Shown in pieces: positions 1-64,000 of a stretch of DNA of 64,000 nucleotides (position 1 is its first letter; every line of letters starts with the position of its first letter). Below the pieces are notes generated by a model. The model ran no database searches. It had not been told where the DNA came from and saw nothing but the letters and a program-made list of their open reading frames with translations. Location: NCBI GenBank assembly GCA_029959285.1, contig JASCOE010000018.1, positions 23,754-87,753 of the forward strand, read 5' to 3'. The stretch comes from Flavobacteriaceae bacterium PS02337 (GTDB taxonomy: Bacteria > Bacteroidota > Bacteroidia > Flavobacteriales > Flavobacteriaceae). A program made the position numbers and the translations under genes.

Positions 1-323
1 CTTACATGCCTAGAATTGGAGCTTCATCTGCCTCATCTGCTTCAAATTATCGTTTGAGCAACAGATTTGTAGAAGACGGATCTTATGTACGACTTAGAAA
101 TATTTCAATAGGTTATAATCTTCCAAAAGATTTGTATTCTAAATACGGAATCGCAAATATTAAAGTATACTCTAATATGCAGAATGTTTTAACCTTCACA
201 AAATATAAAGGTTACGACCCAGAAGTTGGAGCGATAAACCAAAATCAGCTTTTAAATGGTATCGATAACGGACGTTATCCTTCACCTATGGTAACAACAA
301 TTGGATTAAATGTTAATTTCTAA
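1..323 (+). CDS. SusC-like TonB-dependent receptor, C-terminal end (partial)
   Basis: Only the last ~107 codons of an outer-membrane receptor lie in the window; the 5' end is off the left edge. The visible part has the usual closing elements of a SusC/RagA barrel: a segment reading FVEDGSYVRLRNISIGYNLP, then an NVLTFTKYKGYDPEVG-type strand, and a final strand ending NVNF with the terminal Phe used for barrel insertion. A SusD gene begins 10 bases after the stop, as is standard for SusC/SusD pairs. The downstream xylanase suggests that the substrate is a xylan oligosaccharide, but that is inferred from context. Confidence 0.93.
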   Translation, partial: YMPRIGASSASSASNYRLSNRFVEDGSYVRLRNISIGYNLPKDLYSKYGIANIKVYSNMQNVLTFTKYKGYDPEVGAINQNQLLNGIDNGRYPSPMVTTIGLNVNF

Positions 324-333
324 AAACGGTACA

Positions 334-1965
334 ATGAAAACAAAGAAAATATTTTACACGGCTTTAATTATTGCATTGCCATTTGTTTGGACGAGTTGCA
401 GCGACATTTTAGAAGTTGAGCCGAATGATGTAATTACAAAAGAAAACTTCTATAAAACAGAATCTGATTTTCAGGCTGCAACAGGACCATTATACAATAA
501 AGTTTGGTTCGATTTTAATGATAAATTCTATTACGGTTTAGGAGACGGCCGCGGGGCAAATATGTATGCACCATTCTCAGATTACGTTTATCCGTTTACC
601 GATTTAACAGAAACAGGATTAACAGGACCTTTGGTTTCAGCTTGGGGATCATTGTATAATGTTGTGCAACAATCGAATAACGTAATTATCGGAATTTCTG
701 GAAGTTCAATGAGCGATGCTATTAAAAACAAATATATTGCCGAAGCTCGTTTTATGAGAGGAACTGCATATTGGTATTTAGCTTCATTATGGGGAGATGT
801 AATTATTTCTACAGATCCGAGAGAATTGGTTAAAAATCCAATTGTAAATAAGAATCCGCTAAAAGATGTTTACGAATTTGCTATGCGCGATTTAGAATTT
901 GCCGCTAAATATCTTCCAGAATCTGCGGGTCAAGCCGGACGTTTAACAAGATACAGCGCATTCGGAATGTTGTCTCGTGTTTATTTATCTTTTTCAGGAA
1001 TTAGCGATAATCCAAACAGCGGAACTAGAAATCAGGAATATCTTGATTTAGCAAAAAAAGCGGCAGAAAAAGTGATTACTTCTGGACCGTACCGTTTAAT
1101 GGCAAATTATGAAGATTTATTCATGATTGACAATAACAACAATCTAGAATCTATGTTTGCGCTTCAATGGGTTCCAAATGGAGATTATGGCGTAAACAAT
1201 ACACAACAAGCTTATTTTGCATTGGGTTCTGATATTACAGGAGATGATGCCGCTTGGGGATATTGGACAAGAGCTTCTTACAATGTTTTACAAGAATATG
1301 AGTCAAAAGATCTTCGTCGTAGAGCTACTTTTATGGGAGACAATGATCATTATGCAGAAATAAATAAAGCAAATGGAGGTTATACTGTAGATCATGGAGC
1401 TGATTTTCTTACTGTTAAAAAAGGAGTTGTGGGTTCTACAAAAGACAATTCTAAAATTACGCGTATGAATTCTGCTCTAAATACTTATATGTTGCGTTTA
1501 GCAGAAGTTTATCTAAACTACGCAGAAGCTACTTTAGGAAACAGCGCGTCAACGGGAGATGGAAATGCGCTTGCAGTTGTAAACATACTTCGTACACGTG
1601 CAGGTTTAAATCCGAAAACGATTTTAACATATGCCGATATTGCGCACGAAAGAAGAGTAGAATTATGTATGGAAGGACAATATTGGTATGATTTAGTTCG
1701 AAGAGCTTATTACAAACAGCAAGAAGTAATCAATTATGTTACAGGACAAAACAGAGGCGTAATTACTCCAATTTTGTATGATACAGCAACCAATACCGTT
1801 TCTATTGATCCTTCAAAAAGTACAAGTCCAAGAGCGATTGGTGTAATCGATGCGACCATTTTTACGCTTCCTTACCCAGAATCTGAATTGGTTCAGAACC
1901 CATTATTGAGAGAAAATCCGGTTCCGTATCAGTTTACAGAAGAGAAAATTAAAGACTTATTCTAG
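334..1965 (+). CDS. SusD/RagB family nutrient-binding outer-membrane lipoprotein
   Basis: This is the surface lipoprotein that caps the SusC barrel and binds oligosaccharide. The frame is open from 310, but I start at 334 because that ATG is followed at once by a lipoprotein signal peptide (KTKK, a hydrophobic stretch, then WTSCSD with the lipobox Cys). The 310 start would overlap the receptor gene. The body has the helical TPR-like SusD pattern, with [20 protein letters not shown] near residue 145 and the late [31 protein letters not shown] and ENP motifs. Length (543 aa) is normal. It is the second gene of a xylan-type locus. Confidence 0.95.
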
Positions 1966-1996
1966 TTTCAGAAATAAAAAACTAAAAGACATAAAT

Positions 1997-3361
1997 ATGA
2001 AATATATTTTAAATAAAAAGTATTGGGCGCCCATAGCAATTTTGAGCATGATGGTTTTCAGTATGCTGTTTACTTCGTGCGACAATAATGATTCGAACGG
2101 AAAAGCAATCGCAATTACAAAGGTATTTTTAGAAGATGTAAATTCTACTGTACCAGATAGAGAAGTTAGTTTTGCTCGTTTAGGACAGACTTTACGTATA
2201 GAAGGTTCTGGATTTGCAGGTCTGAAGAAAGTATATATAAATGGATATTCTACATATTTTAATGTGGTTTTTGTATCTGATAATTCGATGCTAATAAGCG
2301 TTTCTGCAGACACGCCAATTTTAGGCGCAGATCCATCAGTTAGAAATACAATTCGTTTTGTAAATGACAGCAACGAAACCACTTTTAAATTTGAAATTCG
2401 TTCAGGAAAACCTGCTATTACAAGCATTTCTAATACAATGCCAAATCCAGGAGAAACAATTTTTGTAGCTGGAACTGGTTTAACAGAAGTGAGCAAAGTA
2501 GTTTTTCCAGGAAATGTAGAAGTAACATCTGGAATTACTTCTTCTGAAGACGGCGAAACATTTTCAGTTGTCGTTCCAAATGGAATTTCAGATTTAGGAG
2601 GTTCTATTTATGTTGAAACTTCAAATGGCGGCGTTTATTCTGCGAAATATTTCAACTTCAAAAAAGGATTACTATTAAATTTTGACGGACAAGGTTCTCA
2701 CGGATATTGGGGAACATCAACAAGTATGATTCAGCCAGCAGATTTAGAATCGGCTACAATCGGAATTGGAAATACTTCTCAAGGAAAATATGTTCCGCAT
2801 CGTCCGGCTCGTATTGCTTCTTTTGATGCTGCTAAAAACCGTTGTTCAGAAGTTTGGACTGCAGGAAACGGAGTTGATAATTGGAGAGCACAATTAACTC
2901 CTTACATTCCAGCAACTACGCCTTTGGATAAAGTAGCATTTCAATTTGATATGTTGGTTCCGGACATTTGGCAGCAATCAGGTTTCTTAAAAATCTGTAT
3001 GATCAATAATTTTAATGGTGGAGAATGGGCTGGCGCTTGCTACAACTACGTTCCGTGGATTGTAGACGGAAAAGCTGTCGCTGTACAGACAACAAAATGG
3101 ATTACCGTAACAATTCCGTTAAACAAATTCTATTCTTGGTCTAAAGCTGCTTTTACATTCGAAACTGTTTTAGCTTTTCGCGAAGCAGCAACGTATCAAA
3201 ACTTTGGAATTTACTTCGAAAATTCAGATGTAAAATTATCAAATGTAACAGGAAACGCAAGCGAAGTAGAATTTCTTTCAAAAGCAACTTCTGTAAAAGT
3301 GTATACAGACAACTGGAGAATTGTTCCATTAGATACGCCAGTTTACAACGATTTTAACTAA
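1997..3361 (+). CDS. IPT/TIG-domain surface glycan-binding lipoprotein
   Basis: A 454-aa lipoprotein (signal peptide ending FTSCDN) with two Ig-like IPT/TIG repeats at about residues 35-130 and 135-220. They are recognised by the paired G.L.I.GSGF and G.TI.V.GTGL patterns. The C-terminal half (about 225-454) is rich in aromatic residues and Gly and looks like a beta-sandwich binding domain. In xylan loci of Bacteroidetes this position, between SusD and a GH10 enzyme, is occupied by a surface glycan-binding protein that holds polymer at the cell surface. No catalytic motif is visible. The gap to SusD is 31 bp and to GH10 12 bp, so one operon is likely. Confidence 0.85.
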
Positions 3362-3373
3362 CACAACCGCAAA

Positions 3374-5578
3374 ATGAAATACAAATATATCATACCAATA
3401 ATTGCTTCATCACTAATGATTTTGTCGTCTTGCGATGATAATTTGATGGAGTGGGGAAAAGACCCAGAACATGGAGCAGTAACAGGAGCAGAACTTCCGT
3501 TAGCTTTAGTAGAAAAAATTAGCCGTTACGAACCATTAAAAAACTATTCTGATTTTTCTTTAGGAAACGGAATCGGAATCAGTTTATATATGAGCGATGC
3601 TGCTTATAGAAAAATTGTAAACGAAAATTTTGATGAGGTTACGCCAGGTTACGAAATGAAACACGGAGCAATGGTAAATGCTAAAGGAGAAATTAATTTT
3701 ACAAATGTAGACGCTTTCATTGCAGCAACAAAAAGTGCAGGATTAAAAGTTTTCGGACACACATTAATCTGGCATTCCAATCAAAATGCAAGTTATTTAA
3801 ATGGAATAATCGGACCAACAGTAATTCCAGGTTCAAGCGGAACAAATGTTTTAGATTTAACGCCAATCAAAAGCGGAACATTTACAGGATGGGCGAGAAA
3901 CAATCCAGGAAAAGGAATTACTACTGTTGCCAATTCAGGTCTTACAAGTACTTCTGCAGCAATTCAACTGGCTTCTAGCGCAAGTTCTTCGGCGGCTTAT
4001 AGCCTTCAATTGACTTCGCCAAACGTACCAATTGTTACCGGACATAATTATGAGATTTCATTTTATATCAAATCAGATGTTGCAGGAAAAGGACGTATTT
4101 CATTCAATGCATCATTAACCAATCAATATCCGTATAAAGATTGGTTTAACACTGGCGGAACTTGGACAGAAGCTTTTGCGACAACATCTTCTTGGCAGCA
4201 AGTAAAAATTAAACTAGCTCCAGGCGATTTTAAAACAGGAAGTACAACTTTTCAGTTTAATTTAGATTTAGGATATCTTCCAAACGTAACGTATTTAATT
4301 GATGCGAATACTTTGGCAGTTGTCGATCTTGACGCTGCTACAGGACCAGTTAATTTAGTTTCTAACGGAACATTCAATTCAGGAATTACAGGATGGACTA
4401 AAGCTAATGGAGCGACAGATGCACTGAGCGCAGCAGGATCTGCAAATGCCTACGAAGGAAGCGGAGCAATGAAAGTGGTAAACGCAACTTCTGATGCAGC
4501 AAACCAATGGAAAACTCAGATTCAAACTACTTTTACTTCTGCATTGGTAGCTGGAAAAAGTTATACCATTTCGTATATGATTCGTTCTGAAGCAAATGGT
4601 TCTGTAAGATGTTCAACTACACCAGGAACAGTGGCAAGTTATCAAGGCGATCAAACTACAACTACAACTTGGAAACAAGTAGAATGGAAAATCACAGCAA
4701 AAGGTGGTGAAACTGGTTTTGGTTTTGATTTAGGAGGAGCAGCTGGAACATATTATATCGATAATGTTTTAGTAACTGACGGAGCATCAACTGGTGGTCC
4801 AACTGCGCCAATTACAATTGAAAAAACAGATGCAGAGAAAACCAAAATTATTGGTGATGCGATGACCGATTGGATTTCTAAAATGATGACACATTACAAA
4901 ACAGGAGTTTTCTCTTGGGATGTTGTAAATGAACCAATGAAAGAAGATGGAACTTTAAGAAACGGAACGGAAGGCGACACGGCTACAGATTATTTCTCTT
5001 GGGTAAAATATCTTGGAAAAGATTACGCTGTCACCGCTTTCAAATTGGCACGTCAGTATGGAAATGCAACTGACAAACTTTTCATCAACGATTATAACTT
5101 AGAATCGAGATTAGATAAATGTGACGGATTAATCGAATACGTAAAATATATTGAAAGCAAAGGAGCAACTGTTGACGGAATCGGAACGCAAATGCATATT
5201 GGTTTAACAACAGATAAAGATAAAATCGTTCAGATGTTTCAAAAACTGGCAGCTTCAGGAAAATTGATTAAAATTTCTGAGTTAGATATTAGATTAGGAA
5301 CAGCGACACCAACGGTTGCACAACAAGCTTCGCAAGCAGAAATGTATCAGTATGTTATAGATATGTACAAAAAATATATTCCTGTACCGCAACAATATGG
5401 AATTACAATTTGGGGCGTTTCTGATAATGCAAAAGAGCATGAATACTGGCTTCCAAACGAATCTCCAAATCTTTGGGATGCAAATTATGTTCGTAAACAT
5501 GCATACAAAGGCGCAGCAGACGGACTTGCAGGAAAAGATGTAAGTTTAGGATTTTCGGGTGAGTTAGTAAAACCGTAA
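3374..5578 (+). CDS. GH10 endo-1,4-beta-xylanase lipoprotein with inserted carbohydrate-binding modules
   Basis: This enzyme should cut the xylan backbone at the cell surface. A lipoprotein signal (ILSSCDD) is followed by the first part of a GH10 barrel at about residues 35-145, including the FDEVTPGYEMKHG and GHTLIWHSNQ motifs. The barrel is then interrupted by about 335 residues containing two related beta-sandwich modules (about 165-315 and 325-475; each opens with a GW-type strand and contains a Y.ISF/Y.ISYMIRS strand), of the CBM4/9/22 type. The barrel resumes near residue 485. Catalytic residues are both present: acid/base Glu520 in VVNEP and nucleophile Glu636 in ISELD. This insertion architecture is known in Bacteroides xylanases. 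Confidence 0.93.
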   Translation: MKYKYIIPIIASSLMILSSCDDNLMEWGKDPEHGAVTGAELPLALVEKISRYEPLKNYSDFSLGNGIGISLYMSDAAYRKIVNENFDEVTPGYEMKHGAMVNAKGEINFTNVDAFIAATKSAGLKVFGHTLIWHSNQNASYLNGIIGPTVIPGSSGTNVLDLTPIKSGTFTGWARNNPGKGITTVANSGLTSTSAAIQLASSASSSAAYSLQLTSPNVPIVTGHNYEISFYIKSDVAGKGRISFNASLTNQYPYKDWFNTGGTWTEAFATTSSWQQVKIKLAPGDFKTGSTTFQFNLDLGYLPNVTYLIDANTLAVVDLDAATGPVNLVSNGTFNSGITGWTKANGATDALSAAGSANAYEGSGAMKVVNATSDAANQWKTQIQTTFTSALVAGKSYTISYMIRSEANGSVRCSTTPGTVASYQGDQTTTTTWKQVEWKITAKGGETGFGFDLGGAAGTYYIDNVLVTDGASTGGPTAPITIEKTDAEKTKIIGDAMTDWISKMMTHYKTGVFSWDVVNEPMKEDGTLRNGTEGDTATDYFSWVKYLGKDYAVTAFKLARQYGNATDKLFINDYNLESRLDKCDGLIEYVKYIESKGATVDGIGTQMHIGLTTDKDKIVQMFQKLAASGKLIKISELDIRLGTATPTVAQQASQAEMYQYVIDMYKKYIPVPQQYGITIWGVSDNAKEHEYWLPNESPNLWDANYVRKHAYKGAADGLAGKDVSLGFSGELVKP

Positions 5579-5605
5579 TATTTAAAATCTGTTGAATAGC
5601 AAAAA

Positions 5606-5638
5606 AGCTTTGTCAAAGTTTTAAACTTTGACAAAGCT
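5606..5638 (+). terminator. long hairpin after the xylanase gene
   Basis: A near-perfect inverted repeat (16-bp arms built on AGCTTTGTCAAAG with a one-base loop) starts 28 bases after the xylanase stop. The following T stretch is interrupted, so it could be a weak terminator or an mRNA-stabilising 3' structure rather than a full stop before the GH35 gene. Confidence 0.5.
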
Positions 5639-5671
5639 GCTTTGTTTAGTTTTACCATTAAAATAAAAAAT

Positions 5672-7294
5672 ATGTTTAAAATTCTAAAGAATAGTTTTCT
5701 CTTAATTGCTTTATTTTCAACATATTTTGGGTTTTCTCAAAACATACCTCATCTTCAAAAAAAAGGAAATAAAACACAATTAATTGTAAACCAAAAACCA
5801 TTTTTGATACGCGGAGGCGAATTAGGAAATTCCTCAGCAACGAGTATGGAAAGCATGGAAACTATTTGGCAAAAATTGGTAGACATGAACCTCAACACGG
5901 TTTTAACGCCAATTTATTGGGAATTGATTGAACCTGAAGAAGGCAAATTTGATTTTCAATTAGTAGACGATTTGATTCTTCGCGCACGAAAAGAAAATTT
6001 AAAACTAGTTTTTCTTTGGTTTGGATCTTGGAAAAATAGCATGTCGAGTCACGCGCCGGCTTGGATAAAATTAAATCAGAAAAAATATCCGCGAGTAAAA
6101 GATGATCAAAATAAAAGTCATGAAATTGTAACGCCTTTCAGCGAAAATAATCTTCAAGCCGATTTGAATGCTTTCAAAAAATTAATGAATCACATTAAAG
6201 AATTTGATCAAAGTGAACAAACAGTTATTATGATTCAAGTTGAAAATGAAATAGGAATGCTGCCAACTGCGCGCGATTATCATCCGTTGGCAAATGAAGC
6301 TTTCAAAAAAGAAGTTCCAAAAGAATTACTGCAATATCTTCAAAAAAATAAAGAAAAATTAGTTCCCGAATTTTTAGAAATCTGGAAGAAAAACGGATTT
6401 AAAACGTCAGGAAACTGGGAAGAAATTTTTGGAAAAGGACTTCATACAGACGAAATTTTTATGGCTTGGTATTTTTCAAAATTTACCAATACAGTCGCAA
6501 AAGCAGGAAAAGAAGTTTATTCCATTCCAATGTTTGTAAATGCAGCACTAAATGCGCCAGAAAAAAAGCCTGGACAATATCCGAGCGCAGGTCCGTTGCC
6601 GCATCTTATGGATGTTTGGAAAGCCGCTGGAAACTCAATTGACTTTTTGGCGCCAGATTTTTACAATCCGTCATTCAAACAATGGAATGATTTATTTACA
6701 CGTCAAGGCGATCCGTTGTTTATTCCCGAACATCGTTTTGATGAAACCGCGCCGTTTAAAGGTTTGTATGCAATCGGACATTATGAAGCTATTGGTTTTT
6801 CGCCATTTTCTATAGAATCTGTTACCGATGCAAAAAAAGAACCTTTGGGCAAAATTTACGATTTAGTAAAACAATTAACGCCAACAATTGAAACATATAA
6901 AGGACAAGGAAAAATTGACGGCGTTCATTTAGACAAAGAAAATAATACTCAAATCATTAAAATGGGCGATTATGAATTCACTTTCAAACATTATTATACT
7001 TTAAATTGGTCGGATGGAGCAAAAGCTGAGGTTTGGCCAATGTCAAGCGCGATTATTATTGAAATTGCTAAAGATGAATTTTATATTTCAGGTTCAGGAA
7101 TTGTAGTCACTTTTAAATCTTTAAAAGAAAATCTAAACGCAGGGATTTTAAAAACAGATCAAGGTAAATTTGAAAACGAAGTTTGGAAAACAATTAGACA
7201 TTTTAACGGAGATCAAACGCATCAAGGAAGACATTCAAGAATTTCAGTTGGCGATTACGAAATCCAAAAAATAAAATTATATAGTTATGAGTAG
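5672..7294 (+). CDS. GH35-like beta-galactosidase/glycosidase (DUF5597 type), exported
   Basis: A clan GH-A glycosidase of about 540 aa. I take the ATG at 5672 because a signal peptide (FKILKNSFLLIALFSTYFGFSQ) follows directly; an upstream TTG at 5642 would only add ten odd residues inside the hairpin region. The barrel begins with the GGELGNSSA and TVLTPIYWELIEP motifs. The acid/base Glu193 lies in QVENEIG and the probable nucleophile Glu353 in FIPEHRF. The C-terminal part fits the DUF5597 domain found in xyloglucan-type GH35 enzymes. In this locus it would remove galactose or a similar side chain from hemicellulose oligomers; the exact sugar cannot be read from sequence. Confidence 0.8.
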   Translation: MFKILKNSFLLIALFSTYFGFSQNIPHLQKKGNKTQLIVNQKPFLIRGGELGNSSATSMESMETIWQKLVDMNLNTVLTPIYWELIEPEEGKFDFQLVDDLILRARKENLKLVFLWFGSWKNSMSSHAPAWIKLNQKKYPRVKDDQNKSHEIVTPFSENNLQADLNAFKKLMNHIKEFDQSEQTVIMIQVENEIGMLPTARDYHPLANEAFKKEVPKELLQYLQKNKEKLVPEFLEIWKKNGFKTSGNWEEIFGKGLHTDEIFMAWYFSKFTNTVAKAGKEVYSIPMFVNAALNAPEKKPGQYPSAGPLPHLMDVWKAAGNSIDFLAPDFYNPSFKQWNDLFTRQGDPLFIPEHRFDETAPFKGLYAIGHYEAIGFSPFSIESVTDAKKEPLGKIYDLVKQLTPTIETYKGQGKIDGVHLDKENNTQIIKMGDYEFTFKHYYTLNWSDGAKAEVWPMSSAIIIEIAKDEFYISGSGIVVTFKSLKENLNAGILKTDQGKFENEVWKTIRHFNGDQTHQGRHSRISVGDYEIQKIKLYSYE

Positions 7295-7300
7295 TTTTTT

Positions 7301-7427
7301 GCCACGAATTTCACGAATTGGCACTAATTTTTTTGCAGTTGTCATTAATTTCACAAATTAAAAAATTCGTGAGATTGTAATGTTATAGACAAAATATGAA
7401 TTAGTGCCAATTCGTGAAATTCGTGGC
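7301..7427. repeat. nested palindromic intergenic element
   Basis: Two perfect 29-nt inverted arms (7301-7329 and 7399-7427) flank a second, imperfect inverted pair (about 7345-7385), so the gap between the glycosidase and esterase genes can fold into one long hairpin. The arm core CACGAATTTCACGAATT is itself made of repeated GAATT steps. This looks like a REP/MITE-type element rather than a terminator, since T runs lie on both sides. Its right edge touches the leader of the esterase gene. Confidence 0.8.
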
Positions 7428-7461
7428 GAAAAAAAAAACGTGGCAAAAAAAATATATTACA

Positions 7462-9369
7462 ATGAAAAAAATAATACTAGCATTTCTAATAACCTTTAGC
7501 ATCAACGCGCAAATAAAATTACCGCGATTAATTAGCGACGGAATGATTTTGCAGCGCGATACCAAAATCAATATCTGGGGTTGGGCGTCGCCAAATGAAA
7601 ATATTGAACTAGATTTTAAAGGAAAAAAATACAACGTTACAACTTCAGAAGAAGGAAAATGGTCGATTCAACTTCCATCTCAAAAAGCGGGCGGACCTTA
7701 TGAAATGACTTTAAAAGCAAGCAATACCATTGTGCTGAAAAATATTCTTTTTGGAGACGTTTGGCTGTGTTCTGGACAATCGAATATGGAACTTCCGATG
7801 GAGAGATTGAAAGACAAATACAAAGACGTAATTGCGAAATCGGAGAATTCGAATATTAGACAATTTTTGGTTCCAGATGAATATTATTTTGAAAAAGAAA
7901 GAAATGATTTTTCGTCAGGCGAATGGATTTCGGCAAATCCAAACAGTGTTTTGCAATTTACGGGCGTTGGTTATTTTTTCGCTACCGAAATTTACGAAAA
8001 GTATAAAATTCCAATCGGATTAATAAATAGCGCTTTGGGAGGTTCGCCCGCTGAATCTTGGATTAACGAAGAAGGAATTAAAAAGTTTGCAGATTATTAT
8101 CAGGAATATTTGAAATTTAAAGACGGAAAACTCGAAAAACAAATCGATGAAAACGACCGAAAAGTAAGTTCAGATTGGTATAAATTAGTAAATCAAACCG
8201 ATTTGGGTTTACAAAATAAATGGAAAAACACAACCGATATTTCCGCTTGGAAAACAATGAAAATTCCAGGTTATTGGGCAGATGGCGAACTCGGAAACAC
8301 AAATGGTTCTGTTTGGTTTAAAAAGGAATTTATTTTAGAAAAAGTAAAAGAAAATCAGGCAAAATTAATTTTAGGCAGAATTGTCGATGCAGATTCTGTT
8401 TTTGTAAACGGAAATTTTGTTGGAACAACTTCGTATCAATATCCGCCGAGAATTTATGCTTTCAATGCTAATTTTTTAAAAGAAGGAAAAAACGAAATTA
8501 CCGTTCGTGTCATCAACAATTCCGGAAAAGGAGGTTTCGTAACCGATAAACCTTACGAGTTAATTATTGGTGAAAAAACAATCGATTTAAAAGGAAATTG
8601 GAATTATAAATTAGGATCAAAAATGCAGTCACTTCCAGGACAGACTTTTGTAAGATGGAAACCCGTTGGACTTTATAATACGATGATTACGCCTTTAAAA
8701 AATTATCCGTTAAAAGGCGTTTTATGGTATCAAGGCGAATCGAACACCAAAAAGCCTTCAGAATATTTTTCTTTAATGGAAACATTAATTGATACGTGGC
8801 GCACGCAATTAAATCAAGAAAAATTGCCATTTTTAATCGTGCAACTAACTAATTATATGGATCCAAAATCGGAACCTGTAGAAAGTAGTTGGGCGGCTTT
8901 GAGACAGCAGCAATCCAATTTAGTAAAAGTTGAAAATACAGGATTGGCAGTGACAATTGATTTAGGAGAATGGAACGATATTCACCCATTAAATAAATAT
9001 GACGTTGGAAAAAGATTGGCGCTTCAAGCAAGAAAATTGGTTTACGGCGAAAAAAAAATAATTGCTTCGGGACCCATTTTTGATTCAATGAAACAAAAAG
9101 ACGAACAGCTTATTTTGAGTTTTAAATCAGTTGGTTCTGGTTTGATGAGCAAAGGAGGAAATATTCTAAATGGTTTTGCAGTTGCAGGTTCAGACGGAAA
9201 ATTTGTTTGGGCAAAAGCCATTATCGAGGGCAATACAATTATCGTTTGGAATAATGAAATTAGAAATCCGGTAAAAGTTCGTTATGCTTGGGCAGACAAT
9301 CCAGACGCGGCTAATTTGTACAATAAAGAAAATCTTCCTGCTTCGCCTTTTGAAGCCGAGTTGAATTAG
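7462..9369 (+). CDS. SGNH-type sialate O-acetylesterase / acetyl xylan esterase, exported
   Basis: This protein should remove acetyl groups from sugars. The ATG at 7462 opens a clear signal peptide (KKIILAFLITFSINAQ); the frame runs upstream to a GTG inside the palindromic repeat, which I reject. Catalytic Ser107 is in LCSGQSNMEL (SGNH block I). The substrate-binding block LWYQGESN and the late Asp-His motif in DIHPLNKYDVGKRL are present. Residues about 270-385 form an inserted galactose-binding-like/GH2-like sandwich (W..MKIPGYWADG, VWFKKEF), typical of the 650-aa members. Its place after xylanase and GH35 genes suggests deacetylation of xylan. Confidence 0.88.
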   Translation: MKKIILAFLITFSINAQIKLPRLISDGMILQRDTKINIWGWASPNENIELDFKGKKYNVTTSEEGKWSIQLPSQKAGGPYEMTLKASNTIVLKNILFGDVWLCSGQSNMELPMERLKDKYKDVIAKSENSNIRQFLVPDEYYFEKERNDFSSGEWISANPNSVLQFTGVGYFFATEIYEKYKIPIGLINSALGGSPAESWINEEGIKKFADYYQEYLKFKDGKLEKQIDENDRKVSSDWYKLVNQTDLGLQNKWKNTTDISAWKTMKIPGYWADGELGNTNGSVWFKKEFILEKVKENQAKLILGRIVDADSVFVNGNFVGTTSYQYPPRIYAFNANFLKEGKNEITVRVINNSGKGGFVTDKPYELIIGEKTIDLKGNWNYKLGSKMQSLPGQTFVRWKPVGLYNTMITPLKNYPLKGVLWYQGESNTKKPSEYFSLMETLIDTWRTQLNQEKLPFLIVQLTNYMDPKSEPVESSWAALRQQQSNLVKVENTGLAVTIDLGEWNDIHPLNKYDVGKRLALQARKLVYGEKKIIASGPIFDSMKQKDEQLILSFKSVGSGLMSKGGNILNGFAVAGSDGKFVWAKAIIEGNTIIVWNNEIRNPVKVRYAWADNPDAANLYNKENLPASPFEAELN

Positions 9370-9442
9370 ATTTTTTAAACACATAGAAACATAGATTTTA
9401 TTCATCTTAAAAAAGGAAAAAGGAAAGAAAGGAAAATTCAGA

Positions 9443-10048
9443 TTAATTATTTAGTCTGAATTTTTTTTTTGCACCAAACAATAAGAATAAAACGCTTTTT
9501 ACTTTTTCTTCTAAAGAATTGCGTAAAATAGAAAATGCTTTAGTTATTTGAGCTTCAACAGCTTTGGTAGAAACGTCAAGATGTTCGGCGATTTCAATAT
9601 TCGTTAAGCCTTCTTTTTTGCTTAAAATAAAAACCTCTTTGCATTTTGGAGGAAGGTTTTGAATTTCTTTATTGACAGCATTTAAAACACGTTGAAAAGC
9701 TTCAGAATCATCTTCTTGAATAATGCCGTTTAATGCATCATAATATGATTTTTCGAGAGAAAACAAAGACTGATTTTTTCGATACAAATCGATAAATTCA
9801 TTGTAAACTAATTTGTAAAGAAAACTTTTTAAAGAATGATCTGTTTTTAATCTTGTTCGTTGTTCCCAAACTTTAATAAAAACATTTTGAACAATATCTT
9901 CTGCGCTGTAAACATTCTTAACCAGACTGTTAGCATACACACAGAGTTTATGATGATAAGTATCGATGAGATAGGTGTAAGCGGTTTCATCTCCATTTTT
10001 TAGAGATTCAATTAATGTGGTATTATCGCTGTAATCATCAATCTTCAT
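9443..10048 (-). CDS. ECF RNA polymerase sigma factor (FecI-like)
   Basis: A 201-aa sigma-70 family factor of the extracytoplasmic type. Region 2 is seen in SAEDIVQNVFIKVWEQR (about residues 48-64), and region 4 helix-turn-helix in the stretch LPPKCKEVFILSKKEGLTNIEIAEHL (about 135-160). The gene faces away from a FecR gene (start 10320), with 271 bp between the starts, an arrangement less common than the sigma-FecR operon at 29162. It should be held by that FecR and turn on the SusC/SusD genes downstream when substrate is bound. A TATATTTG box lies only six bases upstream of the start (10054-10061), which hints at a near-leaderless message. Confidence 0.93.
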   Translation of the reverse strand: MKIDDYSDNTTLIESLKNGDETAYTYLIDTYHHKLCVYANSLVKNVYSAEDIVQNVFIKVWEQRTRLKTDHSLKSFLYKLVYNEFIDLYRKNQSLFSLEKSYYDALNGIIQEDDSEAFQRVLNAVNKEIQNLPPKCKEVFILSKKEGLTNIEIAEHLDVSTKAVEAQITKAFSILRNSLEEKVKSVLFLLFGAKKKFRLNN

Positions 10049-10280
10049 AGAAACAAATATATTAATTTATAATTTTTTTGATCCAAAAGTGAACTGATTT
10101 TCTTAAAAAGGCACACTTTTTTTAATTTCTATTTGAAATTTATTACAAATAAAAAAGGAAATAAAATGCAAATATAAAATATTTACTTTATAAATTCTAT
10201 AGAATTAGTATAGTTTTATTGAAAGAAAAGACTTGTAAAAAATAAAAAAATCAGAAAAATGAAAAAAACTTTATCAAATT

Positions 10281-10310
10281 GTTAGGGTTTTGTTTTTTGG
10301 CTTCGTAATA
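10281..10310 (+). promoter_or_regulatory. candidate ECF-type promoter before fecR
   Basis: GTTAGGG at 10281-10287 and CGTAATA at 10304-10310 are separated by 16 bp, the spacing of ECF promoters, and end ten bases before the FecR start codon. The pairing of a GGG-type -35 with a CGT-type -10 is my inference and could be chance in AT-rich DNA. Confidence 0.35.
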
Positions 10311-10319
10311 ATATTAAAA

Positions 10320-11471
10320 ATGACCCAAATGACAGCGAAAAAATCAGAGCGATTAATCGTTAAATTTATCACAAATCAGGCTACTACAGATGAAATTGAG
10401 CAGCTTACAGAGTGGTTAAAAGAGGACGAAAATCAAATTGTGTTTAAGGACTTTGTAAAGACCAATTACGCAATAGATACGGCCTTGAACTCTTTTGATT
10501 CTACGGAAGTTAGAAAACAGCTTTCGGAGAGAATTCAAAAAGAAAACAATGTTTTTTATAAAAAAAGATTTTCGTCGTACTATAAATATGCAGCGATTTT
10601 GATTGTGGCTTTAGGCGGATTTTATTTGTATAAAAATTCTGGTGCAGAACAAGTTAAACAAAATGTTATTATTCCGAGAGTAGACGAAATTGTTTTGCAA
10701 CTTGGAAATGAATCGCAGAATCTTAATTCTAATGATGCAAGAAATGTAACCGATAAAGATGGAAACATAATTGGGAAGCAGGAAGGAAACAGACTAGTTT
10801 ATGCAAAAGCATATTCTGAAGGAAATTTGGTTTACAATACCATTAGAATTCCGTACGGGAAAAAATTTGAAGTGCAACTTTCAGACGGAACACTGATACA
10901 TCTAAATGCAGGAACATCATTGCGATATCCGGTACAGTTTGTTAAAAATAAAAATCGACAAGTGTATCTTTTGGGCGAAGCTTATTTTGAAGTTGAAAAA
11001 GACAAAGCGCATCCATTTAATGTAAATACACAAAATGGAAATATTGAGGTTTTAGGAACCAAGTTTAATGTAGATACCTATAGTGAAAACACAAGCACAG
11101 ATGTTGTTTTGGTAGAAGGTAAAGTTTCGCTTTACAGAGAACACAAAATAAATGAGGTCTATTTGACTCCAGGTTTTAAAGGTTCGCTAGCAAAAGGAGA
11201 AATCGCAATTCCAACAGAACAGGTTAATACTGATTATTACACGGCTTGGGTAAAAGGAAGTTTGGTTTTTAAAAATGCTTCGTTTGCTGATATTATCAAA
11301 AAACTGGAACGTCAATATAATGTCACTTTCATTAACAGAAATAAAACTTTAGGGAAAGAGATTTTTAATGCACGTTTTGATAATGAACCGATTGAAGTGG
11401 TTTTGAAATATTTCAGTGATAGTTACAAGATAGATTATCAAATTGACAGAGATAAAATTACCATCAAATAA
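10320..11471 (+). CDS. FecR-family anti-sigma factor
   Basis: An inner-membrane regulator that binds the ECF sigma in the cytoplasm and the SusC plug/STN domain in the periplasm. I start at ATG 10320; the frame is open to a TTG at 10290, but that lies in the putative promoter. Order of parts: cytoplasmic sigma-binding region (about 1-80, with TTDEIEQLTEWL), one membrane segment (YYKYAAILIVALGGFYLY), the FecR domain (IRIPYGKKFEVQLSDGT, LNAGTSLRYP, GEAYFEVEKD), and a C-terminal DUF4974-type domain (SFADIIKKLERQYNVTF). It is followed 171 bp later by its receptor gene. Confidence 0.93.
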   Translation: MTQMTAKKSERLIVKFITNQATTDEIEQLTEWLKEDENQIVFKDFVKTNYAIDTALNSFDSTEVRKQLSERIQKENNVFYKKRFSSYYKYAAILIVALGGFYLYKNSGAEQVKQNVIIPRVDEIVLQLGNESQNLNSNDARNVTDKDGNIIGKQEGNRLVYAKAYSEGNLVYNTIRIPYGKKFEVQLSDGTLIHLNAGTSLRYPVQFVKNKNRQVYLLGEAYFEVEKDKAHPFNVNTQNGNIEVLGTKFNVDTYSENTSTDVVLVEGKVSLYREHKINEVYLTPGFKGSLAKGEIAIPTEQVNTDYYTAWVKGSLVFKNASFADIIKKLERQYNVTFINRNKTLGKEIFNARFDNEPIEVVLKYFSDSYKIDYQIDRDKITIK

Positions 11472-11558
11472 ATTAATTAATAATTCACAATTTACAATTC
11501 ATAATTAAAAAAGCCTATGAAGCAAAAATCCTAAAATGAAAAGGATCGTCATAAAAAA

Positions 11559-11586
11559 ACCGGAAAATGCGCCAACACTTCCCGGT
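11559..11586 (+). other. small hairpin in the fecR-susC leader
   Basis: The 171-bp gap between FecR and the receptor contains an ACCGG-AA / TTCCCGGT inverted repeat with a loop of about 13 nt and no T run after it. It could be an mRNA leader structure or attenuator; I see no known riboswitch pattern. The rest of the gap is AT-rich. Confidence 0.3.
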
Positions 11587-11642
11587 AGAGTTTATGCGGT
11601 CAGTTAATTAACCAACCAACATTAAAAAAACATTTTAAAAGT

Positions 11643-14600
11643 ATGAAAAAACTCTTGAACAGAATAAGGTTTGATAAGCCTTTTTTGAAATTTGATTTGA
11701 AAATGAAATTGACCACATTATTTCTCCTAACTGCCTTAAGCGTAATGCATGCCGGAACTAGTTATTCTCAAAAATCTAATATTTCTTTTAATGTCAGTAA
11801 TATGACCGTTGCAAAAGTTATTGAAAGACTAGAATATACTACAGATTATAGATTTGTTTACAATGTAAGATCTGTCGATTTAAACAGAATTATCGACGTA
11901 AATGCAAGTGAAGCTTCTATTGAAGTGATTTTGAATAAAATTTTTAATAATACCAGTACCGATTTTAAAGTTTCTGGAAGTCATATTATTTTAATGCCTA
12001 AAAAAATCTCTGAAGATAAACCAGAAGAGAAAAAACCAGTTGCAGATTTTATCGTAAAAGGTAGAGTTACAGATGCAAAAGGAATGCCTTTAGTTGGTGC
12101 AGCAGTTGCAGATAACGGTTCGGGAAGAGGCGTAAATACTGATTTTAACGGTGAATATCAAATAATTGCAGTAAGCAGCGAAACGACTTTGGCTTTTTCT
12201 TATTTAGGATATATTCGACAAGAAATAAAAGTCGAAGGAAAAAGTGTTATTAATGTTGTTTTAAAAGAAGATGTACTAGAATTAGAAGGAGTTGTATTAA
12301 AGACAGGTTATCAGGATATTAGAGCAGAAAAAGCAACAGGATCTTTTTCTAATTTGAAAGCAGCCGATTTTAAAGAACAACGTTTAAGCGGGTTAGATAA
12401 AATTTTAGAAGGACGTATTGTTGGATATCAAGATGGAAGAATTCGTGGAACAACTTCTATGAATGGTGTAACAAGGCCATTGTATGTTGTTGATGGTTTT
12501 CCTGTTGAAAATACAAAATTAACACCATATTCTTCTCTGCAAGAAGATCTTCCAAGTTTGAACTTAGAAGATATTGAAACGATAACAGTTTTAAAAGATG
12601 CAGCGGCTTCATCTATTTATGGTGCGCGTGCAGCAAATGGAGTTGTGGTTATTACAACTAAAAAAGCAAAAGCTGGTAAAACAAATATTTCGTTTTCAAG
12701 TAATTTAACGGTTACTCCATACAGAAATTACACGGACAATCTTACTAGTTCTGCTGATATTATTGGTTTAGAAAAAGGATGGGCAGACGGAAATCCTAAC
12801 TTAAAAACTGCAAATGCAAGTACATATGCACAATCATTATTAAATAATGCAGTATATACAAGTTTAGGAATGCAGACTCTTTTAAACGGTTATGCTGGAA
12901 ATATTTCTCAAGCAGATATGAATAATCGTTTAAATCAGCTTGGTTCTCAAGGATATAAATACTACGATGATGTCGAAAGATATGCAAAACGCGATCAGTA
13001 TTTTATGCAGCACAATCTTAGCTTAGGAAAAGCAACTGAAACGAATAGTTTTAATGCTTCTTTGACTTATAAAAAGAATCAGTTTGAAGATATTTATTCT
13101 GAGAATGAAACAGTTGGTCTTAATCTAAAAAATTCAACTAAAATTAATAGTTGGTTGTCTTTAGATTTAGGGACTTATGCGAGTTTTGGAAAAGGAGATA
13201 CACAGTATTATAACCCTCTTAATCCAACTACTATACCAGGTAATCCTGGTTATAAATGGCAACCATACAATCAGTTAGTTAATAATGACGGGACTAATTT
13301 TGTTTCTACAGCAGAATCTCGATATAATGCTTTTACACTTAATTCTATAAAGAATTATGGTCTTTACAATATGAACATTACGCCAATGGATGAATTGGGA
13401 AGAAATTTAAATAAAAGCAAAAATTTCTTAAACAGAACTTATGCTAAGTTTAATGTAAAGTTCAGTAATGCATTTACTTATGATGCTATGTTCCAATACG
13501 AATTTGGTTCAGATCGCGGTCGTCAGTTATTTGATAAAGATTCTTATTATGTAAGAAGTAAAGTAAACGGAATGGTTACAATTGCTAATAATAAAGCAGT
13601 TTACAATTTGCCTTATGGCGATATTGTTAAAGATGTTAATCATTATTCTAATGCTTATAATTTCCGTCAGCAGTTAAATTTCAATCAAACTTTTGCAGAT
13701 AAACATGATTTTTCTGCGATTGCAGGTATGGAAATTCGTCATTCTAAATTAGAATATTCAGATAATACACGCTATGGTTATGATTCGCAGACTTTAGGTT
13801 TTGCACCGATCAATCAAGCTAGTTTATTACAGGTTTATGGAACTGTTTTTGGCGGATATATGTCACAAAGTGAATTTTCATTAGAAAGAGAATTGCAAAA
13901 CCGTTATGTTTCAGTTTATGGAACAGGAGGTTACACTTATGACAAAAGATATACGCTTTCAGGAAGTATTCGTTGGGATCGTTCTAACCTTTGGGGAACA
14001 GACAGTGAATTTCAAAATAAACCAACTTGGTCTACAGGAGCAGCGTGGAATATTGATAAAGAATCATTTTTTGCTGTTGATTGGGTAGATGGTATTAAAC
14101 TTCGTGCATCTTATGGTATTGGAGGAAATATCGCAAAAGATTCTGCACCATATTTAACAGCTTATTACAATTCTAACTCAAATGTTGGAGGAAATCAGGG
14201 AACGGTAAGTAAAAGACCAAATCCAGAATTATCTTGGGAAAAAACAACGACCACAGACATTGGTTTAGATTTTTCATTTTTCAAAAGCAGATTGGGCGGA
14301 ACGTTAGATTTGTATAACAAAAAAGGAGAAAATTTATTAGCCAATACACAAGGAATTCCAACAGAAGGATGGGGTTATTCTACTTATACAATTAATAACG
14401 GCGAAATGACCAATAAAGGTATCGAGGTTAGTTTAAGAGGAACTATTGTAAAAACGCCAACATTCTCTTGGGATGCGTCTGTTCTATATGCATACAACAA
14501 AAACAAAGTAGATTATGTAAACGTAAAAGCGCCTGTTTATTACCTGCAATTAGATTATCCACAGGCTTTCCCAAGAGTTGGAAATAGTTTTACTTCTATT

Positions 14601-15233
14601 TATGGTTACAAATGGGCAGGATTAAGCAGTACTGGAGTTCCTCAAGTTTATGATGCTTCTGGAAATGCTGTAAAATACAATCCTGGACAAATAGATGCTA
14701 TTCAGGATTTTGGATCAACAGTTCCAACACACAGCGGATCTTTCCATACTTCTGCTAGTTATAAAAACTTCTCATTATCTGCACTTTTCATTTATGAGTT
14801 AGGACATAAAGTTAGAAATACGTTTCTGCCAATGTTAGCTAATAATTATAATGGAGCTGCGGGAGGTTATGTTACAGATATTACAGTTGTAAATAATCAT
14901 ATCGCAGATCGTTGGATGCAGCCTGGTGACGAAGCTTTTACAAATGTTCCGAGAGCAGTTTACGAATATGAAGCAGAATTTAATTCAGATTCTCGTACTA
15001 TTTATTCGTATGCAGATATTAATATTTTGGATGCATCAAATGTGAGATTAAGCAACGTTTCATTGGCGTATCAAATGCCAAGCGCCATTATTAAGAAAGT
15101 AAAATTAGACGGAATACGTTTCAATTTAAACGCAGAAAACGTATATACTTTTGCCAAAAGCAGAGATGCCAAATTCATGTTGGGCGGTTTCCAATCTCCA
15201 AGTTTTGTTTTGGGTGTAAATGTTAATTTCTAA
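11643..15233 (+). CDS. SusC-like TonB-dependent receptor with STN signalling domain
   Basis: A 1196-aa outer-membrane transporter. A short charged extension (about 20 aa) precedes the signal peptide (KLTTLFLLTALSVMHAG), as often in FecI/FecR-linked receptors. Next come the STN secretin/TonB domain (about 45-120, NISFNVSNMTVAKVIERLEY), a carboxypeptidase-D-like beta domain (about 136-215, GRVTDAKGMPLVGAAV), the plug (about 225-340, with VLKDAAASSIYGARAANGVVVITTK) and the barrel ending NVNF. The STN domain is the part that contacts FecR, so this receptor likely senses its own substrate. The substrate is unknown; the peptidase and thioredoxin genes downstream argue for a protein- or peptide-related ligand rather than a glycan. 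Confidence 0.95.
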   Translation: MKKLLNRIRFDKPFLKFDLKMKLTTLFLLTALSVMHAGTSYSQKSNISFNVSNMTVAKVIERLEYTTDYRFVYNVRSVDLNRIIDVNASEASIEVILNKIFNNTSTDFKVSGSHIILMPKKISEDKPEEKKPVADFIVKGRVTDAKGMPLVGAAVADNGSGRGVNTDFNGEYQIIAVSSETTLAFSYLGYIRQEIKVEGKSVINVVLKEDVLELEGVVLKTGYQDIRAEKATGSFSNLKAADFKEQRLSGLDKILEGRIVGYQDGRIRGTTSMNGVTRPLYVVDGFPVENTKLTPYSSLQEDLPSLNLEDIETITVLKDAAASSIYGARAANGVVVITTKKAKAGKTNISFSSNLTVTPYRNYTDNLTSSADIIGLEKGWADGNPNLKTANASTYAQSLLNNAVYTSLGMQTLLNGYAGNISQADMNNRLNQLGSQGYKYYDDVERYAKRDQYFMQHNLSLGKATETNSFNASLTYKKNQFEDIYSENETVGLNLKNSTKINSWLSLDLGTYASFGKGDTQYYNPLNPTTIPGNPGYKWQPYNQLVNNDGTNFVSTAESRYNAFTLNSIKNYGLYNMNITPMDELGRNLNKSKNFLNRTYAKFNVKFSNAFTYDAMFQYEFGSDRGRQLFDKDSYYVRSKVNGMVTIANNKAVYNLPYGDIVKDVNHYSNAYNFRQQLNFNQTFADKHDFSAIAGMEIRHSKLEYSDNTRYGYDSQTLGFAPINQASLLQVYGTVFGGYMSQSEFSLERELQNRYVSVYGTGGYTYDKRYTLSGSIRWDRSNLWGTDSEFQNKPTWSTGAAWNIDKESFFAVDWVDGIKLRASYGIGGNIAKDSAPYLTAYYNSNSNVGGNQGTVSKRPNPELSWEKTTTTDIGLDFSFFKSRLGGTLDLYNKKGENLLANTQGIPTEGWGYSTYTINNGEMTNKGIEVSLRGTIVKTPTFSWDASVLYAYNKNKVDYVNVKAPVYYLQLDYPQAFPRVGNSFTSIYGYKWAGLSSTGVPQVYDASGNAVKYNPGQIDAIQDFGSTVPTHSGSFHTSASYKNFSLSALFIYELGHKVRNTFLPMLANNYNGAAGGYVTDITVVNNHIADRWMQPGDEAFTNVPRAVYEYEAEFNSDSRTIYSYADINILDASNVRLSNVSLAYQMPSAIIKKVKLDGIRFNLNAENVYTFAKSRDAKFMLGGFQSPSFVLGVNVNF

Positions 15234-15250
15234 TTTTTAATAACAAGACG

Positions 15251-16657
15251 ATGAAAAATATATATAAAAAGATAGCGTGCTTATTGGCTTTAGGATTAAC
15301 CTTTGCTTCTTGCGAAGATTATCTGAGCGATGTTCCAAAAGGAGCAAAAGCACCAACAACATTAGCAGATTATGAAGCTTTTTTACGTGATGAATATACC
15401 AATCATAGAGTTAATATTGCGGGAGCTTCACAATTATTAAACGATCAATATGTAACGCTTGCTACTTTATCAAGTGACAGATTAATCAATGCCAATTATA
15501 TGTGGGACGAAAATGCCGACAGAATTGCATTGAAAGTATCAGATGAAACGACTTATTATGCGAGTTACCAAGGAATTTCGACTTTTAATTTAATTATCGA
15601 AAATGCATTAAATACCACTAAAGCTACCGAAGATGAAAAAAGAGTAGTTTGGGCAGAAGCAAAAGTATTGCGTGCCATGAACTATTTTAATTTGGTTAAT
15701 TTTTATGCAGATACATATGTTGCTGCTACAGCTTCAACAAAATTATCAGTTCCGTTAATTACAAGTGCCAATATCAATGCGCCAAGTAAGCAAGTAACGA
15801 TTCAGGAAATGTATGATTTCATTTTGAATGATGTTAAAGAAGCTTTACCATATTTATTGAAAGTTTCGCAAACTCCTTTACATCCAAATTTGGGTACAGG
15901 TTATGCCTTTTATTCAAGAGTTTATCTGCAAATGAATAATTATACTGAAGCTTTAAAATATGCAGATTTGGCATTAACAGAAAACAATAAATTGTTCGAT
16001 TGGATTGCGTATTACAATACAAACAAAGCGATTATAGATGTTCCAAATTCATATACTGCGACAACTTCTCCAATGGGTTATACGTATGTAGAAAACTATA
16101 ATTATCGTCACGGAGCAACATCAAGTTTGTCAACTGAAAATAGTATTCCAGTAGAGCGCGCACAACGTTTTGAAGCTGGAGATACTAAATTTATCTCTCG
16201 TTGGAAACTTTACACAGTTGGTGCAGAAACGTATTACAGAAGAACTTTATCTGGTATGTTTAATTTTGGAGGAATGACAACTGTTGAGATTTATTTAATT
16301 AAAGCAGAATGTCTAGCTCGTGATAATAAAATTAGTGAAGCTTTGGCGGTTTTAAATACCGTTCGTAAAACTCGTATTCTTCCAGCTTCTTATCAGGATA
16401 TTTCGACTGCAGACAAAACGACTGCTTTGAATGCTATTTTTAGAACGAAAAGAAACGAACTTACTAATACGATAGTTCCTTTTGCAGATGCAAGACGTTT
16501 AAATGCAGAAGGTGTTTACAAAGTAAGTTTTACTAAAACAGCAAGCGGAAATACCTATACCTTAAAATCTGATTCTCATTTATGGACAATGCCTTTCCCG
16601 CAAGGAGCAACGCAAAATCCAGGAAATGGAACGATTACGCAAAACGTAGCAAAATAA
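15251..16657 (+). CDS. SusD/RagB family lipoprotein
   Basis: The 468-aa partner of the receptor 17 bp upstream. It has a lipoprotein signal (LTFASCEDYL), an early SDVPKGAKAPTT region, the AEAKVLRAMNYFNLVNFYAD helix and the late ECLARDNKISEALAVLNTVRKTR and RTKRNELTN motifs. It is shorter than the glycan-locus SusD at 334 and reads FADARRLN near the end. It is probably a ligand-capturing lid on the SusC barrel. No carbohydrate enzyme is nearby, so the ligand may not be a sugar. Confidence 0.92.
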   Translation: MKNIYKKIACLLALGLTFASCEDYLSDVPKGAKAPTTLADYEAFLRDEYTNHRVNIAGASQLLNDQYVTLATLSSDRLINANYMWDENADRIALKVSDETTYYASYQGISTFNLIIENALNTTKATEDEKRVVWAEAKVLRAMNYFNLVNFYADTYVAATASTKLSVPLITSANINAPSKQVTIQEMYDFILNDVKEALPYLLKVSQTPLHPNLGTGYAFYSRVYLQMNNYTEALKYADLALTENNKLFDWIAYYNTNKAIIDVPNSYTATTSPMGYTYVENYNYRHGATSSLSTENSIPVERAQRFEAGDTKFISRWKLYTVGAETYYRRTLSGMFNFGGMTTVEIYLIKAECLARDNKISEALAVLNTVRKTRILPASYQDISTADKTTALNAIFRTKRNELTNTIVPFADARRLNAEGVYKVSFTKTASGNTYTLKSDSHLWTMPFPQGATQNPGNGTITQNVAK

Positions 16658-16664
16658 TAAATCA

Positions 16665-16704
16665 AAAAGCTTCCTGATTAGGATTCCCCGAAAGGGAAGC
16701 TTTT
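16665..16704 (+). terminator. hairpin between susD and the TlpA gene
   Basis: AAAAGCTTCC and GGAAGCTTTT arms flank a 20-nt loop just after the SusD stop, ending in a short T run. It may reduce read-through from the transporter genes into the thioredoxin genes. Confidence 0.65.
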
Positions 16705-16722
16705 CTAAAATATCAATCAAAA

Positions 16723-17922
16723 ATGAAAGCAATTAAATATAAAATATTAGGACTGAGTATCTGCTTGTTTATGATTTCTCATAACAGTTTTTCACAAAAG
16801 AAAAAAGCAACCACAGCTCCAACTTCATATACAATTGAAGGAACAATAACTGGTTTAGCAGACGGAACTGAGGTAAAATTGATTCCAGGCGCAACACATT
16901 CTTCTGAACTGCCAGTTGCTGAAACAACTTTAAAAGATGGGAAATTTACTTTCTCAGGAAAATTAAATGAACCAAGATATTTCTACATAACTTTTGGAAA
17001 AAGCAAAGGAATGATTCCTGTAATGGCTGAAAATGCAAAAATTAAAGTTGCGGCAGCTGGAACGGTTTCAACAGACGAAGGACAGTGGATTAAATTTAAA
17101 GATGTAGTAGTTACTGGTTCAAAATCACATGATTATTATAAAAAAGAAACTGCTTTTAAAGAGGAATTAGACAAAGATTACGCTGCTTATCATGTTGGAA
17201 TTGATGAATTGAGTAAAAAAGTGGGAGCTGCTAGAAAAGCTGGAAACAAAAAAGCATTAGATTCTATTTACAGCACAGAACAATGGAAAACTTTTGAAGC
17301 AGCAGAAAAAGCATTTTTCACAAAAGTAGAAAAAACGACAAAAGATGTTATTGCTAAAAATAAAGCAACTTGGTGGGGACCATTTTTTATGATGACCAAT
17401 TACAGCTATTTCACGCCAGAGCAAAAACCGATGTTCGATCAGTTTTCTGAAGCGGCAAAGAAAAGTTATTACGGTCAGGTTTTAGATAAAGATTTAAATC
17501 CGAAATCTTTAATCGGGACAAGTGTTGCCAATTTTAATTTGAAAGATAAAGATGGAAAAGCATATACAGCAAAAGAAATTGTAGCTGGAAAAAAATACAT
17601 CTTGATTGATTTCTGGGCTTCTTGGTGCGGTCCATGCCGAAAAGAAATTCCAAACCTAAAAACAGCTTATGCAGAATATGGACAAAAAGGTTTTGAAATT
17701 TTAAGTATTTCTATTGATAAAGATGAAAAAGCGTGGCAAAAAGCATTAACACAAGAAAACATGCAATGGCACAATCTTTTAGATGATGATAAAGTAAGTA
17801 AATCATTCAATGTAAAAGCAATTCCGGCAACTTATTTAGTGGATAGTAAAGGTGTAATTATCGGCGACAATTTAAGAGGTGCAGAATTAGAAGCGAAGTT
17901 AAAAGAACTTTTGAAATCGTAA
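16723..17922 (+). CDS. TlpA-like thiol-disulfide protein with DUF4369 domain
   Basis: A 399-aa exported protein: signal peptide (LGLSICLFMISHNSFS), a DUF4369 beta domain (about 36-130, YTIEGTITGLADGTEVKLIP), a helical linker, and a C-terminal TlpA/ResA thioredoxin fold from about residue 265. The active site is Cys302-Gly-Pro-Cys305 in FWASWCGPCRKE; the cis-Pro loop reads KAIPATYLV. Such proteins reduce or rearrange disulfides in the periplasm or at the outer membrane. A related protein follows at 18032, so this looks like a duplicated pair, although only the second is a lipoprotein. Confidence 0.92.
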   Translation: MKAIKYKILGLSICLFMISHNSFSQKKKATTAPTSYTIEGTITGLADGTEVKLIPGATHSSELPVAETTLKDGKFTFSGKLNEPRYFYITFGKSKGMIPVMAENAKIKVAAAGTVSTDEGQWIKFKDVVVTGSKSHDYYKKETAFKEELDKDYAAYHVGIDELSKKVGAARKAGNKKALDSIYSTEQWKTFEAAEKAFFTKVEKTTKDVIAKNKATWWGPFFMMTNYSYFTPEQKPMFDQFSEAAKKSYYGQVLDKDLNPKSLIGTSVANFNLKDKDGKAYTAKEIVAGKKYILIDFWASWCGPCRKEIPNLKTAYAEYGQKGFEILSISIDKDEKAWQKALTQENMQWHNLLDDDKVSKSFNVKAIPATYLVDSKGVIIGDNLRGAELEAKLKELLKS

Positions 17923-17924
17923 TT

Positions 17925-18000
17925 CAGTTTTCAGTTTCTCCCGATAGCTATCGGGATCAGTCACAGTCGAAAATTAAAACTGGAAACCTAACTGAGAAAC
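17925..18000. repeat. intergenic palindrome with CAGT-type repeats
   Basis: The gap between the two TlpA genes holds a perfect 18-bp palindrome, TCCCGATAGCTATCGGGA (17939-17956), inside a larger imperfect inverted repeat made of CAGTTTTCAGT and its complement (AAAACTGGAAACCTAACTG). Similar CAGT repeats fill the next two gaps (19172-19230 and 22038-22136). Confidence 0.75.
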
Positions 18001-18031
18001 AAATAAAAATATAACAACAAAAAATATCAAC

Positions 18032-19165
18032 ATGAAGAGTACAATTTTAAAATCTAGTTTATTCGCATTGGCGATGGCAACGGCATTTACTTCTTGTGCA
18101 AAGAAAGAAGGTTACACAATCAACGGTACTATTGCTGGTTTAGATAAAGGAACTGTTTATCTGGAATATGCAGATGAAAAAGGCGATAAAAAAATCATCG
18201 ATTCTGCTGAGGTAAAAGAAGGTGCTTTTACTTTTGCAGGAAAAACGGCAGAACCTTTATTTCATACACTTAAAATTAAAGGACAGGAATACGGAGCTTA
18301 TTTTCTTTTAGATAATGAAGATATCAAAATTGAAGCAAAAAAAGATTCTGTTTTTAAAGCAAAAGTTACAGGAGCGACACAAAACGGATTCTACAAATCA
18401 TATTATGATAACGAATTCAAAAAAATACAAGCAATTGCAGGTCCAATTTACAAATTATCTGATTCGCTAACACAAAGCGGAAAAGTAAAATTGACGCCTG
18501 AACAACAAACCATGATGGATAAAAAATGGAAAGATCTTGGCGCTTTCGCGGATGATTTAACAGACAAATTCATTAGAAAAAACAAAGATAATTTAGGAGG
18601 CGCATTAGTAATCGACGACCGAATTGTTTCTTACGGAACTCCAGAAAAAGTAAAAGAATATTACGCAATTTTATCTCCAGAAATTCAAAAATCATTTTAC
18701 GGAAAAAAATTAAAAGCTACAATCGATCTTAATGATAAAACGGCTGTTGGTGTATCTGCACCTGAGTTTTCTCAAACCGATGTAAACGGAAAAGTGGTAA
18801 AATTATCAGATTACAAAGGCAAATATGTTTTGGTAGATTTCTGGGCAAGTTGGTGCGGACCATGTCGTAAAGAAAACCCAAATGTGGTTGTGGCTTACAA
18901 AACATATCACGATAAAGGTTTTGATGTTTTAGGAGTTTCATTAGATGATAAAAAGAAACTTTGGGAAAAAGCAATCGAAAAAGACGGTCTGACTTGGACA
19001 CATGTTTCTGATTTAAAAGGATGGCAAAACGAAGCCGCAGTTTTATACGGGGTAAAAATGGTTCCAACCAACTACTTAATTGGACCTGACGGAAAAATCG
19101 TTGCCAAAAACCTTAGAGAAGCAGAATTGCAATCTAAATTAAAAGAGATTTTTAGTAAATCATAG
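18032..19165 (+). CDS. TlpA-like thiol-disulfide lipoprotein with DUF4369 domain
   Basis: A 377-aa lipoprotein (lipobox FTSCAKK) with the same order as its upstream neighbour: DUF4369 (about 27-110, YTINGTIAGLDKGTVYLEY), helical middle, and a TlpA/AhpC-TSA thioredoxin fold. The active site is Cys275-Gly-Pro-Cys278 in FWASWCGPCRKE, and the cis-Pro loop reads KMVPTNYLI. Membrane anchoring separates it from the soluble neighbour. The two may act as a relay, or one may be a duplicate with another client. DsbD at 22249 would be the natural electron donor. Confidence 0.92.
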   Translation: MKSTILKSSLFALAMATAFTSCAKKEGYTINGTIAGLDKGTVYLEYADEKGDKKIIDSAEVKEGAFTFAGKTAEPLFHTLKIKGQEYGAYFLLDNEDIKIEAKKDSVFKAKVTGATQNGFYKSYYDNEFKKIQAIAGPIYKLSDSLTQSGKVKLTPEQQTMMDKKWKDLGAFADDLTDKFIRKNKDNLGGALVIDDRIVSYGTPEKVKEYYAILSPEIQKSFYGKKLKATIDLNDKTAVGVSAPEFSQTDVNGKVVKLSDYKGKYVLVDFWASWCGPCRKENPNVVVAYKTYHDKGFDVLGVSLDDKKKLWEKAIEKDGLTWTHVSDLKGWQNEAAVLYGVKMVPTNYLIGPDGKIVAKNLREAELQSKLKEIFSKS

Positions 19166-19171
19166 ATTAGT

Positions 19172-19230
19172 ATTCAGTCACAGTTTTCAGTCTCAGCGAA
19201 AACTGAAAACTGTGACTGAGACTGAAAACT
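19172..19230. repeat. inverted CAGTCACAGT repeat
   Basis: CAGTCACAGTTTTCAGT (19175-19191) and its exact complement (19202-19218) form a 17-bp stem with a 10-nt loop, with CAGTCTCAG units continuing outside. It fills most of the gap between the TlpA and M16 genes. Confidence 0.8.
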
Positions 19231-19249
19231 AAAAAAATATCATAAAAAA

Positions 19250-22039
19250 ATGAAAAAATACATCTATCTGGGCTTTTGCTCACTAGCTTTCTGCACCCTA
19301 ATTTCAGCGCAGAATAAATCGGTTAATTTTAAGAAAATAAAAGAACTCGGCGGAATCGAAGAATATTTGTATCAGCCAAATGGAATGAATGTTTTGCTTT
19401 TGCAAGACAATGCTTCGCCTGTTGCAACTGTACAAATTGTATATCGCGTAGGTTCTAAACATGAAGTTTTAGGAAATACAGGATCAACGCATCTTTTAGA
19501 ACATTTAATGTTTAAAGGAACTCCAACTTTCAACAAAAAAAATGGAAATACCATTACAGATGTGCTTCAGAATACGGGAGCACAATTAAACGCTACAACT
19601 TGGTACGATCGCACCAATTATTTTGAAACACTTCCGATTGATAAAATCGAATTGGCAATTCAGATTGAAGCCGACCGAATGCGAAATTCTCTCTTAACGA
19701 AAGAAGATAAAGAAGCAGAAATGACGGTTGTTCGTAACGAATTTGAGCGTGGAGAAAACAATCCGAACAGTTTATTAGACAAAGAAATTTGGGCTTCGGC
19801 TTATATTGCGCATCCGTATCATCATTCTACAATTGGTTGGAAATCTGATATCGAAAACGCACCAATCGAAGTTTTAAAGAATTTCTACAATACCTATTAT
19901 TGGCCAGATAACGCAACTTTAACGATCATCGGTGATTTTAAAAAAGAGAATGTTTTTGAACTTATTGAAAAATATTTCGGTAAAATCACAAAAGCACCAA
20001 AAGCAATGCCACAGCCTTACACAGAAGAGCCTCAGCAATATGGTGCGCGAAAAATTACTGTTAAAAAACCAGGTGAATTGGGCGTTGTAAACAAAGCCTA
20101 CAAAATTCCTGGAGCTTTACACGAAGATCTTCCAGCGCTGAATATTTTGGCTCAAATTATTGGTGCAGGTCCGTCGGCGATTTTAAATAAAACATTTGTT
20201 GATACCCGTTTAGGAATTTATTCTTACGCAAGCGCAACAAACTTTAAAGAAGTTGGACTTTTTACGATTGGCGTTGGTTTTCCGACAACTTCAAAACACG
20301 AAGATATTGATGTAAAAATCAGCGAAGTTGTTGCTAAAATTCAAAAAGAAGGCGTTACTCAAGATGAGGTAAATCGTGTTGTAGCAAAAATTAGCGCACA
20401 AACTATTTTAGCTCGCGATGGTTCTGGAGTTATTGCATCGGCATTAAACGAAGCGATTGCTGCTGGCGATTGGACAGATTATGTTTCTGGGGTTGACCGT
20501 TTGAAAAAAGTAACTCCAGCTGATGTTCTTCGTGTTGCAAATAAATATTTAGTTGAAGATCAAAGCACAACAGGATATTTTATTCCGAAACAAGCTGGAA
20601 ATCAAAATAGAGATACTGCTAAAGCGAATAATTTCTTAGAAGAAAACGGTCCGTTTTATTACAGACATCCTGAAAATGAACATTCGCATGACGAAAATTC
20701 AGCAATTGTTTCATCTTCACCAAAAAATATATTTGAAGAAAATACTGCATTAGAAACCAAAATCGAAAAATCGGCATCGGCTTTTAAAAGAGAAAAAGTT
20801 TCTGGAATTGATGTAGTTTCAGTAAAAACTTCTGCTAAAGATTTCGTTACTGTTGCAGCAAGTATTTCATTAGGAAATTATGCAAGCGAAACTAAAAATG
20901 ATGTTATTCCAGCATTAACGGCTTCTATGCTTTCAAAAGGAACGACTTTAAATGATAAATTTAAATTCTCAGAAAAACTACAAAAATTAGGAGTTACTTT
21001 AAACGTAAACGCTTCAACTTTCAAAATCAATATCGGGTTTAAATGTTTGAAAAAAGATTTGGATCAAGTAATTGTTTTGTTGGCTGAAGAATTAAGAAAT
21101 CCGTTGTTTGATGCCAAAGAATTTGAAAATTTAAAACAACAATTTATAGGAAACACACAACAAGATTTAAACGATCCAGGAGAAAGAGGAAGCATCGCTT
21201 TATCGCAGGCAATCTATCCAAAAACAAATCCAAATTACAGTTTAAGTGTTGAAGATAATATTGAAAATATTAAAAAAGCAACATTGGAAGAAGTAAAAGC
21301 TTTCCATAAAAAATATTTCGGAACGGCTTCAATGCGTTTGGTAATTGTTGGCGATACAGACGGAGCAAATTTAAATGCTTCATTAAAAAAATCATTCAAA
21401 AATTGGAATGGCGGCGTTACAGAAAAATTGAAATTTGAAGAAGCTTCAAAAGTGGCTTCAAAAACGGAAGTAGTAACAATTCCAGAAAAACCAAGTGCAG
21501 AATTATATATCGGACAATTTACAGGTTTAAAAAGAGCCGATGCAGATTATATTCCTTTTTATATCGGAAATTATACTTTAGGAGCTGGATTTGCTGGTCG
21601 TTTAATGCAAACAGTTCGTGACAATGACGGTTTAACTTATAGTATTTCATCTGGAATTGGAGGAAATATTGAAACTGGAGGTTACTGGTTTGTAAACGCT
21701 TCTTTTAATCCTGCATTGTTTCAAAAAGGTTTAGATGCGACAATGGTGCAAGTTGACAAATGGGTAAAAGAAGGAATTACTTCATCAGAATTAGAAAACA
21801 AGAAAACAAATTTAATTGGAAGTTTTAAAGTTGGAATGTCAACGACAAACGGAATGGCAAGAACGATTTTAAGTTTTATCGAAAGAGGTTTAGAGCCAAA
21901 TTACATCGAACAATATCCAACTGATATTCAGAAAGCAACTTTACAGCAAGTTAATGATGCCATCAAAAAATATGTAAAATTGGATAAAATGATTATCATC
22001 AAATCGGGTTCTCTTGATCAGAACGGGAAGCCGCTTTAG
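19250..22039 (+). CDS. M16-family zinc metallopeptidase (two-domain, exported)
   Basis: A 929-aa insulinase/pitrilysin-type peptidase. A signal peptide (YLGFCSLAFCTLISA) precedes the active half. The inverted zinc motif is His81-Leu-Leu-Glu84-His85 (HLLEH), with the downstream Glu in the EAEMTVVRNEFERG region. The second half (about 500-929) repeats the fold without an HxxEH motif, as usual for the inactive chaperone-like half, and carries the RMLR-type substrate segment as GFAGRLMQTVRDNDGLTYSI. It would degrade peptides in the periplasm, consistent with a peptide-importing SusCD system upstream. The gene is preceded and followed by CAGT-repeat elements. Confidence 0.95.
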   Translation: MKKYIYLGFCSLAFCTLISAQNKSVNFKKIKELGGIEEYLYQPNGMNVLLLQDNASPVATVQIVYRVGSKHEVLGNTGSTHLLEHLMFKGTPTFNKKNGNTITDVLQNTGAQLNATTWYDRTNYFETLPIDKIELAIQIEADRMRNSLLTKEDKEAEMTVVRNEFERGENNPNSLLDKEIWASAYIAHPYHHSTIGWKSDIENAPIEVLKNFYNTYYWPDNATLTIIGDFKKENVFELIEKYFGKITKAPKAMPQPYTEEPQQYGARKITVKKPGELGVVNKAYKIPGALHEDLPALNILAQIIGAGPSAILNKTFVDTRLGIYSYASATNFKEVGLFTIGVGFPTTSKHEDIDVKISEVVAKIQKEGVTQDEVNRVVAKISAQTILARDGSGVIASALNEAIAAGDWTDYVSGVDRLKKVTPADVLRVANKYLVEDQSTTGYFIPKQAGNQNRDTAKANNFLEENGPFYYRHPENEHSHDENSAIVSSSPKNIFEENTALETKIEKSASAFKREKVSGIDVVSVKTSAKDFVTVAASISLGNYASETKNDVIPALTASMLSKGTTLNDKFKFSEKLQKLGVTLNVNASTFKINIGFKCLKKDLDQVIVLLAEELRNPLFDAKEFENLKQQFIGNTQQDLNDPGERGSIALSQAIYPKTNPNYSLSVEDNIENIKKATLEEVKAFHKKYFGTASMRLVIVGDTDGANLNASLKKSFKNWNGGVTEKLKFEEASKVASKTEVVTIPEKPSAELYIGQFTGLKRADADYIPFYIGNYTLGAGFAGRLMQTVRDNDGLTYSISSGIGGNIETGGYWFVNASFNPALFQKGLDATMVQVDKWVKEGITSSELENKKTNLIGSFKVGMSTTNGMARTILSFIERGLEPNYIEQYPTDIQKATLQQVNDAIKKYVKLDKMIIIKSGSLDQNGKPL

Positions 22040-22136
22040 TCGCAGTTTTCAGTCGCAGTATTCAGTCACAGTCACAGTTTTCAGTCACAGTATTCAGTTG
22101 CGTTATAACTGAATACTGCGACTGCGACTGAACACT
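22038..22136. repeat. multi-copy CAGT(C/G)CAGT inverted repeat
   Basis: A run of CAGTCGCAGT, CAGTCACAGT and CAGTATTCAGT units on the left is mirrored by ACTGAATACTGCGACTGCGACTG on the right (22108-22136), giving a long imperfect stem after the peptidase stop. The left arm overlaps the last codon. Confidence 0.75.
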
Positions 22137-22196
22137 AAAAATAATCGTCTTTCATTTTTAAATCTGAATTAGTAAGCAATTTTCTATGAAAGGCCT

Positions 22197-22228
22197 AAAA
22201 GAGCTGTTTGTAGACAGCTCTTTTTTTT
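22197..22228 (+). terminator. rho-independent terminator after the peptidase
   Basis: AAGAGCTGT and ACAGCTCTT arms with a 6-nt loop are followed by eight T residues, a classic terminator 21 bp before the DsbD start. Confidence 0.85.
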
Positions 22229-22248
22229 AAAATATCAAACCCAAAACA

Positions 22249-24255
22249 ATGAAAAATACTATCATAAGTTTACTGTTATTGATCTCCGCAAGTATGTTTG
22301 GACAAATGTACAATCCGGTAAAATGGTCAACATCAGTAGAAAAAATATCAGACAAAGAATATGTTTTAAAAGCGCAAGCCGTGATTCAATCGGGCTGGCA
22401 TTTGTATGGACAATATATTGAAGAAGGCGGACCTTCGAGAACGGCTTTTATTTTCAAAAACACGAAGAAAAACTTCGAATTAGTTGGAAAAACAACCGAA
22501 GAAAAAGGGCATGAAGTGGTGGATAAAATCTTCGATATGAAAATTAAATATTTTGAAGATAAAGCACTTTTTACTCAAAAAATAAAATTTACTTCGGCTG
22601 AAATTTCAAACGTAGCTGGAGAAGTTGAATTTATGGTTTGTGATGACAGCAATTGTTTGCCGCCAACTTCAGAAGAATTAACGTTTAAAATTCCGAGTGA
22701 AAAAAAAGTGGCTTCTGCCGAAGAAACTGCCATTGTAAAAGAAGATGCTACAATTACAGAAGAAAAAATAGTTGCTCAAACGGAAGAAAAATCAGCAAAT
22801 AAAGTGGTTCATTCAACAAAAAAAAATGAATCTAGAGGATTGCTAACTATTTTTATTTTAGCTTTTTTATCGGGTTTTGCAGCTTTATTGACGCCTTGCG
22901 TTTTTCCAATGATTCCGATGACAGTAAGTTATTTTACCAAACAAAGTAAAACGAAAGCAGCAGGAATTAGAAACGCTATGATTTACGGAATTTCTATCGT
23001 AATTATTTATGTTTTATTGGGTTCAATTGTTACAGCGGTTTTTGGTGCAGATTCATTAAATGCACTTTCAACAAACGTTTGGTTCAATTTGATTTTCTTT
23101 ATTTTATTGGTTGTTTTTGCGTGTTCATTTTTAGGAGCTTTCGAAATTGTATTACCAAGTTCGTTAGCCAATAAAGTCGATTCGCAAGCCGACAGAGGAG
23201 GATTAATTGGAATTTTCTTCATGGCATTGGCTTTAGCCATTGTTTCGTTTTCTTGTACAGGACCAATTGTTGGGACTTTATTGGTTGAAGCGGCATCAAA
23301 AGGCGGAATAGCACCAATTGTTGGAATGTTAGGATTTTCGATTGCCATTGCTTTGCCATTTTCATTATTTGCAGCTTTTCCAGGTTGGTTGAATGCATTA
23401 CCAAAATCTGGCGGATGGTTGAATACGGTGAAAGTAGTTTTAGGATTTTTAGAATTGGCATTGGCTTTCAAATTTTTATCTAATGCCGATTTGGTTTTGC
23501 AATTGCATTGGTTAGAAAGAGAAGTTTTCTTAGCGATTTGGATTGCCGTTTTCGGAATGTTAGCTTTTTATTTATTTGGGAAAATTACACTGCCGCACGA
23601 TTCGCCTTTAAACCATATTTCTGTTGGAAGATTAGGTTTCGGATTATTGGTTTTAACTTTTACCATTTATTTGATTCCGGGACTTTGGGGCGCGCCATTA
23701 AAATTAATCAGCGGATTTCCACCTCCAATGCATTATAGCGAATCTCCAGATGGATTGGGCGGTTCTAAAATTTCGAGTCAAAGTTCCAATTCATCTCTTC
23801 CTGAAGGAGCAGAACACGGTCCACAAAACATTATCACTTTTCATGATTACGATAAAGGAATGGAATATGCGAAAAAAGAAGGAAAACCAGTTTTGCTAGA
23901 TTTCACGGGATATGCCTGCGTAAACTGCCGAAAAATGGAAGAATTAGTTTGGTCAGATTCAAAAGTTTTAAGCGTTTTAAATAATGATGTGGTTTTGATT
24001 TCACTTTATGTGGATGATAAAAAAGAACTTCCTGAAAGCGAACAATATACTTCTGAAACTACAGGAAAAAGAATCAAAACAATCGGAAATAAATGGAGTG
24101 ATTTACAGATTAAAACCTATAAAGCAAACGCACAGCCTTTTTATGTAATTGTAGATCATAAAAGTGAAAGTTTAACCGAGCCATCTGCTTATAATCCAAA
24201 TATTGAGGAATATTATAATTGGTTGCAAATCGGAATTAAAAATTTTAAAAAGTAA
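22249..24255 (+). CDS. dsbD: DsbD-type thiol:disulfide interchange protein
   Basis: This protein carries electrons from cytoplasmic thioredoxin across the inner membrane. Order: signal peptide, N-terminal DsbD-alpha domain (about 25-140, with the CDDSNCLPP cysteine pair), a charged linker, an eight-helix CcdA/DsbD core (about 195-490, with the paired cysteines in LLTPCVFPM and SFSCTGPIVG), and a C-terminal thioredoxin domain with Cys557-Val-Asn-Cys560 (YACVNCRKM). Length 668 aa is normal for Bacteroidetes. It could reduce the two TlpA proteins encoded upstream, though a terminator separates them. Its own terminator follows. Confidence 0.95.
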   Translation: MKNTIISLLLLISASMFGQMYNPVKWSTSVEKISDKEYVLKAQAVIQSGWHLYGQYIEEGGPSRTAFIFKNTKKNFELVGKTTEEKGHEVVDKIFDMKIKYFEDKALFTQKIKFTSAEISNVAGEVEFMVCDDSNCLPPTSEELTFKIPSEKKVASAEETAIVKEDATITEEKIVAQTEEKSANKVVHSTKKNESRGLLTIFILAFLSGFAALLTPCVFPMIPMTVSYFTKQSKTKAAGIRNAMIYGISIVIIYVLLGSIVTAVFGADSLNALSTNVWFNLIFFILLVVFACSFLGAFEIVLPSSLANKVDSQADRGGLIGIFFMALALAIVSFSCTGPIVGTLLVEAASKGGIAPIVGMLGFSIAIALPFSLFAAFPGWLNALPKSGGWLNTVKVVLGFLELALAFKFLSNADLVLQLHWLEREVFLAIWIAVFGMLAFYLFGKITLPHDSPLNHISVGRLGFGLLVLTFTIYLIPGLWGAPLKLISGFPPPMHYSESPDGLGGSKISSQSSNSSLPEGAEHGPQNIITFHDYDKGMEYAKKEGKPVLLDFTGYACVNCRKMEELVWSDSKVLSVLNNDVVLISLYVDDKKELPESEQYTSETTGKRIKTIGNKWSDLQIKTYKANAQPFYVIVDHKSESLTEPSAYNPNIEEYYNWLQIGIKNFKK

Positions 24256-24269
24256 CGAATTATAGAATA

Positions 24270-24311
24270 AAAAAAGACCTCCAAAGTCAAATGATTTTGG
24301 AGGTTTTTTTT
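24270..24311 (+). terminator. terminator after dsbD
   Basis: AAAAAGACCTCCAAA pairs with TTTGGAGGTTTTTTT around a loop of about 10 nt; the trailing run of T is long on this strand, and A on the other side makes it possibly bidirectional. Confidence 0.88.
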
Positions 24312-24336
24312 ATCTTATTTTTAGACGAAAGTCTTT

Positions 24337-24511
24337 TTATTTTACAACTGTGGCTTCCAATTCTACTTTTAAGGTTTCAAAAAGGCTTTTTACTTCCAAT
24401 AAAGTTGTCGCCTGTTTTATACCGTGTTTCGCAACCCATTCCTGAATGATATTGAAATGAGGCCAAAGTTCTGAAGTATTTGTGGTGTAGATGTTTAAGT
24501 GGAAAAAGCGG
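24337..24511 (-). pseudogene. RidA-family (YjgF) protein, C-terminal remnant cut by IS21
   Basis: The reading frame NIYTTNTSELWPHFNIIQEWVAKHGIKQ... ends in LKVELEATVVK, which has the layout of the C-terminal half of RidA enamine/imine deaminases (xxTTN, TTLLEV, VELEA). The N-terminal half, with the first part of the active site, is missing: upstream codons belong to the IS21 tip, and the open frame's apparent start at 24537 lies in the insertion sequence. The missing half is not found on the far side of the element, so the locus has lost DNA. Confidence 0.75.
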
Positions 24512-24619
24512 TCAAATTGACCACGCTTTTTCAGCATAAAGTGACCACCGATTTCGGGTCAAACTGACCACTCCTTTTCAATTTAAACTGACCACCTTGT
24601 TTCGGTTCAAATTGACCAC
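24512..24619 (+). repeat. left-end transposase-binding array of IS21
   Basis: Five GACCAC cores start at 24519, 24543, 24566, 24590 and 24614, a spacing of 23-24 bp. Each sits in a related sequence (TCAAATTGACCAC, TAAACTGACCAC). IS21 ends are known to carry multiple transposase-binding repeats. Confidence 0.8.
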
Positions 24620-24676
24620 CAAACACTACTTCTTTTCATGCTGTTAAACCATGGATCTGTATAAAAACTACAGACT

Positions 24677-26230
24677 ATGGCAAATAACAAACTAGACATG
24701 AACAAAATCAGAAAAGTCATTAAGTTGCACTGCAACGGCAAAAGCAAGCTGTTTATAAGCCGATATTTATCTCTTTCCAGAAATACTGTAAAAAAATATA
24801 TCTCTTTATTTGAAGTGCTGGGATTAAGCCTGGAAACTGTCAACAAGAAAACTGACACTGAATTGGACGAGCTGTTTTCTCAGGGTCCGACAGAAGTTGT
24901 TTCCTCAAGAATCGAAGATCTGTATGCTTATTTTCCTCAGATGGAACGGGAATTAAAAAAGGTGGGCATCACCATACAAACTATGTGGGAAAGGTATATT
25001 GAAACCCATCCCGATGGTCTTAGAGTAACGCAGTTCAGGAATCGCTTCAGAGACTGGAGCAACAAGGTAAACCCTGTGATGCATATGAATCACAAGGCTG
25101 GCGATAAAATGTATGTGGATTATGCTGGAAAGACACTCTCAATTATAGACAAAAACACGTCCGAGGTTCAGGAAGTGCAATTTTTTGTTGCCATACTCGG
25201 TGCCAGCCAGTATACTTACGCAGAAGCTTCAATGAGCCAGCAGAAGGAAGATTTTGTAGCTTCGGTAGAGAATGCAATGCGCTTTTTTCAAGGAACGCCT
25301 GCCGCAATTGTGCCCGACAACCTAAAATCTGCCGTAGTCAGAACCAGCCGCTTTGAACCTACCATTAATGAAACTCTTGCAGATTTAGCTGAACATTATG
25401 AAACTACTATTCTGCCTGCAAGAGCATACAGGCCCAGAGACAAATCTTTAGTCGAGGGCGCTGTTAAGATACTTTACAGAAGAATTTATGCAAATCTGAA
25501 AGACTCTAAATACTTCAGCATAGAAGATCTGAACCAGGAAATATGGAATCTGCTCGATGCGCATAATAACAAGAAACTTACCGGAAGACCATACTCTCGT
25601 TTTGAACTCTTCATGGAAGATGAAAGGCATGAACTGCAGCCTCTTCCTCTGGAACGCTTTGAGATTAAATACCAGTCTCTGGCAACAGTAATGCAGAACG
25701 GGCACGTCCAGTTAAGCCAGGACAAAAACTACTACAGCGTGCCCTATCAATATTTAAAGAAAAAAGTGAAGCTGCTGTACACCAGCTCTACTGTCGAAAT
25801 ATACTTCAAATACAACCGTATAGCCACACACATGAGAAATCCAAAGCCCTACATCTATACCACAAATCCAGAACATATGGCAAGCACACATCAATTTGTA
25901 GCGCAGTGGAATGCCTTAAGGTTTATTGAATGGGCCAACAGCATTGATCCGGCAGTAGGAGAATATATTATGCAGATAATAGAAAGCAGAAACCACCCCG
26001 AGCAGGCCTATAAAAGCTGCCTAGGCATATTGTCTTTTGAGAAGAAAGTAGGTGCAGAAAGATTGATAAATGCCTGCAAACGTGCTCTGGACTTTAAGAT
26101 TTATAATTTTAAAACCATACAGAACATCTTGGAAAACAGTCTGGATAAGATACCCATGGAACACGAAAAGGAAGAAGATCAGGATCTTCCCGACCACGGC
26201 AATATCAGAGGAAAAAATTATTATAACTAA
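24677..26230 (+). CDS. istA: IS21 transposase IstA
   Basis: A 517-aa DDE transposase. An N-terminal helix-turn-helix (about 5-45, VIKLHCNGKSKLFISRYLSLSRNTVKKY) recognises the ends. The DDE core shows Asp148 in VDYAGK, Asp214 in VPDNLKS and Glu260 in SLVEGAVK. The C-terminal beta-rich region (about 325-385) contains YSVPYQYLKKKV, typical of IS21. The gene is intact and is followed after 12 bp by IstB, so the element may still be active. Base composition is higher in G+C than in the flanking genes. Confidence 0.95.
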   Translation: MANNKLDMNKIRKVIKLHCNGKSKLFISRYLSLSRNTVKKYISLFEVLGLSLETVNKKTDTELDELFSQGPTEVVSSRIEDLYAYFPQMERELKKVGITIQTMWERYIETHPDGLRVTQFRNRFRDWSNKVNPVMHMNHKAGDKMYVDYAGKTLSIIDKNTSEVQEVQFFVAILGASQYTYAEASMSQQKEDFVASVENAMRFFQGTPAAIVPDNLKSAVVRTSRFEPTINETLADLAEHYETTILPARAYRPRDKSLVEGAVKILYRRIYANLKDSKYFSIEDLNQEIWNLLDAHNNKKLTGRPYSRFELFMEDERHELQPLPLERFEIKYQSLATVMQNGHVQLSQDKNYYSVPYQYLKKKVKLLYTSSTVEIYFKYNRIATHMRNPKPYIYTTNPEHMASTHQFVAQWNALRFIEWANSIDPAVGEYIMQIIESRNHPEQAYKSCLGILSFEKKVGAERLINACKRALDFKIYNFKTIQNILENSLDKIPMEHEKEEDQDLPDHGNIRGKNYYN

Positions 26231-26242
26231 AATCAATTTACA

Positions 26243-26980
26243 ATGAATGAATCTACTGTAGCAAAAATGAAACAGATGAAGCTTCATGGAATGCATAACG
26301 CCTTCATGACAGCTATCGAGAGCGGAAAAACCGATCATTATACCATTGACCAGTTTATGTCAATGATAATAGATGCCGAATGGGATGAACGCCACAACAG
26401 GCGTATTGAACGCAGTATTGCCAATGCACGCTTCCACTACAAATCAAATATTGAAAGCATCAATTTTGACCAGTCCCGGAATATTGACAGAAATCTTATA
26501 CTCCGGCTTGCAGAATGCAGTTTTGTAGAAAAGAATGAAAATATACTAATCACAGGAAGCACAGGTGTCGGCAAAAGTTTTTTAGGAACAGCACTTGGTT
26601 ATCAGGCCTGTATTGAAGGCTATAAAGTAAGTTATTTTAATACTGCAAAATTGTTTGCAAAGCTGAAAATAGCCAAAGCAGACGGTACATACCTGAGAGA
26701 ACTGATGAAAATACAAAGGCAGGATGTTATCATACTAGATGACTTTGGACTCCAGGCATTGGACAGCCAGAACAGAATCACACTTTTAGAGATCATCGAA
26801 GACAGGCACAACAATGGTTCTATTATTGTAACCTCGCAGATCCCCGTTCAGGGATGGTATGACATAATCGGCGAGAAAACCATAGCAGATGCAATCCTTG
26901 ATAGATTAATACATCAGGCCCACAGGGTTGAGCTGCATGGGGAATCAATGAGAAAGAAAAAAAGCATAATCAAGGAATAA
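26243..26980 (+). CDS. istB: IS21 helper ATPase IstB
   Basis: A 245-aa AAA+ ATPase of the DnaC/IstB family that assists IstA in target choice. Walker A is GSTGVGKS with Lys111; Walker B is VIILDDFGLQ; an arginine-finger region follows in AILDRLIHQAH. Residues 1-85 form the helical N-terminal part seen in IstB (MKLHGMHNAF, DAEWDERHNRRI). It appears complete. Confidence 0.95.
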   Translation: MNESTVAKMKQMKLHGMHNAFMTAIESGKTDHYTIDQFMSMIIDAEWDERHNRRIERSIANARFHYKSNIESINFDQSRNIDRNLILRLAECSFVEKNENILITGSTGVGKSFLGTALGYQACIEGYKVSYFNTAKLFAKLKIAKADGTYLRELMKIQRQDVIILDDFGLQALDSQNRITLLEIIEDRHNNGSIIVTSQIPVQGWYDIIGEKTIADAILDRLIHQAHRVELHGESMRKKKSIIKE

Positions 26981-27035
26981 TTATTTATCTATATTTGAAA
27001 CAATAATTAACACACGAAAAAAAGTAGTTTTTTAG

Positions 27036-27120
27036 GTGCTCACTTTGCACCGAAATTAGATGGTCACTTTAAACCGAAACGAAGTGGTCACTTTAAATTG
27101 GAAAACAGTGGTCAATATCA
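27036..27120 (-). repeat. right-end transposase-binding array of IS21
   Basis: GTGGTC-type cores (complement of GACCAC) start at 27036 (GTGCTC), 27060 (ATGGTC), 27084 and 27108, exactly 24 bp apart, and mirror the left-end array. Confidence 0.8.
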
Positions 27121-28647
27121 CTGAGTTTTACATTCTGGGGCGATAGCATTAAAAACATCGATTTCAATAATATACTGATCAGAAAATCCGTGAGTAGCGT
27201 CGTAAGCCGTTGCAGCAGTTTTTCCTAAATTATGAGCTGTAAGATTCGGATTTATAGTGTGCAATTCAATCAAAAGCAAACCAAATTTATAAACGTATGG
27301 CGACCACTTTTGTAAATGTTCTAAAAGATTATGTTCGACTAGATTATTGCTAATTCTTTTTCCTTTGTAAGCAAATGCACCGGTCGATTTACTGATTCTG
27401 TTTTCATCAATATGTTGAGGTTCTTGCCAAATTCTGTTGTGATCTAAAAAAGTTCTGACATTCAGCAAATCTTTTAAATCAATATTGTAATTTTCTTTTA
27501 GATCGTGTGCTAGAATATCAGGTCTTCCGATATCTCCCCAAATTACTTTTGCCCAAATATCTGCTTTTATGAGGTTGGCTCTGGTTACCTTTAGTGCGGT
27601 TTGATTATAATCTGCGCCAACTAAAAACAACGGATATTCGTCGAGCATTTTTCCGCGCAAAGTTTGTCTTTCGATTACTTCAAAAATGTGTTGCAGAAAA
27701 GCGCCATTTCCACAACCCATGTCTAGAATTCCTTTCGGCTGTTCTTCAATAGGAAGATTAAAAAGTTTGATAAGAATTTCATCCACAACTTTAAAATAAG
27801 TATCGTGAGCACCGCCGCTTCCCCAAACGTTCATTTCGCGATCAACATGAATTTCATTTTCGCCGTCGGCTGTCTTTAAAACATCCGGATTTCCAAAAAT
27901 TAATTCTTCAATTTTAGCAAATGTGGGAAGATAAGAAACCGTAACGCCATATGCACTTGCTCTTTTGGCAAAAAACAACCCCGATTCTGTAAACTGATAA
28001 TTCCCATTTTTTTCGAGAAACCAGCCAAGATGCACGAAAAAGTCTAATATTTTTTTGAAATTTTCTGGCGATTTATGAAACTCTTCGGGTCTGAAAGAAG
28101 TTTCCATAAAATACTTATGAAACATTCCGTTCATTGCCAAACGTACAATTGTTGGTCCGATTAAATAACCTTCAATATGTTTTAAAATTTGATCTTGAAT
28201 GCTGTTTTTCAAAAGATTATCTGAAGGTTCAATTCCATATCTTTTTTTATATTTTTCAAAAATAAGATTGAGTTTTTCAAAAGGAGTATCTTCAAATAAA
28301 CGCGGATGAAAATGAATTGAAAGCTGAAGAAGCCCTACAACATCTTCATACAAATGAAACATTGAAAAAGCGGTTTCTGTTTTTTCATTAATTGAAATTG
28401 TAATTTCCTGTGTTTTGTTATTTACCTCGTAATTTAAAAATCCTTGAGAAGCCAAAACTCTCATACCTACATTCAAATAGCCTTCATTTGCTTTAAAAAT
28501 AGTGGTTAGTTCTGATAATTTTATTTCTTTTTTATTTAAAATAAATTCTAAAACAGATTTGTTTTTAAGCGCGATTGCAACTGGAGCAACCACCAATCCG
28601 TCGAGATGCCTGAAAATAGAACTTAAAAGTTGTGATTTATCGGTCAT
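27118..28647 (-). CDS. class I SAM-dependent methyltransferase, 3'-truncated by IS21
   Basis: A 509-aa protein with an N-terminal winged-helix-like region (about 5-110), a middle region, and a Rossmann methyltransferase domain whose SAM motif I is ILDMGCGNGAF (about 305-315). Later motifs are FLVGADYNQTAL and VIWGDIGRPDI. It resembles the AprA-related group of large methyltransferases; that subfamily call is tentative. The stop codon TGA (27118-27120) is the very tip of the IS21 element, so the natural C-terminus is missing and the last residue comes from the junction. Before insertion the RidA gene was probably its downstream neighbour on the same strand. The methyl acceptor is unknown. Confidence 0.75.
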   Translation of the reverse strand: MTDKSQLLSSIFRHLDGLVVAPVAIALKNKSVLEFILNKKEIKLSELTTIFKANEGYLNVGMRVLASQGFLNYEVNNKTQEITISINEKTETAFSMFHLYEDVVGLLQLSIHFHPRLFEDTPFEKLNLIFEKYKKRYGIEPSDNLLKNSIQDQILKHIEGYLIGPTIVRLAMNGMFHKYFMETSFRPEEFHKSPENFKKILDFFVHLGWFLEKNGNYQFTESGLFFAKRASAYGVTVSYLPTFAKIEELIFGNPDVLKTADGENEIHVDREMNVWGSGGAHDTYFKVVDEILIKLFNLPIEEQPKGILDMGCGNGAFLQHIFEVIERQTLRGKMLDEYPLFLVGADYNQTALKVTRANLIKADIWAKVIWGDIGRPDILAHDLKENYNIDLKDLLNVRTFLDHNRIWQEPQHIDENRISKSTGAFAYKGKRISNNLVEHNLLEHLQKWSPYVYKFGLLLIELHTINPNLTAHNLGKTAATAYDATHGFSDQYIIEIDVFNAIAPECKTQ

Positions 28648-29161
28648 AATAAAAAAGTGAAGGTTAGTTTAAAAATAGTGATTTTTTTTCAAACCTTAAA
28701 CCCTAAACCTTTTCACATTTTAGGATAATATAAAATCAGTGTAGAAAAAAAGTCTTTCACTAAGAAAAATTCAAAAAAGATTTTGGTTTTGGAGCACTTT
28801 CATTAATTTTTTGTTAAGTCAATTTATTCCTTAATAAAGCTAAATTTTCTGCTTTTTATAAGAGAAAGATTGTTATATGATGTCAAATTTTTTGTTTATC
28901 ATATAAAAGTTCAAGTAGGCTTTTTTTACAGCTAACGTTTGACTTCAAATGTTAATAATATGTTTCGTTTCAAAGTGGTTTTATTAATGTAAACGTAACC
29001 TAATCGACCTACCCCAAGTTTTAATTTTGAAGACATATAAGAAGAACTCAATACTTTGTATATGTCATTTTTTCAAAAACACGAACATTATCACAACTCA
29101 ATCAGAAAAAGTGTTTCTACGGACGCTTTTCTTTTGATTATTCATTCCAAAATAATGTATC
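28648..29161. other. intergenic region upstream of the second ECF sigma gene
   Basis: This 514-bp gap has no convincing gene. It holds divergent start regions, a weak inverted repeat near the methyltransferase start (GTGAAGGTT with AACCTTTTCAC), and a conserved-looking block at 28994-29038. A 35-codon frame from 29062 overlaps the sigma start and is likely fortuitous. Confidence 0.6.
28994..29038 (+). promoter_or_regulatory. GTAACCT block, copy 1 (upstream of sigma gene)
   Basis: This 45-bp block begins CGTAACCT and contains CGACCTACCCCAAG and AAGACATAT. It aligns without gaps to a second block upstream of FecR at 29764. A repeat at the same relative place before two regulator genes suggests a shared control site, perhaps the ECF sigma's own promoter. 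Confidence 0.45.
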
Positions 29162-29719
29162 ATGTATAAAAAGTTTACAGACGAAGAACTTGTCGAATTA
29201 CTAAAATCAGGCAAGGATAAAGCTTTTGATGAACTTTATTTTAGATACCGCGATGTGCTTGTTCGATTTGTTTATTTGAGAATGAAATCAATCGCAATCT
29301 CAGAAGAAATTGTACAGGAAGTTTTTACCTCTATTTGGGAACGACGCAAGACGATTGTAATCCAGAAAAGTTTTGCGGCTTATATCTATACTTCAGTTCG
29401 TTACATGACTTTAGATTATATAAAATCGCACGAAGTTACTGATCAATATATTCAGGAAGTTTTAGACAAAAATGTGGTGGCTTACTCAAGCCACAACGCA
29501 ACAGAAGATGCTATTTATTATGATGAATTGCAAAAAGCTGTTGATGAAGCTGCAATGTTGCTTCCTAAAAAATCAAAAGAGGTTTTTATTCTAAGTCGTG
29601 TAAAACATTACACAAATAAAGAAATCGCCGAAGAACTGAATGTTTCTATCGAAACGGTCAAATACCATATTACGTATGCGCTAAAATTTATGCGTACCTA
29701 TTTAGGCGAATTCAACTAA
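29162..29719 (+). CDS. ECF RNA polymerase sigma factor (FecI-like)
   Basis: A 185-aa sigma factor. Region 2 is visible in AISEEIVQEVFTSIWERR (about residues 45-62) and region 4 helix-turn-helix in LPKKSKEVFILSRVKHYTNKEIAEEL (about 130-158). FecR, SusC, SusD and a phosphatase follow on the same strand, giving a complete cell-surface signalling and uptake unit. It differs from the sigma at 9443 in having FecR in the same direction. Confidence 0.94.
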   Translation: MYKKFTDEELVELLKSGKDKAFDELYFRYRDVLVRFVYLRMKSIAISEEIVQEVFTSIWERRKTIVIQKSFAAYIYTSVRYMTLDYIKSHEVTDQYIQEVLDKNVVAYSSHNATEDAIYYDELQKAVDEAAMLLPKKSKEVFILSRVKHYTNKEIAEELNVSIETVKYHITYALKFMRTYLGEFN

Positions 29720-29763
29720 AAGTAAAATTCAGATTAAGAACTCGGTTTTTTTCTTAACAGAAG

Positions 29764-29808
29764 CGTAACCTGCTGCGCCTACCTCAAAATTCAATTTCCA
29801 AGACATAC
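29764..29808 (+). promoter_or_regulatory. GTAACCT block, copy 2 (upstream of fecR)
   Basis: CGTAACCTGCTGCGCCTACC and a following AAGACATAC align with the block at 28994-29038. It lies 25 bp before the FecR start. Confidence 0.45.
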
Positions 29809-29832
29809 TATTAAAGACATAAAGAAATTATA

Positions 29833-30762
29833 ATGCCTCAAAATTCAAATAACGAAAACAACGAAATAAAAAACTTCTTAGACGGAAAGTATTCTCCGAA
29901 AGGACAAGAAATGTGGAACAAATGGTACGACCGTACAGATGATTTTTTTGATAATATGGAAGTGATTCAGTCTGATCGTTCTCAGTTGAAAAAAGAATTA
30001 AGACAAATCAAGAATACAGGTAAAGTTATTTCCTTTCAATATAAAAATTGGGCTGTTGCTGCATCTCTAATTTTCTTAATCGGATTATCGGTGTTTTTTT
30101 ATCAAACATCCAATTCTGTTGAAAACACACAACTAGCAGTAAAATTAGGCGAACATGCTCAAATAAAATTAAGCGACGGAACACAAATTTGGCTAAATGC
30201 AGGAAGTGTTCTTAAGTATCCAAAAGAATTTAAAGGAAATAATAGAGAAGTGTATTTAAGCGGAGAAGCTTTTTTTGATGTAGCCAAAGACAAAAAGCAT
30301 CCTTTTATTATTCATACCAATAAAATGGATACGAAAGTGCTCGGAACCAGTTTCAATGTTCAAGCTTATCCTGACCAAAGAACGCAAGAAGTTTCGGTGA
30401 TGACGGGAAGAGTAAATGTGAAATCGACTGTTACTGATGAAAATGTATATGTAACGCCGGGACAAAAAGTGGTTTTCAAATCTCAAGATAATAAACTTCA
30501 GGCTTTTAAGGATATTCCGGTAAATACGATTTCGTTGTGGCGAAAAAACATTATGGTTTTTGAAGAAACGCCTCTTACTGAAGTCGTTGCTACAATAAAT
30601 CGGAATTATAATGTTGCCATTGAAATCAAAAATAAAAATTTAAATGCTTTAAAAATAAGCGGATATTTTAAAGAACTTCCTGCAGATGAGGTAATTGGTT
30701 TGGTGTGTAATATCATCAATGCCAATTATAAAATGGATTCAGGAATTTATAAAATAGAATAA
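29833..30762 (+). CDS. FecR-family anti-sigma factor
   Basis: A 309-aa single-pass membrane regulator: short cytoplasmic sigma-binding part, one membrane segment (NWAVAASLIFLIGLSVFFY, about 72-90), the FecR domain (VKLGEHAQIKLSDGTQIWLN, GSVLKYPKEF, GEAFFDVAKDKKHPF) and a C-terminal DUF4974-type domain (FEETPLTEVVATINRNYNVAIEI). It is shorter than the FecR at 10320 because the cytoplasmic part is reduced. It should receive the signal from the STN domain of the receptor encoded 60 bp downstream. Confidence 0.94.
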   Translation: MPQNSNNENNEIKNFLDGKYSPKGQEMWNKWYDRTDDFFDNMEVIQSDRSQLKKELRQIKNTGKVISFQYKNWAVAASLIFLIGLSVFFYQTSNSVENTQLAVKLGEHAQIKLSDGTQIWLNAGSVLKYPKEFKGNNREVYLSGEAFFDVAKDKKHPFIIHTNKMDTKVLGTSFNVQAYPDQRTQEVSVMTGRVNVKSTVTDENVYVTPGQKVVFKSQDNKLQAFKDIPVNTISLWRKNIMVFEETPLTEVVATINRNYNVAIEIKNKNLNALKISGYFKELPADEVIGLVCNIINANYKMDSGIYKIE

Positions 30763-30822
30763 TTCAAAAATAAACTACGTAGAAACCCAATAAACAAAAC
30801 AATTAAACTAAATCTAAAAATT

Positions 30823-33800
30823 ATGAATGAAAAACAAATGCGGTCTGCCGTAAAGTGCCAGAGCATAAGGACAATAGGAATGAAATTATTCCTGTTTATG
30901 GCTTTGTTTTTTGCGACGCTGACAACAAACGCCAAGAATGTTGACATTAATCAAAGAGTAACTTTGAAAGTTGAAAATGAAAGTATAAAAAATATATTTC
31001 AAAAAATTGAAAATCAGCTTGATGTGCATTTTATGTACGAAAGCAGCCAAGTCAATACCAATCAGAAATTAAGTTTAAAATTAACTAATGTAACGCTAGA
31101 ACAAGCGTTAGATAAAATCTGTGGCGCTGCACTTCGATATGAAATTGTGAGCAATAATATCGTAATCAAGAAAAATCAAAAAGTAGCAGACCAAAATAAA
31201 CTTATTATTTCTGGAACTGTTTATGGCGGAGACGATAATATGCCGTTGCCAGGTGTTGGAATTAAAGACAAAGGTTCTAACGCAACAGCTGCAACAGATT
31301 TTGACGGAACATTCAAAATGGAAATCACTGCTTCAGAAGCGACGCTTGTTTTTTCTTATGTTGGATATGTAAATCAAGAAGCAAAAGTAACTAGTTCACA
31401 AAACATTACTGTAAAATTAGCAGCCGATGTAAAACAGCTTCAAGAAGTTGTGGTGATGGGTTACGGAAGTGTGAAAAAAAATGAAGTTTTAGGAGCTGTA
31501 GGTTCGGTTTCGATGAAAGAAACTTCAAGTAGAACGTACAACAATGCTGCCGAATTATTACAAGGAACTGTTGCCGGAGTTACGGTTATTAACGATGGTG
31601 GTGATCCAACTGCTTCGCCAACAATCAATATTCGTGGTATCGGATCTTTAAATGCCGAAACACCTTTAATTGTTTTAGACGGAATTATCTACAGCGGATC
31701 TTTAAATACTTTAAACCCAAATGATATTGCTTCGATCAGTGTTTTGAAAGACGCGGCTTCTGCAGCAATTTATGGTGCGAGAGCTTCTGGAGGTGTAATT
31801 TTAATTACGTCTAAAAAAGGAGTTTCTGATAAAATTAATGTAAATGTAAATTATCAAGGCGGTTTTCAAAATGTAGCAAAAAAACTAGAAGTTCTAAACG
31901 CTGCTGAATATGCCGATGCGATGAATCTTGCAAGAGATAATGCAGGTTTACCAAGAATTCCTGCATTTGATACGGCTTTTGAACCGACAGCAAGAACAAC
32001 AAAAACAAACTGGATGGACGAAATTTTCCGTACAGGAGAAATTCAAGATTTATCTCTTTCGGTTAACGGAAAAACAGAAAAATCAAATTTCTTTCTTTCG
32101 GGAAGTTACAGAAAAAACGAAGGTATTTTATTGAATACTTACGGAGAACGTTACACTGCTAGAGCAAATTCATCTTTTAAACTGGCTGATAATTTTACAA
32201 TTGGAGAAAATTTATCATACTCTTTAACAAATGGGCAAACAGCTAATACGGCAAGTTCTTACACAGGAGCAATTCAAGCTGCAATTTTATATCCGCCAAA
32301 TGCAACTATTTATAGAGAAGATGGTTCTGGACAATTTGGTGGAGTTCCTGAAAAATATATTGGTTCTTACGGAGACGTAATTAATCCGGTGGCTTATCTG
32401 AAAAGATTAGATAATAAAAATCCAATTTCTACCATTTTGATCAATCCGTATGCAGAATGGGAAATTGTTCCAGGGTTAAAAGTAAAATCTAACTGGGGTT
32501 ACACTAGAATTCAAGATAACGCAACAGATTTTACTGTAAAAGTTACAGAACCTGGAAAAATATTCGATTTTAATAGATTGACACTGAAAAATATGACAGT
32601 TACCGATTTATTGAGCGAGCAGACTATTTCTTACGAAAAATCATTTGGAAAACACAATTTGAAAGCTTTAGCTGGATATACTTTCCAAGAAACTAAAAGA
32701 GATTTTTATACGGTTGAAGGAACTGGTTTTGATAACGAAGATCCATCACAACGTTATTTATTAAATGCAAAATTAATTCAGCAAACTGGCGCAGGAAGAT
32801 CAGATGAGATTATTTCTTCTTATGTGGGAAGAATTAATTACGACTTCAACCAAAAGTATTTGCTTTCTGGAATTGTTCGTCGCGACGGAACTTCAAAACT
32901 TTTGCAAGACAATCGTTATAAAATATATCCTTCTGTTTCTGCAGGTTGGTTAATTTCTGAAGAAAGTTTTATGAAAGGTATTGAACCAATTATCAGCAAT
33001 TTAAAACTTCGCGCAAGCTGGGGACAAATTGGAAACTTAGGAAACCTTGGCCCATATCAATTTAGTGTGCCTTTAGTTCAAACTCAAGCTTTAATTGGTG
33101 CAACTCCAACAATCAATTACGGATATGCAGAGAGTGAATTATCAAACCCAAATTTAAAATGGGAAAGTTCAGAGCAAACAAACGTTGGTTTAGATTTTAC
33201 AATGTTGAATAACAGTTTAATCGGATCTGTTGATGCTTATGTAAAAAAGAACAAAGACATGTTGGTTCGTGACCAATTGCCAGGTGTTTCTGGAACTCCA
33301 CAAGGAAGAATTGTAAACTCTGGAGATGTTGAAAATAAAGGTATTGAGGTGAGTTTAACGTATCAAAAAACACGCGGTGATTTTAAATTTGATGTTACAG
33401 CAAACGCTGGATTCTTAAGCAATAAAATTGTTTCTATTAAAGACGATTTAAGTTCACTTGAGCCTCTAGGCTTAAGCAGAGTTCGTAGTTTACCTTTAGC
33501 AAATATTTATCAAGTTGGAAGTCCAGTTGGTGCTTTCTACGGATATGCAACAGACGGATTATTTCAAAGTAATGCTGAAGCAAAAGCATATGTAAACTCA
33601 AATGGTGTTGCATATCAGCCAAATGCAGTTGCTGGAGATATTAAATTTAAAGATGAAAACGGAGACGGAGTAATCAATAATAGCGATAGAGTTGTATTAG
33701 GAAGTCCATTCCCGAAAACAACATATAGTTTGAATGCTAATTTCAAATATAAAGGATTCGATATGAATATCTTTTTCAACGGATCAGCAGGAAATAGTGT

Positions 33801-34197
33801 TTTCAACGCGGTAAAACATACAGGTTTAAATGCTTCTTTTCCAGGTTATAATTTACTTGCTGAATCTAAAGATGCTTGGTCGCCAACAAATACAGATACA
33901 AATGTTCCTGTTCTTTCGTCAACAGACAATAACAACAATTTCGGGCGTATTTCTGATTTGTATATTGAAGATGCTTCTTTCTTAAGATTGAAAAACGTTT
34001 CGATTGGTTATACGGTAAAAGAAAGCTGGTTGAACGGTAAAGCGAAATTGAGATTCTTTATTTCTGGACAAAATCTATTTACAATTACAAATTATTCTGG
34101 AATGGATCCTGAAGTTGGTCTTAAAAACTTCGGTATGGATTTAGGACGTTATCCGCTTTCTCGTATTTACATGACAGGTGTTAACGCAACTTTTTAA
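30823..34197 (+). CDS. SusC-like TonB-dependent receptor with STN domain
   Basis: A 1124-aa outer-membrane receptor. A ~20-aa charged leader precedes the signal peptide (GMKLFLFMALFFATLTTNA). It has an STN domain (about 45-115, VTLKVENESIKNIFQKIENQ), a carboxypeptidase-D-like domain (about 128-205, ISGTVYGGDDNMPLPGVGI), the plug (VVVMGYGSVKKNEVLGAVGS, SVLKDAASAAIYGARASGGVILIT) and a barrel ending in Phe (GVNATF). A region reading FKDENGDGVINNSDRVVLG resembles a calcium-binding EF-hand-like loop often seen in SusC proteins. Its partner SusD follows after 19 bp. The substrate is unknown; see the phosphatase at 35898. Confidence 0.95.
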   Translation: MNEKQMRSAVKCQSIRTIGMKLFLFMALFFATLTTNAKNVDINQRVTLKVENESIKNIFQKIENQLDVHFMYESSQVNTNQKLSLKLTNVTLEQALDKICGAALRYEIVSNNIVIKKNQKVADQNKLIISGTVYGGDDNMPLPGVGIKDKGSNATAATDFDGTFKMEITASEATLVFSYVGYVNQEAKVTSSQNITVKLAADVKQLQEVVVMGYGSVKKNEVLGAVGSVSMKETSSRTYNNAAELLQGTVAGVTVINDGGDPTASPTINIRGIGSLNAETPLIVLDGIIYSGSLNTLNPNDIASISVLKDAASAAIYGARASGGVILITSKKGVSDKINVNVNYQGGFQNVAKKLEVLNAAEYADAMNLARDNAGLPRIPAFDTAFEPTARTTKTNWMDEIFRTGEIQDLSLSVNGKTEKSNFFLSGSYRKNEGILLNTYGERYTARANSSFKLADNFTIGENLSYSLTNGQTANTASSYTGAIQAAILYPPNATIYREDGSGQFGGVPEKYIGSYGDVINPVAYLKRLDNKNPISTILINPYAEWEIVPGLKVKSNWGYTRIQDNATDFTVKVTEPGKIFDFNRLTLKNMTVTDLLSEQTISYEKSFGKHNLKALAGYTFQETKRDFYTVEGTGFDNEDPSQRYLLNAKLIQQTGAGRSDEIISSYVGRINYDFNQKYLLSGIVRRDGTSKLLQDNRYKIYPSVSAGWLISEESFMKGIEPIISNLKLRASWGQIGNLGNLGPYQFSVPLVQTQALIGATPTINYGYAESELSNPNLKWESSEQTNVGLDFTMLNNSLIGSVDAYVKKNKDMLVRDQLPGVSGTPQGRIVNSGDVENKGIEVSLTYQKTRGDFKFDVTANAGFLSNKIVSIKDDLSSLEPLGLSRVRSLPLANIYQVGSPVGAFYGYATDGLFQSNAEAKAYVNSNGVAYQPNAVAGDIKFKDENGDGVINNSDRVVLGSPFPKTTYSLNANFKYKGFDMNIFFNGSAGNSVFNAVKHTGLNASFPGYNLLAESKDAWSPTNTDTNVPVLSSTDNNNNFGRISDLYIEDASFLRLKNVSIGYTVKESWLNGKAKLRFFISGQNLFTITNYSGMDPEVGLKNFGMDLGRYPLSRIYMTGVNATF

Positions 34198-34216
34198 AAA
34201 ATAAAAAACAATTGAA

Positions 34217-35752
34217 ATGAAAAAAATAAGTCTTTTATTAATGAGTTTGGTTCTTTTGGCTGGCGTTTCGTCTTGCGAAAGTGAACTTGATGTGATTCCA
34301 CAAGGAGCTCCGTCAAGCGGAAATTTCTGGAAAACACCTGCAGATGCAAAAGCGGGAGTAAATGCTATTTACGCTTTGTATTCTGATGATAATATGTATG
34401 GTCGTGGTTTTTTCTGGCTAAATAATGCCAGCGATGATATCGGAACAAAACCGAGACAAAATGCAGAACGTATTAAGAATTTTATTGTAGACGGAGCTGA
34501 ATCTGATACAAAAGATATTTGGAGAATTCACTACGAAATCATGAAACGTTGTAATGATGTTATTCGCAATATTCCAAATATGCCTTTAGAAGAAAGCACA
34601 AAAAACGGAATGTTGGGCGAAGCTTATTTTAATCATGCTGTAATGCATTTAGAATTGGCTTATCATTATGGAGATGATCGTGCTGGAATTCCAATTCAAG
34701 ACAGAGAAAACCCAACAAATGTATATGTTCCTCGTGCTAAAAATGTTGCCGAAAATTATGCTTATATCGCTGCCGATTTAATTAAAGCTGCGGATTTGTT
34801 ACCATACTTTGATCAGCTTACACCAGACAATTACGGACGCGCGCACAAAACAGCTGCTTGGGCTTATTTGGTTCGTACGTATTTGTATGCAAAAGATTGG
34901 GATAATGCTATAAAATATGCCAATATGATTGTAGCAAGTGGTAAACACAAACTACTTGACAATTTTGAAGATGTATTTAAAATCAGCAATAACTGGTCTT
35001 CAGAATACATTTGGTCGGTAACTTCAAGTGCGCAAAATACTTCTTTAGGATCTATTTTTCCTGGAGTTTGTTTAGAAGATAAAGGTTGGGGAGTTTACAA
35101 CGGATGGGGAAATTTCTATCCGACAAAAGAATTGTTTGACACTTATGCTGCAAACGATAAGAGAAGAAGCGCTACAATTTTACAAAAAGGAGACAAGTTT
35201 GTTTATTTTGGAGAAACAGTAACTTTTAATGAAGGAAAACATATTGTAAGTTCAAGTAACAGAACTGGTTATCAGTTTAAAAAATATATGGAGCCATTCA
35301 GTTATCCAAAAACTACATCTGGCGGAGTTGATATTCGTTATGTAAATGCAAATGGAGATAAACCTTCAACAGCTTTAAACGTTCCACTTTTACGTTATGC
35401 AGATGTGATTTTGATGTTAGCGGAAGCAAAATTAATGAAAGGTCAAAATGCAGATACAGAAATCAATATGATTCGTCGTCGTGCAGGTCTTACTGATCTT
35501 TCTGGAGCAACATTAACTGATCTAAAAAGAGAAAGAAGATGCGAATTAGCAGGAGAATGGACAGATCGTCATTTCGATTTAGTGCGTTGGGGAGATGCAA
35601 AAGACACTTATGCAAAACCATTACACCATTATGATGGAAGCGTAATTTATCCTGCTCGTAATTTTAATCCTGCAATACACCATGTTTGGCCAATACCACC
35701 AGACGAAATTGCAGTGAGCAAAGGAGCTTTGACACAAAATCAAGGCTGGTAA
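34217..35752 (+). CDS. SusD/RagB family lipoprotein
   Basis: The 511-aa lipoprotein partner of the receptor just upstream. Lipobox LAGVSSCESEL, then the early PQGAPSSGNFWKTPADAKAGVNAIY motif, the AYFNHAVMHLELAYHYGD helix, and the closing motifs RYADVILMLAEAKLMKG, INMIRRRAGLTD, RRCELAGEWTDRHFDLVRWG and a final HHVWPIPPDEI. All are typical of complete SusD proteins. Confidence 0.95.
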   Translation: MKKISLLLMSLVLLAGVSSCESELDVIPQGAPSSGNFWKTPADAKAGVNAIYALYSDDNMYGRGFFWLNNASDDIGTKPRQNAERIKNFIVDGAESDTKDIWRIHYEIMKRCNDVIRNIPNMPLEESTKNGMLGEAYFNHAVMHLELAYHYGDDRAGIPIQDRENPTNVYVPRAKNVAENYAYIAADLIKAADLLPYFDQLTPDNYGRAHKTAAWAYLVRTYLYAKDWDNAIKYANMIVASGKHKLLDNFEDVFKISNNWSSEYIWSVTSSAQNTSLGSIFPGVCLEDKGWGVYNGWGNFYPTKELFDTYAANDKRRSATILQKGDKFVYFGETVTFNEGKHIVSSSNRTGYQFKKYMEPFSYPKTTSGGVDIRYVNANGDKPSTALNVPLLRYADVILMLAEAKLMKGQNADTEINMIRRRAGLTDLSGATLTDLKRERRCELAGEWTDRHFDLVRWGDAKDTYAKPLHHYDGSVIYPARNFNPAIHHVWPIPPDEIAVSKGALTQNQGW

Positions 35753-35778
35753 TATATAATTTCATTGTGTTTTTTTAG

Positions 35779-35824
35779 TTTTTTACGCTGCAGTCTTTGT
35801 CAGGAGACTGCAGTCGTAAAAAAA
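35779..35824 (+). terminator. strong hairpin between susD and the phosphatase
   Basis: TTTTACG-CTGCAGTCT pairs with AGACTGCAG-TCGTAAAA around an 8-nt loop. T-rich and A-rich tracts flank it on the two sides. It probably ends or attenuates the SusCD transcript 70 bp before the phosphatase gene. Confidence 0.75.
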
Positions 35825-35897
35825 TATTAAAACCTTTTTTTGTTTCAAAACATATCAAGAAGTTACCTACAACTTTTTGTTATTTAATTTATTTTCG

Positions 35898-37715
35898 ATG
35901 AAAAAAATAATCACCCTTTTTTGCCTTCAGTTTTTCCTTTTCGCGCAAGCGCAGGAATATAGTTCTTCTAACATTCATTCGCACAACGATTACGAAAGTA
36001 AATTGCCTTTTTATGGCGCTTATTCAAACGAAACCGGCGTTATCGAAGCCGATGTTTTTTTAGTGAATAACGAATTGTTTGTGGCGCATACTTCTAAAGA
36101 AATCAGTTCTCATAATACATTGAAAAGTATGTATTTGGAACCGCTTTCTTCTAAATTAAAAACTTTGGAAGGAAAAGCGTATCCAAGCAATAAACCTTTG
36201 ATTTTAATGATTGATATAAAGTCTGATGCCGATTCTACTTTAAAAGCAATCACACAACAATTAAAAACGTATCCAGATATTATTTCGAATAAAAACATAA
36301 AAGTGGTAATTTCTGGAAACAGACCTTTGCCATCGCTGTGGGCTACATATCCTGATTTTATTTATTTTGATGGAAGATTGAATGAAAATTATACCGCAGA
36401 TCAATTGGCAAAAGTTGAAATGATTAGCGAAGATTTGCATGAAATCACAGTTTGGAACGGAAAAGGCGTTCTAACACAACCTGATGCTGAAAAAATTCAA
36501 GCAATTATAAAGAAAGTTCACGATCAAAATAAAAAAGTAAGATTCTGGGCGACACAAGATAATGTGAATACTTATATGACTTTGATGAACTTGAAAGTCG
36601 ATTTTATCGGAACAGATAAAGTAACTGAATTGACTCAATTTATCAATAATATTAAGACGACATTTTATCAGAATACAGAATTTCATCAAGCTTACGTTCC
36701 TAAAAATGCATTCAAAACTAAACGTCCAAAAAACGTAATTCTCTTAATTGGAGACGGAATGGGATTAGCGCAGATTTATTCTGGATATACAGCAAACAAA
36801 GGACAATTGAGTTTATTTAATATTCCTACTCAAGGATTTTCGATCACAAAAGCTTCGGATAGTTACATTACAGATTCGGCTGCGGGAGCGACGGCAATGG
36901 CTACGGGACATAAAACAAACAATCGTTTTATAAGTGTTGACGAACAAGGAAAACCAGTCGAATTAATCACACAACAATTGATTAAGAAAAACTATAAAAC
37001 GGCAATTATTTCGGCAGGAAATATTACAGATGCAACGCCAGCAGCTTTTTATGCGCATCAGCCAGAAAGAAGTTTTAGCGAACCAATTGCAAATGATTTC
37101 CTTTCAAATCCGTCAGATATTTTGATTGGAGGAGGTCAGAAGGAATTTATTTCTAGAAAAGACGGTAAAGATTTGTCTAAAGTTTTAATTGAAAAAGGAT
37201 ATACTTTCTCAGATAAATTTGCAAGTTTAGATACCATCAAAAATAGCAGATTTGTGGTTTTAGAAGATGCAGCTGTAGTTTCTATAAAAAATGGAAGAGG
37301 AGATTTTTTAACGAAATCTTTAGCGAAAGCGACAAACACGTTTTCAAAAAGTAAAAATCCGTTTTTCATAATGGCCGAAGGAGCACAAATTGATTACGGC
37401 GGACACCAAAATAATGTAGAATATGTAGTTCGCGAAATGCTTGATTTTGATAAACTTGTAGGTCAAGCAATGGAATTTGTAGATAAAAATCCAGAAACTT
37501 TATTAATCGTAACGGCAGATCACGAAACCGGCGGATTATCATTAATTGACGGAAGTATCGAAAAAGGATATGTCCACGGAAGTTTCAGCACAAATGATCA
37601 TACAGCTATTCCAGTTCCAGTTTTTGCTTACGGTCCAGGTTCAGATAAATTTAAGGGAGTTTATCAGAATACTGCAATCTATGATAAAATAATGGAGTTG
37701 ATTTCTGGGAAATAA
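35898..37715 (+). CDS. exported GDPD/PI-PLC-like phosphodiesterase fused to alkaline phosphatase
   Basis: A 605-aa two-domain enzyme. I start at ATG 35898, where a signal peptide begins (KKIITLFCLQFFLFAQAQ). Residues about 20-255 form a PI-PLC/GDPD-like TIM barrel (IHSHNDYESKLPFYGAY, VIEADVFLVNNELFVAHT, LILMIDIKSD). The rest is a PhoA-type alkaline phosphatase: metal-binding ILLIGDGMG, nucleophile Ser327 in TDSAAGATAMATGHKT, and late VTADHETGG and HGSFSTNDHTAIPVPV. Together they could open a phosphodiester and then remove phosphate. The gene follows a SusCD pair, which suggests that the pair imports an organophosphate or a decorated glycan. Confidence 0.9.
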   Translation: MKKIITLFCLQFFLFAQAQEYSSSNIHSHNDYESKLPFYGAYSNETGVIEADVFLVNNELFVAHTSKEISSHNTLKSMYLEPLSSKLKTLEGKAYPSNKPLILMIDIKSDADSTLKAITQQLKTYPDIISNKNIKVVISGNRPLPSLWATYPDFIYFDGRLNENYTADQLAKVEMISEDLHEITVWNGKGVLTQPDAEKIQAIIKKVHDQNKKVRFWATQDNVNTYMTLMNLKVDFIGTDKVTELTQFINNIKTTFYQNTEFHQAYVPKNAFKTKRPKNVILLIGDGMGLAQIYSGYTANKGQLSLFNIPTQGFSITKASDSYITDSAAGATAMATGHKTNNRFISVDEQGKPVELITQQLIKKNYKTAIISAGNITDATPAAFYAHQPERSFSEPIANDFLSNPSDILIGGGQKEFISRKDGKDLSKVLIEKGYTFSDKFASLDTIKNSRFVVLEDAAVVSIKNGRGDFLTKSLAKATNTFSKSKNPFFIMAEGAQIDYGGHQNNVEYVVREMLDFDKLVGQAMEFVDKNPETLLIVTADHETGGLSLIDGSIEKGYVHGSFSTNDHTAIPVPVFAYGPGSDKFKGVYQNTAIYDKIMELISGK

Positions 37716-37752
37716 TTTTTGTTAATTGATTTTTTAGAATCAAATTTTAAAT

Positions 37753-37794
37753 AAAAAAGCCTTTAAACGATATGTTTAAAGGCTTTTATTTTTT
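37753..37794 (+). terminator. terminator after the phosphatase
   Basis: AAAAAGCCTTTAAAC pairs with GTTTAAAGGCTTTT around a five-base loop and is followed by ATTTTTT. Confidence 0.88.
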
Positions 37795-37818
37795 AAGTTT
37801 CTTTGAAACTTCTTACTG

Positions 37819-37841
37819 GCGGAGAAAGAGGGATCAGAACC
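37819..37841 (-). repeat. imperfect copy of the tRNA-Ser 3' end (candidate attachment site)
   Basis: GCGGAGAAAGAGGGATCAGA followed by ACC matches 20 of 23 positions at the 3' end of tRNA-Ser (43079-43101), in the same orientation. The rest of a tRNA fold is not preserved here: the following 50 bp do not form anticodon or D arms. This pattern fits the outer attachment site left by integration at tRNA-Ser. The surrounding gap (37716-38124) otherwise holds the terminator and an arm-like repeat but no gene. Confidence 0.5.
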
Positions 37842-37892
37842 TAAATTCTGCAGCCAGCTCTTATACTGCATTTCTAATATTTTTTTACCTGC

Positions 37893-37912
37893 TGCGCCAC
37901 GATTCTGCCACG
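37893..37912 (+). repeat. GCCACGA-N4-GCCAC motif, left copy
   Basis: The run GCGCCACGATTCTGCCACGA contains two GCCAC units 11 bp apart. The central GCCACGATTCTGCCAC (16 bp) recurs exactly in the right part of the island near 42873. It lies about 55 bp inside the tRNA-like repeat, a place where integrase arm sites are often found. Confidence 0.5.
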
Positions 37913-38124
37913 AACTTTAAAATACGCTAATTTACGTTGTAATGTATTGTATTTTAAAAGGTTATAATTCTGTTTTTGTTATAGGGCAAAAATAGACTTT
38001 TTTATGTTATAAGCAACATTTTAAAAATTTTATATGTCAATTAAAAGTCAGTTGGAAATGTTTGAACTTAATTTAAATATGTAAAATATTTATATTTTAC
38101 ATTAATGAAAGAAGTACATTTATA

Positions 38125-39945
38125 TTAAACAGCTTTGTAAGCCTGGTCGGGATGATTTGGCATATCTATTATTGTATGCTGCAATCTGCCTTCATCTTTC
38201 ATCGGGAGGATATAGTTTCTATAAATGTAATTTTCATTTCTATTAAGTATTAAAGCTATCTGTTTTGTGGAGTAGCTTTTAAAACTGCATATTTTATAAA
38301 TTATATCTTTTATTTTATTTTGATCATTTTCTCTAACTCCTAGGTTGGATATTTGTTCTCTTATATCAGAAGGTAGCTCCTGTGTTAGATCATAGGGTTC
38401 TGTTGTAAGATCATCAGCTTCTGTGTTAAGATCATTAGGTTCTGTGTTAGCAACATCATCTTCTGTGTTAAGAACTCCACCAGTAGTATAATATGTAGAT
38501 CTTCCTTTTCCTTTTTGTTCAATAAGACCTTTATCTCGGAGACTTCTTAATTCATTACTTGCTTTTAATACATCACATGCATTTAATTGTCGATATGTTG
38601 AATTATCAATGGCACCAGCTTCTCTAATGAAAATCAATCCTTTTTTCTGTTCAGTATTTAACTCATACTCAGCAAAGGTATTTAGCCATTGAAGGTCACT
38701 TTCATTAAGAAAATGATGTAGTAAAAGACGAGTGGTAAATAAATTTGCGGTGTGGTCACTTTCAAATGTCGGCGGTGCTAGGGAGGATTTTTCCATTAAA
38801 ATTCTCATTGTCCTTATACCACTCCCTTTTGTTTCTGCAAGATTGGTTTCGTGAAAAATGGATGCAATAAACGGATTTCTGTTTTTAGAACCTGGTTCAC
38901 CTAGCTGCTCTTCCGGCTTTAATGAAAACCCTGGATTTTTAATTTCTAGTCTATTGCCGTAGCGAATAATTTGTATCGGCTGATTTTCTCTATAAGTTCT
39001 ATGTATAAAAGCATTCACAAGTGCTTCACGCAGAACTTTAGAAGGCAGACCAATAGCAGAAGCCTGCAACTCTCCATCCCCTAAAAGAAATCCTTTAGGG
39101 AGATCATCAGCAATTGCACTAAATACTCTTTGAACCAGTTCAATAAGCGGACCTCTCATATCTATTGTTGTAAACCTGTTTTCAGGATCTTCAACCCATT
39201 CATTACCTGGTACTCTAATGTAATCTATACGTACCATCGGTAGTAATCTTCTTAGGGCAGGACGTTTTCCAAAAACAAGTAGTCCTGTATAGGTTAGTTT
39301 CCATTCGTCCTTATCTTTTTTTACACATCCTAAAGATCTTAATAAATCAAAATCAGAATAGTTTAACTCCTCAGCATATTCATTTACTTTTGACCTTAAA
39401 CTTTTGTATAAAGAAATGGCTTCTTCACTGACATCATCAAGACTAGTATCTTTTACAATAATACTATCTAAACTATCTTCTTTATTATAGAATATAAATA
39501 GATCATCTTCGGTGCATCGCTGGTCACTTGAACCAATTCTTCTGTAAGCGCCTTGAGGCAAGCCCTTTTTTTTGAAATAAAGAGGTTTTTGTCCATCAGG
39601 TAATTCTTTTACAAACATTTTTAGGACTAACTTTCCATTGGGCATTTTCTCTATTTCAATTTCTGGTCTAACAGGCTGATTAAATAATGTCGCTGTTTGA
39701 GAAGCTATATCTAATTGTAATTTGTCTGGATTTGTAATTCCTTCAACTATATAATTTTGAAATAAGGTGCTTTCGTCTTTAACCACTCCTAAAACTATTA
39801 ATCCTCCTCCTAAGCCCGGCTCGTTGGAGAAAGCACAAATAGTTTCCATTATAGATGTGTCAATTTCGCTCCCTCTTTTGGCTTCAATTGTTGTACATTC
39901 GTCAGTAATATTTAAATGTTCTAAAATATCTTTAATAAGCTCCAT
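38125..39945 (-). CDS. AlbA_2 (Schlafen-like) domain protein with GHKL-type ATP-binding region
   Basis: A 606-aa protein of the group often labelled RecG-like transcriptional regulators. An N-terminal AlbA_2 domain (about 12-130) shows TIEAKRGSEI, GGLIVLGVVKD and QGAYRRIGSSDQRC. The middle (about 310-410) has a divergent HATPase fold with LREALVNAFIHRTY and the glycine pair in TKGSGIRTM. Winged-helix segments follow, interrupted at about 488-520 by an acidic stretch of NTE/TTE-xDL repeats. Such proteins occur in mobile islands and some defence loci; the function here is unknown. It sits alone, with a promoter-like TTG-N18-TATTTTTG upstream. Confidence 0.82.
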   Translation of the reverse strand: MELIKDILEHLNITDECTTIEAKRGSEIDTSIMETICAFSNEPGLGGGLIVLGVVKDESTLFQNYIVEGITNPDKLQLDIASQTATLFNQPVRPEIEIEKMPNGKLVLKMFVKELPDGQKPLYFKKKGLPQGAYRRIGSSDQRCTEDDLFIFYNKEDSLDSIIVKDTSLDDVSEEAISLYKSLRSKVNEYAEELNYSDFDLLRSLGCVKKDKDEWKLTYTGLLVFGKRPALRRLLPMVRIDYIRVPGNEWVEDPENRFTTIDMRGPLIELVQRVFSAIADDLPKGFLLGDGELQASAIGLPSKVLREALVNAFIHRTYRENQPIQIIRYGNRLEIKNPGFSLKPEEQLGEPGSKNRNPFIASIFHETNLAETKGSGIRTMRILMEKSSLAPPTFESDHTANLFTTRLLLHHFLNESDLQWLNTFAEYELNTEQKKGLIFIREAGAIDNSTYRQLNACDVLKASNELRSLRDKGLIEQKGKGRSTYYTTGGVLNTEDDVANTEPNDLNTEADDLTTEPYDLTQELPSDIREQISNLGVRENDQNKIKDIIYKICSFKSYSTKQIALILNRNENYIYRNYILPMKDEGRLQHTIIDMPNHPDQAYKAV

Positions 39946-39969
39946 GAAATAATTTTAGCAAGTATAAAG

Positions 39970-39998
39970 CAAAAATAATCAACTTTTTGTCAATTCAA
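39970..39998 (-). promoter_or_regulatory. Bacteroidetes-type promoter for the AlbA_2 gene
   Basis: On the minus strand TTG (39996-39998) is followed after 18 bp by TATTTTTG (39970-39977), matching the TTG / TAnnTTTG promoter pattern of this phylum, 24 bp upstream of the start codon. Confidence 0.45.
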
Positions 39999-40320
39999 TT
40001 TTTAAAGGTCTTTTTAAATTTGACTTTCAAAAAATTACTGATCTTAGGTCATAAAAGATTTGATTGTAAAAAACAACTTTATAATTTAAGATTGCTAATG
40101 TTTAATTATTGGCTGATTTAGGTCCTAAGATTTGTCCAAACATTTTTAAAACCAGATTTGCATTGGATATCTAACCATGGTCAGTTTAATCTTATAAAAT
40201 TAAAGTTATATTTGTTTAAGACTTGAGTCACGTCTTAATGTTTTCGCTTTTTATAAAAAATAAAATTGAATGGAATTCATTCTTATATGTTCTTTGGTAA
40301 CCCAATTATGAACGATATAA

Positions 40321-40383
40321 TTATATGCTTTTAGATATAAAACAAACAGTTACAGCAAAATTATACGCTTTAAGATATAAAAT
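40321..40383 (+). repeat. two 23-bp direct repeats, 40-bp period
   Basis: TTATATGCTTTTAGATATAA (40321-) and TTATACGCTTTAAGATATAA (40361-) are near-identical and 40 bp apart. They could be iteron-like or regulator binding sites. Confidence 0.6.
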
Positions 40384-40665
40384 ACAATCCAGGTATCTTT
40401 ATAGTGTATAGAAGATGTGTTGCATAATTGATTTTTTTATTTAGAATATGGCTGAGCTACAAATTTTTAAAGTTAATACAACTTAATGAAGTGCTATCTA
40501 CAAATTTTTGCATTTATAAGGTATATAGTTTACAAAAAATTGCAGTTATCTATCTAATTATGTTCATGTGAATATTTTCACTTCGTATTCGTGAACAAAT
40601 ACAGCTACCCAAAAAAGATCTTTTTCGGTTCAACTTCTTTAGTTATTTTCTTATTTAATGTAATG

Positions 40666-40718
40666 TGTTCACTATATCTGGCTGTTCATTCTGAATGAAC
40701 AGCCAGATATAGTGAACA
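40666..40718. repeat. perfect 53-bp palindrome
   Basis: Two perfect 26-nt arms (40666-40691, 40693-40718) around a single central T; arm core GTTCACTATATCTGGCTG. There is no T run on either side, so it is not a standard terminator. The same GTTCA/GTGAAC word occurs in the weaker repeat 100 bp upstream. Confidence 0.9.
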
Positions 40719-41000
40719 AGGTTAATTGAGACTCTATAATTGGAAAAAAATAATTCCGCTAATATGTACTTAAAAGAATAGAGCAAGAATTACTTTTAAT
40801 TATTTGAGTTTTTGTAAGTGTTTAATAATTAATATGGTAAGTGTGACAAAAGACACATATAATATCGATGCCTAAAAGTATTTTAGCATTGTTTAAAATC
40901 AAACCGGTTTTATGAGGCTAATAACTTACGACCATTATTTTTGATTCCGGAACCCAAACATTTGGAGTATAAAGCAATTTAGGAAGAATAAATTATTTAA

Positions 41001-41417
41001 ATGAAAAAAGCTAAGACCTATAAAATTTTCGATAATTTTTTTAAACTCGACCAGAGATTAAATAAAATAGAAAGCTTAGTACTCATAAACGAGTATCGTA
41101 ATGATTTACTGTTAGCTGAAAAGTGCAGAAGCACTTACAGTAAAAGTGAGCTTGCAATCCTTTTCTATGTCTTGATGGATGAGGGTATTTTATTTTTTGA
41201 TTCAAGTGATGCGAAAAAAAATAGGATCAGATTTCAGGAATTTTTAAGTGAAAATTTTTCATATAGAGATAATGAAGGAATTCAGAAAAAAATATCTAGA
41301 ATAAGCAGACAGTTTTCTGAGTGCAAAGGTTATACTTATAAAGAGAAACAGATAAAATTTTTAGATGACTTGATTGGGATATTGATGGAGAGAAAAAGAA
41401 AACTTGAGAACTGGTAA
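41001..41417 (+). CDS. small RteC-like protein of a mobile island
   Basis: A 138-aa basic, helical protein without signal or membrane segment. The central part (SELAILFYVLMDEGILF) followed by RFQEFLSENFSY, a Phe/Cys segment and KFLDDLIGILMERKRKLE has the layout of the C-terminal part of RteC, the regulator of Bacteroides conjugative elements (ELIYAL..G, FE..F, FLD.L). The resemblance is by pattern only. A DNA-binding-type small protein follows closely, so both may belong to a former integrative element. Confidence 0.55.
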   Translation: MKKAKTYKIFDNFFKLDQRLNKIESLVLINEYRNDLLLAEKCRSTYSKSELAILFYVLMDEGILFFDSSDAKKNRIRFQEFLSENFSYRDNEGIQKKISRISRQFSECKGYTYKEKQIKFLDDLIGILMERKRKLENW

Positions 41418-41460
41418 GCTGGGGATGAAAAAAATTATAACATTAACAAAAAATTCAATT

Positions 41461-41745
41461 ATGACAAAGAAAGAAAAGAGACAGGCTTTTATAATGGAGA
41501 TTAAAAATATTATAGATCCTTTAATGTTAAAACTAGAGTTAATCGATTCAAAAATAAGTAAAGGGAAAACCTTGAGACCTGCTTATTACAGGAATGAGGA
41601 TTTAAAAAAGATATTTGGGCTGTCTAATAATACTATTATAAAATACCGCCAGACGGGAGTGCTTCCATATACCAAATTGGGAGATATATTTTTATATGAC
41701 AGTGTAAAGATTGAGGAAACTCTTCGTGAGAATGGCAGCATTTAA
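41461..41745 (+). CDS. helix-turn-helix excisionase-like DNA-binding protein
   Basis: A 94-aa protein from ATG 41461 (an ATG at 41425 and a TTG at 41404 are in frame; the conserved part begins later). The C-terminal half, YYRNEDLKKIFGLSNNTIIK followed by YRQTGVLPYTKLGD, is a MerR/HTH_17-type domain like those of excisionases and small regulators next to integrases in Bacteroidetes. It follows the RteC-like gene by 43 bp. No integrase gene is present within the island, so a role in excision would need one in trans. Confidence 0.65.
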   Translation: MTKKEKRQAFIMEIKNIIDPLMLKLELIDSKISKGKTLRPAYYRNEDLKKIFGLSNNTIIKYRQTGVLPYTKLGDIFLYDSVKIEETLRENGSI

Positions 41746-41948
41746 TAGATTGAGCACAACATGATACAATAGAAATTGCACGGTAATCAGTTAACTGTAT
41801 TTACTCTGACCAATTATCTGGCTAATGAAATTAAAATAGATAGCAGTTCTACTAAAATATAATGTCAAAATCTCATAAAATTTTGATAATAGATTTTACA
41901 ATTTTCGTTGTAAAAACCCGGTAAAAAACACAGAACCCCCTTTGGATT

Positions 41949-42530
41949 TTAATACAGGCTCAAGTGTTTTATTTTTAGTGATTTATGTTCTTTGTTTGAT
42001 CTTTTTTTGTCGCAAATATTGTGCATATTTGCGACAAGAATAGCAGTATATAGAATTAAAGAATCTATATTGAATTTCTTTGTAATAGAAAAATCTAAAA
42101 TATATGGATCTTTGAATGTATTGAATGGAATTTTAGTGGATTCGATTATTTTTGTATCTGCGATGTTAGCTCTTTCATAAGCTTTCAAAGCGAGTTGTCG
42201 CCTTAGTTCTCTGACTCCGTACAAATTATTTGATGCGTTTTGTGCATAAAATAGTTTTGATTCGATAGTTTTTAATGGTAATAATTCCACAAAATGCGAC
42301 CAAGACAATTGTCGTGACAATGGCACGACAATTTTCAAATTGGTAAATTGCTCCGCAAACTCCATCATACGTCGTAAATTTCTTAATTCGAAATTATTAC
42401 CATATCGTTCTTTCAATTGTGTCGACACTGTCGGCACAATTTGTTTTGCGTAATCTGCACCTTTGTTCTGTAGGATATTCTGATTGCATCCGCAGTGTGC
42501 GTTATTAAAAACTATTATTGAAATTAACAT
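41949..42530 (-). pseudogene. YhcG/DUF1016-type nuclease, decayed
   Basis: The middle of this frame reads GADYAKQIVPTVSTQLKERY, FELRNLRRMMEFAEQF, LSWSHFVELLPL, YGVRELRRQL and FKDPYILDF, an ordered match to the N-terminal DUF1016 domain of YhcG-family proteins. The start is scrambled (CGCNQNILQNK just before GADY replaces the usual helix), and after YILDF the frame enters unrelated sequence and stops. The C-terminal PD-(D/E)XK nuclease domain is therefore absent. I read it as a remnant. Such genes often sit in restriction-modification or defence islands. Confidence 0.7.
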
Positions 42531-42666
42531 TATTCTTAATGTTTTGTGTCAGTTCGCTGATCCTGTCACTAGGTTCTTTATAAGCTTTAAGTATTTGGAT
42601 ATGATGTTGACGCAAAAAATAAGATATACCACTTTAATGGCTTCAGTATGGCGGGAATATAGCTGT

Positions 42667-42707
42667 TTTGGCGCGAATTTGGCGTGAATATAATTATTTT
42701 GGCGTGA
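42667..42707 (+). repeat. three TTTGGCG(C/T)GA repeats
   Basis: TTTTGGCGCGAATTTGGCGTGAAT, then TTTTGGCGTGAG after 11 bases. The complement TC(A/G)CGCCA relates these to the GCGCCACGA motifs at 42871 and 37893. They are likely protein-binding sites of the former element. Confidence 0.5.
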
Positions 42708-42870
42708 GTTTTTGTAATATTAAGTTACCAGGTCATTTGAAGATTGTCTAAAAGTTATTTTAAAGATAAACCAAATTTTGAGTTGAATATTTCCGGTCTC
42801 ATTCCGATTCGAACCACAGTTCAGTATTGTTGGCTTTACTCGGTTTTAAATCGCGATTTTTTATCTGTGC

Positions 42871-42958
42871 CACGATTCTGCCACAAAATTTGGAAAAGTG
42901 TAATATTTGTGGCACAGCTACATTGCTTTCAAATGCGCCACGAAAGTGCCACAAAACT
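42871..42958 (+). repeat. GCCAC arm-type repeats near the right island end
   Basis: TGCCACGATTCTGCCACA (from 42872) and TGCGCCACGAAAGTGCCACA (from about 42937) are two copies of the GCCACGA-N4-GCCAC pattern. A complementary TTGTGGCAC lies between them. They are 120-210 bp from the tRNA-Ser 3' end. Confidence 0.5.
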
Positions 42959-42991
42959 GCATATTATTAATATGAAAAGAGTATAAAAGAT

Positions 42992-43025
42992 AAAACCCTG
43001 CAGATCTAATGATTTGCAGGGTTTT
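42992..43025. terminator. bidirectional terminator near tRNA-Ser
   Basis: AAAACCCTGCA and TGCAGGGTTTT form an 11-bp stem with a 12-nt loop. Lying 55 bp beyond the 3' end of the tRNA, it probably ends the tRNA transcript. Confidence 0.75.
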
Positions 43026-43079
43026 CTGTGAATTTTAGCCTTTTTGTAAACTTCGACAAGTCTCTTTTTTAGCTTTCAG

Positions 43080-43164
43080 CGGAGGAAGAGGGATTCGAAC
43101 CCCCGGACCTGTTACAGTCAACAGTTTTCAAGACTGCCGCATTCGACCGCTCTGCCATTCCTCC
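43080..43164 (-). tRNA. tRNA-Ser (UGA anticodon)
   Basis: An 85-nt tRNA on the minus strand. The acceptor arms GGAGGAA / TTCCTCC pair fully, with discriminator G as in serine tRNAs. The anticodon loop reads CTTGAAA, giving UGA. A long variable arm (TTGACTGTAACAGGTC region) and the T loop GGTTCGAATCC are present. CCA is not encoded. The 3' end is the probable attachment site of the island to its left. Confidence 0.96.
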
Positions 43165-43196
43165 AGTAAGACACAATTATTTTCTCATTGCGGGTG

Positions 43197-43204
43197 CAAA
43201 GATA
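43197..43204 (-). promoter_or_regulatory. -7 box of the tRNA-Ser promoter
   Basis: TATCTTTG on the minus strand matches TAnnTTTG exactly, 32 bp upstream of the tRNA 5' end; a TTG lies about 16 bp further up, slightly close for a -33 box. Confidence 0.55.
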
Positions 43205-43884
43205 TAATGTTTTTTCAATTCAAGAAATTTTTTTGATAGTTTTATAAATGAAAAAATTTAGAATCCAATCGATGACTTTAGTCAGGATTTTAACTTGCTG
43301 TTTAATAGCTTGTTATTTTTGTGAGTTGGCCGTCCAAAAAGACCAAATGTAATAATGCATTTATATATTAATAAAATCAATGGAATAAAAATATCACAAT
43401 TTGTTTTTATTGCGCGTCTTTTTATTTGACTTTTAAATTGTGTCTGCACTGTGGACATAATTTAAACGATTTGTAAATCAATGAATTAACTTGTATTCGC
43501 ATTACCATCTCATCCGTAAACTTTTTATGGAACAAAAGTTTTCAAATAGCTTTCAGGTTCATATATTTTTATTTACCCGATAAAAATTACTAGAGATATT
43601 ACTGAATATTGAAATTATTGATAACCATTTTTGAGATGAGATATAATAGGTCTAATTTTAGTTGACAGTCTTTATTGAATATTGATTGTTAAAATATTGT
43701 TGTACTTATATTTAGATAAAATAAAACAGGTGTTTATACCTGTTTTTTATTTATATATTGATATTATATTTAACGAAAATTCCCAATAAATATAAATTTC
43801 GATTTTTCACTTTGACAGCTAAAATAATTATTAGTGGTAAAATAGATCTTGTTAAAAAAGTCAAATAAACTCAAACCAATGTTT
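43205..43884. other. gap between tRNA-Ser and the exported-protein gene
   Basis: No gene is visible. AT-rich sequence with a terminator-like hairpin at 43723-43748 (AAAACAGGT / ACCTGTTTT plus T run) that has no obvious upstream gene on the plus strand. Confidence 0.55.
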
Positions 43885-46617
43885 ATGAAAAAAATTTTAC
43901 TTTGCCTGCTTATGTTTAGCACATACGCATCAGGTCAGAAATCTGCACCTGTTTCGGGTGATGCAGCAGGCTTAATCGACCTTCTGTTTAAAGATTACTC
44001 CAACGTAAGCACAGAAAATATGTTAGAGGAGATAGCCAAGGACCGTGCAAAGGTCATTGCTGTATTCAAGACCTACACAGATGGGGTGGCTGCAAAGGCC
44101 ACATATTCTCAATTTGAGACCGAAAGGTCAGACTACCTTAAAAGCAAGGATGATTATGACCTGCAGGTCAAAAAAAACGATTTAACTGTAGCAGGAGTCC
44201 AAGCCCTGATAAGCCTTAAAAGCAGTTTTACTTCAAAGAAAGCGACCTATTTCGGTAATCTTTATACTTTTAATGATAAAGAACTTGAAAATCTGAAGGA
44301 TTATTTTGCTGCCAACAACAATGCTTTTCTAGTGGAAGTAATTGAAAAGTTTAGAACAAAATATAAAAATATTAAAGAGAGTAATTCCGATAATCTGGCA
44401 GTAAATAACAGCCAGCTGTCTGTTCAGAAAGGATTCCCATTTGCAGGTGGCGATATATTGGTGAAGGGTATTGATGGACTCAGCCGGTTTTTAGCCAACA
44501 GAATTAAGCAGGAGCTCACCTTAAATGCCATTCAAAATATTCAGGAGTATCTTCAGAATAAAGAAAAATATCCGTATCTATATGAATTGGAAGTATTGCT
44601 TCCTACCACATTTGATTACCTTAAAAATTTTGATGCAGACGAAATTTTAAAATTCACTGATGATTTAAAGCAGTATATTGAACAGGATCTAAAGAACCTG
44701 GTATCAAACGCAAAGAATTTAAGGGAGGTACCGCGAATAGTTGCGCAGCTGCAGAAGCATCCCGATCTTGATTTTGCATTTGAGGGACTGGATATTCTGC
44801 AAGAGGTTTCTAAAATCAAAAGTCCTGTCGATTATTTCGAAATAGTGTCCGCCAGCAGAAATATCAACAGGTGGCGCGGGGAGTCTGGTATGAAAAAAGA
44901 TATTGCCGAAGGATTGAATGTGGCTTGTATGATTGCCTACAGCCTCACGGTTGTGGAGAACGGTGAAGTAAAATTTATTACGACGGATTTTGCATCGGCC
45001 TATGGCAGCCAGAAAGATTTCTGCTATCTGTACTTTGGGTTTCTTCATCAGCAGAACCTGAAATATTATCAGGTAAAAAATGGCGTTAATCTGGTGACGG
45101 GTTTTGTCTCGGATGCAGATAAACTGGGAAGTTATCATGATTTTTTAAAGTATGAGGTAATAGATATTATCAGCGGGGCGGAAAGACTCCAGAGCCAGTT
45201 TTTAGCCATAAGAAAGAAAAATAAAAACGCGGAAAAGGTGGAGTATAGGGAAATGCATACCCTGATTAAAGATGTGATCAGATTTGCTCAGGAGATCACA
45301 TATTCAGGTGACTGGATTTTGGAAAAACTCAATACGGGAAATTACTATTCCGCAAAACTAAAACCTTATTTCGAAACAGCTTATCTGGCAAATGATATCA
45401 CACTGGATCTTAATGAAAAAAGATACACCAATGCCATCACCAAGGCGGTGGAAATTCCTCTGATGTTAGGAATGGAAAAAGGAATTGAAAACAATCTGGG
45501 AGGGCAGCTGAAATTCAGCCCTAGGACCATACAGGAGCTGGCTCCCATTTCCGGGCTTTTTAAAGTCAAAGACGAATCAGCGGTGAAACAGAAAGAAGCC
45601 TGGAAGCAGTATAAAACACAGACTGAAATACTGCAGTTTAAGATGATGGGAGACACTAAATTGAGTCCAATTGCAAAAGATCTGGAAAAGCTCAATGGAC
45701 TTTCAGTGGACAGCTGGGATGAAAATTTGTTTAAAGTATCGTTGAGCAGTTTGAAAACGGATATCAATAACAACAAAGACGCCATGATGGCTTTTCTGGG
45801 ATATGACAGGAAATCTGAGAAGGAAGTTATAGAGAAAAAACTTGAAAACTATAAACTGCAGCCTGAAACCAAAAAATTTATCCTAAAAAAATATGACGCT
45901 TATTATGATCAGGTATTTGATAAAGTGGTCTTTAATGAAAAGTTTAGTTTGGATGCGGAAGAGGAGCTGAAACAGGTATACAGTGCTTTTCTGCCCGAAC
46001 TGGCCGCGCAGAAATCAATTAAGTCAAACACCCAGCTGGTAAAATTCATTCATTTTGTGAATGATGTTGCGGTAGCCGACAGTCCGGAGGACTATGAAAA
46101 AGCAATCGAGGCCTTTGCGCTTCCGGTTGGAAGCTCCTCTTTAAAAGAGAAGGCCGTATATTATTTTTCGATTAATTCTTTTCCCGGAATCCTAGTGGGC
46201 GGTGAAAAAACACAGGACAAAGAATTGGCAGGTTTCATAGGCTTTACAGCGCCGGTAGGATTATATCTTCAGCCGTGGGGAGCATTTAAGAATAGAGGTT
46301 CCCTGGGCATTTTCCTTCCGATTATCGACATCGCGGCACCTGTAAGACTGCGACTTGATGGTTCGAAGGACACCCAGACACTGCCTGATTTTGAACTTCA
46401 GGATATTATTTCACCAGGTTTCTACCTCGTATATGGGTTCCCTAATTCCCCTTTTGCAGTCAATGCCGGTATTCAGTACGGTCCAAAGCTAAGGGATATA
46501 CCGGAGAGCACCGACGGAGGTTTTACTTCTGCTGATTCATACCGTTTCGGTGCAGGAGTCACTATTGATATACCACTGCTGACAATAGGTTCGAAATATA
46601 AAAATTTAGAACCTTGA
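43885..46617 (+). CDS. large exported protein of unknown function, possible beta-barrel end
   Basis: I do not recognise this 910-aa protein. ATG 43885 opens a signal peptide (KKILLCLLMFSTYASGQ); ATG 43879 is also possible. Residues about 25-760 are mostly charged helices without membrane segments or Cys-rich motifs. The last ~130 residues change character to alternating aromatic strands (GFIGFTAPVGLYLQPWG, GFYLVYGF, FAVNAGIQYGP, FGAGVTIDIPL), resembling an outer-membrane or beta-sandwich end. G+C is higher than in the flanking SusCD regions. The stop codon overlaps the TTG start of a trypsin-like protease, so the two products are probably made together and may work as a pair. Confidence 0.8.
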   Translation: MKKILLCLLMFSTYASGQKSAPVSGDAAGLIDLLFKDYSNVSTENMLEEIAKDRAKVIAVFKTYTDGVAAKATYSQFETERSDYLKSKDDYDLQVKKNDLTVAGVQALISLKSSFTSKKATYFGNLYTFNDKELENLKDYFAANNNAFLVEVIEKFRTKYKNIKESNSDNLAVNNSQLSVQKGFPFAGGDILVKGIDGLSRFLANRIKQELTLNAIQNIQEYLQNKEKYPYLYELEVLLPTTFDYLKNFDADEILKFTDDLKQYIEQDLKNLVSNAKNLREVPRIVAQLQKHPDLDFAFEGLDILQEVSKIKSPVDYFEIVSASRNINRWRGESGMKKDIAEGLNVACMIAYSLTVVENGEVKFITTDFASAYGSQKDFCYLYFGFLHQQNLKYYQVKNGVNLVTGFVSDADKLGSYHDFLKYEVIDIISGAERLQSQFLAIRKKNKNAEKVEYREMHTLIKDVIRFAQEITYSGDWILEKLNTGNYYSAKLKPYFETAYLANDITLDLNEKRYTNAITKAVEIPLMLGMEKGIENNLGGQLKFSPRTIQELAPISGLFKVKDESAVKQKEAWKQYKTQTEILQFKMMGDTKLSPIAKDLEKLNGLSVDSWDENLFKVSLSSLKTDINNNKDAMMAFLGYDRKSEKEVIEKKLENYKLQPETKKFILKKYDAYYDQVFDKVVFNEKFSLDAEEELKQVYSAFLPELAAQKSIKSNTQLVKFIHFVNDVAVADSPEDYEKAIEAFALPVGSSSLKEKAVYYFSINSFPGILVGGEKTQDKELAGFIGFTAPVGLYLQPWGAFKNRGSLGIFLPIIDIAAPVRLRLDGSKDTQTLPDFELQDIISPGFYLVYGFPNSPFAVNAGIQYGPKLRDIPESTDGGFTSADSYRFGAGVTIDIPLLTIGSKYKNLEP

Positions 46618-47729
46618 GAAGATATTATCTGCTTGTGATTCTGATAGGGACTTGCTCTCTAAATGGACAGGTCAAAGACACAGTTGTTGCAAAGCAAGAA
46701 ATAATAGCCAGAACTTTAGAAGTTTTTAAACGGTTTAAGGATCTAAAAGCAAATCAGAAGGAGTATGAGGGAGCTATCATTGAAGAGATTCAGTTAAGTA
46801 TTCCGCTACAGCAACCTGCTGCTTCAGGAGATGCCTTTTATTTAAAACAGCTTGCACAGAAAAGCTTGACGGGAGATCTGGGAAAAGAAGGACCCGCTAC
46901 TTTAATGCCTGAGGTAGATGGTAAAAACGCAGCGAGATTAACAGGGCCTTCACAATATGACAGTAGAATTGAGCCTTTAGTCTTGAACAGTGAAATACCT
47001 TGGCAGAAACAGATTCTGATCAATTCTGAATCGGTCGGCATTATAGTGGAGCGGGAAAAATTAAATGCTGTTTCAAAAGAGATATACCAGTTGGACATTT
47101 ATCTTAAATTAGGAGAAAGATATAATCTTTGTTCTGGAGAAGCTTTTGCCTATCAACCTGTTACCGGTGTCGGGACTGCATTTATCAGCGGTGATTCCAC
47201 TATGATAACGGCCCTGCACGTTTTTGAAAGACCTCTCAAACACTATGCGGTGGTTTTCGGTTATAAAATCATTTCCAGAACCGGAGTGGTGGATGTTTTT
47301 GTTGATAAAAAAGATGTTTACTTTCTTAAAGAAGTGATTAGAAAGAATAGTGAACAGGACGTAGCCGAATTCACAGTTGATCGGAGTTTTAACCGACCGG
47401 TTCTGGCAATAGAAAATTCAGAGGCTGTGACAAAAGAAAAAAATGAAATTTATATGATCGGATACCCAAGCGGACTGCCTCTGAAGGTAGCTTTAAATGC
47501 TTCGGTTACACAGAACGATAATCCATTTTATTTTTACACTACTCTTGATAGTTTCCAGGGGAATTCAGGTTCGCCTGTTTTTAATTTTTATACTCATAAA
47601 GTTATAGGAATACTAGTATCAGGAGAAATTGACTATAAGTTTAATGGATATTGCAATAAAGCCCCTTTATGTTTTTATCCTTTTTGTATGGGCGAGAAAG
47701 TGGTTAGGATAGAGAATGTTTTCAAATAG
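46614..47729 (+). CDS. exported trypsin-like serine protease, TTG start
   Basis: A 371-aa protein with a signal peptide (YYLLVILIGTCSLNG). The start is TTG at 46614, inside TTGA shared with the upstream stop; no ATG is better placed and the signal peptide begins directly. The last ~180 residues form a chymotrypsin-fold protease: His202 in ITALHVF, Asp249 in QDVAEFTV, Ser318 in FQGNSGSPVF. The preceding oxyanion-side region reads YMIGYPSGLPLK. Residues about 20-150 are a separate helical region specific to this protein. Overlapping genes suggest that it processes, or is regulated by, the upstream protein. Confidence 0.85.
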   Translation: MRRYYLLVILIGTCSLNGQVKDTVVAKQEIIARTLEVFKRFKDLKANQKEYEGAIIEEIQLSIPLQQPAASGDAFYLKQLAQKSLTGDLGKEGPATLMPEVDGKNAARLTGPSQYDSRIEPLVLNSEIPWQKQILINSESVGIIVEREKLNAVSKEIYQLDIYLKLGERYNLCSGEAFAYQPVTGVGTAFISGDSTMITALHVFERPLKHYAVVFGYKIISRTGVVDVFVDKKDVYFLKEVIRKNSEQDVAEFTVDRSFNRPVLAIENSEAVTKEKNEIYMIGYPSGLPLKVALNASVTQNDNPFYFYTTLDSFQGNSGSPVFNFYTHKVIGILVSGEIDYKFNGYCNKAPLCFYPFCMGEKVVRIENVFK

Positions 47730-48257
47730 AAAAATTAGAAAGTCTTATCATATTTTTTTAATTACTAGTATAATCTTTAAAAGATATTTTATTTTAGATA
47801 TGAAATCTAATAAAATATGAGAAAAGTCAAAATTGCAGAAGTTGGCTGAACCTAAAATTAAAGACGGGAAGAAGAATGAGAAATTAACTGTAAGGGAATT
47901 AAGAAATTGTGAAGGATTTGCGGATGTTTCAGATTCAGAGGTCGAACAAATAATTAAAAGTTTATATAGACTTTCTTTGATTGTTTTCAATTACAAGGCA
48001 AAGCAATAACTCAAAAAAATATATAGGTTACGATCGCTCTGCAACTCGAACCTTATTAGAGAAGAGTTTGATTTTAATGAATTTAAGAAGCATTTGAAAG
48101 TTTTGCGCCACGAGTACGCCACAAGACTTGGAGTACTAGATTATTTGTAAATTCATCCTAGCTTTTTGCAACAGAAATGGTATCAATTCAGTTAAATAAA
48201 TAGATAGAAAAATTGTTAATTATATTAAAGTGGGATAAAAGGCAAACTAATTGCTTT
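47730..48257. other. gap with element debris before the IS3 gene
   Basis: It holds a possible 59-codon gene (47833), another GCGCCACGA-N-CGCCACAA motif near 48109-48125, and a 27-bp sequence (48159-48185) partly repeated beyond the IS3 gene. An 80-codon minus frame at 47748 lacks any pattern and is not called. Confidence 0.5.
47833..48009 (+). CDS. possible small protein of a mobile element
   Basis: The frame is open from 47821 to a TAA at 48007-48009, with TTG (47833) as the only possible start near its left end. The product would end LTVRELRNCEGFADVSDSEV then EQIIKSLYRLSLIVFNY, a pattern (LTV.ELR...GF.D.SD.E...II..L..LS.I.F) I associate with small proteins next to integrative elements in this phylum. 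It lacks an ATG and a clear ribosome-binding site, so it may be a fragment. Confidence 0.3.
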   Translation: MQKLAEPKIKDGKKNEKLTVRELRNCEGFADVSDSEVEQIIKSLYRLSLIVFNYKAKQ

Positions 48258-49418
48258 TTACGGAAGATATTGTTTTTGGAATTCTTCCATTGTTAAATAT
48301 TCAAGAGCTGAATGTCTTCTGCAGGTGTTGTAGAAATTTTTGATATAATTGGTTACTGATGTTTTTGCTTTTTTAATGGACGCATATTGGTTCTGATAAA
48401 TTAACTCTGATTTAATTGTCTTGAAAAAGCTTTCTGCAACTGCATTGTCGTAGCAGTTTCCTTTTCTGCTCATGCTCTGAGTAATCTGATCACTTTTAGA
48501 TAAAATGTACACAAAGGCTTTGCAGGCATATTGGATTCCGCGGTCTGAATGAAATATTAATTTTTGGTTTCGAATTAATGGACGGTTGCGCAAAGCCTGC
48601 TTAAAAGCAACTATAGTTGTATCTATTGCTTTCATGGTTTTGCTTATGGACCAGCCTATAACTTTACGATCGAAGAGGTCTATTACTGCAGTAAGGTATA
48701 CCCAGCCTTTCTTAGTTTGAATGTAAGTAATGTCAGATACCCAGACCTGATTTTGGTTTCTAACTTTAAATTCCTGATTTAATAAATTGTCAGCTGCAGG
48801 ATATTTGGGAGACGAGATTGTAGTTCTTTTGAACTTTTGTTTTGCGATCCGTTGAAGATGATTCTCTAGCATTATCTTTCCAACATACGTGCGGGATACA
48901 TTTATACCTATTGCTGACAGTTCTTTAGTGATTCTTATGCTTCCGTACCTTCCTTGGCTCCAATGATAAATTCTTAGAATTTCAGATGTTATAAATATTT
49001 TTCTTTCAGCTCTGCTCGTAGATAGGTCTTTCCTCCATCTGTAGAAACAGCTTGGATCTACCTTGAAAATTTTACACATCTTAATAATTGGAAATTTTTC
49101 ACAGTTTTCCAAGATGAATTTATAGCGAAGCCGCCTTTTCTGTAAAATAACTCCTGTGCTGCTTTCTAAGATATCCTTTTCTATCTGAATATTTTTGATT
49201 TCTTTTTTTAATCTTATTAATTCTTTTTGGTTAGCATCTAAATCTGATTTTTTCTCGAGGGTCAATTTTCCTTCCTTGTAAAGTTTTTTCCAATGTTGGA
49301 GGCTATTTTCACTGATGCCTAGGTCCTGGGATACAGTTAATACACTTTTATATTGATTACTGATTGTGACGGCACAAATTTTAAATTCCAACGGCCACTT
49401 TTTTCGAGTATTTTCCAT
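48258..49418 (-). CDS. IS3-family transposase (OrfA and OrfB in one frame)
   Basis: A 386-aa transposase: helix-turn-helix OrfA part (about 5-60, WPLEFKICAVTISNQYKSVL and GISENSLQHWKK), a leucine-zipper-like coiled coil (about 60-90), then the OrfB part with HTH_21 and the DDE core: VWVSDITYIQ, IFHSDRGIQYA and SRKGNCYDNAVAESFFKTIKSE. Many IS3 elements need a -1 frameshift between OrfA and OrfB. Here both are in one continuous frame, fused around ILESSTGVILQKRRLR. The catalytic motifs are intact. I could not define the inverted repeats at the ends. Confidence 0.93.
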   Translation of the reverse strand: MENTRKKWPLEFKICAVTISNQYKSVLTVSQDLGISENSLQHWKKLYKEGKLTLEKKSDLDANQKELIRLKKEIKNIQIEKDILESSTGVILQKRRLRYKFILENCEKFPIIKMCKIFKVDPSCFYRWRKDLSTSRAERKIFITSEILRIYHWSQGRYGSIRITKELSAIGINVSRTYVGKIMLENHLQRIAKQKFKRTTISSPKYPAADNLLNQEFKVRNQNQVWVSDITYIQTKKGWVYLTAVIDLFDRKVIGWSISKTMKAIDTTIVAFKQALRNRPLIRNQKLIFHSDRGIQYACKAFVYILSKSDQITQSMSRKGNCYDNAVAESFFKTIKSELIYQNQYASIKKAKTSVTNYIKNFYNTCRRHSALEYLTMEEFQKQYLP

Positions 49419-49560
49419 GGTTTCAAATTTATAGAGTGATGAATTGTTTTGTAATTATTTATTCTTACAATTTATCAAAATAAATTTAATCAATATTTTT
49501 AAAACCGCCTTAGCTTTTTGTGGCAAAAAAGGTATCACCTCCATTACATTAGTAATCTAT

Positions 49561-49590
49561 TTTCACAATCAAATATTTCACAATCAAATA
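49561..49590 (+). repeat. tandem 15-bp duplication upstream of the hydrolase
   Basis: TTTCACAATCAAATA occurs twice in exact tandem, ending 11 bases before the start codon. It may be a regulator half-site pair or a recent slip duplication. Confidence 0.85.
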
Positions 49591-49601
49591 ATTATGAAAT
49601 T

Positions 49602-50465
49602 ATGACGACATCCGATTCACAAAGTGCCAAATATACTTATGCTACGGTACCCACCCGGTTTATTGAAGCGGGCGGAATAAAATTTGCCTACAGGTCATAT
49701 GGTAAGCAAGGAGACATTCCTGTTATTTATTTTAATCACTTAACAGCAAACCTTGATAATTGCGACCCAAGAATTATGGATGCCATTGCGGCAGAGCGCC
49801 ATATTATTTCTTTTGATTATCGCGGTGTTGGTGCAACTACGGGAGAACAAGGAACAAGTATTGCTGATATGGCAAAAGATGCTGTTGCCTTTATTCATGC
49901 TTTAGGATACCAACAAGTGGACATTGTGGCATTTTCTATGGGTGGTTTTATTACCCAGGAATTACTTTTGCAAGAGCCGGCTTTGGCCCGTAAAATTATT
50001 CTTGCAGGTACAGGTCCCAGAGGCGGAAAAGGGATTAGTGATGTGGCTGGTTTAACGTACAAGGACATTTTAAAAGGCCTGTTGACATTCAGAGATCCTA
50101 AATTTTATCTGTTTTTTACTCAAAACAAAATAGGTAAAGAAGCAGCCCGCGATTTTCTAAAACGTCTAAAAGAAAGAACTGAAAACCGTGATGAGAAAGT
50201 AAAATTGAGTGTGCTGGGCAAACAACTTAAGGCTATTAAAATATGGGGAAATGATAATCCGGCCGATTTGAGTGTTTTCAAACATCCTGTATTGGTAGTC
50301 AATGGCGATAATGACAGAATGGTGCCAACGCCTAATTCGTATGATTTGGCAAAGCGTTTTCCTAATGCTGAAAAAGTAATAATTTATCCAAATTCAGGGC
50401 ATGGCGGAATTTTTCAATATCATAAAGAATTTCTTGAAAAAGCAATACCATTTTTGACTAAATAA
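49602..50465 (+). CDS. alpha/beta-fold hydrolase
   Basis: A 287-aa cytoplasmic hydrolase. The frame is open from 49518, but the ATG at 49602 is best because the upstream part encodes the repeat region. The oxyanion region reads VIYFNHLTANLDNCDP, the nucleophile elbow is FSMGG, the acid is probably the Asp of VNGDNDRMVP, and the His lies in NSGHGG. Members of this family act as esterases, lactonases or dehalogenase-like enzymes; the substrate cannot be inferred. It forms an operon with the oxidoreductase 13 bp downstream. Confidence 0.88.
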   Translation: MTTSDSQSAKYTYATVPTRFIEAGGIKFAYRSYGKQGDIPVIYFNHLTANLDNCDPRIMDAIAAERHIISFDYRGVGATTGEQGTSIADMAKDAVAFIHALGYQQVDIVAFSMGGFITQELLLQEPALARKIILAGTGPRGGKGISDVAGLTYKDILKGLLTFRDPKFYLFFTQNKIGKEAARDFLKRLKERTENRDEKVKLSVLGKQLKAIKIWGNDNPADLSVFKHPVLVVNGDNDRMVPTPNSYDLAKRFPNAEKVIIYPNSGHGGIFQYHKEFLEKAIPFLTK

Positions 50466-50478
50466 AAATCAAATAATA

Positions 50479-51483
50479 ATGAAAGCATTTATAGTAAAAA
50501 AATACGGCAAAAAAGAAAAATTACATTTGACTGATTGGGCTGAACCGGCTGTAAAAGAAAATGATGTATTGGTAGAAGTACATTCGGCAAGTGTAAACCC
50601 GTTAGATCTGATGATTAAAAATGGCGAGTTTAAATTATTTTTACCCTATAAGCCACCATTTGTAAATGGACATGATCTTGCCGGTATTGTGACCAAAACA
50701 GGCTCTAAAGTCAGCAGATTCAAAGTGGGCGATGAAGTGTATTCCCGTCCATCAGATCATAGAATAGGTGCTTTTGCTGAGTATATTTCGATTGATGAAA
50801 AGGACGTGGCTTTAAAGCCAAAAAATCTATCCATGGAACAAGCCGGTTCCATTCCGCTGGTTGGTTTAACTTCCTGGCAGGCACTTGTTGAAATTGGAAA
50901 AATTAAAAAAGGACAAAAAGTTTTTATTCAGGCAGGTTCGGGCGGCGTGGGTACGTTCGCCATTCAATTGGCGAAACATTTAGGTGCTTTTGTAGCAACA
51001 ACGACAAGTTCAAAAAATATTGATTTAGTAAAAAGTCTCGGTGCAGATTTAGTCATTGACTACAAAACAGAAGATTTTGAAACGAAATTGAAGGATTACG
51101 ACTTGGTACTGCATAATAACAAAGATTCAAAAATTCTTGAAAAATCACTGCGAATTTTAAAATCCGGCGGGCAGTTAATTTCTCTGGTCGGACCGCCGAC
51201 ACCTGAATTTGCCAATGCATTGGGTTTGTCCTGGCCTTTGAAAATGGTGATAAGGTTTTTAAGTTCCAGTGCAAGAAGGAAGGCAAAAAAAAGAAACGTA
51301 TCTTTTAAATTCCTGTTTATGAGATCTGAAGGTAAACAACTTAGTCAGATTACAGAGCTTATAGAGGCTGGTGTCATAAAACCTGTTATTGATAAAGTTT
51401 TTGCCTTTGAGCAGGCCAATGAAGCATTGTCTTATGTTGAAACAGGAAGGTCAAAAGGAAAAGTCGTTATTAAGGTTAAGTAG
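50479..51483 (+). CDS. NADP-dependent MDR-family oxidoreductase (quinone reductase type)
   Basis: A 334-aa zinc-independent medium-chain dehydrogenase. The GroES-like N-terminal domain (about 5-115) shows VHSASVNPLDLMIKNGEF and GHDLAGIV. The Rossmann part has FIQAGSGGVGTFAIQLAKHLGA. The C-terminal end, FAFEQANEALSYVETGRSKG followed by KVVIKV, is characteristic. No zinc-binding cysteines are seen. Together with the hydrolase upstream and the SDR further on, it suggests a detoxification or small-molecule metabolism cluster. Confidence 0.9.
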   Translation: MKAFIVKKYGKKEKLHLTDWAEPAVKENDVLVEVHSASVNPLDLMIKNGEFKLFLPYKPPFVNGHDLAGIVTKTGSKVSRFKVGDEVYSRPSDHRIGAFAEYISIDEKDVALKPKNLSMEQAGSIPLVGLTSWQALVEIGKIKKGQKVFIQAGSGGVGTFAIQLAKHLGAFVATTTSSKNIDLVKSLGADLVIDYKTEDFETKLKDYDLVLHNNKDSKILEKSLRILKSGGQLISLVGPPTPEFANALGLSWPLKMVIRFLSSSARRKAKKRNVSFKFLFMRSEGKQLSQITELIEAGVIKPVIDKVFAFEQANEALSYVETGRSKGKVVIKVK

Positions 51484-51691
51484 TTTGATAACAGTTAAGT
51501 TCCATTAAACTTTAATATTTAGTTTTGCTGGAAATATAATGTAGGGAATATTATTTTAAAACTGGATTTTTCGTAAAGTAAAATATAATATTGGATATAA
51601 AAATTAAAAAAGCTGTCATTACTTTACGGACAGTCTCTTTTAAAATATATAGCTCTGAGATAATTTAATACTTTGCTTTGTTCACGACCAG

Positions 51692-51722
51692 TTTGGAAAC
51701 ATTTTACCCCAATTTGGAAACA
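51692..51722 (+). promoter_or_regulatory. paired TTTGGAAACA sites, likely AraC-type operator
   Basis: TTTGGAAACA occurs at 51692-51701 and 51713-51722, exactly 21 bp apart (two DNA turns), upstream of the SDR gene. An AraC-family regulator is encoded right after the SDR gene. The rest of the gap (51484-51776) is AT-rich with no gene. Confidence 0.5.
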
Positions 51723-51776
51723 GATTGTATGGCTTAGCTTATGGAAATTTGCAGTGTAATTTTAAATACTATAAAA

Positions 51777-52580
51777 ATGCAAAAAACAATTTTCATTACA
51801 GGAGCTTCTTCAGGTTTAGGAAAAGCTGCTGCTAAATTATTTCAGTCAAAAGGATGGAATGTAATCGCTACTATGCGTAATCCGGAAAAAGAAACAGAAC
51901 TTAATCAATTGCAAAATATTATACTGATTGCCCTTGATGTTACAAATCCTGAACAAATTCAAACTACAATAAATAAAATTAACGCTATACATAATGTCGA
52001 TGTTGTATTTAATAATGCGGGTTACGGATTAATGGGCGCACTGGAAGCTTTTACTGATGAGCAGATCTTAAAACAGCTCAATACAAATCTTTTGGGTGTA
52101 ATCCGGGTTACCAAGGCATTTATTCCTAATTTTAGAGAAAAGAAAAGCGGATTGTTTGTTAGCACAACTTCAATGGGTGGTTTTTTGGCATTTCCACTGC
52201 ATTCTATTTATCATGCATCCAAATTTGCTGTTGAAGGATGGTCTGAAGGAATGTCTTTTGAATTAGGACTGCATAATATTAAAATTAAAACGGTTGCTCC
52301 CGGAGCTTTTGCAACAGATTTTTTAGGCAGATCGCTTGATAAAACCTTACATCCGGGTTATGGGCAATTAGAAGACAAGCTTTTCTCTATGACCGATGCA
52401 ATGATGGGATCAGCGGTTAGTGCAGAAAAAATTGCAGAAGTGGTTTATGAAGCGGCAACGGATGAAAAAGACCAGATTAGATATATTGCAGGTGAAGATG
52501 CAAAAGCAATGCATGCAAGACGTTTGGAATTTGGTTCTGAGGATTTTAGAAAAGAGATTAGACAGCTCATTTTAGGATAA
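51777..52580 (+). CDS. short-chain dehydrogenase/reductase (SDR)
   Basis: A 267-aa classical SDR. I use ATG 51777 because the NAD-binding motif begins a few residues later (TIFITGASSGLGKAAA); ATG 51741 is also in frame but adds no domain. The catalytic set is NNAGYG, the Ser in STTSMGG, and YHASK (Tyr and Lys). After the PG motif, VAPGAFATDFLGRS follows the family. Its neighbour is an AraC regulator, which commonly controls such SDR genes. Confidence 0.9.
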   Translation: MQKTIFITGASSGLGKAAAKLFQSKGWNVIATMRNPEKETELNQLQNIILIALDVTNPEQIQTTINKINAIHNVDVVFNNAGYGLMGALEAFTDEQILKQLNTNLLGVIRVTKAFIPNFREKKSGLFVSTTSMGGFLAFPLHSIYHASKFAVEGWSEGMSFELGLHNIKIKTVAPGAFATDFLGRSLDKTLHPGYGQLEDKLFSMTDAMMGSAVSAEKIAEVVYEAATDEKDQIRYIAGEDAKAMHARRLEFGSEDFRKEIRQLILG

Positions 52581-52591
52581 TATTTAAAATA

Positions 52592-52621
52592 AGGCAGTTG
52601 TTTGATAAACAGCTGCTTTTA
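52592..52621 (+). terminator. hairpin after the SDR gene
   Basis: AAGGCAGTTGTTT and AAACAGCTGCTTTT pair with one mismatch around a three-base loop, followed by TTT. It also overlaps the -33 region of the next promoter. Confidence 0.65.
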
Positions 52622-52630
52622 ATAAATTTG
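52601..52630 (+). promoter_or_regulatory. Bacteroidetes-type promoter for the AraC gene
   Basis: TTTG at 52601-52604 and TAAATTTG at 52623-52630 are 18 bp apart, a close match to the TTTG / TAnnTTTG promoter; the start codon follows 10 bases later. Confidence 0.55.
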
Positions 52631-52640
52631 AAAAGAACAA

Positions 52641-53552
52641 ATGAATACTATAAATTCCATATCTGAATTTCATCGCCTGGTATCACTACCAGAACCTCTG
52701 CATCCGCTCGTAAGTGTAATTCGTGTGGCAGATATTCGTTTTAATAATACTGAAATTTGGGAGCAGTTCTCTTTAAATTTTTATTGTATATCATTAAAAA
52801 AAGATGTTTCCGGAAAAGTAAAATACGGTCAGCAATATTATGATTTTGACAAAGGGCTGATGACTTTTATTGCTCCAAAACAAATTCAGACACTCGCTGT
52901 TCCTCATGATCAGATACTGGGACCGGAATCAGGAACAGGATATGCGCTCTTACTGCATCCTGATTTTCTCTACAGACATCCTCTTGCAGCGACAATTAAA
53001 AATTATGGTTTCTTCTCATATGCTGTTAATGAAGCGCTGCATCTTTCAGAAAGAGAAGAAAAAAATATCATTGAAATTATTGAAAAAATTGATACTGAAT
53101 ACCAATTCATCGATAAACACACACAAGATATTATTCTTTCTCAAATCGATTTGTTATTAAATTACAGCAATCGTTTTTATGAAAGGCAGTTCATTACAAG
53201 AAAAGCTATAAACCATGATCTGCTTACTAAGATGGATCAGTTATTGAATGAATTTTTTGAACAGGAACAAACGCAGAAAAATGGAATTCCATCAGTTGAT
53301 CTTCTTGCTAAAAAGCTGAATTTGTCATCCTATTATTTAAGTGATATGTTACGCTCACTAACAGGGCAGAGTGCACAGCAGCATATTCAGGATAAACTGA
53401 TTGAAAAGGCAAAAGAATATCTTTCGCTGACAAATTTATCGGTTGCTGAAATTGCTTATCGGTTAGGTTTTGAATACCCGCAGTCTTTTAATAAACTATT
53501 TAAAAAAAAATTAAATCTCTCTCCGCTGGAGTTCAGGCAGACATTTAACTAA
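52641..53552 (+). CDS. AraC-family transcriptional regulator
   Basis: A 303-aa regulator with a cupin-like N-terminal sensor (about 20-180; FIAPKQIQTLAVP, GYALLLHPDFL) and a C-terminal pair of helix-turn-helix motifs (about 205-300): SVDLLAKKLNLSSYYLSDML and LSVAEIAYRLGFEYPQSFNK ending KLNLSPLEFRQTF. It is probably the regulator of the SDR gene upstream and possibly of itself, through the 21-bp-spaced sites at 51692. Confidence 0.93.
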   Translation: MNTINSISEFHRLVSLPEPLHPLVSVIRVADIRFNNTEIWEQFSLNFYCISLKKDVSGKVKYGQQYYDFDKGLMTFIAPKQIQTLAVPHDQILGPESGTGYALLLHPDFLYRHPLAATIKNYGFFSYAVNEALHLSEREEKNIIEIIEKIDTEYQFIDKHTQDIILSQIDLLLNYSNRFYERQFITRKAINHDLLTKMDQLLNEFFEQEQTQKNGIPSVDLLAKKLNLSSYYLSDMLRSLTGQSAQQHIQDKLIEKAKEYLSLTNLSVAEIAYRLGFEYPQSFNKLFKKKLNLSPLEFRQTFN

Positions 53553-53733
53553 ATCAAAAGAATATTAATAAATAACACTTTTAAAACCAGTTATTTACAA
53601 TAAATCTGAATTTACCTGCTGAAATGATGAATTATAATCTAAATGAAATTCTTTAAATCACACGAAAAATATTTCCATGCAGTCCTGTTTAAAATACAGT
53701 TCATTGGTTTTTTGGTTTATTTATTTTATTTAA

Positions 53734-53764
53734 TTGGAGGTACAGTTATAATGAGTTAAATTTG
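53734..53764 (+). promoter_or_regulatory. candidate promoter very close to nhaA
   Basis: TTG at 53734-53736 and TAAATTTG at 53757-53764 are 20 bp apart. The -7 box ends five bases before the ATG, so the transcript would be nearly leaderless. Confidence 0.4.
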
Positions 53765-53769
53765 TATTT

Positions 53770-54963
53770 ATGGCAAAACTCATAAATCTTAAGGTCTTTT
53801 CTCATTTTTTCCGATCCTCCTCTGCAGGTGGAATTATATTATTAATCTGTGTACTTATATCACTTGTGATTGCCAACTCGGGATGGTCGGATGGTTTTAA
53901 GGAACTGCTTAATTTTGAATTAGGATTCCATACTTCTTCGCTGCATTTAAAATATCCGGTCCTACTCTGGATCAATGACGGGCTTATGGCTGTTTTTTTT
54001 CTTCTTGTAGGACTGGAAATAAAAAGGGAGATAGTGGAAGGGGAGCTTTCTTCATTTTCCCAGGCCTCCCTTCCGGTGCTTGCCGCCGTGGGTGGTGTAG
54101 CGGTTCCGGCCTTAATTTATTTCTTTTTTAATAACGACGATCTGCATACGGCCAAAGGCTGGGGAATTCCAATGGCTACCGATATTGCTTTTGCACTGGG
54201 GATTTTATCGCTTTTAGGCAGTAAGGTACCTTCGGGCCTTAAGATTTTTCTGGCTGCGCTGGCTATTGTGGATGACCTTATTGCTATTTTAGTCATTGCG
54301 GTATTTTATTCATCAGAACTTAATTTTCTTTATTTAGGATATGCAGGGGCATTGTTTGTTTTATTGATTGTTTTTAATCGAATGGGTGTCAAAAATCTGC
54401 TTTTTTACCTGATCCCCGGAGCAGTTATCTGGTATTTTATTCATCACTCGGGTATTCATGCCACTATTGCCGGTGTTCTGGTAGCCATAACGCTGCCCAC
54501 TACTGAGGATGATACGGAGTCTGCTCTTGAAAAACTGGAACATGCCCTCACTCGTCCGGTGAATTTTATTATCATGCCTATTTTTGCCCTTGTCAATACC
54601 AACATCACTTTTGAATCTGAGATGATATCAGGGCTTTTCAGTAATCTGGGACTGGGTATTATCCTTGGATTGTTTTTAGGCAAACCCATTGGGATTTTTA
54701 TCATGTCATGGCTGTCGGTCAAGCTGAAAATTGCCGAACTTCCCCAGTCTGTTACCTGGATGCATGTATTGGGGCTTGGCCTGCTGGGCGGGATAGGATT
54801 TACAATGTCGATCTTTATTGCCCTATTGTCTTTTAGTGATGTACTGCATCAGAATGAAGCCAAATTCGCGATACTCATTGCCTCTACAATTGCCGGAATT
54901 TCAGGATTTTGCATTTTGAGCCTGTACAATAAAAAGCAGAAAAAAGCGCTTGGGGATACTTAA
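53770..54963 (+). CDS. nhaA: Na+/H+ antiporter NhaA
   Basis: A 397-aa inner-membrane antiporter that exchanges protons for sodium. It has about 12 hydrophobic segments. Key motifs are present: the GLEIKREIVEGEL loop after the second segment, the MATDIAFALG and AIVDDLIAILVIA stretches with the ion-binding Asp pair, and GGIGFTMSIFIALLSF near the end. Length fits the family. The stop codon overlaps, tail to tail, with that of the DUF389 gene (TTAA shared at 54960-54963). G+C is clearly above that of the PUL regions. Confidence 0.95.
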   Translation: MAKLINLKVFSHFFRSSSAGGIILLICVLISLVIANSGWSDGFKELLNFELGFHTSSLHLKYPVLLWINDGLMAVFFLLVGLEIKREIVEGELSSFSQASLPVLAAVGGVAVPALIYFFFNNDDLHTAKGWGIPMATDIAFALGILSLLGSKVPSGLKIFLAALAIVDDLIAILVIAVFYSSELNFLYLGYAGALFVLLIVFNRMGVKNLLFYLIPGAVIWYFIHHSGIHATIAGVLVAITLPTTEDDTESALEKLEHALTRPVNFIIMPIFALVNTNITFESEMISGLFSNLGLGIILGLFLGKPIGIFIMSWLSVKLKIAELPQSVTWMHVLGLGLLGGIGFTMSIFIALLSFSDVLHQNEAKFAILIASTIAGISGFCILSLYNKKQKKALGDT

Positions 54964-56270
54964 TGTTTCTTGAAAAGTTCCACATCTTTTACCAGCAGGC
55001 GCTCATTGAGCCACAGCTTGAGTTTGTCGCTCTGGGCCGGACTTAGAGTTTTAGCGCCGTCATAGATAACTGCCGTTATCGTTGTAATGCTGTCTTTTTG
55101 ATTAACAAGGCTGCTTTTATTGATAGAGAGTGAACTTACCTCGGGAAATAAAACCCTGGTTTCTTTTAAGATCTGACGATTATCAAATTTGTTCTTTCTC
55201 AGCTGCTTTTCCAGCTGCATGATCTTAACGTCCTTGACGTTCATCTCATTCTCACTGCTTTTAATCTGGCTCAGGATATCGCCCTTTAGAACATTGAAGC
55301 GGTCGGTACTGTCCTGGCGGATCTGTAACTCTGTGCCGGCCAGGTATTTATTTTGGTTCATTTTATCTTTAAGCTCTTTTATTTCTAATGCGGAAAACCG
55401 TCTGGAGAGGAATGCCAGTTCGAGTCTTTTGTTTTTAGGGTTAAAATCGGTTTTTTTATACACTATGGTATATCCTTTATTGGTGAATTCACTCTCAATG
55501 AAAAGATCTGCATTTTTTTTAAACTGCTGCTCCCTGTACAGAGAGTACGCCAGATAACTGCTGGGTACCAGCATAATTGTTATTAAAAAAGCAATGGTAT
55601 ACTTTACCCGTTTTTGGTGTTTTTCATCTACCTGTTTAACGGCCGGGTAGTTAAGGTATTTAATGATTAAAAAAGTAGCAATTCCTATAAAGACGCAGTT
55701 GATGCAGTAGAGATAAAATGCCCCTAAAAAAAAGGTCCACTGCGCGGTGGCAATCCCGTAGCCTGCAGTACACAGGGGTGGCATAAGGGCCGTTGCGATG
55801 GCCACTCCTGGAATTGGATTGCCTTTTTCTGATCTGGTAACGGCAATCACTCCCACAATACCTCCAAAAAAGGCAATAAGGATATCATAGATATTCGGGG
55901 AAGTCCTGGCCAGCAGTTCGGACTGCACATCCTTGAAGGGACTAAGGTAAAAGTATAAGGTCGAAACCACCAGGCTAACTACTGTTGCAGTCAGTAAATT
56001 TTTGAGTGATCTTTTCAGCAATGAAAAATCATAAATACCCAATGCGAATCCGGCCCCCACAATTGGCCCCATGAGAGGGGATATGAGCATTGCCCCAATA
56101 ATCACAGCGGTGGAGTTTACATTTAACCCAACCGAGGCGACAATAATGGCGCAGGCTAAAATCCAAAGGTTTGCTCCTTTGAACGTTATATTGTTCTTTA
56201 CTGCTTCAAGGGTTTTCGTCCTGTCATCTTCTCCATCGCGAAGGTTAAGCAGGTCTGTAATTTTTCTCAT
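54960..56270 (-). CDS. DUF389 (TIGR00341-type) integral membrane protein
   Basis: A 436-aa membrane protein. Residues about 35-240 carry at least six hydrophobic segments with the family's STAVIIGAMLISPLMGPIVG, GFALGIYDF and IPGVAIATALMPPLCTAGYG motifs. The C-terminal part (about 255-436) is soluble, with a coiled-coil-like stretch (SENEMNVKDVKIMQLEKQLR). Function is not established for the family. Here it faces NhaA and follows a ClC gene, suggesting a role in ion or acid stress. Confidence 0.88.
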   Translation of the reverse strand: MRKITDLLNLRDGEDDRTKTLEAVKNNITFKGANLWILACAIIVASVGLNVNSTAVIIGAMLISPLMGPIVGAGFALGIYDFSLLKRSLKNLLTATVVSLVVSTLYFYLSPFKDVQSELLARTSPNIYDILIAFFGGIVGVIAVTRSEKGNPIPGVAIATALMPPLCTAGYGIATAQWTFFLGAFYLYCINCVFIGIATFLIIKYLNYPAVKQVDEKHQKRVKYTIAFLITIMLVPSSYLAYSLYREQQFKKNADLFIESEFTNKGYTIVYKKTDFNPKNKRLELAFLSRRFSALEIKELKDKMNQNKYLAGTELQIRQDSTDRFNVLKGDILSQIKSSENEMNVKDVKIMQLEKQLRKNKFDNRQILKETRVLFPEVSSLSINKSSLVNQKDSITTITAVIYDGAKTLSPAQSDKLKLWLNERLLVKDVELFKKH

Positions 56271-56281
56271 AAGCTATAAAA

Positions 56282-56325
56282 TTAGCAAGGCTTTGTAATG
56301 CCTTATTTTTGGCATGCATTGCTAA
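56282..56325. other. double hairpin upstream of the DUF389 gene
   Basis: TTAGCAA (56282-56288) pairs with TTGCTAA (56319-56325), and inside it ATGCC (56298-56302) pairs with GGCAT (56311-56315). It sits 12 bp before the start codon in the leader and could be a regulatory RNA structure or an operator. Confidence 0.4.
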
Positions 56326-56413
56326 GATAAGACTAATTTTAATAATTATTTACTGAAATTGGGCAAATGAGAACTCAAAGCCGATTGAATTTATTTTTAT
56401 ACAAGGTAAGGTT

Positions 56414-58198
56414 TTATTCAAAAATCATTGATTTTAGCCTGTTTCGATACGATTCCAGCACATCTGATTTGGTTATAAAACCATAGTACTTCCCGTTTTG
56501 AAGTACCGGCAGGAAGGCCTTATTGCTTTTTTCAAATTTATTCATAACGGTCTGCATGCTGTCAAAGAGATCTGCAGTCTGAATGGGCTGTACCATTATA
56601 TCTTTTACCAGGATATTTTCCGCTTTGAGATTATCAAAAATTACCTCGCGGATATCATTGAAATACACCAGTCCCTGAAGGTCATTTTCACCGTTTACAA
56701 CCCCAAAAATAACCTGATCCGAATGTGCCAGAAGATCGGCAACATTTTCAAGGTTTTGAGTGCTCTCTACAGTGAGGTAATCTTTTTTTACAAGGTCTTC
56801 AATTTCAAGAGTGCACAGGATATTGGTATCCTTGTTGCCGGTGAAAACATTTCCTTTTTTAGCCAGGTTCTTTACATCCAGGGAGTGTTTTTCAAAACGC
56901 TTGGAAACGGCAAAACTCACAGAGGCCACAATCATAAGGGGAATCATCAGATCATAACCTCCTGTTATCTCTGCGATAAGGAAAATAGCCGTTAGGGGCG
57001 CATGAAACAGGCCGCTGAGGATCCCTGCCATGCCCACGAGCGTGAAATTGCTCACAGGCAGATCAGTAAGGCCTGTAAGGTTTAAAAATTTAGAGAAAAA
57101 ATAGCCTGCATAAGAGCCCAAAAAAAGTGAAGGGGCAAAATTACCGCCGTTACCGCCGCTTCCCAAAGTTATTCCCGAGGCAAATGCCTTGAGCATCATA
57201 GAGAAGCCAACAAAGGCAAGCAGGAACCAGCTGTTGCTCGCATAATCCCCAAATAGCGTATTTTCAAGAAGCTTTCCGGGCTCTTTATCGGCAAGGGTTT
57301 TAATGCTTTCGTATCCTTCACCAAAAAGCGTGGGAAATATAAAGATCATCAGTCCTAAAATGCAGGCCCCGATTAGCGCTTTTTTATAGACGCCAAATTT
57401 TAAATGGGCAAAATAGTGCTCGGTTTTTAAAAATTTCCGGGCATAAAAAACGGCAATAAAACCCGTGAAAAGCCCCATTAAGACGTAAAAGGGAATATTA
57501 TGGTAATCAAAAGTCTGTTTTTCCCTGAAGGTCAGCAGTATATTCTCATTAAGCACTATGGTGGAAACCAGTGTTCCGGTGGCCGCCGCAATCATAATAG
57601 GGGTAAAGGCCGAAATAGTCACATCCACCAGCAGCACCTCGATGGCAAAGAGCACTCCGGCAATCGGCGCATTAAAGGCGGCAGCTATACCGGCGGCCAC
57701 CCCGCAGCCAATGAGCAGAGTTCTCTCCTGATAGCTTAACTTGAACTGCTGGGCAAAATTGGAGCCAAAAGCGGCACCTGTGATCACAATGGGGCTTTCC
57801 AGTCCTGCAGATCCTCCAAGTCCTACAGTGAGCGAACTGGTGATAATCTGGGCATACATCTGCTTTTTGGGAATAATGCTGGCTTTTCTGGCCACAATAT
57901 ATAAAATCTGTGAAGTCCCTTTCTCCAGGGTGCCCCCCAGTACTCTTTTCACCACAAAAACAGTTAAAAGAATACCTATAACTGGCAGGATGCTGTTTAT
58001 AAAACTCAGCTTTAAGGTGCTGTTGATGTAAGTGGCAAAAGAATAGACCCAGTGCGCGAAGGCTTTTAAGAAAATTACGGCAAAGGCGGAAATAATTCCG
58101 ATAAGGACACTGGAGAGAAAAATAAACTGTTTTTTGGATAATTTTTCCTGTCCCCAGATCAGCAGGTTCTTTGCCTTTACGAATTGTTTTTTGAACAT
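56414..58198 (-). CDS. ClC-family chloride channel/antiporter with CBS domains
   Basis: A 594-aa membrane protein. The ClC core (about 20-435) shows the selectivity motifs GLGGSAGLESP (gating-type Glu), GSGGNGGNFAPSLFLG and the pore helix GMAGILSGLFHAPLTAIFL. After the core come two CBS domains (about 465-590, EDLVKKDYLTVESTQNLENV, ILVKDIMVQPIQTADLFDSM). No proton-glutamate assignment is attempted. It is transcribed towards the DUF389 gene with 143 bp between, so a joint role in chloride or pH balance with NhaA is plausible. Confidence 0.94.
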   Translation of the reverse strand: MFKKQFVKAKNLLIWGQEKLSKKQFIFLSSVLIGIISAFAVIFLKAFAHWVYSFATYINSTLKLSFINSILPVIGILLTVFVVKRVLGGTLEKGTSQILYIVARKASIIPKKQMYAQIITSSLTVGLGGSAGLESPIVITGAAFGSNFAQQFKLSYQERTLLIGCGVAAGIAAAFNAPIAGVLFAIEVLLVDVTISAFTPIMIAAATGTLVSTIVLNENILLTFREKQTFDYHNIPFYVLMGLFTGFIAVFYARKFLKTEHYFAHLKFGVYKKALIGACILGLMIFIFPTLFGEGYESIKTLADKEPGKLLENTLFGDYASNSWFLLAFVGFSMMLKAFASGITLGSGGNGGNFAPSLFLGSYAGYFFSKFLNLTGLTDLPVSNFTLVGMAGILSGLFHAPLTAIFLIAEITGGYDLMIPLMIVASVSFAVSKRFEKHSLDVKNLAKKGNVFTGNKDTNILCTLEIEDLVKKDYLTVESTQNLENVADLLAHSDQVIFGVVNGENDLQGLVYFNDIREVIFDNLKAENILVKDIMVQPIQTADLFDSMQTVMNKFEKSNKAFLPVLQNGKYYGFITKSDVLESYRNRLKSMIFE

Positions 58199-58223
58199 TT
58201 TACTAAGTTGTATACTAGAATCG

Positions 58224-58231
58224 CAAAGTTA
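58224..58231 (-). promoter_or_regulatory. -7 box before the ClC gene
   Basis: TAACTTTG on the minus strand matches TAnnTTTG, 25 bp upstream of the start codon; no good -33 element was found. Confidence 0.35.
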
Positions 58232-58282
58232 CCTTTTCAAAGGGGTTAATGGGAAAAATGAAACGTTAATGTAATGCTAATT

Positions 58283-58741
58283 TTAAAGGCGGGGTTTACG
58301 GCGCGCAATAATTTGACTGCCCTTACCGCTGTTTAGAATTTTCCCCGATACGTTAAGCTCTGTATAAACAAGCAGGCAGATAATTGCTGTTTCAGCTGAG
58401 AAGTACATCAAATCAAGAATTGTAAGCTTGTTGTAATGAATAAATAGAAAGGCAATGGTCAGCGCGCAATACAGTAAATTGGCAAAACTTATTAGTCTGA
58501 TGTAAAGCCTCCATTTTGTTTTTAGAAGTAAAAAGCAGGCAGCGGAGTAAAAGCAGAAACAAGCTGCGATTGAGAAGAGTAAATTGAGTGTTGTCTTGGG
58601 CATGCCAAAATAGGGGCTTAGATTTGAAAGCACTCCACAAAGCAGTACAGCGGTTAGCAGAGCCCCCACAGAGTCAATTAAGAAAAGTCTTCTGGGATTT
58701 TTTGCCAGATGACGGGTTAATTTTTCAAAAATTCTATTCAT
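58283..58741 (-). CDS. small four-helix membrane protein, unknown function
   Basis: A 152-aa protein with four hydrophobic segments (about 22-45, 50-75, 80-102 and 106-128) between a basic N-terminal tail (LTRHLAKNPRRLF) and a basic C-terminus (IIARRKPRL). I do not recognise a family. It lies 84 bp upstream of the ClC gene on the same strand, so it may be co-transcribed with it. Confidence 0.75.
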   Translation of the reverse strand: MNRIFEKLTRHLAKNPRRLFLIDSVGALLTAVLLCGVLSNLSPYFGMPKTTLNLLFSIAACFCFYSAACFLLLKTKWRLYIRLISFANLLYCALTIAFLFIHYNKLTILDLMYFSAETAIICLLVYTELNVSGKILNSGKGSQIIARRKPRL

Positions 58742-58845
58742 TTTCTATTGCTGTTCTCTGATTTAAAAGTAACGGTTTTTTATCAGAGATTCTTATCTGT
58801 TCTTTTTGTACCAGGACAATTTATCTTGATGCTGTGCTGTTATTC

Positions 58846-58882
58846 AAACACAAAGCCCAATTGGATTGGGCTTTGTGTGTTT
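58846..58882 (-). terminator. terminator after the DUF3570 operon
   Basis: AAACACAAAGCCCAA pairs with TTGGGCTTTGTGTGTTT around a 5-nt loop. It sits just beyond the DUF3570 stop. Confidence 0.85.
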
Positions 58883-58896
58883 TTAAATAATTAATT

Positions 58897-60081
58897 CTAT
58901 TTGTATTTAATGTTGATACTTATAATATCAGATGTCATATTAGTAGTCCTTGTATAATGTCCATAACGAATCTCTAAAGTATTCCAGTGTTTGAGTCCGA
59001 AGATTCCGTTAAGTGGCGTGAATTTCATTCCCATTCCAAAGAAACTGCTGTCGAACTTAGACAAATCATAGTTGCTGGTGTAATAGTCATCAGCGGCAGT
59101 ATGTTCTCCGTAGGGTTTAAAATACTTCGTTCCTGTCTGGGTATAATACCTGTAAAACGGACTCACTGAAAATGCCTGCGTTAATTTTACCGGAATTTCA
59201 AGATCAGCGGTATGTGCTCTGAGGCTCCAGTCGTCCGTATAATATCTGTAATAGGCGCGAATAATTACATTATCTCCCAAAAAATAACTGGCCCTGATTC
59301 CCAGTGGAATTTTTAACCTTGTATCGGGCATTTTTTCCTGATGCACTGATCCGTCTGCAAAATAAACCCTGTGAAACGGAAGGCTTAAATATCCGTTTTG
59401 GCTGATTACATCACCTACAAGCATTACCTGCAGATTTTTGTTTACAACCTGAGAATAACTTAAAGTTCCTGCAAAAGTATTTCGGTTGGCGCTGCCATAA
59501 CCTTCGCCTCCCGAAGTGCGAAGTTCAACAGGTTCAATCAGTTTTAACTGGTCTATAAAGGTTTGGAATTTAGCGGTAAATTCTCCGTTTCTGTCTTTTG
59601 TTTTTTGGGAGAAACTAATGTTTCCTCCAAAAGACTGGTAATCAAATTCGGTCGATGATGAAACGCCAATTCCCAGCGTTCTTCCTTTTTCTTCGTTTTC
59701 TCTCAGATAAGTTAGAGAAGGGTAGAAGCGGTTGTCTGAAGAGGATGCAGATGAATTGGCACTCAAATCAATCATATCCGATGATGCTGAGGTATAGTGG
59801 TCAATACCGGCTTCAATATCAAAAGTATGTTTAATTCCGGTTTCTCCGTATTTCACCAATTTAACATCTATGGTATTGGCAATATCAGTAAGATGTTCAG
59901 AACCAATTCCTCCTGTGACGGCCGAATTGTTTCCGTCTTGTTTATAATAACTGGAAACCAGATTTACCTCTTCGAGTTTTAATTTTCTGCTTTTGTAAGC
60001 TGTGGAATCTGTAGGAACATTTTGCGCTCTTGTTTGAAATATTGCCAGTAAAGCAAATCCTGTAATGAATATTCTTTTCAT
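58897..60081 (-). CDS. DUF3570 outer-membrane beta-barrel protein
   Basis: A 394-aa exported protein (signal peptide IFITGFALLAIFQTRAQ). The mature part is a series of alternating aromatic strands (VIIRAYYRYYTDDWSL, FSVSPFYRYYTQTGTKYF, LEIRYGHYTRTTNM) ending in a strand with a basic C-terminus. This fits an outer-membrane barrel and the DUF3570 family, which is known to sit next to DUF4266 and ApbE genes. Signature stretches include GIDHYTSASSD and RLKIPLGIRASYFLGDN. It is the last gene of a four-gene operon. Confidence 0.88.
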   Translation of the reverse strand: MKRIFITGFALLAIFQTRAQNVPTDSTAYKSRKLKLEEVNLVSSYYKQDGNNSAVTGGIGSEHLTDIANTIDVKLVKYGETGIKHTFDIEAGIDHYTSASSDMIDLSANSSASSSDNRFYPSLTYLRENEEKGRTLGIGVSSSTEFDYQSFGGNISFSQKTKDRNGEFTAKFQTFIDQLKLIEPVELRTSGGEGYGSANRNTFAGTLSYSQVVNKNLQVMLVGDVISQNGYLSLPFHRVYFADGSVHQEKMPDTRLKIPLGIRASYFLGDNVIIRAYYRYYTDDWSLRAHTADLEIPVKLTQAFSVSPFYRYYTQTGTKYFKPYGEHTAADDYYTSNYDLSKFDSSFFGMGMKFTPLNGIFGLKHWNTLEIRYGHYTRTTNMTSDIISINIKYK

Positions 60082-60098
60082 TTTTGATCGTATGAAAA

Positions 60099-60332
60099 TT
60101 AGTTACAACCGCAGCCACCGCCGCTTTTTCCTGAATTTGCTCCGGAAGCTCCTTCACGGTAGGATTGGAAACTGAGCTCTGTCTTTTCGATTTTTCTATT
60201 GGAAAGCACCATTTCAGAATCGTTGATTTTTCCTTTCTGGTATTCCTTTACTGAAGTGCAGGAAGTGAACAGTATGCCGATAAAAGCAATACTGCACAGG
60301 AGCACGAAATTTTTTTGCTTTGGCTTTTTCAT
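60099..60332 (-). CDS. DUF4266 small lipoprotein with Gly/Cys tail
   Basis: A 77-aa lipoprotein: lipobox LFTSCTSVKEY, then a conserved middle (YQKGKINDSEMVLSNRKIEK) and a C-terminal EGASGANSGKSGGGCGCN tail. The family DUF4266 has this form. Its start overlaps the stop of ApbE by four bases, so the two are translationally coupled. The Cys-Gly-Cys end could bind metal or form a disulfide handled by the thioredoxin in this operon. The SGAN stretch resembles, but does not match, the SGAT flavinylation motif, so attachment of FMN is speculative. Confidence 0.85.
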   Translation of the reverse strand: MKKPKQKNFVLLCSIAFIGILFTSCTSVKEYQKGKINDSEMVLSNRKIEKTELSFQSYREGASGANSGKSGGGCGCN

Positions 60333-61279
60333 TTCAGGTTAATGTTTTTTGAAGTGTAAATTTTGTTGTTATCGTCGATGATTATACAATATAGATCTGC
60401 TATCTGATCTATTAAAAACAAGCCTGCTTTAATACCCATAACCGCTATTGGCGTTGCCATTGCATCTGCAAATTCTGCATTTGAAGCGATAATGGTAACG
60501 CTTTTTATTCCGGTTATTGGCAGCCCTGTTTTTGGGTCAATGGTATGCGAATATTTTTTGCCGTTAATGGTTACGAACTTTTCATAATTACCTGATGTTG
60601 CGACTGCTTTATTGGAGATTTCCATATAAGAGAATGCTGCATTTGGCGAATTAGGATCGGCTACGCCAATGGTCCATTTTTTGCCATTAGGCTGTAATCC
60701 CCAGGCAGAAAGATCGCCGCTGGCATTGATAATACCGCTCTGCACATTGTTTTTTATTAATACTTGTTTGGCCATTTCAGCAGCATATCCTTTTCCGATA
60801 CCGCCAAAACCAATCCGCATTCCTTTTTCTTTTAACAATACCGTTGTGTTTTCTTTGTCCAGAATTATGTTTCTATAATCAATAAGATATACCATTTTGA
60901 GCGCCGTTTCAGCATCTGGTAATTGGGTCATTGTTTTGTCAAAATTCCAAAGACTTTTATCGATACTTCCGTAAGAAATATCAAATGCACCTTGTGTAAT
61001 TTTCGAAATCCCAACAGATCTTTCGATAAGATTAAAAACTTCCAGATCTACTTTTACCGCTTTAATTCCGGCATTGTTGTTAATGAGATTGGTTTGACTG
61101 TCATCTTTGTAAGTAGTCAGTAGTTTTTCAATTCGCCTGATTTCTTCAATGGCCATATTAATATTCTCATTTCCAATTTTCTCGTTTTCGGCAACAACAG
61201 TAATAGTAAAGTTGTTTCCCATGAGTTTTAGGGACTGTGAATACTTTTGGTTTTTAGATATGTTATTTTCGACTATCAC
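60329..61279 (-). CDS. apbE: FAD:protein FMN transferase (ApbE)
   Basis: A 316-aa ApbE enzyme that attaches FMN from FAD to a Ser/Thr of client proteins with Mg2+. Motifs: GAFDISYGSIDKSLWNF, MRIGFGGIGKGYAAE, INASGDLSAWG, HTIDPKTGLPI and ADAMATPIAVMG, including the conserved Asp/His metal region. No signal peptide is obvious at the N-terminus, unlike the periplasmic forms. It overlaps thioredoxin upstream and DUF4266 downstream. No NqrC/RnfG-like FMN-binding client is encoded in the operon. Confidence 0.93.
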   Translation of the reverse strand: MIVENNISKNQKYSQSLKLMGNNFTITVVAENEKIGNENINMAIEEIRRIEKLLTTYKDDSQTNLINNNAGIKAVKVDLEVFNLIERSVGISKITQGAFDISYGSIDKSLWNFDKTMTQLPDAETALKMVYLIDYRNIILDKENTTVLLKEKGMRIGFGGIGKGYAAEMAKQVLIKNNVQSGIINASGDLSAWGLQPNGKKWTIGVADPNSPNAAFSYMEISNKAVATSGNYEKFVTINGKKYSHTIDPKTGLPITGIKSVTIIASNAEFADAMATPIAVMGIKAGLFLIDQIADLYCIIIDDNNKIYTSKNINLK

Positions 61280-61697
61280 AGATCGCTTTTATTTCGGCTG
61301 TCCACTGCTCAGGATTAGTTTCTGGTTTCCCATGCCAGGTTTTAAGTACTTTACCATCAGCATCAAGAAGCAGGGTTAGGGGGAAACTTCCTTCCTTATT
61401 GTATATTTCGGCTAGATCTTCGTTTCTTTTAACCTGCTGGGGAGTTCCAATGTTTTTCTTTTTTCTCGGAAAATCAGCATTAACCAGTACCAGATTTTCA
61501 TTCGCCATATCTGTGAATGTTTGATTTTCAAGATAGTCTCTGCGTGTCACGATACATGGTCCGCACCAGTCTGAACCGGAGAAGTTTAACAGAATTAATT
61601 CGTGCTTTTCCTTTGCCACTTTTTTGGCATTATTAAAGTCGGGTTCCCAGTTGATGGGAAGCACTGTCATTAAAAGGAATAATGTAATTAGCTTCAT
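61263..61697 (-). CDS. exported thioredoxin-family protein
   Basis: A 144-aa thioredoxin-fold protein with a short signal peptide (KLITLFLLMTVLPINW). The active site reads SDWCGPC, followed by IVTRRDYLENQTF, and the cis-Pro region is GSFPLTLLLD. It is of the DUF255/thioredoxin_7-like kind that works in the periplasm. It is the first gene of the operon and overlaps ApbE by 17 bases. It could keep the Cys-Gly-Cys tail of DUF4266 reduced. Confidence 0.9.
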   Translation of the reverse strand: MKLITLFLLMTVLPINWEPDFNNAKKVAKEKHELILLNFSGSDWCGPCIVTRRDYLENQTFTDMANENLVLVNADFPRKKKNIGTPQQVKRNEDLAEIYNKEGSFPLTLLLDADGKVLKTWHGKPETNPEQWTAEIKAICDSRK

Positions 61698-61803
61698 TTT
61701 ACGGATTTGTTTTTAGGTATATACGAAATAACGAATTGTTGGGTATCTTATTTTTTTTGCTTGCTTAAGATTCGATTAAATTTTAAATCAAAAAAACTAT
61801 TTT

Positions 61804-62493
61804 CTAAGCAGTCTGGACACCAAAAATATAACCCACGAGTGCCGAGGCTGCCATGGCAAAGGTGCCCCAGATACAGATTCGCAATACTGCTTTAAAAGTA
61901 TGGGAACCTCCTGCTTTTGCTGCCAGTATTCCTGATAGTGCCAAAAAGAGTATCGAAAAAACATACTGATAAAATACCATTTCTTTGATAGGAGCAAAAA
62001 TTGCGACCAAAAGCGGCAATAAACCTCCAATGATAAAGGATATAGCCGATGCAAAAGCAGCAGTTAAAGGATTGGCCTGTGTAATTTCATTGATTCCGAG
62101 TTCATCCCGCGCATGGGCTTCAAGGGCATCATGAGCCGTTAATTCGACAGCAACCAGTCTGGCCAGTTCTTTATTTAAACCTCTTTGAATGTAAATATCT
62201 GTGAGTTCTTCCAGTTCCTCTTCAGGTAAGGTATCGAGTGCAATTTTTTCTCTTTTTAAATCAGCTGTTTCTATGTCAGATTGAGAACTTACCGATACAT
62301 ATTCGCCGGCTGCCATAGAAAGCGCACCTGCAACCAAACCTGCTACTGCCGCAAGCAAAATAGGTTCTCTTGTTACACTCGCCGCCGCAACACCAATCGC
62401 TAAACTGGTGGTCGATAAAATTCCGTCGTTTGCTCCCAGGACAGCTGCCCTGAGCCATCCGCTTCTGTTAATATAATGAACTTCATTCTCCAT
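61804..62493 (-). CDS. VIT1/CCC1-family iron/manganese transporter
   Basis: A 229-aa membrane protein of the VIT1 family. Helix 1 shows WLRAAVLGANDGILSTTSLA, helix 2 AGALSMAAGEYVSVSSQ, and the cytoplasmic metal-binding helices are rich in Glu (PEEELEELTDIY, VAVELTAHDALEAHARDELG). Three further hydrophobic segments follow. It likely moves Fe2+ or Mn2+ out of the cytoplasm. A 10-bp gap links it to the upstream hypothetical gene. Confidence 0.93.
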   Translation of the reverse strand: MENEVHYINRSGWLRAAVLGANDGILSTTSLAIGVAAASVTREPILLAAVAGLVAGALSMAAGEYVSVSSQSDIETADLKREKIALDTLPEEELEELTDIYIQRGLNKELARLVAVELTAHDALEAHARDELGINEITQANPLTAAFASAISFIIGGLLPLLVAIFAPIKEMVFYQYVFSILFLALSGILAAKAGGSHTFKAVLRICIWGTFAMAASALVGYIFGVQTA

Positions 62494-62503
62494 AATTTTT
62501 AAT

Positions 62504-62902
62504 TTATTTTAGTTTAATCCAGTCAGGACTTTTAGAGATTTTTTCAACACCTCCAAAATTAGTTTTTAGAAACTGTCTTATTTGTAATGCTGTTTTGTTT
62601 TGTGTAGCGCTTTTCCAATCATTGATATCATAAATATGAATTTGTTCTGCATTGGTATTTGTAAGGAATGTTATTCTGGATATTAAAGTTTTATAGGCTT
62701 TGATTTCCTGTAAAGTATTACGATCAGGCAATACAACAAGTATGGTTTGCCAATCAAGAAAATTCTTAGGGATATCCTCACGGTCTTTTAATCCTAAAAA
62801 TTTGAAAAAGGCTATTATTTTTTGATCGTTAAGTTTGTTAATACCTAAATCTATTTCTTCCAGTAGAATATGAAGCTTTGCCTCATTGAGAATTACACCC
62901 AT
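62504..62902 (-). CDS. hypothetical protein co-transcribed with the VIT1 gene
   Basis: A 132-aa soluble protein that I do not recognise. It is mainly alternating helices and strands (ILVVLPDRNTLQEIKAYKTL, EQIHIYDINDWKSATQNKTAL) without signal peptide or Cys/His cluster. The start at 62902 is the first ATG. The short gap to VIT1 suggests a shared message and a link to metal handling, but no more can be said. Confidence 0.7.
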   Translation of the reverse strand: MGVILNEAKLHILLEEIDLGINKLNDQKIIAFFKFLGLKDREDIPKNFLDWQTILVVLPDRNTLQEIKAYKTLISRITFLTNTNAEQIHIYDINDWKSATQNKTALQIRQFLKTNFGGVEKISKSPDWIKLK

Positions 62903-63039
62903 ATTAAAAAGGTTTGTTTTTTTATTATAAAATTAAAGCAAACTATTGTAAGATAATGTGTTAGAATCTATAGAGTGATTCTAAATTTTATAATACTATT
63001 TTAGGCTCGTAATTATTATATGAAATAATCAGTTAGAAA

Positions 63040-63477
63040 TTATCTAATTTCAGAATGTCTGATTTCCCCGCCTGTAGTGCCTGTTTGCTGACCAAAGTAT
63101 AAAACTGCCAGAGAATATATCACTATAGCCAATGCAATATAATTAGCATACGATTTCTTTTTCCAATTGCTCCATAAAGCAACTAACGAACTGATGCCCA
63201 ATGCATAGGATAATAAAGCAAATACCTCTGCTTTTTCTTCATGTTCATGGATTAAACCTTTAGAGATTCCCTCAATTTGTTTTACCACGTGCTCGGCGCC
63301 TTCGCCTGTTGCTATTGCAGCAAATGCCGTAATTGCTCCCAGTATAAAAATACAGTAAGCTGTTCTTTTTACAATTTCAGATTTTACTATAAATCCACCT
63401 ATGAGTACCAATAAACCTACAATGGGTATAATAATAGGCAAGTGGTTCAATACTAAGTGATAATGCGCTCCGTTCAT
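63040..63477 (-). CDS. DUF2231-like small membrane protein
   Basis: A 145-aa protein with four hydrophobic segments. The N-terminal HYHLVLNHLPIIIPIVGLLV, with His near the first helix, and ATGEGAEHVVKQ with HEHEEKAEVFALLSYALG match the small integral membrane group often labelled DUF2231, which has paired His residues that may bind haem or metal. Separated by 137 bp from the gene at 62902. Confidence 0.75.
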   Translation of the reverse strand: MNGAHYHLVLNHLPIIIPIVGLLVLIGGFIVKSEIVKRTAYCIFILGAITAFAAIATGEGAEHVVKQIEGISKGLIHEHEEKAEVFALLSYALGISSLVALWSNWKKKSYANYIALAIVIYSLAVLYFGQQTGTTGGEIRHSEIR

Positions 63478-63504
63478 AATGTTTTGTTTTAAAGTATTAA
63501 TTTT

Positions 63505-63662
63505 CTATTCTTCTTTGTTCTCCATTTTCATCCAGGCAATGCATTGGCCAAGCCAGATGTTGTTCCTGTCGGCATTGCTTTTCATCGACCAATCGGGGCA
63601 ATTGTAAAAAGCCCTGCGATGAGTTTATTCCTTAAGGAAAACTCAATTATTTTAGTAAGCAT
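63505..63662 (-). pseudogene. CusA/CzcA-type efflux gene start joined to another gene's tail
   Basis: From ATG 63660-63662 the frame reads MLTKIIEFSLRNKLIAGLFT and stops at 63582-63584. This is the typical N-terminus of a heavy-metal RND efflux pump (CusA/CzcA). A second frame then reads AFYNCPDWSMKSNADRNNIW and LGQCIAWMKM to a stop at 63505, and looks like the C-terminal end of an unrelated short protein. The two fragments overlap at the junction, so a deletion joined them. The rest of 63478-63942 has no intact gene. Confidence 0.6.
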
Positions 63663-63753
63663 AAGTTTGTTTTGTTAATCGTCGTGGTAAAAAATAAGCA
63701 ATAGCAAAAACACGCGCCATTAGACGTGAAAGTTTTAAGCCGATAAAAAACGA

Positions 63754-63880
63754 TTAACAGTCTCTGGGCGGCTGCCAGATAGACGAAGGTGAAATGGAAG
63801 AATAGGCAAAAGAATACGTATATAAATTTTGTTTTTTATACGTAAAATTCACTTTTTGTATTGTTTTGTATTCTTGGAGT
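63754..63880 (-). pseudogene. short open frame preceding the CusA remnant
   Basis: A frame of about 42 codons without a start codon ends AYSSISPSSIWQPPRDC at 63754. Small proteins ending in a WQPP motif occur upstream of CusA-type genes in this phylum, as far as I recall, so it may be the tail of such a gene or its last surviving piece. Confidence 0.3.
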
Positions 63881-63942
63881 TGCTACATTTACTGGGACAT
63901 AAATTTTAAGACTGTTTAAATAAAAATAAATATCTTAGAATT

Positions 63943-64000
63943 ATGAAAAAACGAGTTTACAGTGCTGAGTTTAAATCATCAGCAGTACGATTAAGTTACG
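63943..64000 (+). CDS. IS3-family transposase OrfA, start (partial)
   Basis: The window ends inside a frame starting at ATG 63943, reading KKRVYSAEFKSSAVRLSY. The AEFKSSAVRL pattern is the first helix of the helix-turn-helix of IS3-family OrfA proteins. Only 19 codons are visible. It is a different element from the one at 48258, which reads WPLEFKICAV at this place. Confidence 0.65.
   Translation, partial: MKKRVYSAEFKSSAVRLSY

Follow-up and report, generated by a model that had tools for sequence, protein, structure and literature searches.

A mobile gene pair encoding an exported helical protein with a barrel-like end and a trypsin-like protease hints at a protease-controlled system at the cell surface

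In this study, we analysed a stretch of 64,000 nucleotides from Flavobacteriaceae bacterium PS02337 (hereafter the window, at its full length) and found that a large exported helical protein with a barrel-like C-terminal domain (gene 1) lies directly upstream of a trypsin-like serine protease (gene 2) in every member found of one well-supported clade, and that the two genes have moved between genomes together. The pair gives a hint of an undescribed cell-surface system under protease control. Our preferred reading, held tentatively and at a little below an even chance, is that the two genes would constitute one accessory, mobile envelope module in which the protease switches on an outer-membrane partner, probably on phage attack or envelope damage. 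The features concerned are collected in Table 1.

Table 1. Features of the gene pair and its surroundings, in positions of the window
Feature	Coordinates	Strand	Basis or remark
tRNA-Ser (tga), edge of high-identity block	43079..43164	-	ARAGORN
Block 97% identical to G335	43078..48054	.	blastn + MAFFT vs L036
Gene 1: large exported helical protein (910 aa) ending in a beta-barrel-like domain	43885..46617	+	
Predicted signal peptide of gene 1, residues 1-18	43885..43938	+	hydropathy score; end by eye
Helical part, residues 22-756	43948..46152	+	AlphaFold2 model, mean pLDDT 69.5
Conserved segment of helical part, residues 185-212, PFAGGDILVKGIDGLSRFLANRIKQELT	44437..44520	+	mostly inside low-confidence 166-211
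Near-invariant Lys754, helix-barrel junction	46144..46146	+	K in 65/66 family members
C-terminal beta-barrel-like domain, residues 757-905	46153..46599	+	prediction and structural comparison
TTGA overlap, gene 1 stop/gene 2 start	46614..46617	+	stop TGA 46615-46617, TTG at 46614
Gene 2: exported trypsin-like (V8/Spl-like) serine protease, 371 aa, TTG start	46614..47729	+	Trypsin_2, SplA matches
Predicted signal peptide of gene 2, residues 1-19	46614..46670	+	hydropathy score; end by eye
Peptidase domain, residues 187-333	47172..47612	+	range of Pfam Trypsin_2 match
Catalytic His202	47217..47219	+	invariant 9/9
Catalytic Asp249	47358..47360	+	invariant 9/9
Asp312, six residues before catalytic Ser	47547..47549	+	Asp in 12/12 non-redundant relatives
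Catalytic Ser318	47565..47567	+	invariant 9/9
IS3-type (presumed) transposase just beyond block	48258..49418	-	rve + HTH_Tnp_1

The pairing is consistent wherever the full-length clade was found. Gene 1 protein has a match in 7 of 296 genomes of the order, and its family in 31 of 399 genomes of the genus, searches of the genus in which the best 2-4 first-look candidates per genome were scored both for gene 1 and for the protease profile. A full-length relative of gene 1 occurs in ten of the 399 (the window's genome, G335, G503, G191, G620, G670, G535, G590, G628 and G499), and exactly these ten match the protease profile A3 at 545-602 bits, the next best match being 30 bits. The protease also lies directly downstream in Mesonia oceanica, Tenacibaculum skagerrakense, an uncultured Psychroserpens and G1345 from another genus of the family. 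The 14 paired members form one clade (support 100/99), and the distance matrices of 12 non-redundant pairs correlate with r = 0.90, a value reached in 0 of 2000 permutations, which can also be explained by shared ancestry. The earlier note had made its proposal depend on the large protein not routinely occurring without a protease neighbour; this stands for the clade, where the protease adjoins in 14/14, while in the wider family 23 of the 66 members compared are without a peptidase recognised among the neighbours covered, of which 39 of 74 in operons went to Pfam.

The two genes share the bases TTGA, as the earlier note had read. TTG at -4 is the start only in the window's genome and G335, so that this start with its 4-base overlap is peculiar to these two among the 14 clade pairs, and the other 12 offer an ATG in frame at -1 to +5 bp. 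The idea that the TTG start signals low translation was dropped because 12/14 pairs have an ATG.

The pair was also said to sit in accessory DNA beside a tRNA-Ser, and the data agree: this tRNA marks the edge of a mobile segment, and the accessory DNA of the window holds transposases and a tRNA. Between 43251 and 47250, all 16 bins of 250 bases have 246-250 identities to G335; the bins that follow have 233, 234, 192 and 147, and left of the block the match to G335 drops to 82%. The right 13.6 kb (50400-64000) gives 18 matches in G335 at 64-83% identity, mostly elsewhere in that genome. Since the block is 97% identical, against 64-83% in the matching surroundings, the pair has spread recently between genomes as one segment. 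The transposase beyond it is one that we take to be of the IS3 type. The claim of a different base composition survives in part: GC is 0.395 in the pair against 0.346 in the rest of the window, a modest excess that 6.6% of equal-sized windows reach.

Gene 2 belongs to the peptidase S1 group by its match to Pfam Trypsin_2 (1.3e-11, 45.9 bits, curated cut-off 27.6). The intact catalytic triad described earlier is invariant among nine aligned proteases, as are Cys 173, 347, 353 and 358; the same alignment shows the N-terminal region, previously thought private, to be common to the protease family. Asp312 occupies the position that we take to be Asp189 of trypsin (trypsin numbering), at the base of the S1 pocket, and because Asp stands here in all 12 non-redundant relatives, a preference for cutting after Lys or Arg is suggested. 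The nearest solved relatives in a PDB sequence search are SplA (1.4e-5) and V8 (2.3e-4). Two PADLOC profiles, RT-Protease_XI (1e-12) and LmuA (1.8e-6), match the trypsin part only. The protease is a subfamily of a known kind.

For the large protein, the earlier statement that it is unrecognised holds: NCBIfam and PADLOC give 0 matches and the best Pfam candidate, AIG1, lies below the cut-off (0.09). AIG1 and haemolysin HBL (0.09, in one relative) were regarded as weak hints and taken as chance. PADLOC 2.0 contains no matching antiphage family for it or for the large proteins of L062 and L067, NCBIfam places two large proteins of the wider family in no known family, and 32 C-terminal domains of the family have no convincing Pfam match. 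Among 29 diverse full-length members, Pfam reported nine families in one member each, the only convincing match being an M43 metallopeptidase domain (1.8e-19, with the related Reprolysin_5); we take this member to be L055 because it is the sole HExxH carrier among the 29, and L056, outside the 29, also has the motif. No relatives were found in PDB sequences, plasmids, phages or viral contigs, and a scan of genome contigs with gene 1 protein alone was narrow, finding none where relatives are present. We did not recognise a published description of the family in the literature consulted, which was mostly without subscription papers and without preprints.

The barrel-like end of the large protein noted before is supported by about 9-10 predicted strands, and outer-membrane barrels, as judged mostly by title, make up 22 of the first 23 rows of a structural comparison. 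Assembly of eight-stranded outer-membrane barrels involves a C-terminal aromatic residue; this chain ends in SKYKNLEP, with no such residue at its terminus. Residues 746-751, at the junction of helices and barrel, have pLDDT < 50 in the AlphaFold2 model.

A profile of the last 225 residues of gene 1 protein (A1) matched in 16/395 genomes of the phylum, 17/295 of the class and 5/199 of the family, draws that overlap and each of which counts the window's own genome. After dropping six duplicates and one cut-off gene, 66 members were compared. When an iterated profile was built on the N-terminal half and only these 66 were searched with it, 63 of them matched; Asp268 is present in 65/65 aligned rows and Pro240 in 61/63 (a few proteins make two rows). 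An N-terminal DA..L motif was set aside as too loose (33/66). By profile and alignment, the large proteins appear as a family shared over the full length and spread across Bacteroidota.

Across this family the neighbouring peptidase varies in kind. Neighbour genes were called as longest ORFs and assigned by Pfam and motif reading, Pfam covering 40 of them (39 of 74 operon neighbours and the L106 trypsin), and a peptidase partner was recognised in 43/66 loci. The window's protease type accounts for 14. Subtilases (S8) are the partner in 13, of which 12 are assigned by Pfam and L053 as a relative without Pfam match; in L120 a stop splits the barrel gene, and its subtilase lies upstream. Another trypsin-like gene is next door in nine loci: L045 is above the cut-off, and L052, L059, L062, L064, L069, L096, L108 and L124 were read by motif. 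A joint profile that includes L045 also reads L052, L059, L069, L096 and L108 as trypsin-like (84% probability, over 30 columns only); L062 and L064 reach 5% (L062 is below the Pfam cut-off at 0.0091), and L124 is assigned by its motif alone. In L106 a Trypsin_2 match above the cut-off is separated by an opposite-strand ORF. The remaining peptidases are a caspase (L103, Pfam), M48 peptidases (L105 above the cut-off, L117 falling short of it though a gene one further on matches Trypsin above the cut-off, and L102 by HExxH alone) and M43 domains fused to the large protein itself (L055 as assigned from Pfam, L056 by motif). Three loci have other hydrolases, a patatin just below the cut-off (L104) and DUF900 proteins (L114, L115); further neighbours are a PLD in L056 and an LpxR in L055. 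No same-strand hydrolase was recognised among the neighbours tested in the other 20/66 loci. On the other strand of L101, an LpxR-like gene was read from the sequence.

This proximity exceeds that of the surroundings. With ORFs counted from 150 aa upwards, S1 or S8 peptidases make up 33 of the 107 next door in the 66 loci (21 S1, 14 of them the clade's own, and 12 S8), against 4/93 at distance two and 2/179 farther off, counts in which S8 is somewhat favoured next door by a profile built from these very neighbours. The whole genome of the window has only 3 S8 and 3 Trypsin_2 matches. On a tree of the 66 members the S8 label changes 8 times and the other-S1 label 7 times, at least three changes of each being forced by well-supported branches; labels are clustered (18 changes against a shuffled mean of 40.4), yet scattered over several clades. 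The pattern fits an exchange of partners in evolution, and three label changes may also represent one gain and two losses, several long branches being unsure. Candidate defence genes were seen by PADLOC near other pairs, at 4.5e-41 in L041 and 5.6e-17 in L042 and weakly in L037 and L044, in a test of nine chosen neighbours without a control.

Export signals were read by a simple hydropathy score with a limit of 1.9 (not SignalP). By this score the signal peptides previously ascribed to both products are upheld: 63/66 large proteins and all three scored proteases of the window's type, gene 2 included, have signal-peptide-like starts, as do the caspase, the M48 partners L105 and L117 and both DUF900 partners. 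Below the limit are L102 (1.61) and all 13 subtilases (highest 1.46). In 14 loci there is a protein of an inner-membrane family, most members of which have three predicted helices. A subtilase accompanies it in ten of these loci, and L096 and L108 carry it as a fusion with a trypsin-like domain; the family member from L050 has no Pfam, PADLOC or NCBIfam match. Because the signal starts differ and the inner-membrane family accompanies subtilases, there are apparently two branches, one of exported proteases and one of membrane-linked, apparently cytosolic ones. For the window, the earlier view that the pair acts at the cell envelope gains support as an envelope-located functional pair.

In our preferred reading, the large protein would be exported and probably anchored in the outer membrane through its small C-terminal barrel, with the helices hanging in the periplasm, and the exported protease from the next gene, predicted to cut after Lys or Arg, would most likely act on this partner, cutting either the flexible junction near Lys754 or the conserved unstructured residues 166-211. 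Cleavage would turn the envelope-acting protein on, rather than turn it over, probably when phages attack or the envelope is damaged. Lys754 is kept whatever the partner, and would be out of reach for cytosolic proteases, which argues against partner cleavage. Guarding of the surface by the protease, also raised in the earlier note, is only one possibility. A role in defence is proposed because of rarity, mobility, varied peptidase partners and the analogy with protease-activated antiphage pairs.

The branch with subtilases also suits a different scheme, the main rival and in our judgement rather unlikely, in which the barrel protein would be a trans-envelope sensor that detects phage or damage at the outer membrane and signals inward, and the peptidase or lipase would be an effector that cuts targets other than the barrel protein. 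The 13/13 S8 partners without signal peptides, the inner-membrane family and its two fusions to trypsin-like domains speak for it, and DUF900, patatin, PLD and LpxR partners are what exchangeable effectors would lead one to expect. However, no inner-membrane family gene was found in the loci searched from the window's clade, and the protease there is itself exported. Less probable still, and improbable overall, is maturation or housekeeping in nutrition, adhesion or protein quality control: the large protein would be trimmed by the protease, or would itself help the protease to fold, anchor it or inhibit it. Helical foldases of the periplasm and surface proteins processed by proteases are both common, which counts for it, and adjacent exported hydrolases suit an anchor or chaperone; against it stand the rare and scattered occurrence (family 31/399, pair 10/399 genus genomes), the mobile block and the apparently cytosolic partners of the S8 branch. 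That adjacency merely reflects shared travel in gene-rich mobile islands without joint function, as accessory DNA with transposases and a tRNA could suggest, is highly improbable given pairing throughout the clade (14/14), protease genes that start -4 to +5 bp from the preceding stop, co-occurrence without exception in 399 genomes and only 2/179 peptidases among far genes.

Extending protease-switched activation from the window to the wider family, in which the helical-barrel protein would be constant and the neighbouring peptidase would vary, we consider it conceivable, at somewhat less than an even chance, that Bacteroidota at large possess protease-gated envelope systems with a fixed helical outer-membrane-barrel core and exchangeable S1, S8, C14, M48 and M43 peptidases or lipases, some acting via an inner-membrane relay, as an envelope counterpart of gasdermin/caspase-type immunity. 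If true, a fixed outer-membrane family with varied peptidases would place proteolytic switching in the envelope, at first phage contact. The barrel protein, the inner-membrane protein and the protease subfamily, none of which has a specific model in the libraries searched, would then acquire a role open to testing.

The small outer-membrane barrels OmpA, NspA, OmpW and OmpX show no sequence relation that we found to the gene 1 product, which differs from them in the long helical part ahead of the barrel. The staphylococcal Spl and V8 proteases, presumably family S1B, are the closest solved relatives of the gene 2 protease, which unlike them carries about 160 additional residues at its N terminus and is paired with a barrel protein. 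Bacterial gasdermins are activated by an adjacent protease, caspase-like or trypsin-like, whose kind varies; they are cytosolic, differ in fold from the gene 1 product and show no sequence match to it (no NCBIfam or PADLOC match and no Pfam match above the cut-off, in libraries that may lack a gasdermin model). To our knowledge, proteolytic immunity in bacteria is mostly cytosolic. Trypsin, caspase or subtilisin peptidases are also part of conflict systems that have been described as mainly NTP-dependent (PMC7159879); the main text of that paper has 'periplasm' twice and does not contain 'outer membrane', 'beta-barrel' or 'signal peptide'. Further analogues are the Hachiman and AVAST nuclease-protease pairs and canu, antiphage systems in which the protease activates its partner (PMC12799240). 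As here, these have adjacent genes, a trypsin-like or caspase protease, repeated acquisition and similar gene trees; there the partner is an MBL-fold nuclease, and the trypsin-like protease forms a fusion with a defence enzyme (PMC12799240). By contrast, no MBL-fold nuclease of a HamM-type pair was matched by Pfam above the cut-off in the large protein, which is predicted as helices followed by strands, and the present pair carries export signals on both proteins and a helical partner with a barrel-like end. Proteolytic partner modules as such are known already, and those that act in the envelope may form a separate class.

A family of inner-membrane proteins, most of whose members have three predicted helices, was found in 14 of the loci that hold relatives of the large exported protein, and at two of these (L096 and L108) the family protein is fused with a trypsin-like domain. 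Searches of Pfam, PADLOC and NCBIfam with the L050 member returned no matches.

At L053 and L097 a tandem pair of subtilase-like genes lies upstream of the gene for the large, barrel-ended protein; the L053 copy next to the barrel gene gave no match in a Pfam search and looks degenerate. The caspase gene of L103 begins 3 bp downstream of the barrel gene, and the N-terminal start of its product is signal-peptide-like. The L120 copy of the barrel gene may itself be decayed, because an in-frame stop interrupts it. The large proteins of L055 and L056 carry an M43-like HExxH motif, and one of the 29 diverse full-length large proteins searched against Pfam matched M43. The gene that follows the large gene is LpxR, by Pfam in L055 and by resemblance in L056, which also has a preceding PLD-domain gene.

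Features located in the window and at related loci
Feature	Location	Basis
Inner-membrane protein family	L050, L051, L053, L067, L096-L100, L102, L108, L116, L120, L122	
Caspase-domain protein	L103:2928-4985	Pfam (C14, 9.6e-18)
Schlafen/AlbA_2 + HATPase_c_4 protein	window 38125-39945	domain matches
Two small genes	window 41001-41745	second: HTH_17 match under cut-off
Transposase and ATPase gene pair	window 24677-26980	translations

In the window, residues 18-346 of the Schlafen-type protein match a PADLOC pAgo profile (3.2e-17). By eye, the two small genes look similar to gene pairs that L041, L042 and L043 carry next to the gene for the large protein. They are likely mobile-element remnants. 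The transposase and ATPase genes, judged by their translations, have the look of an IS21 element.
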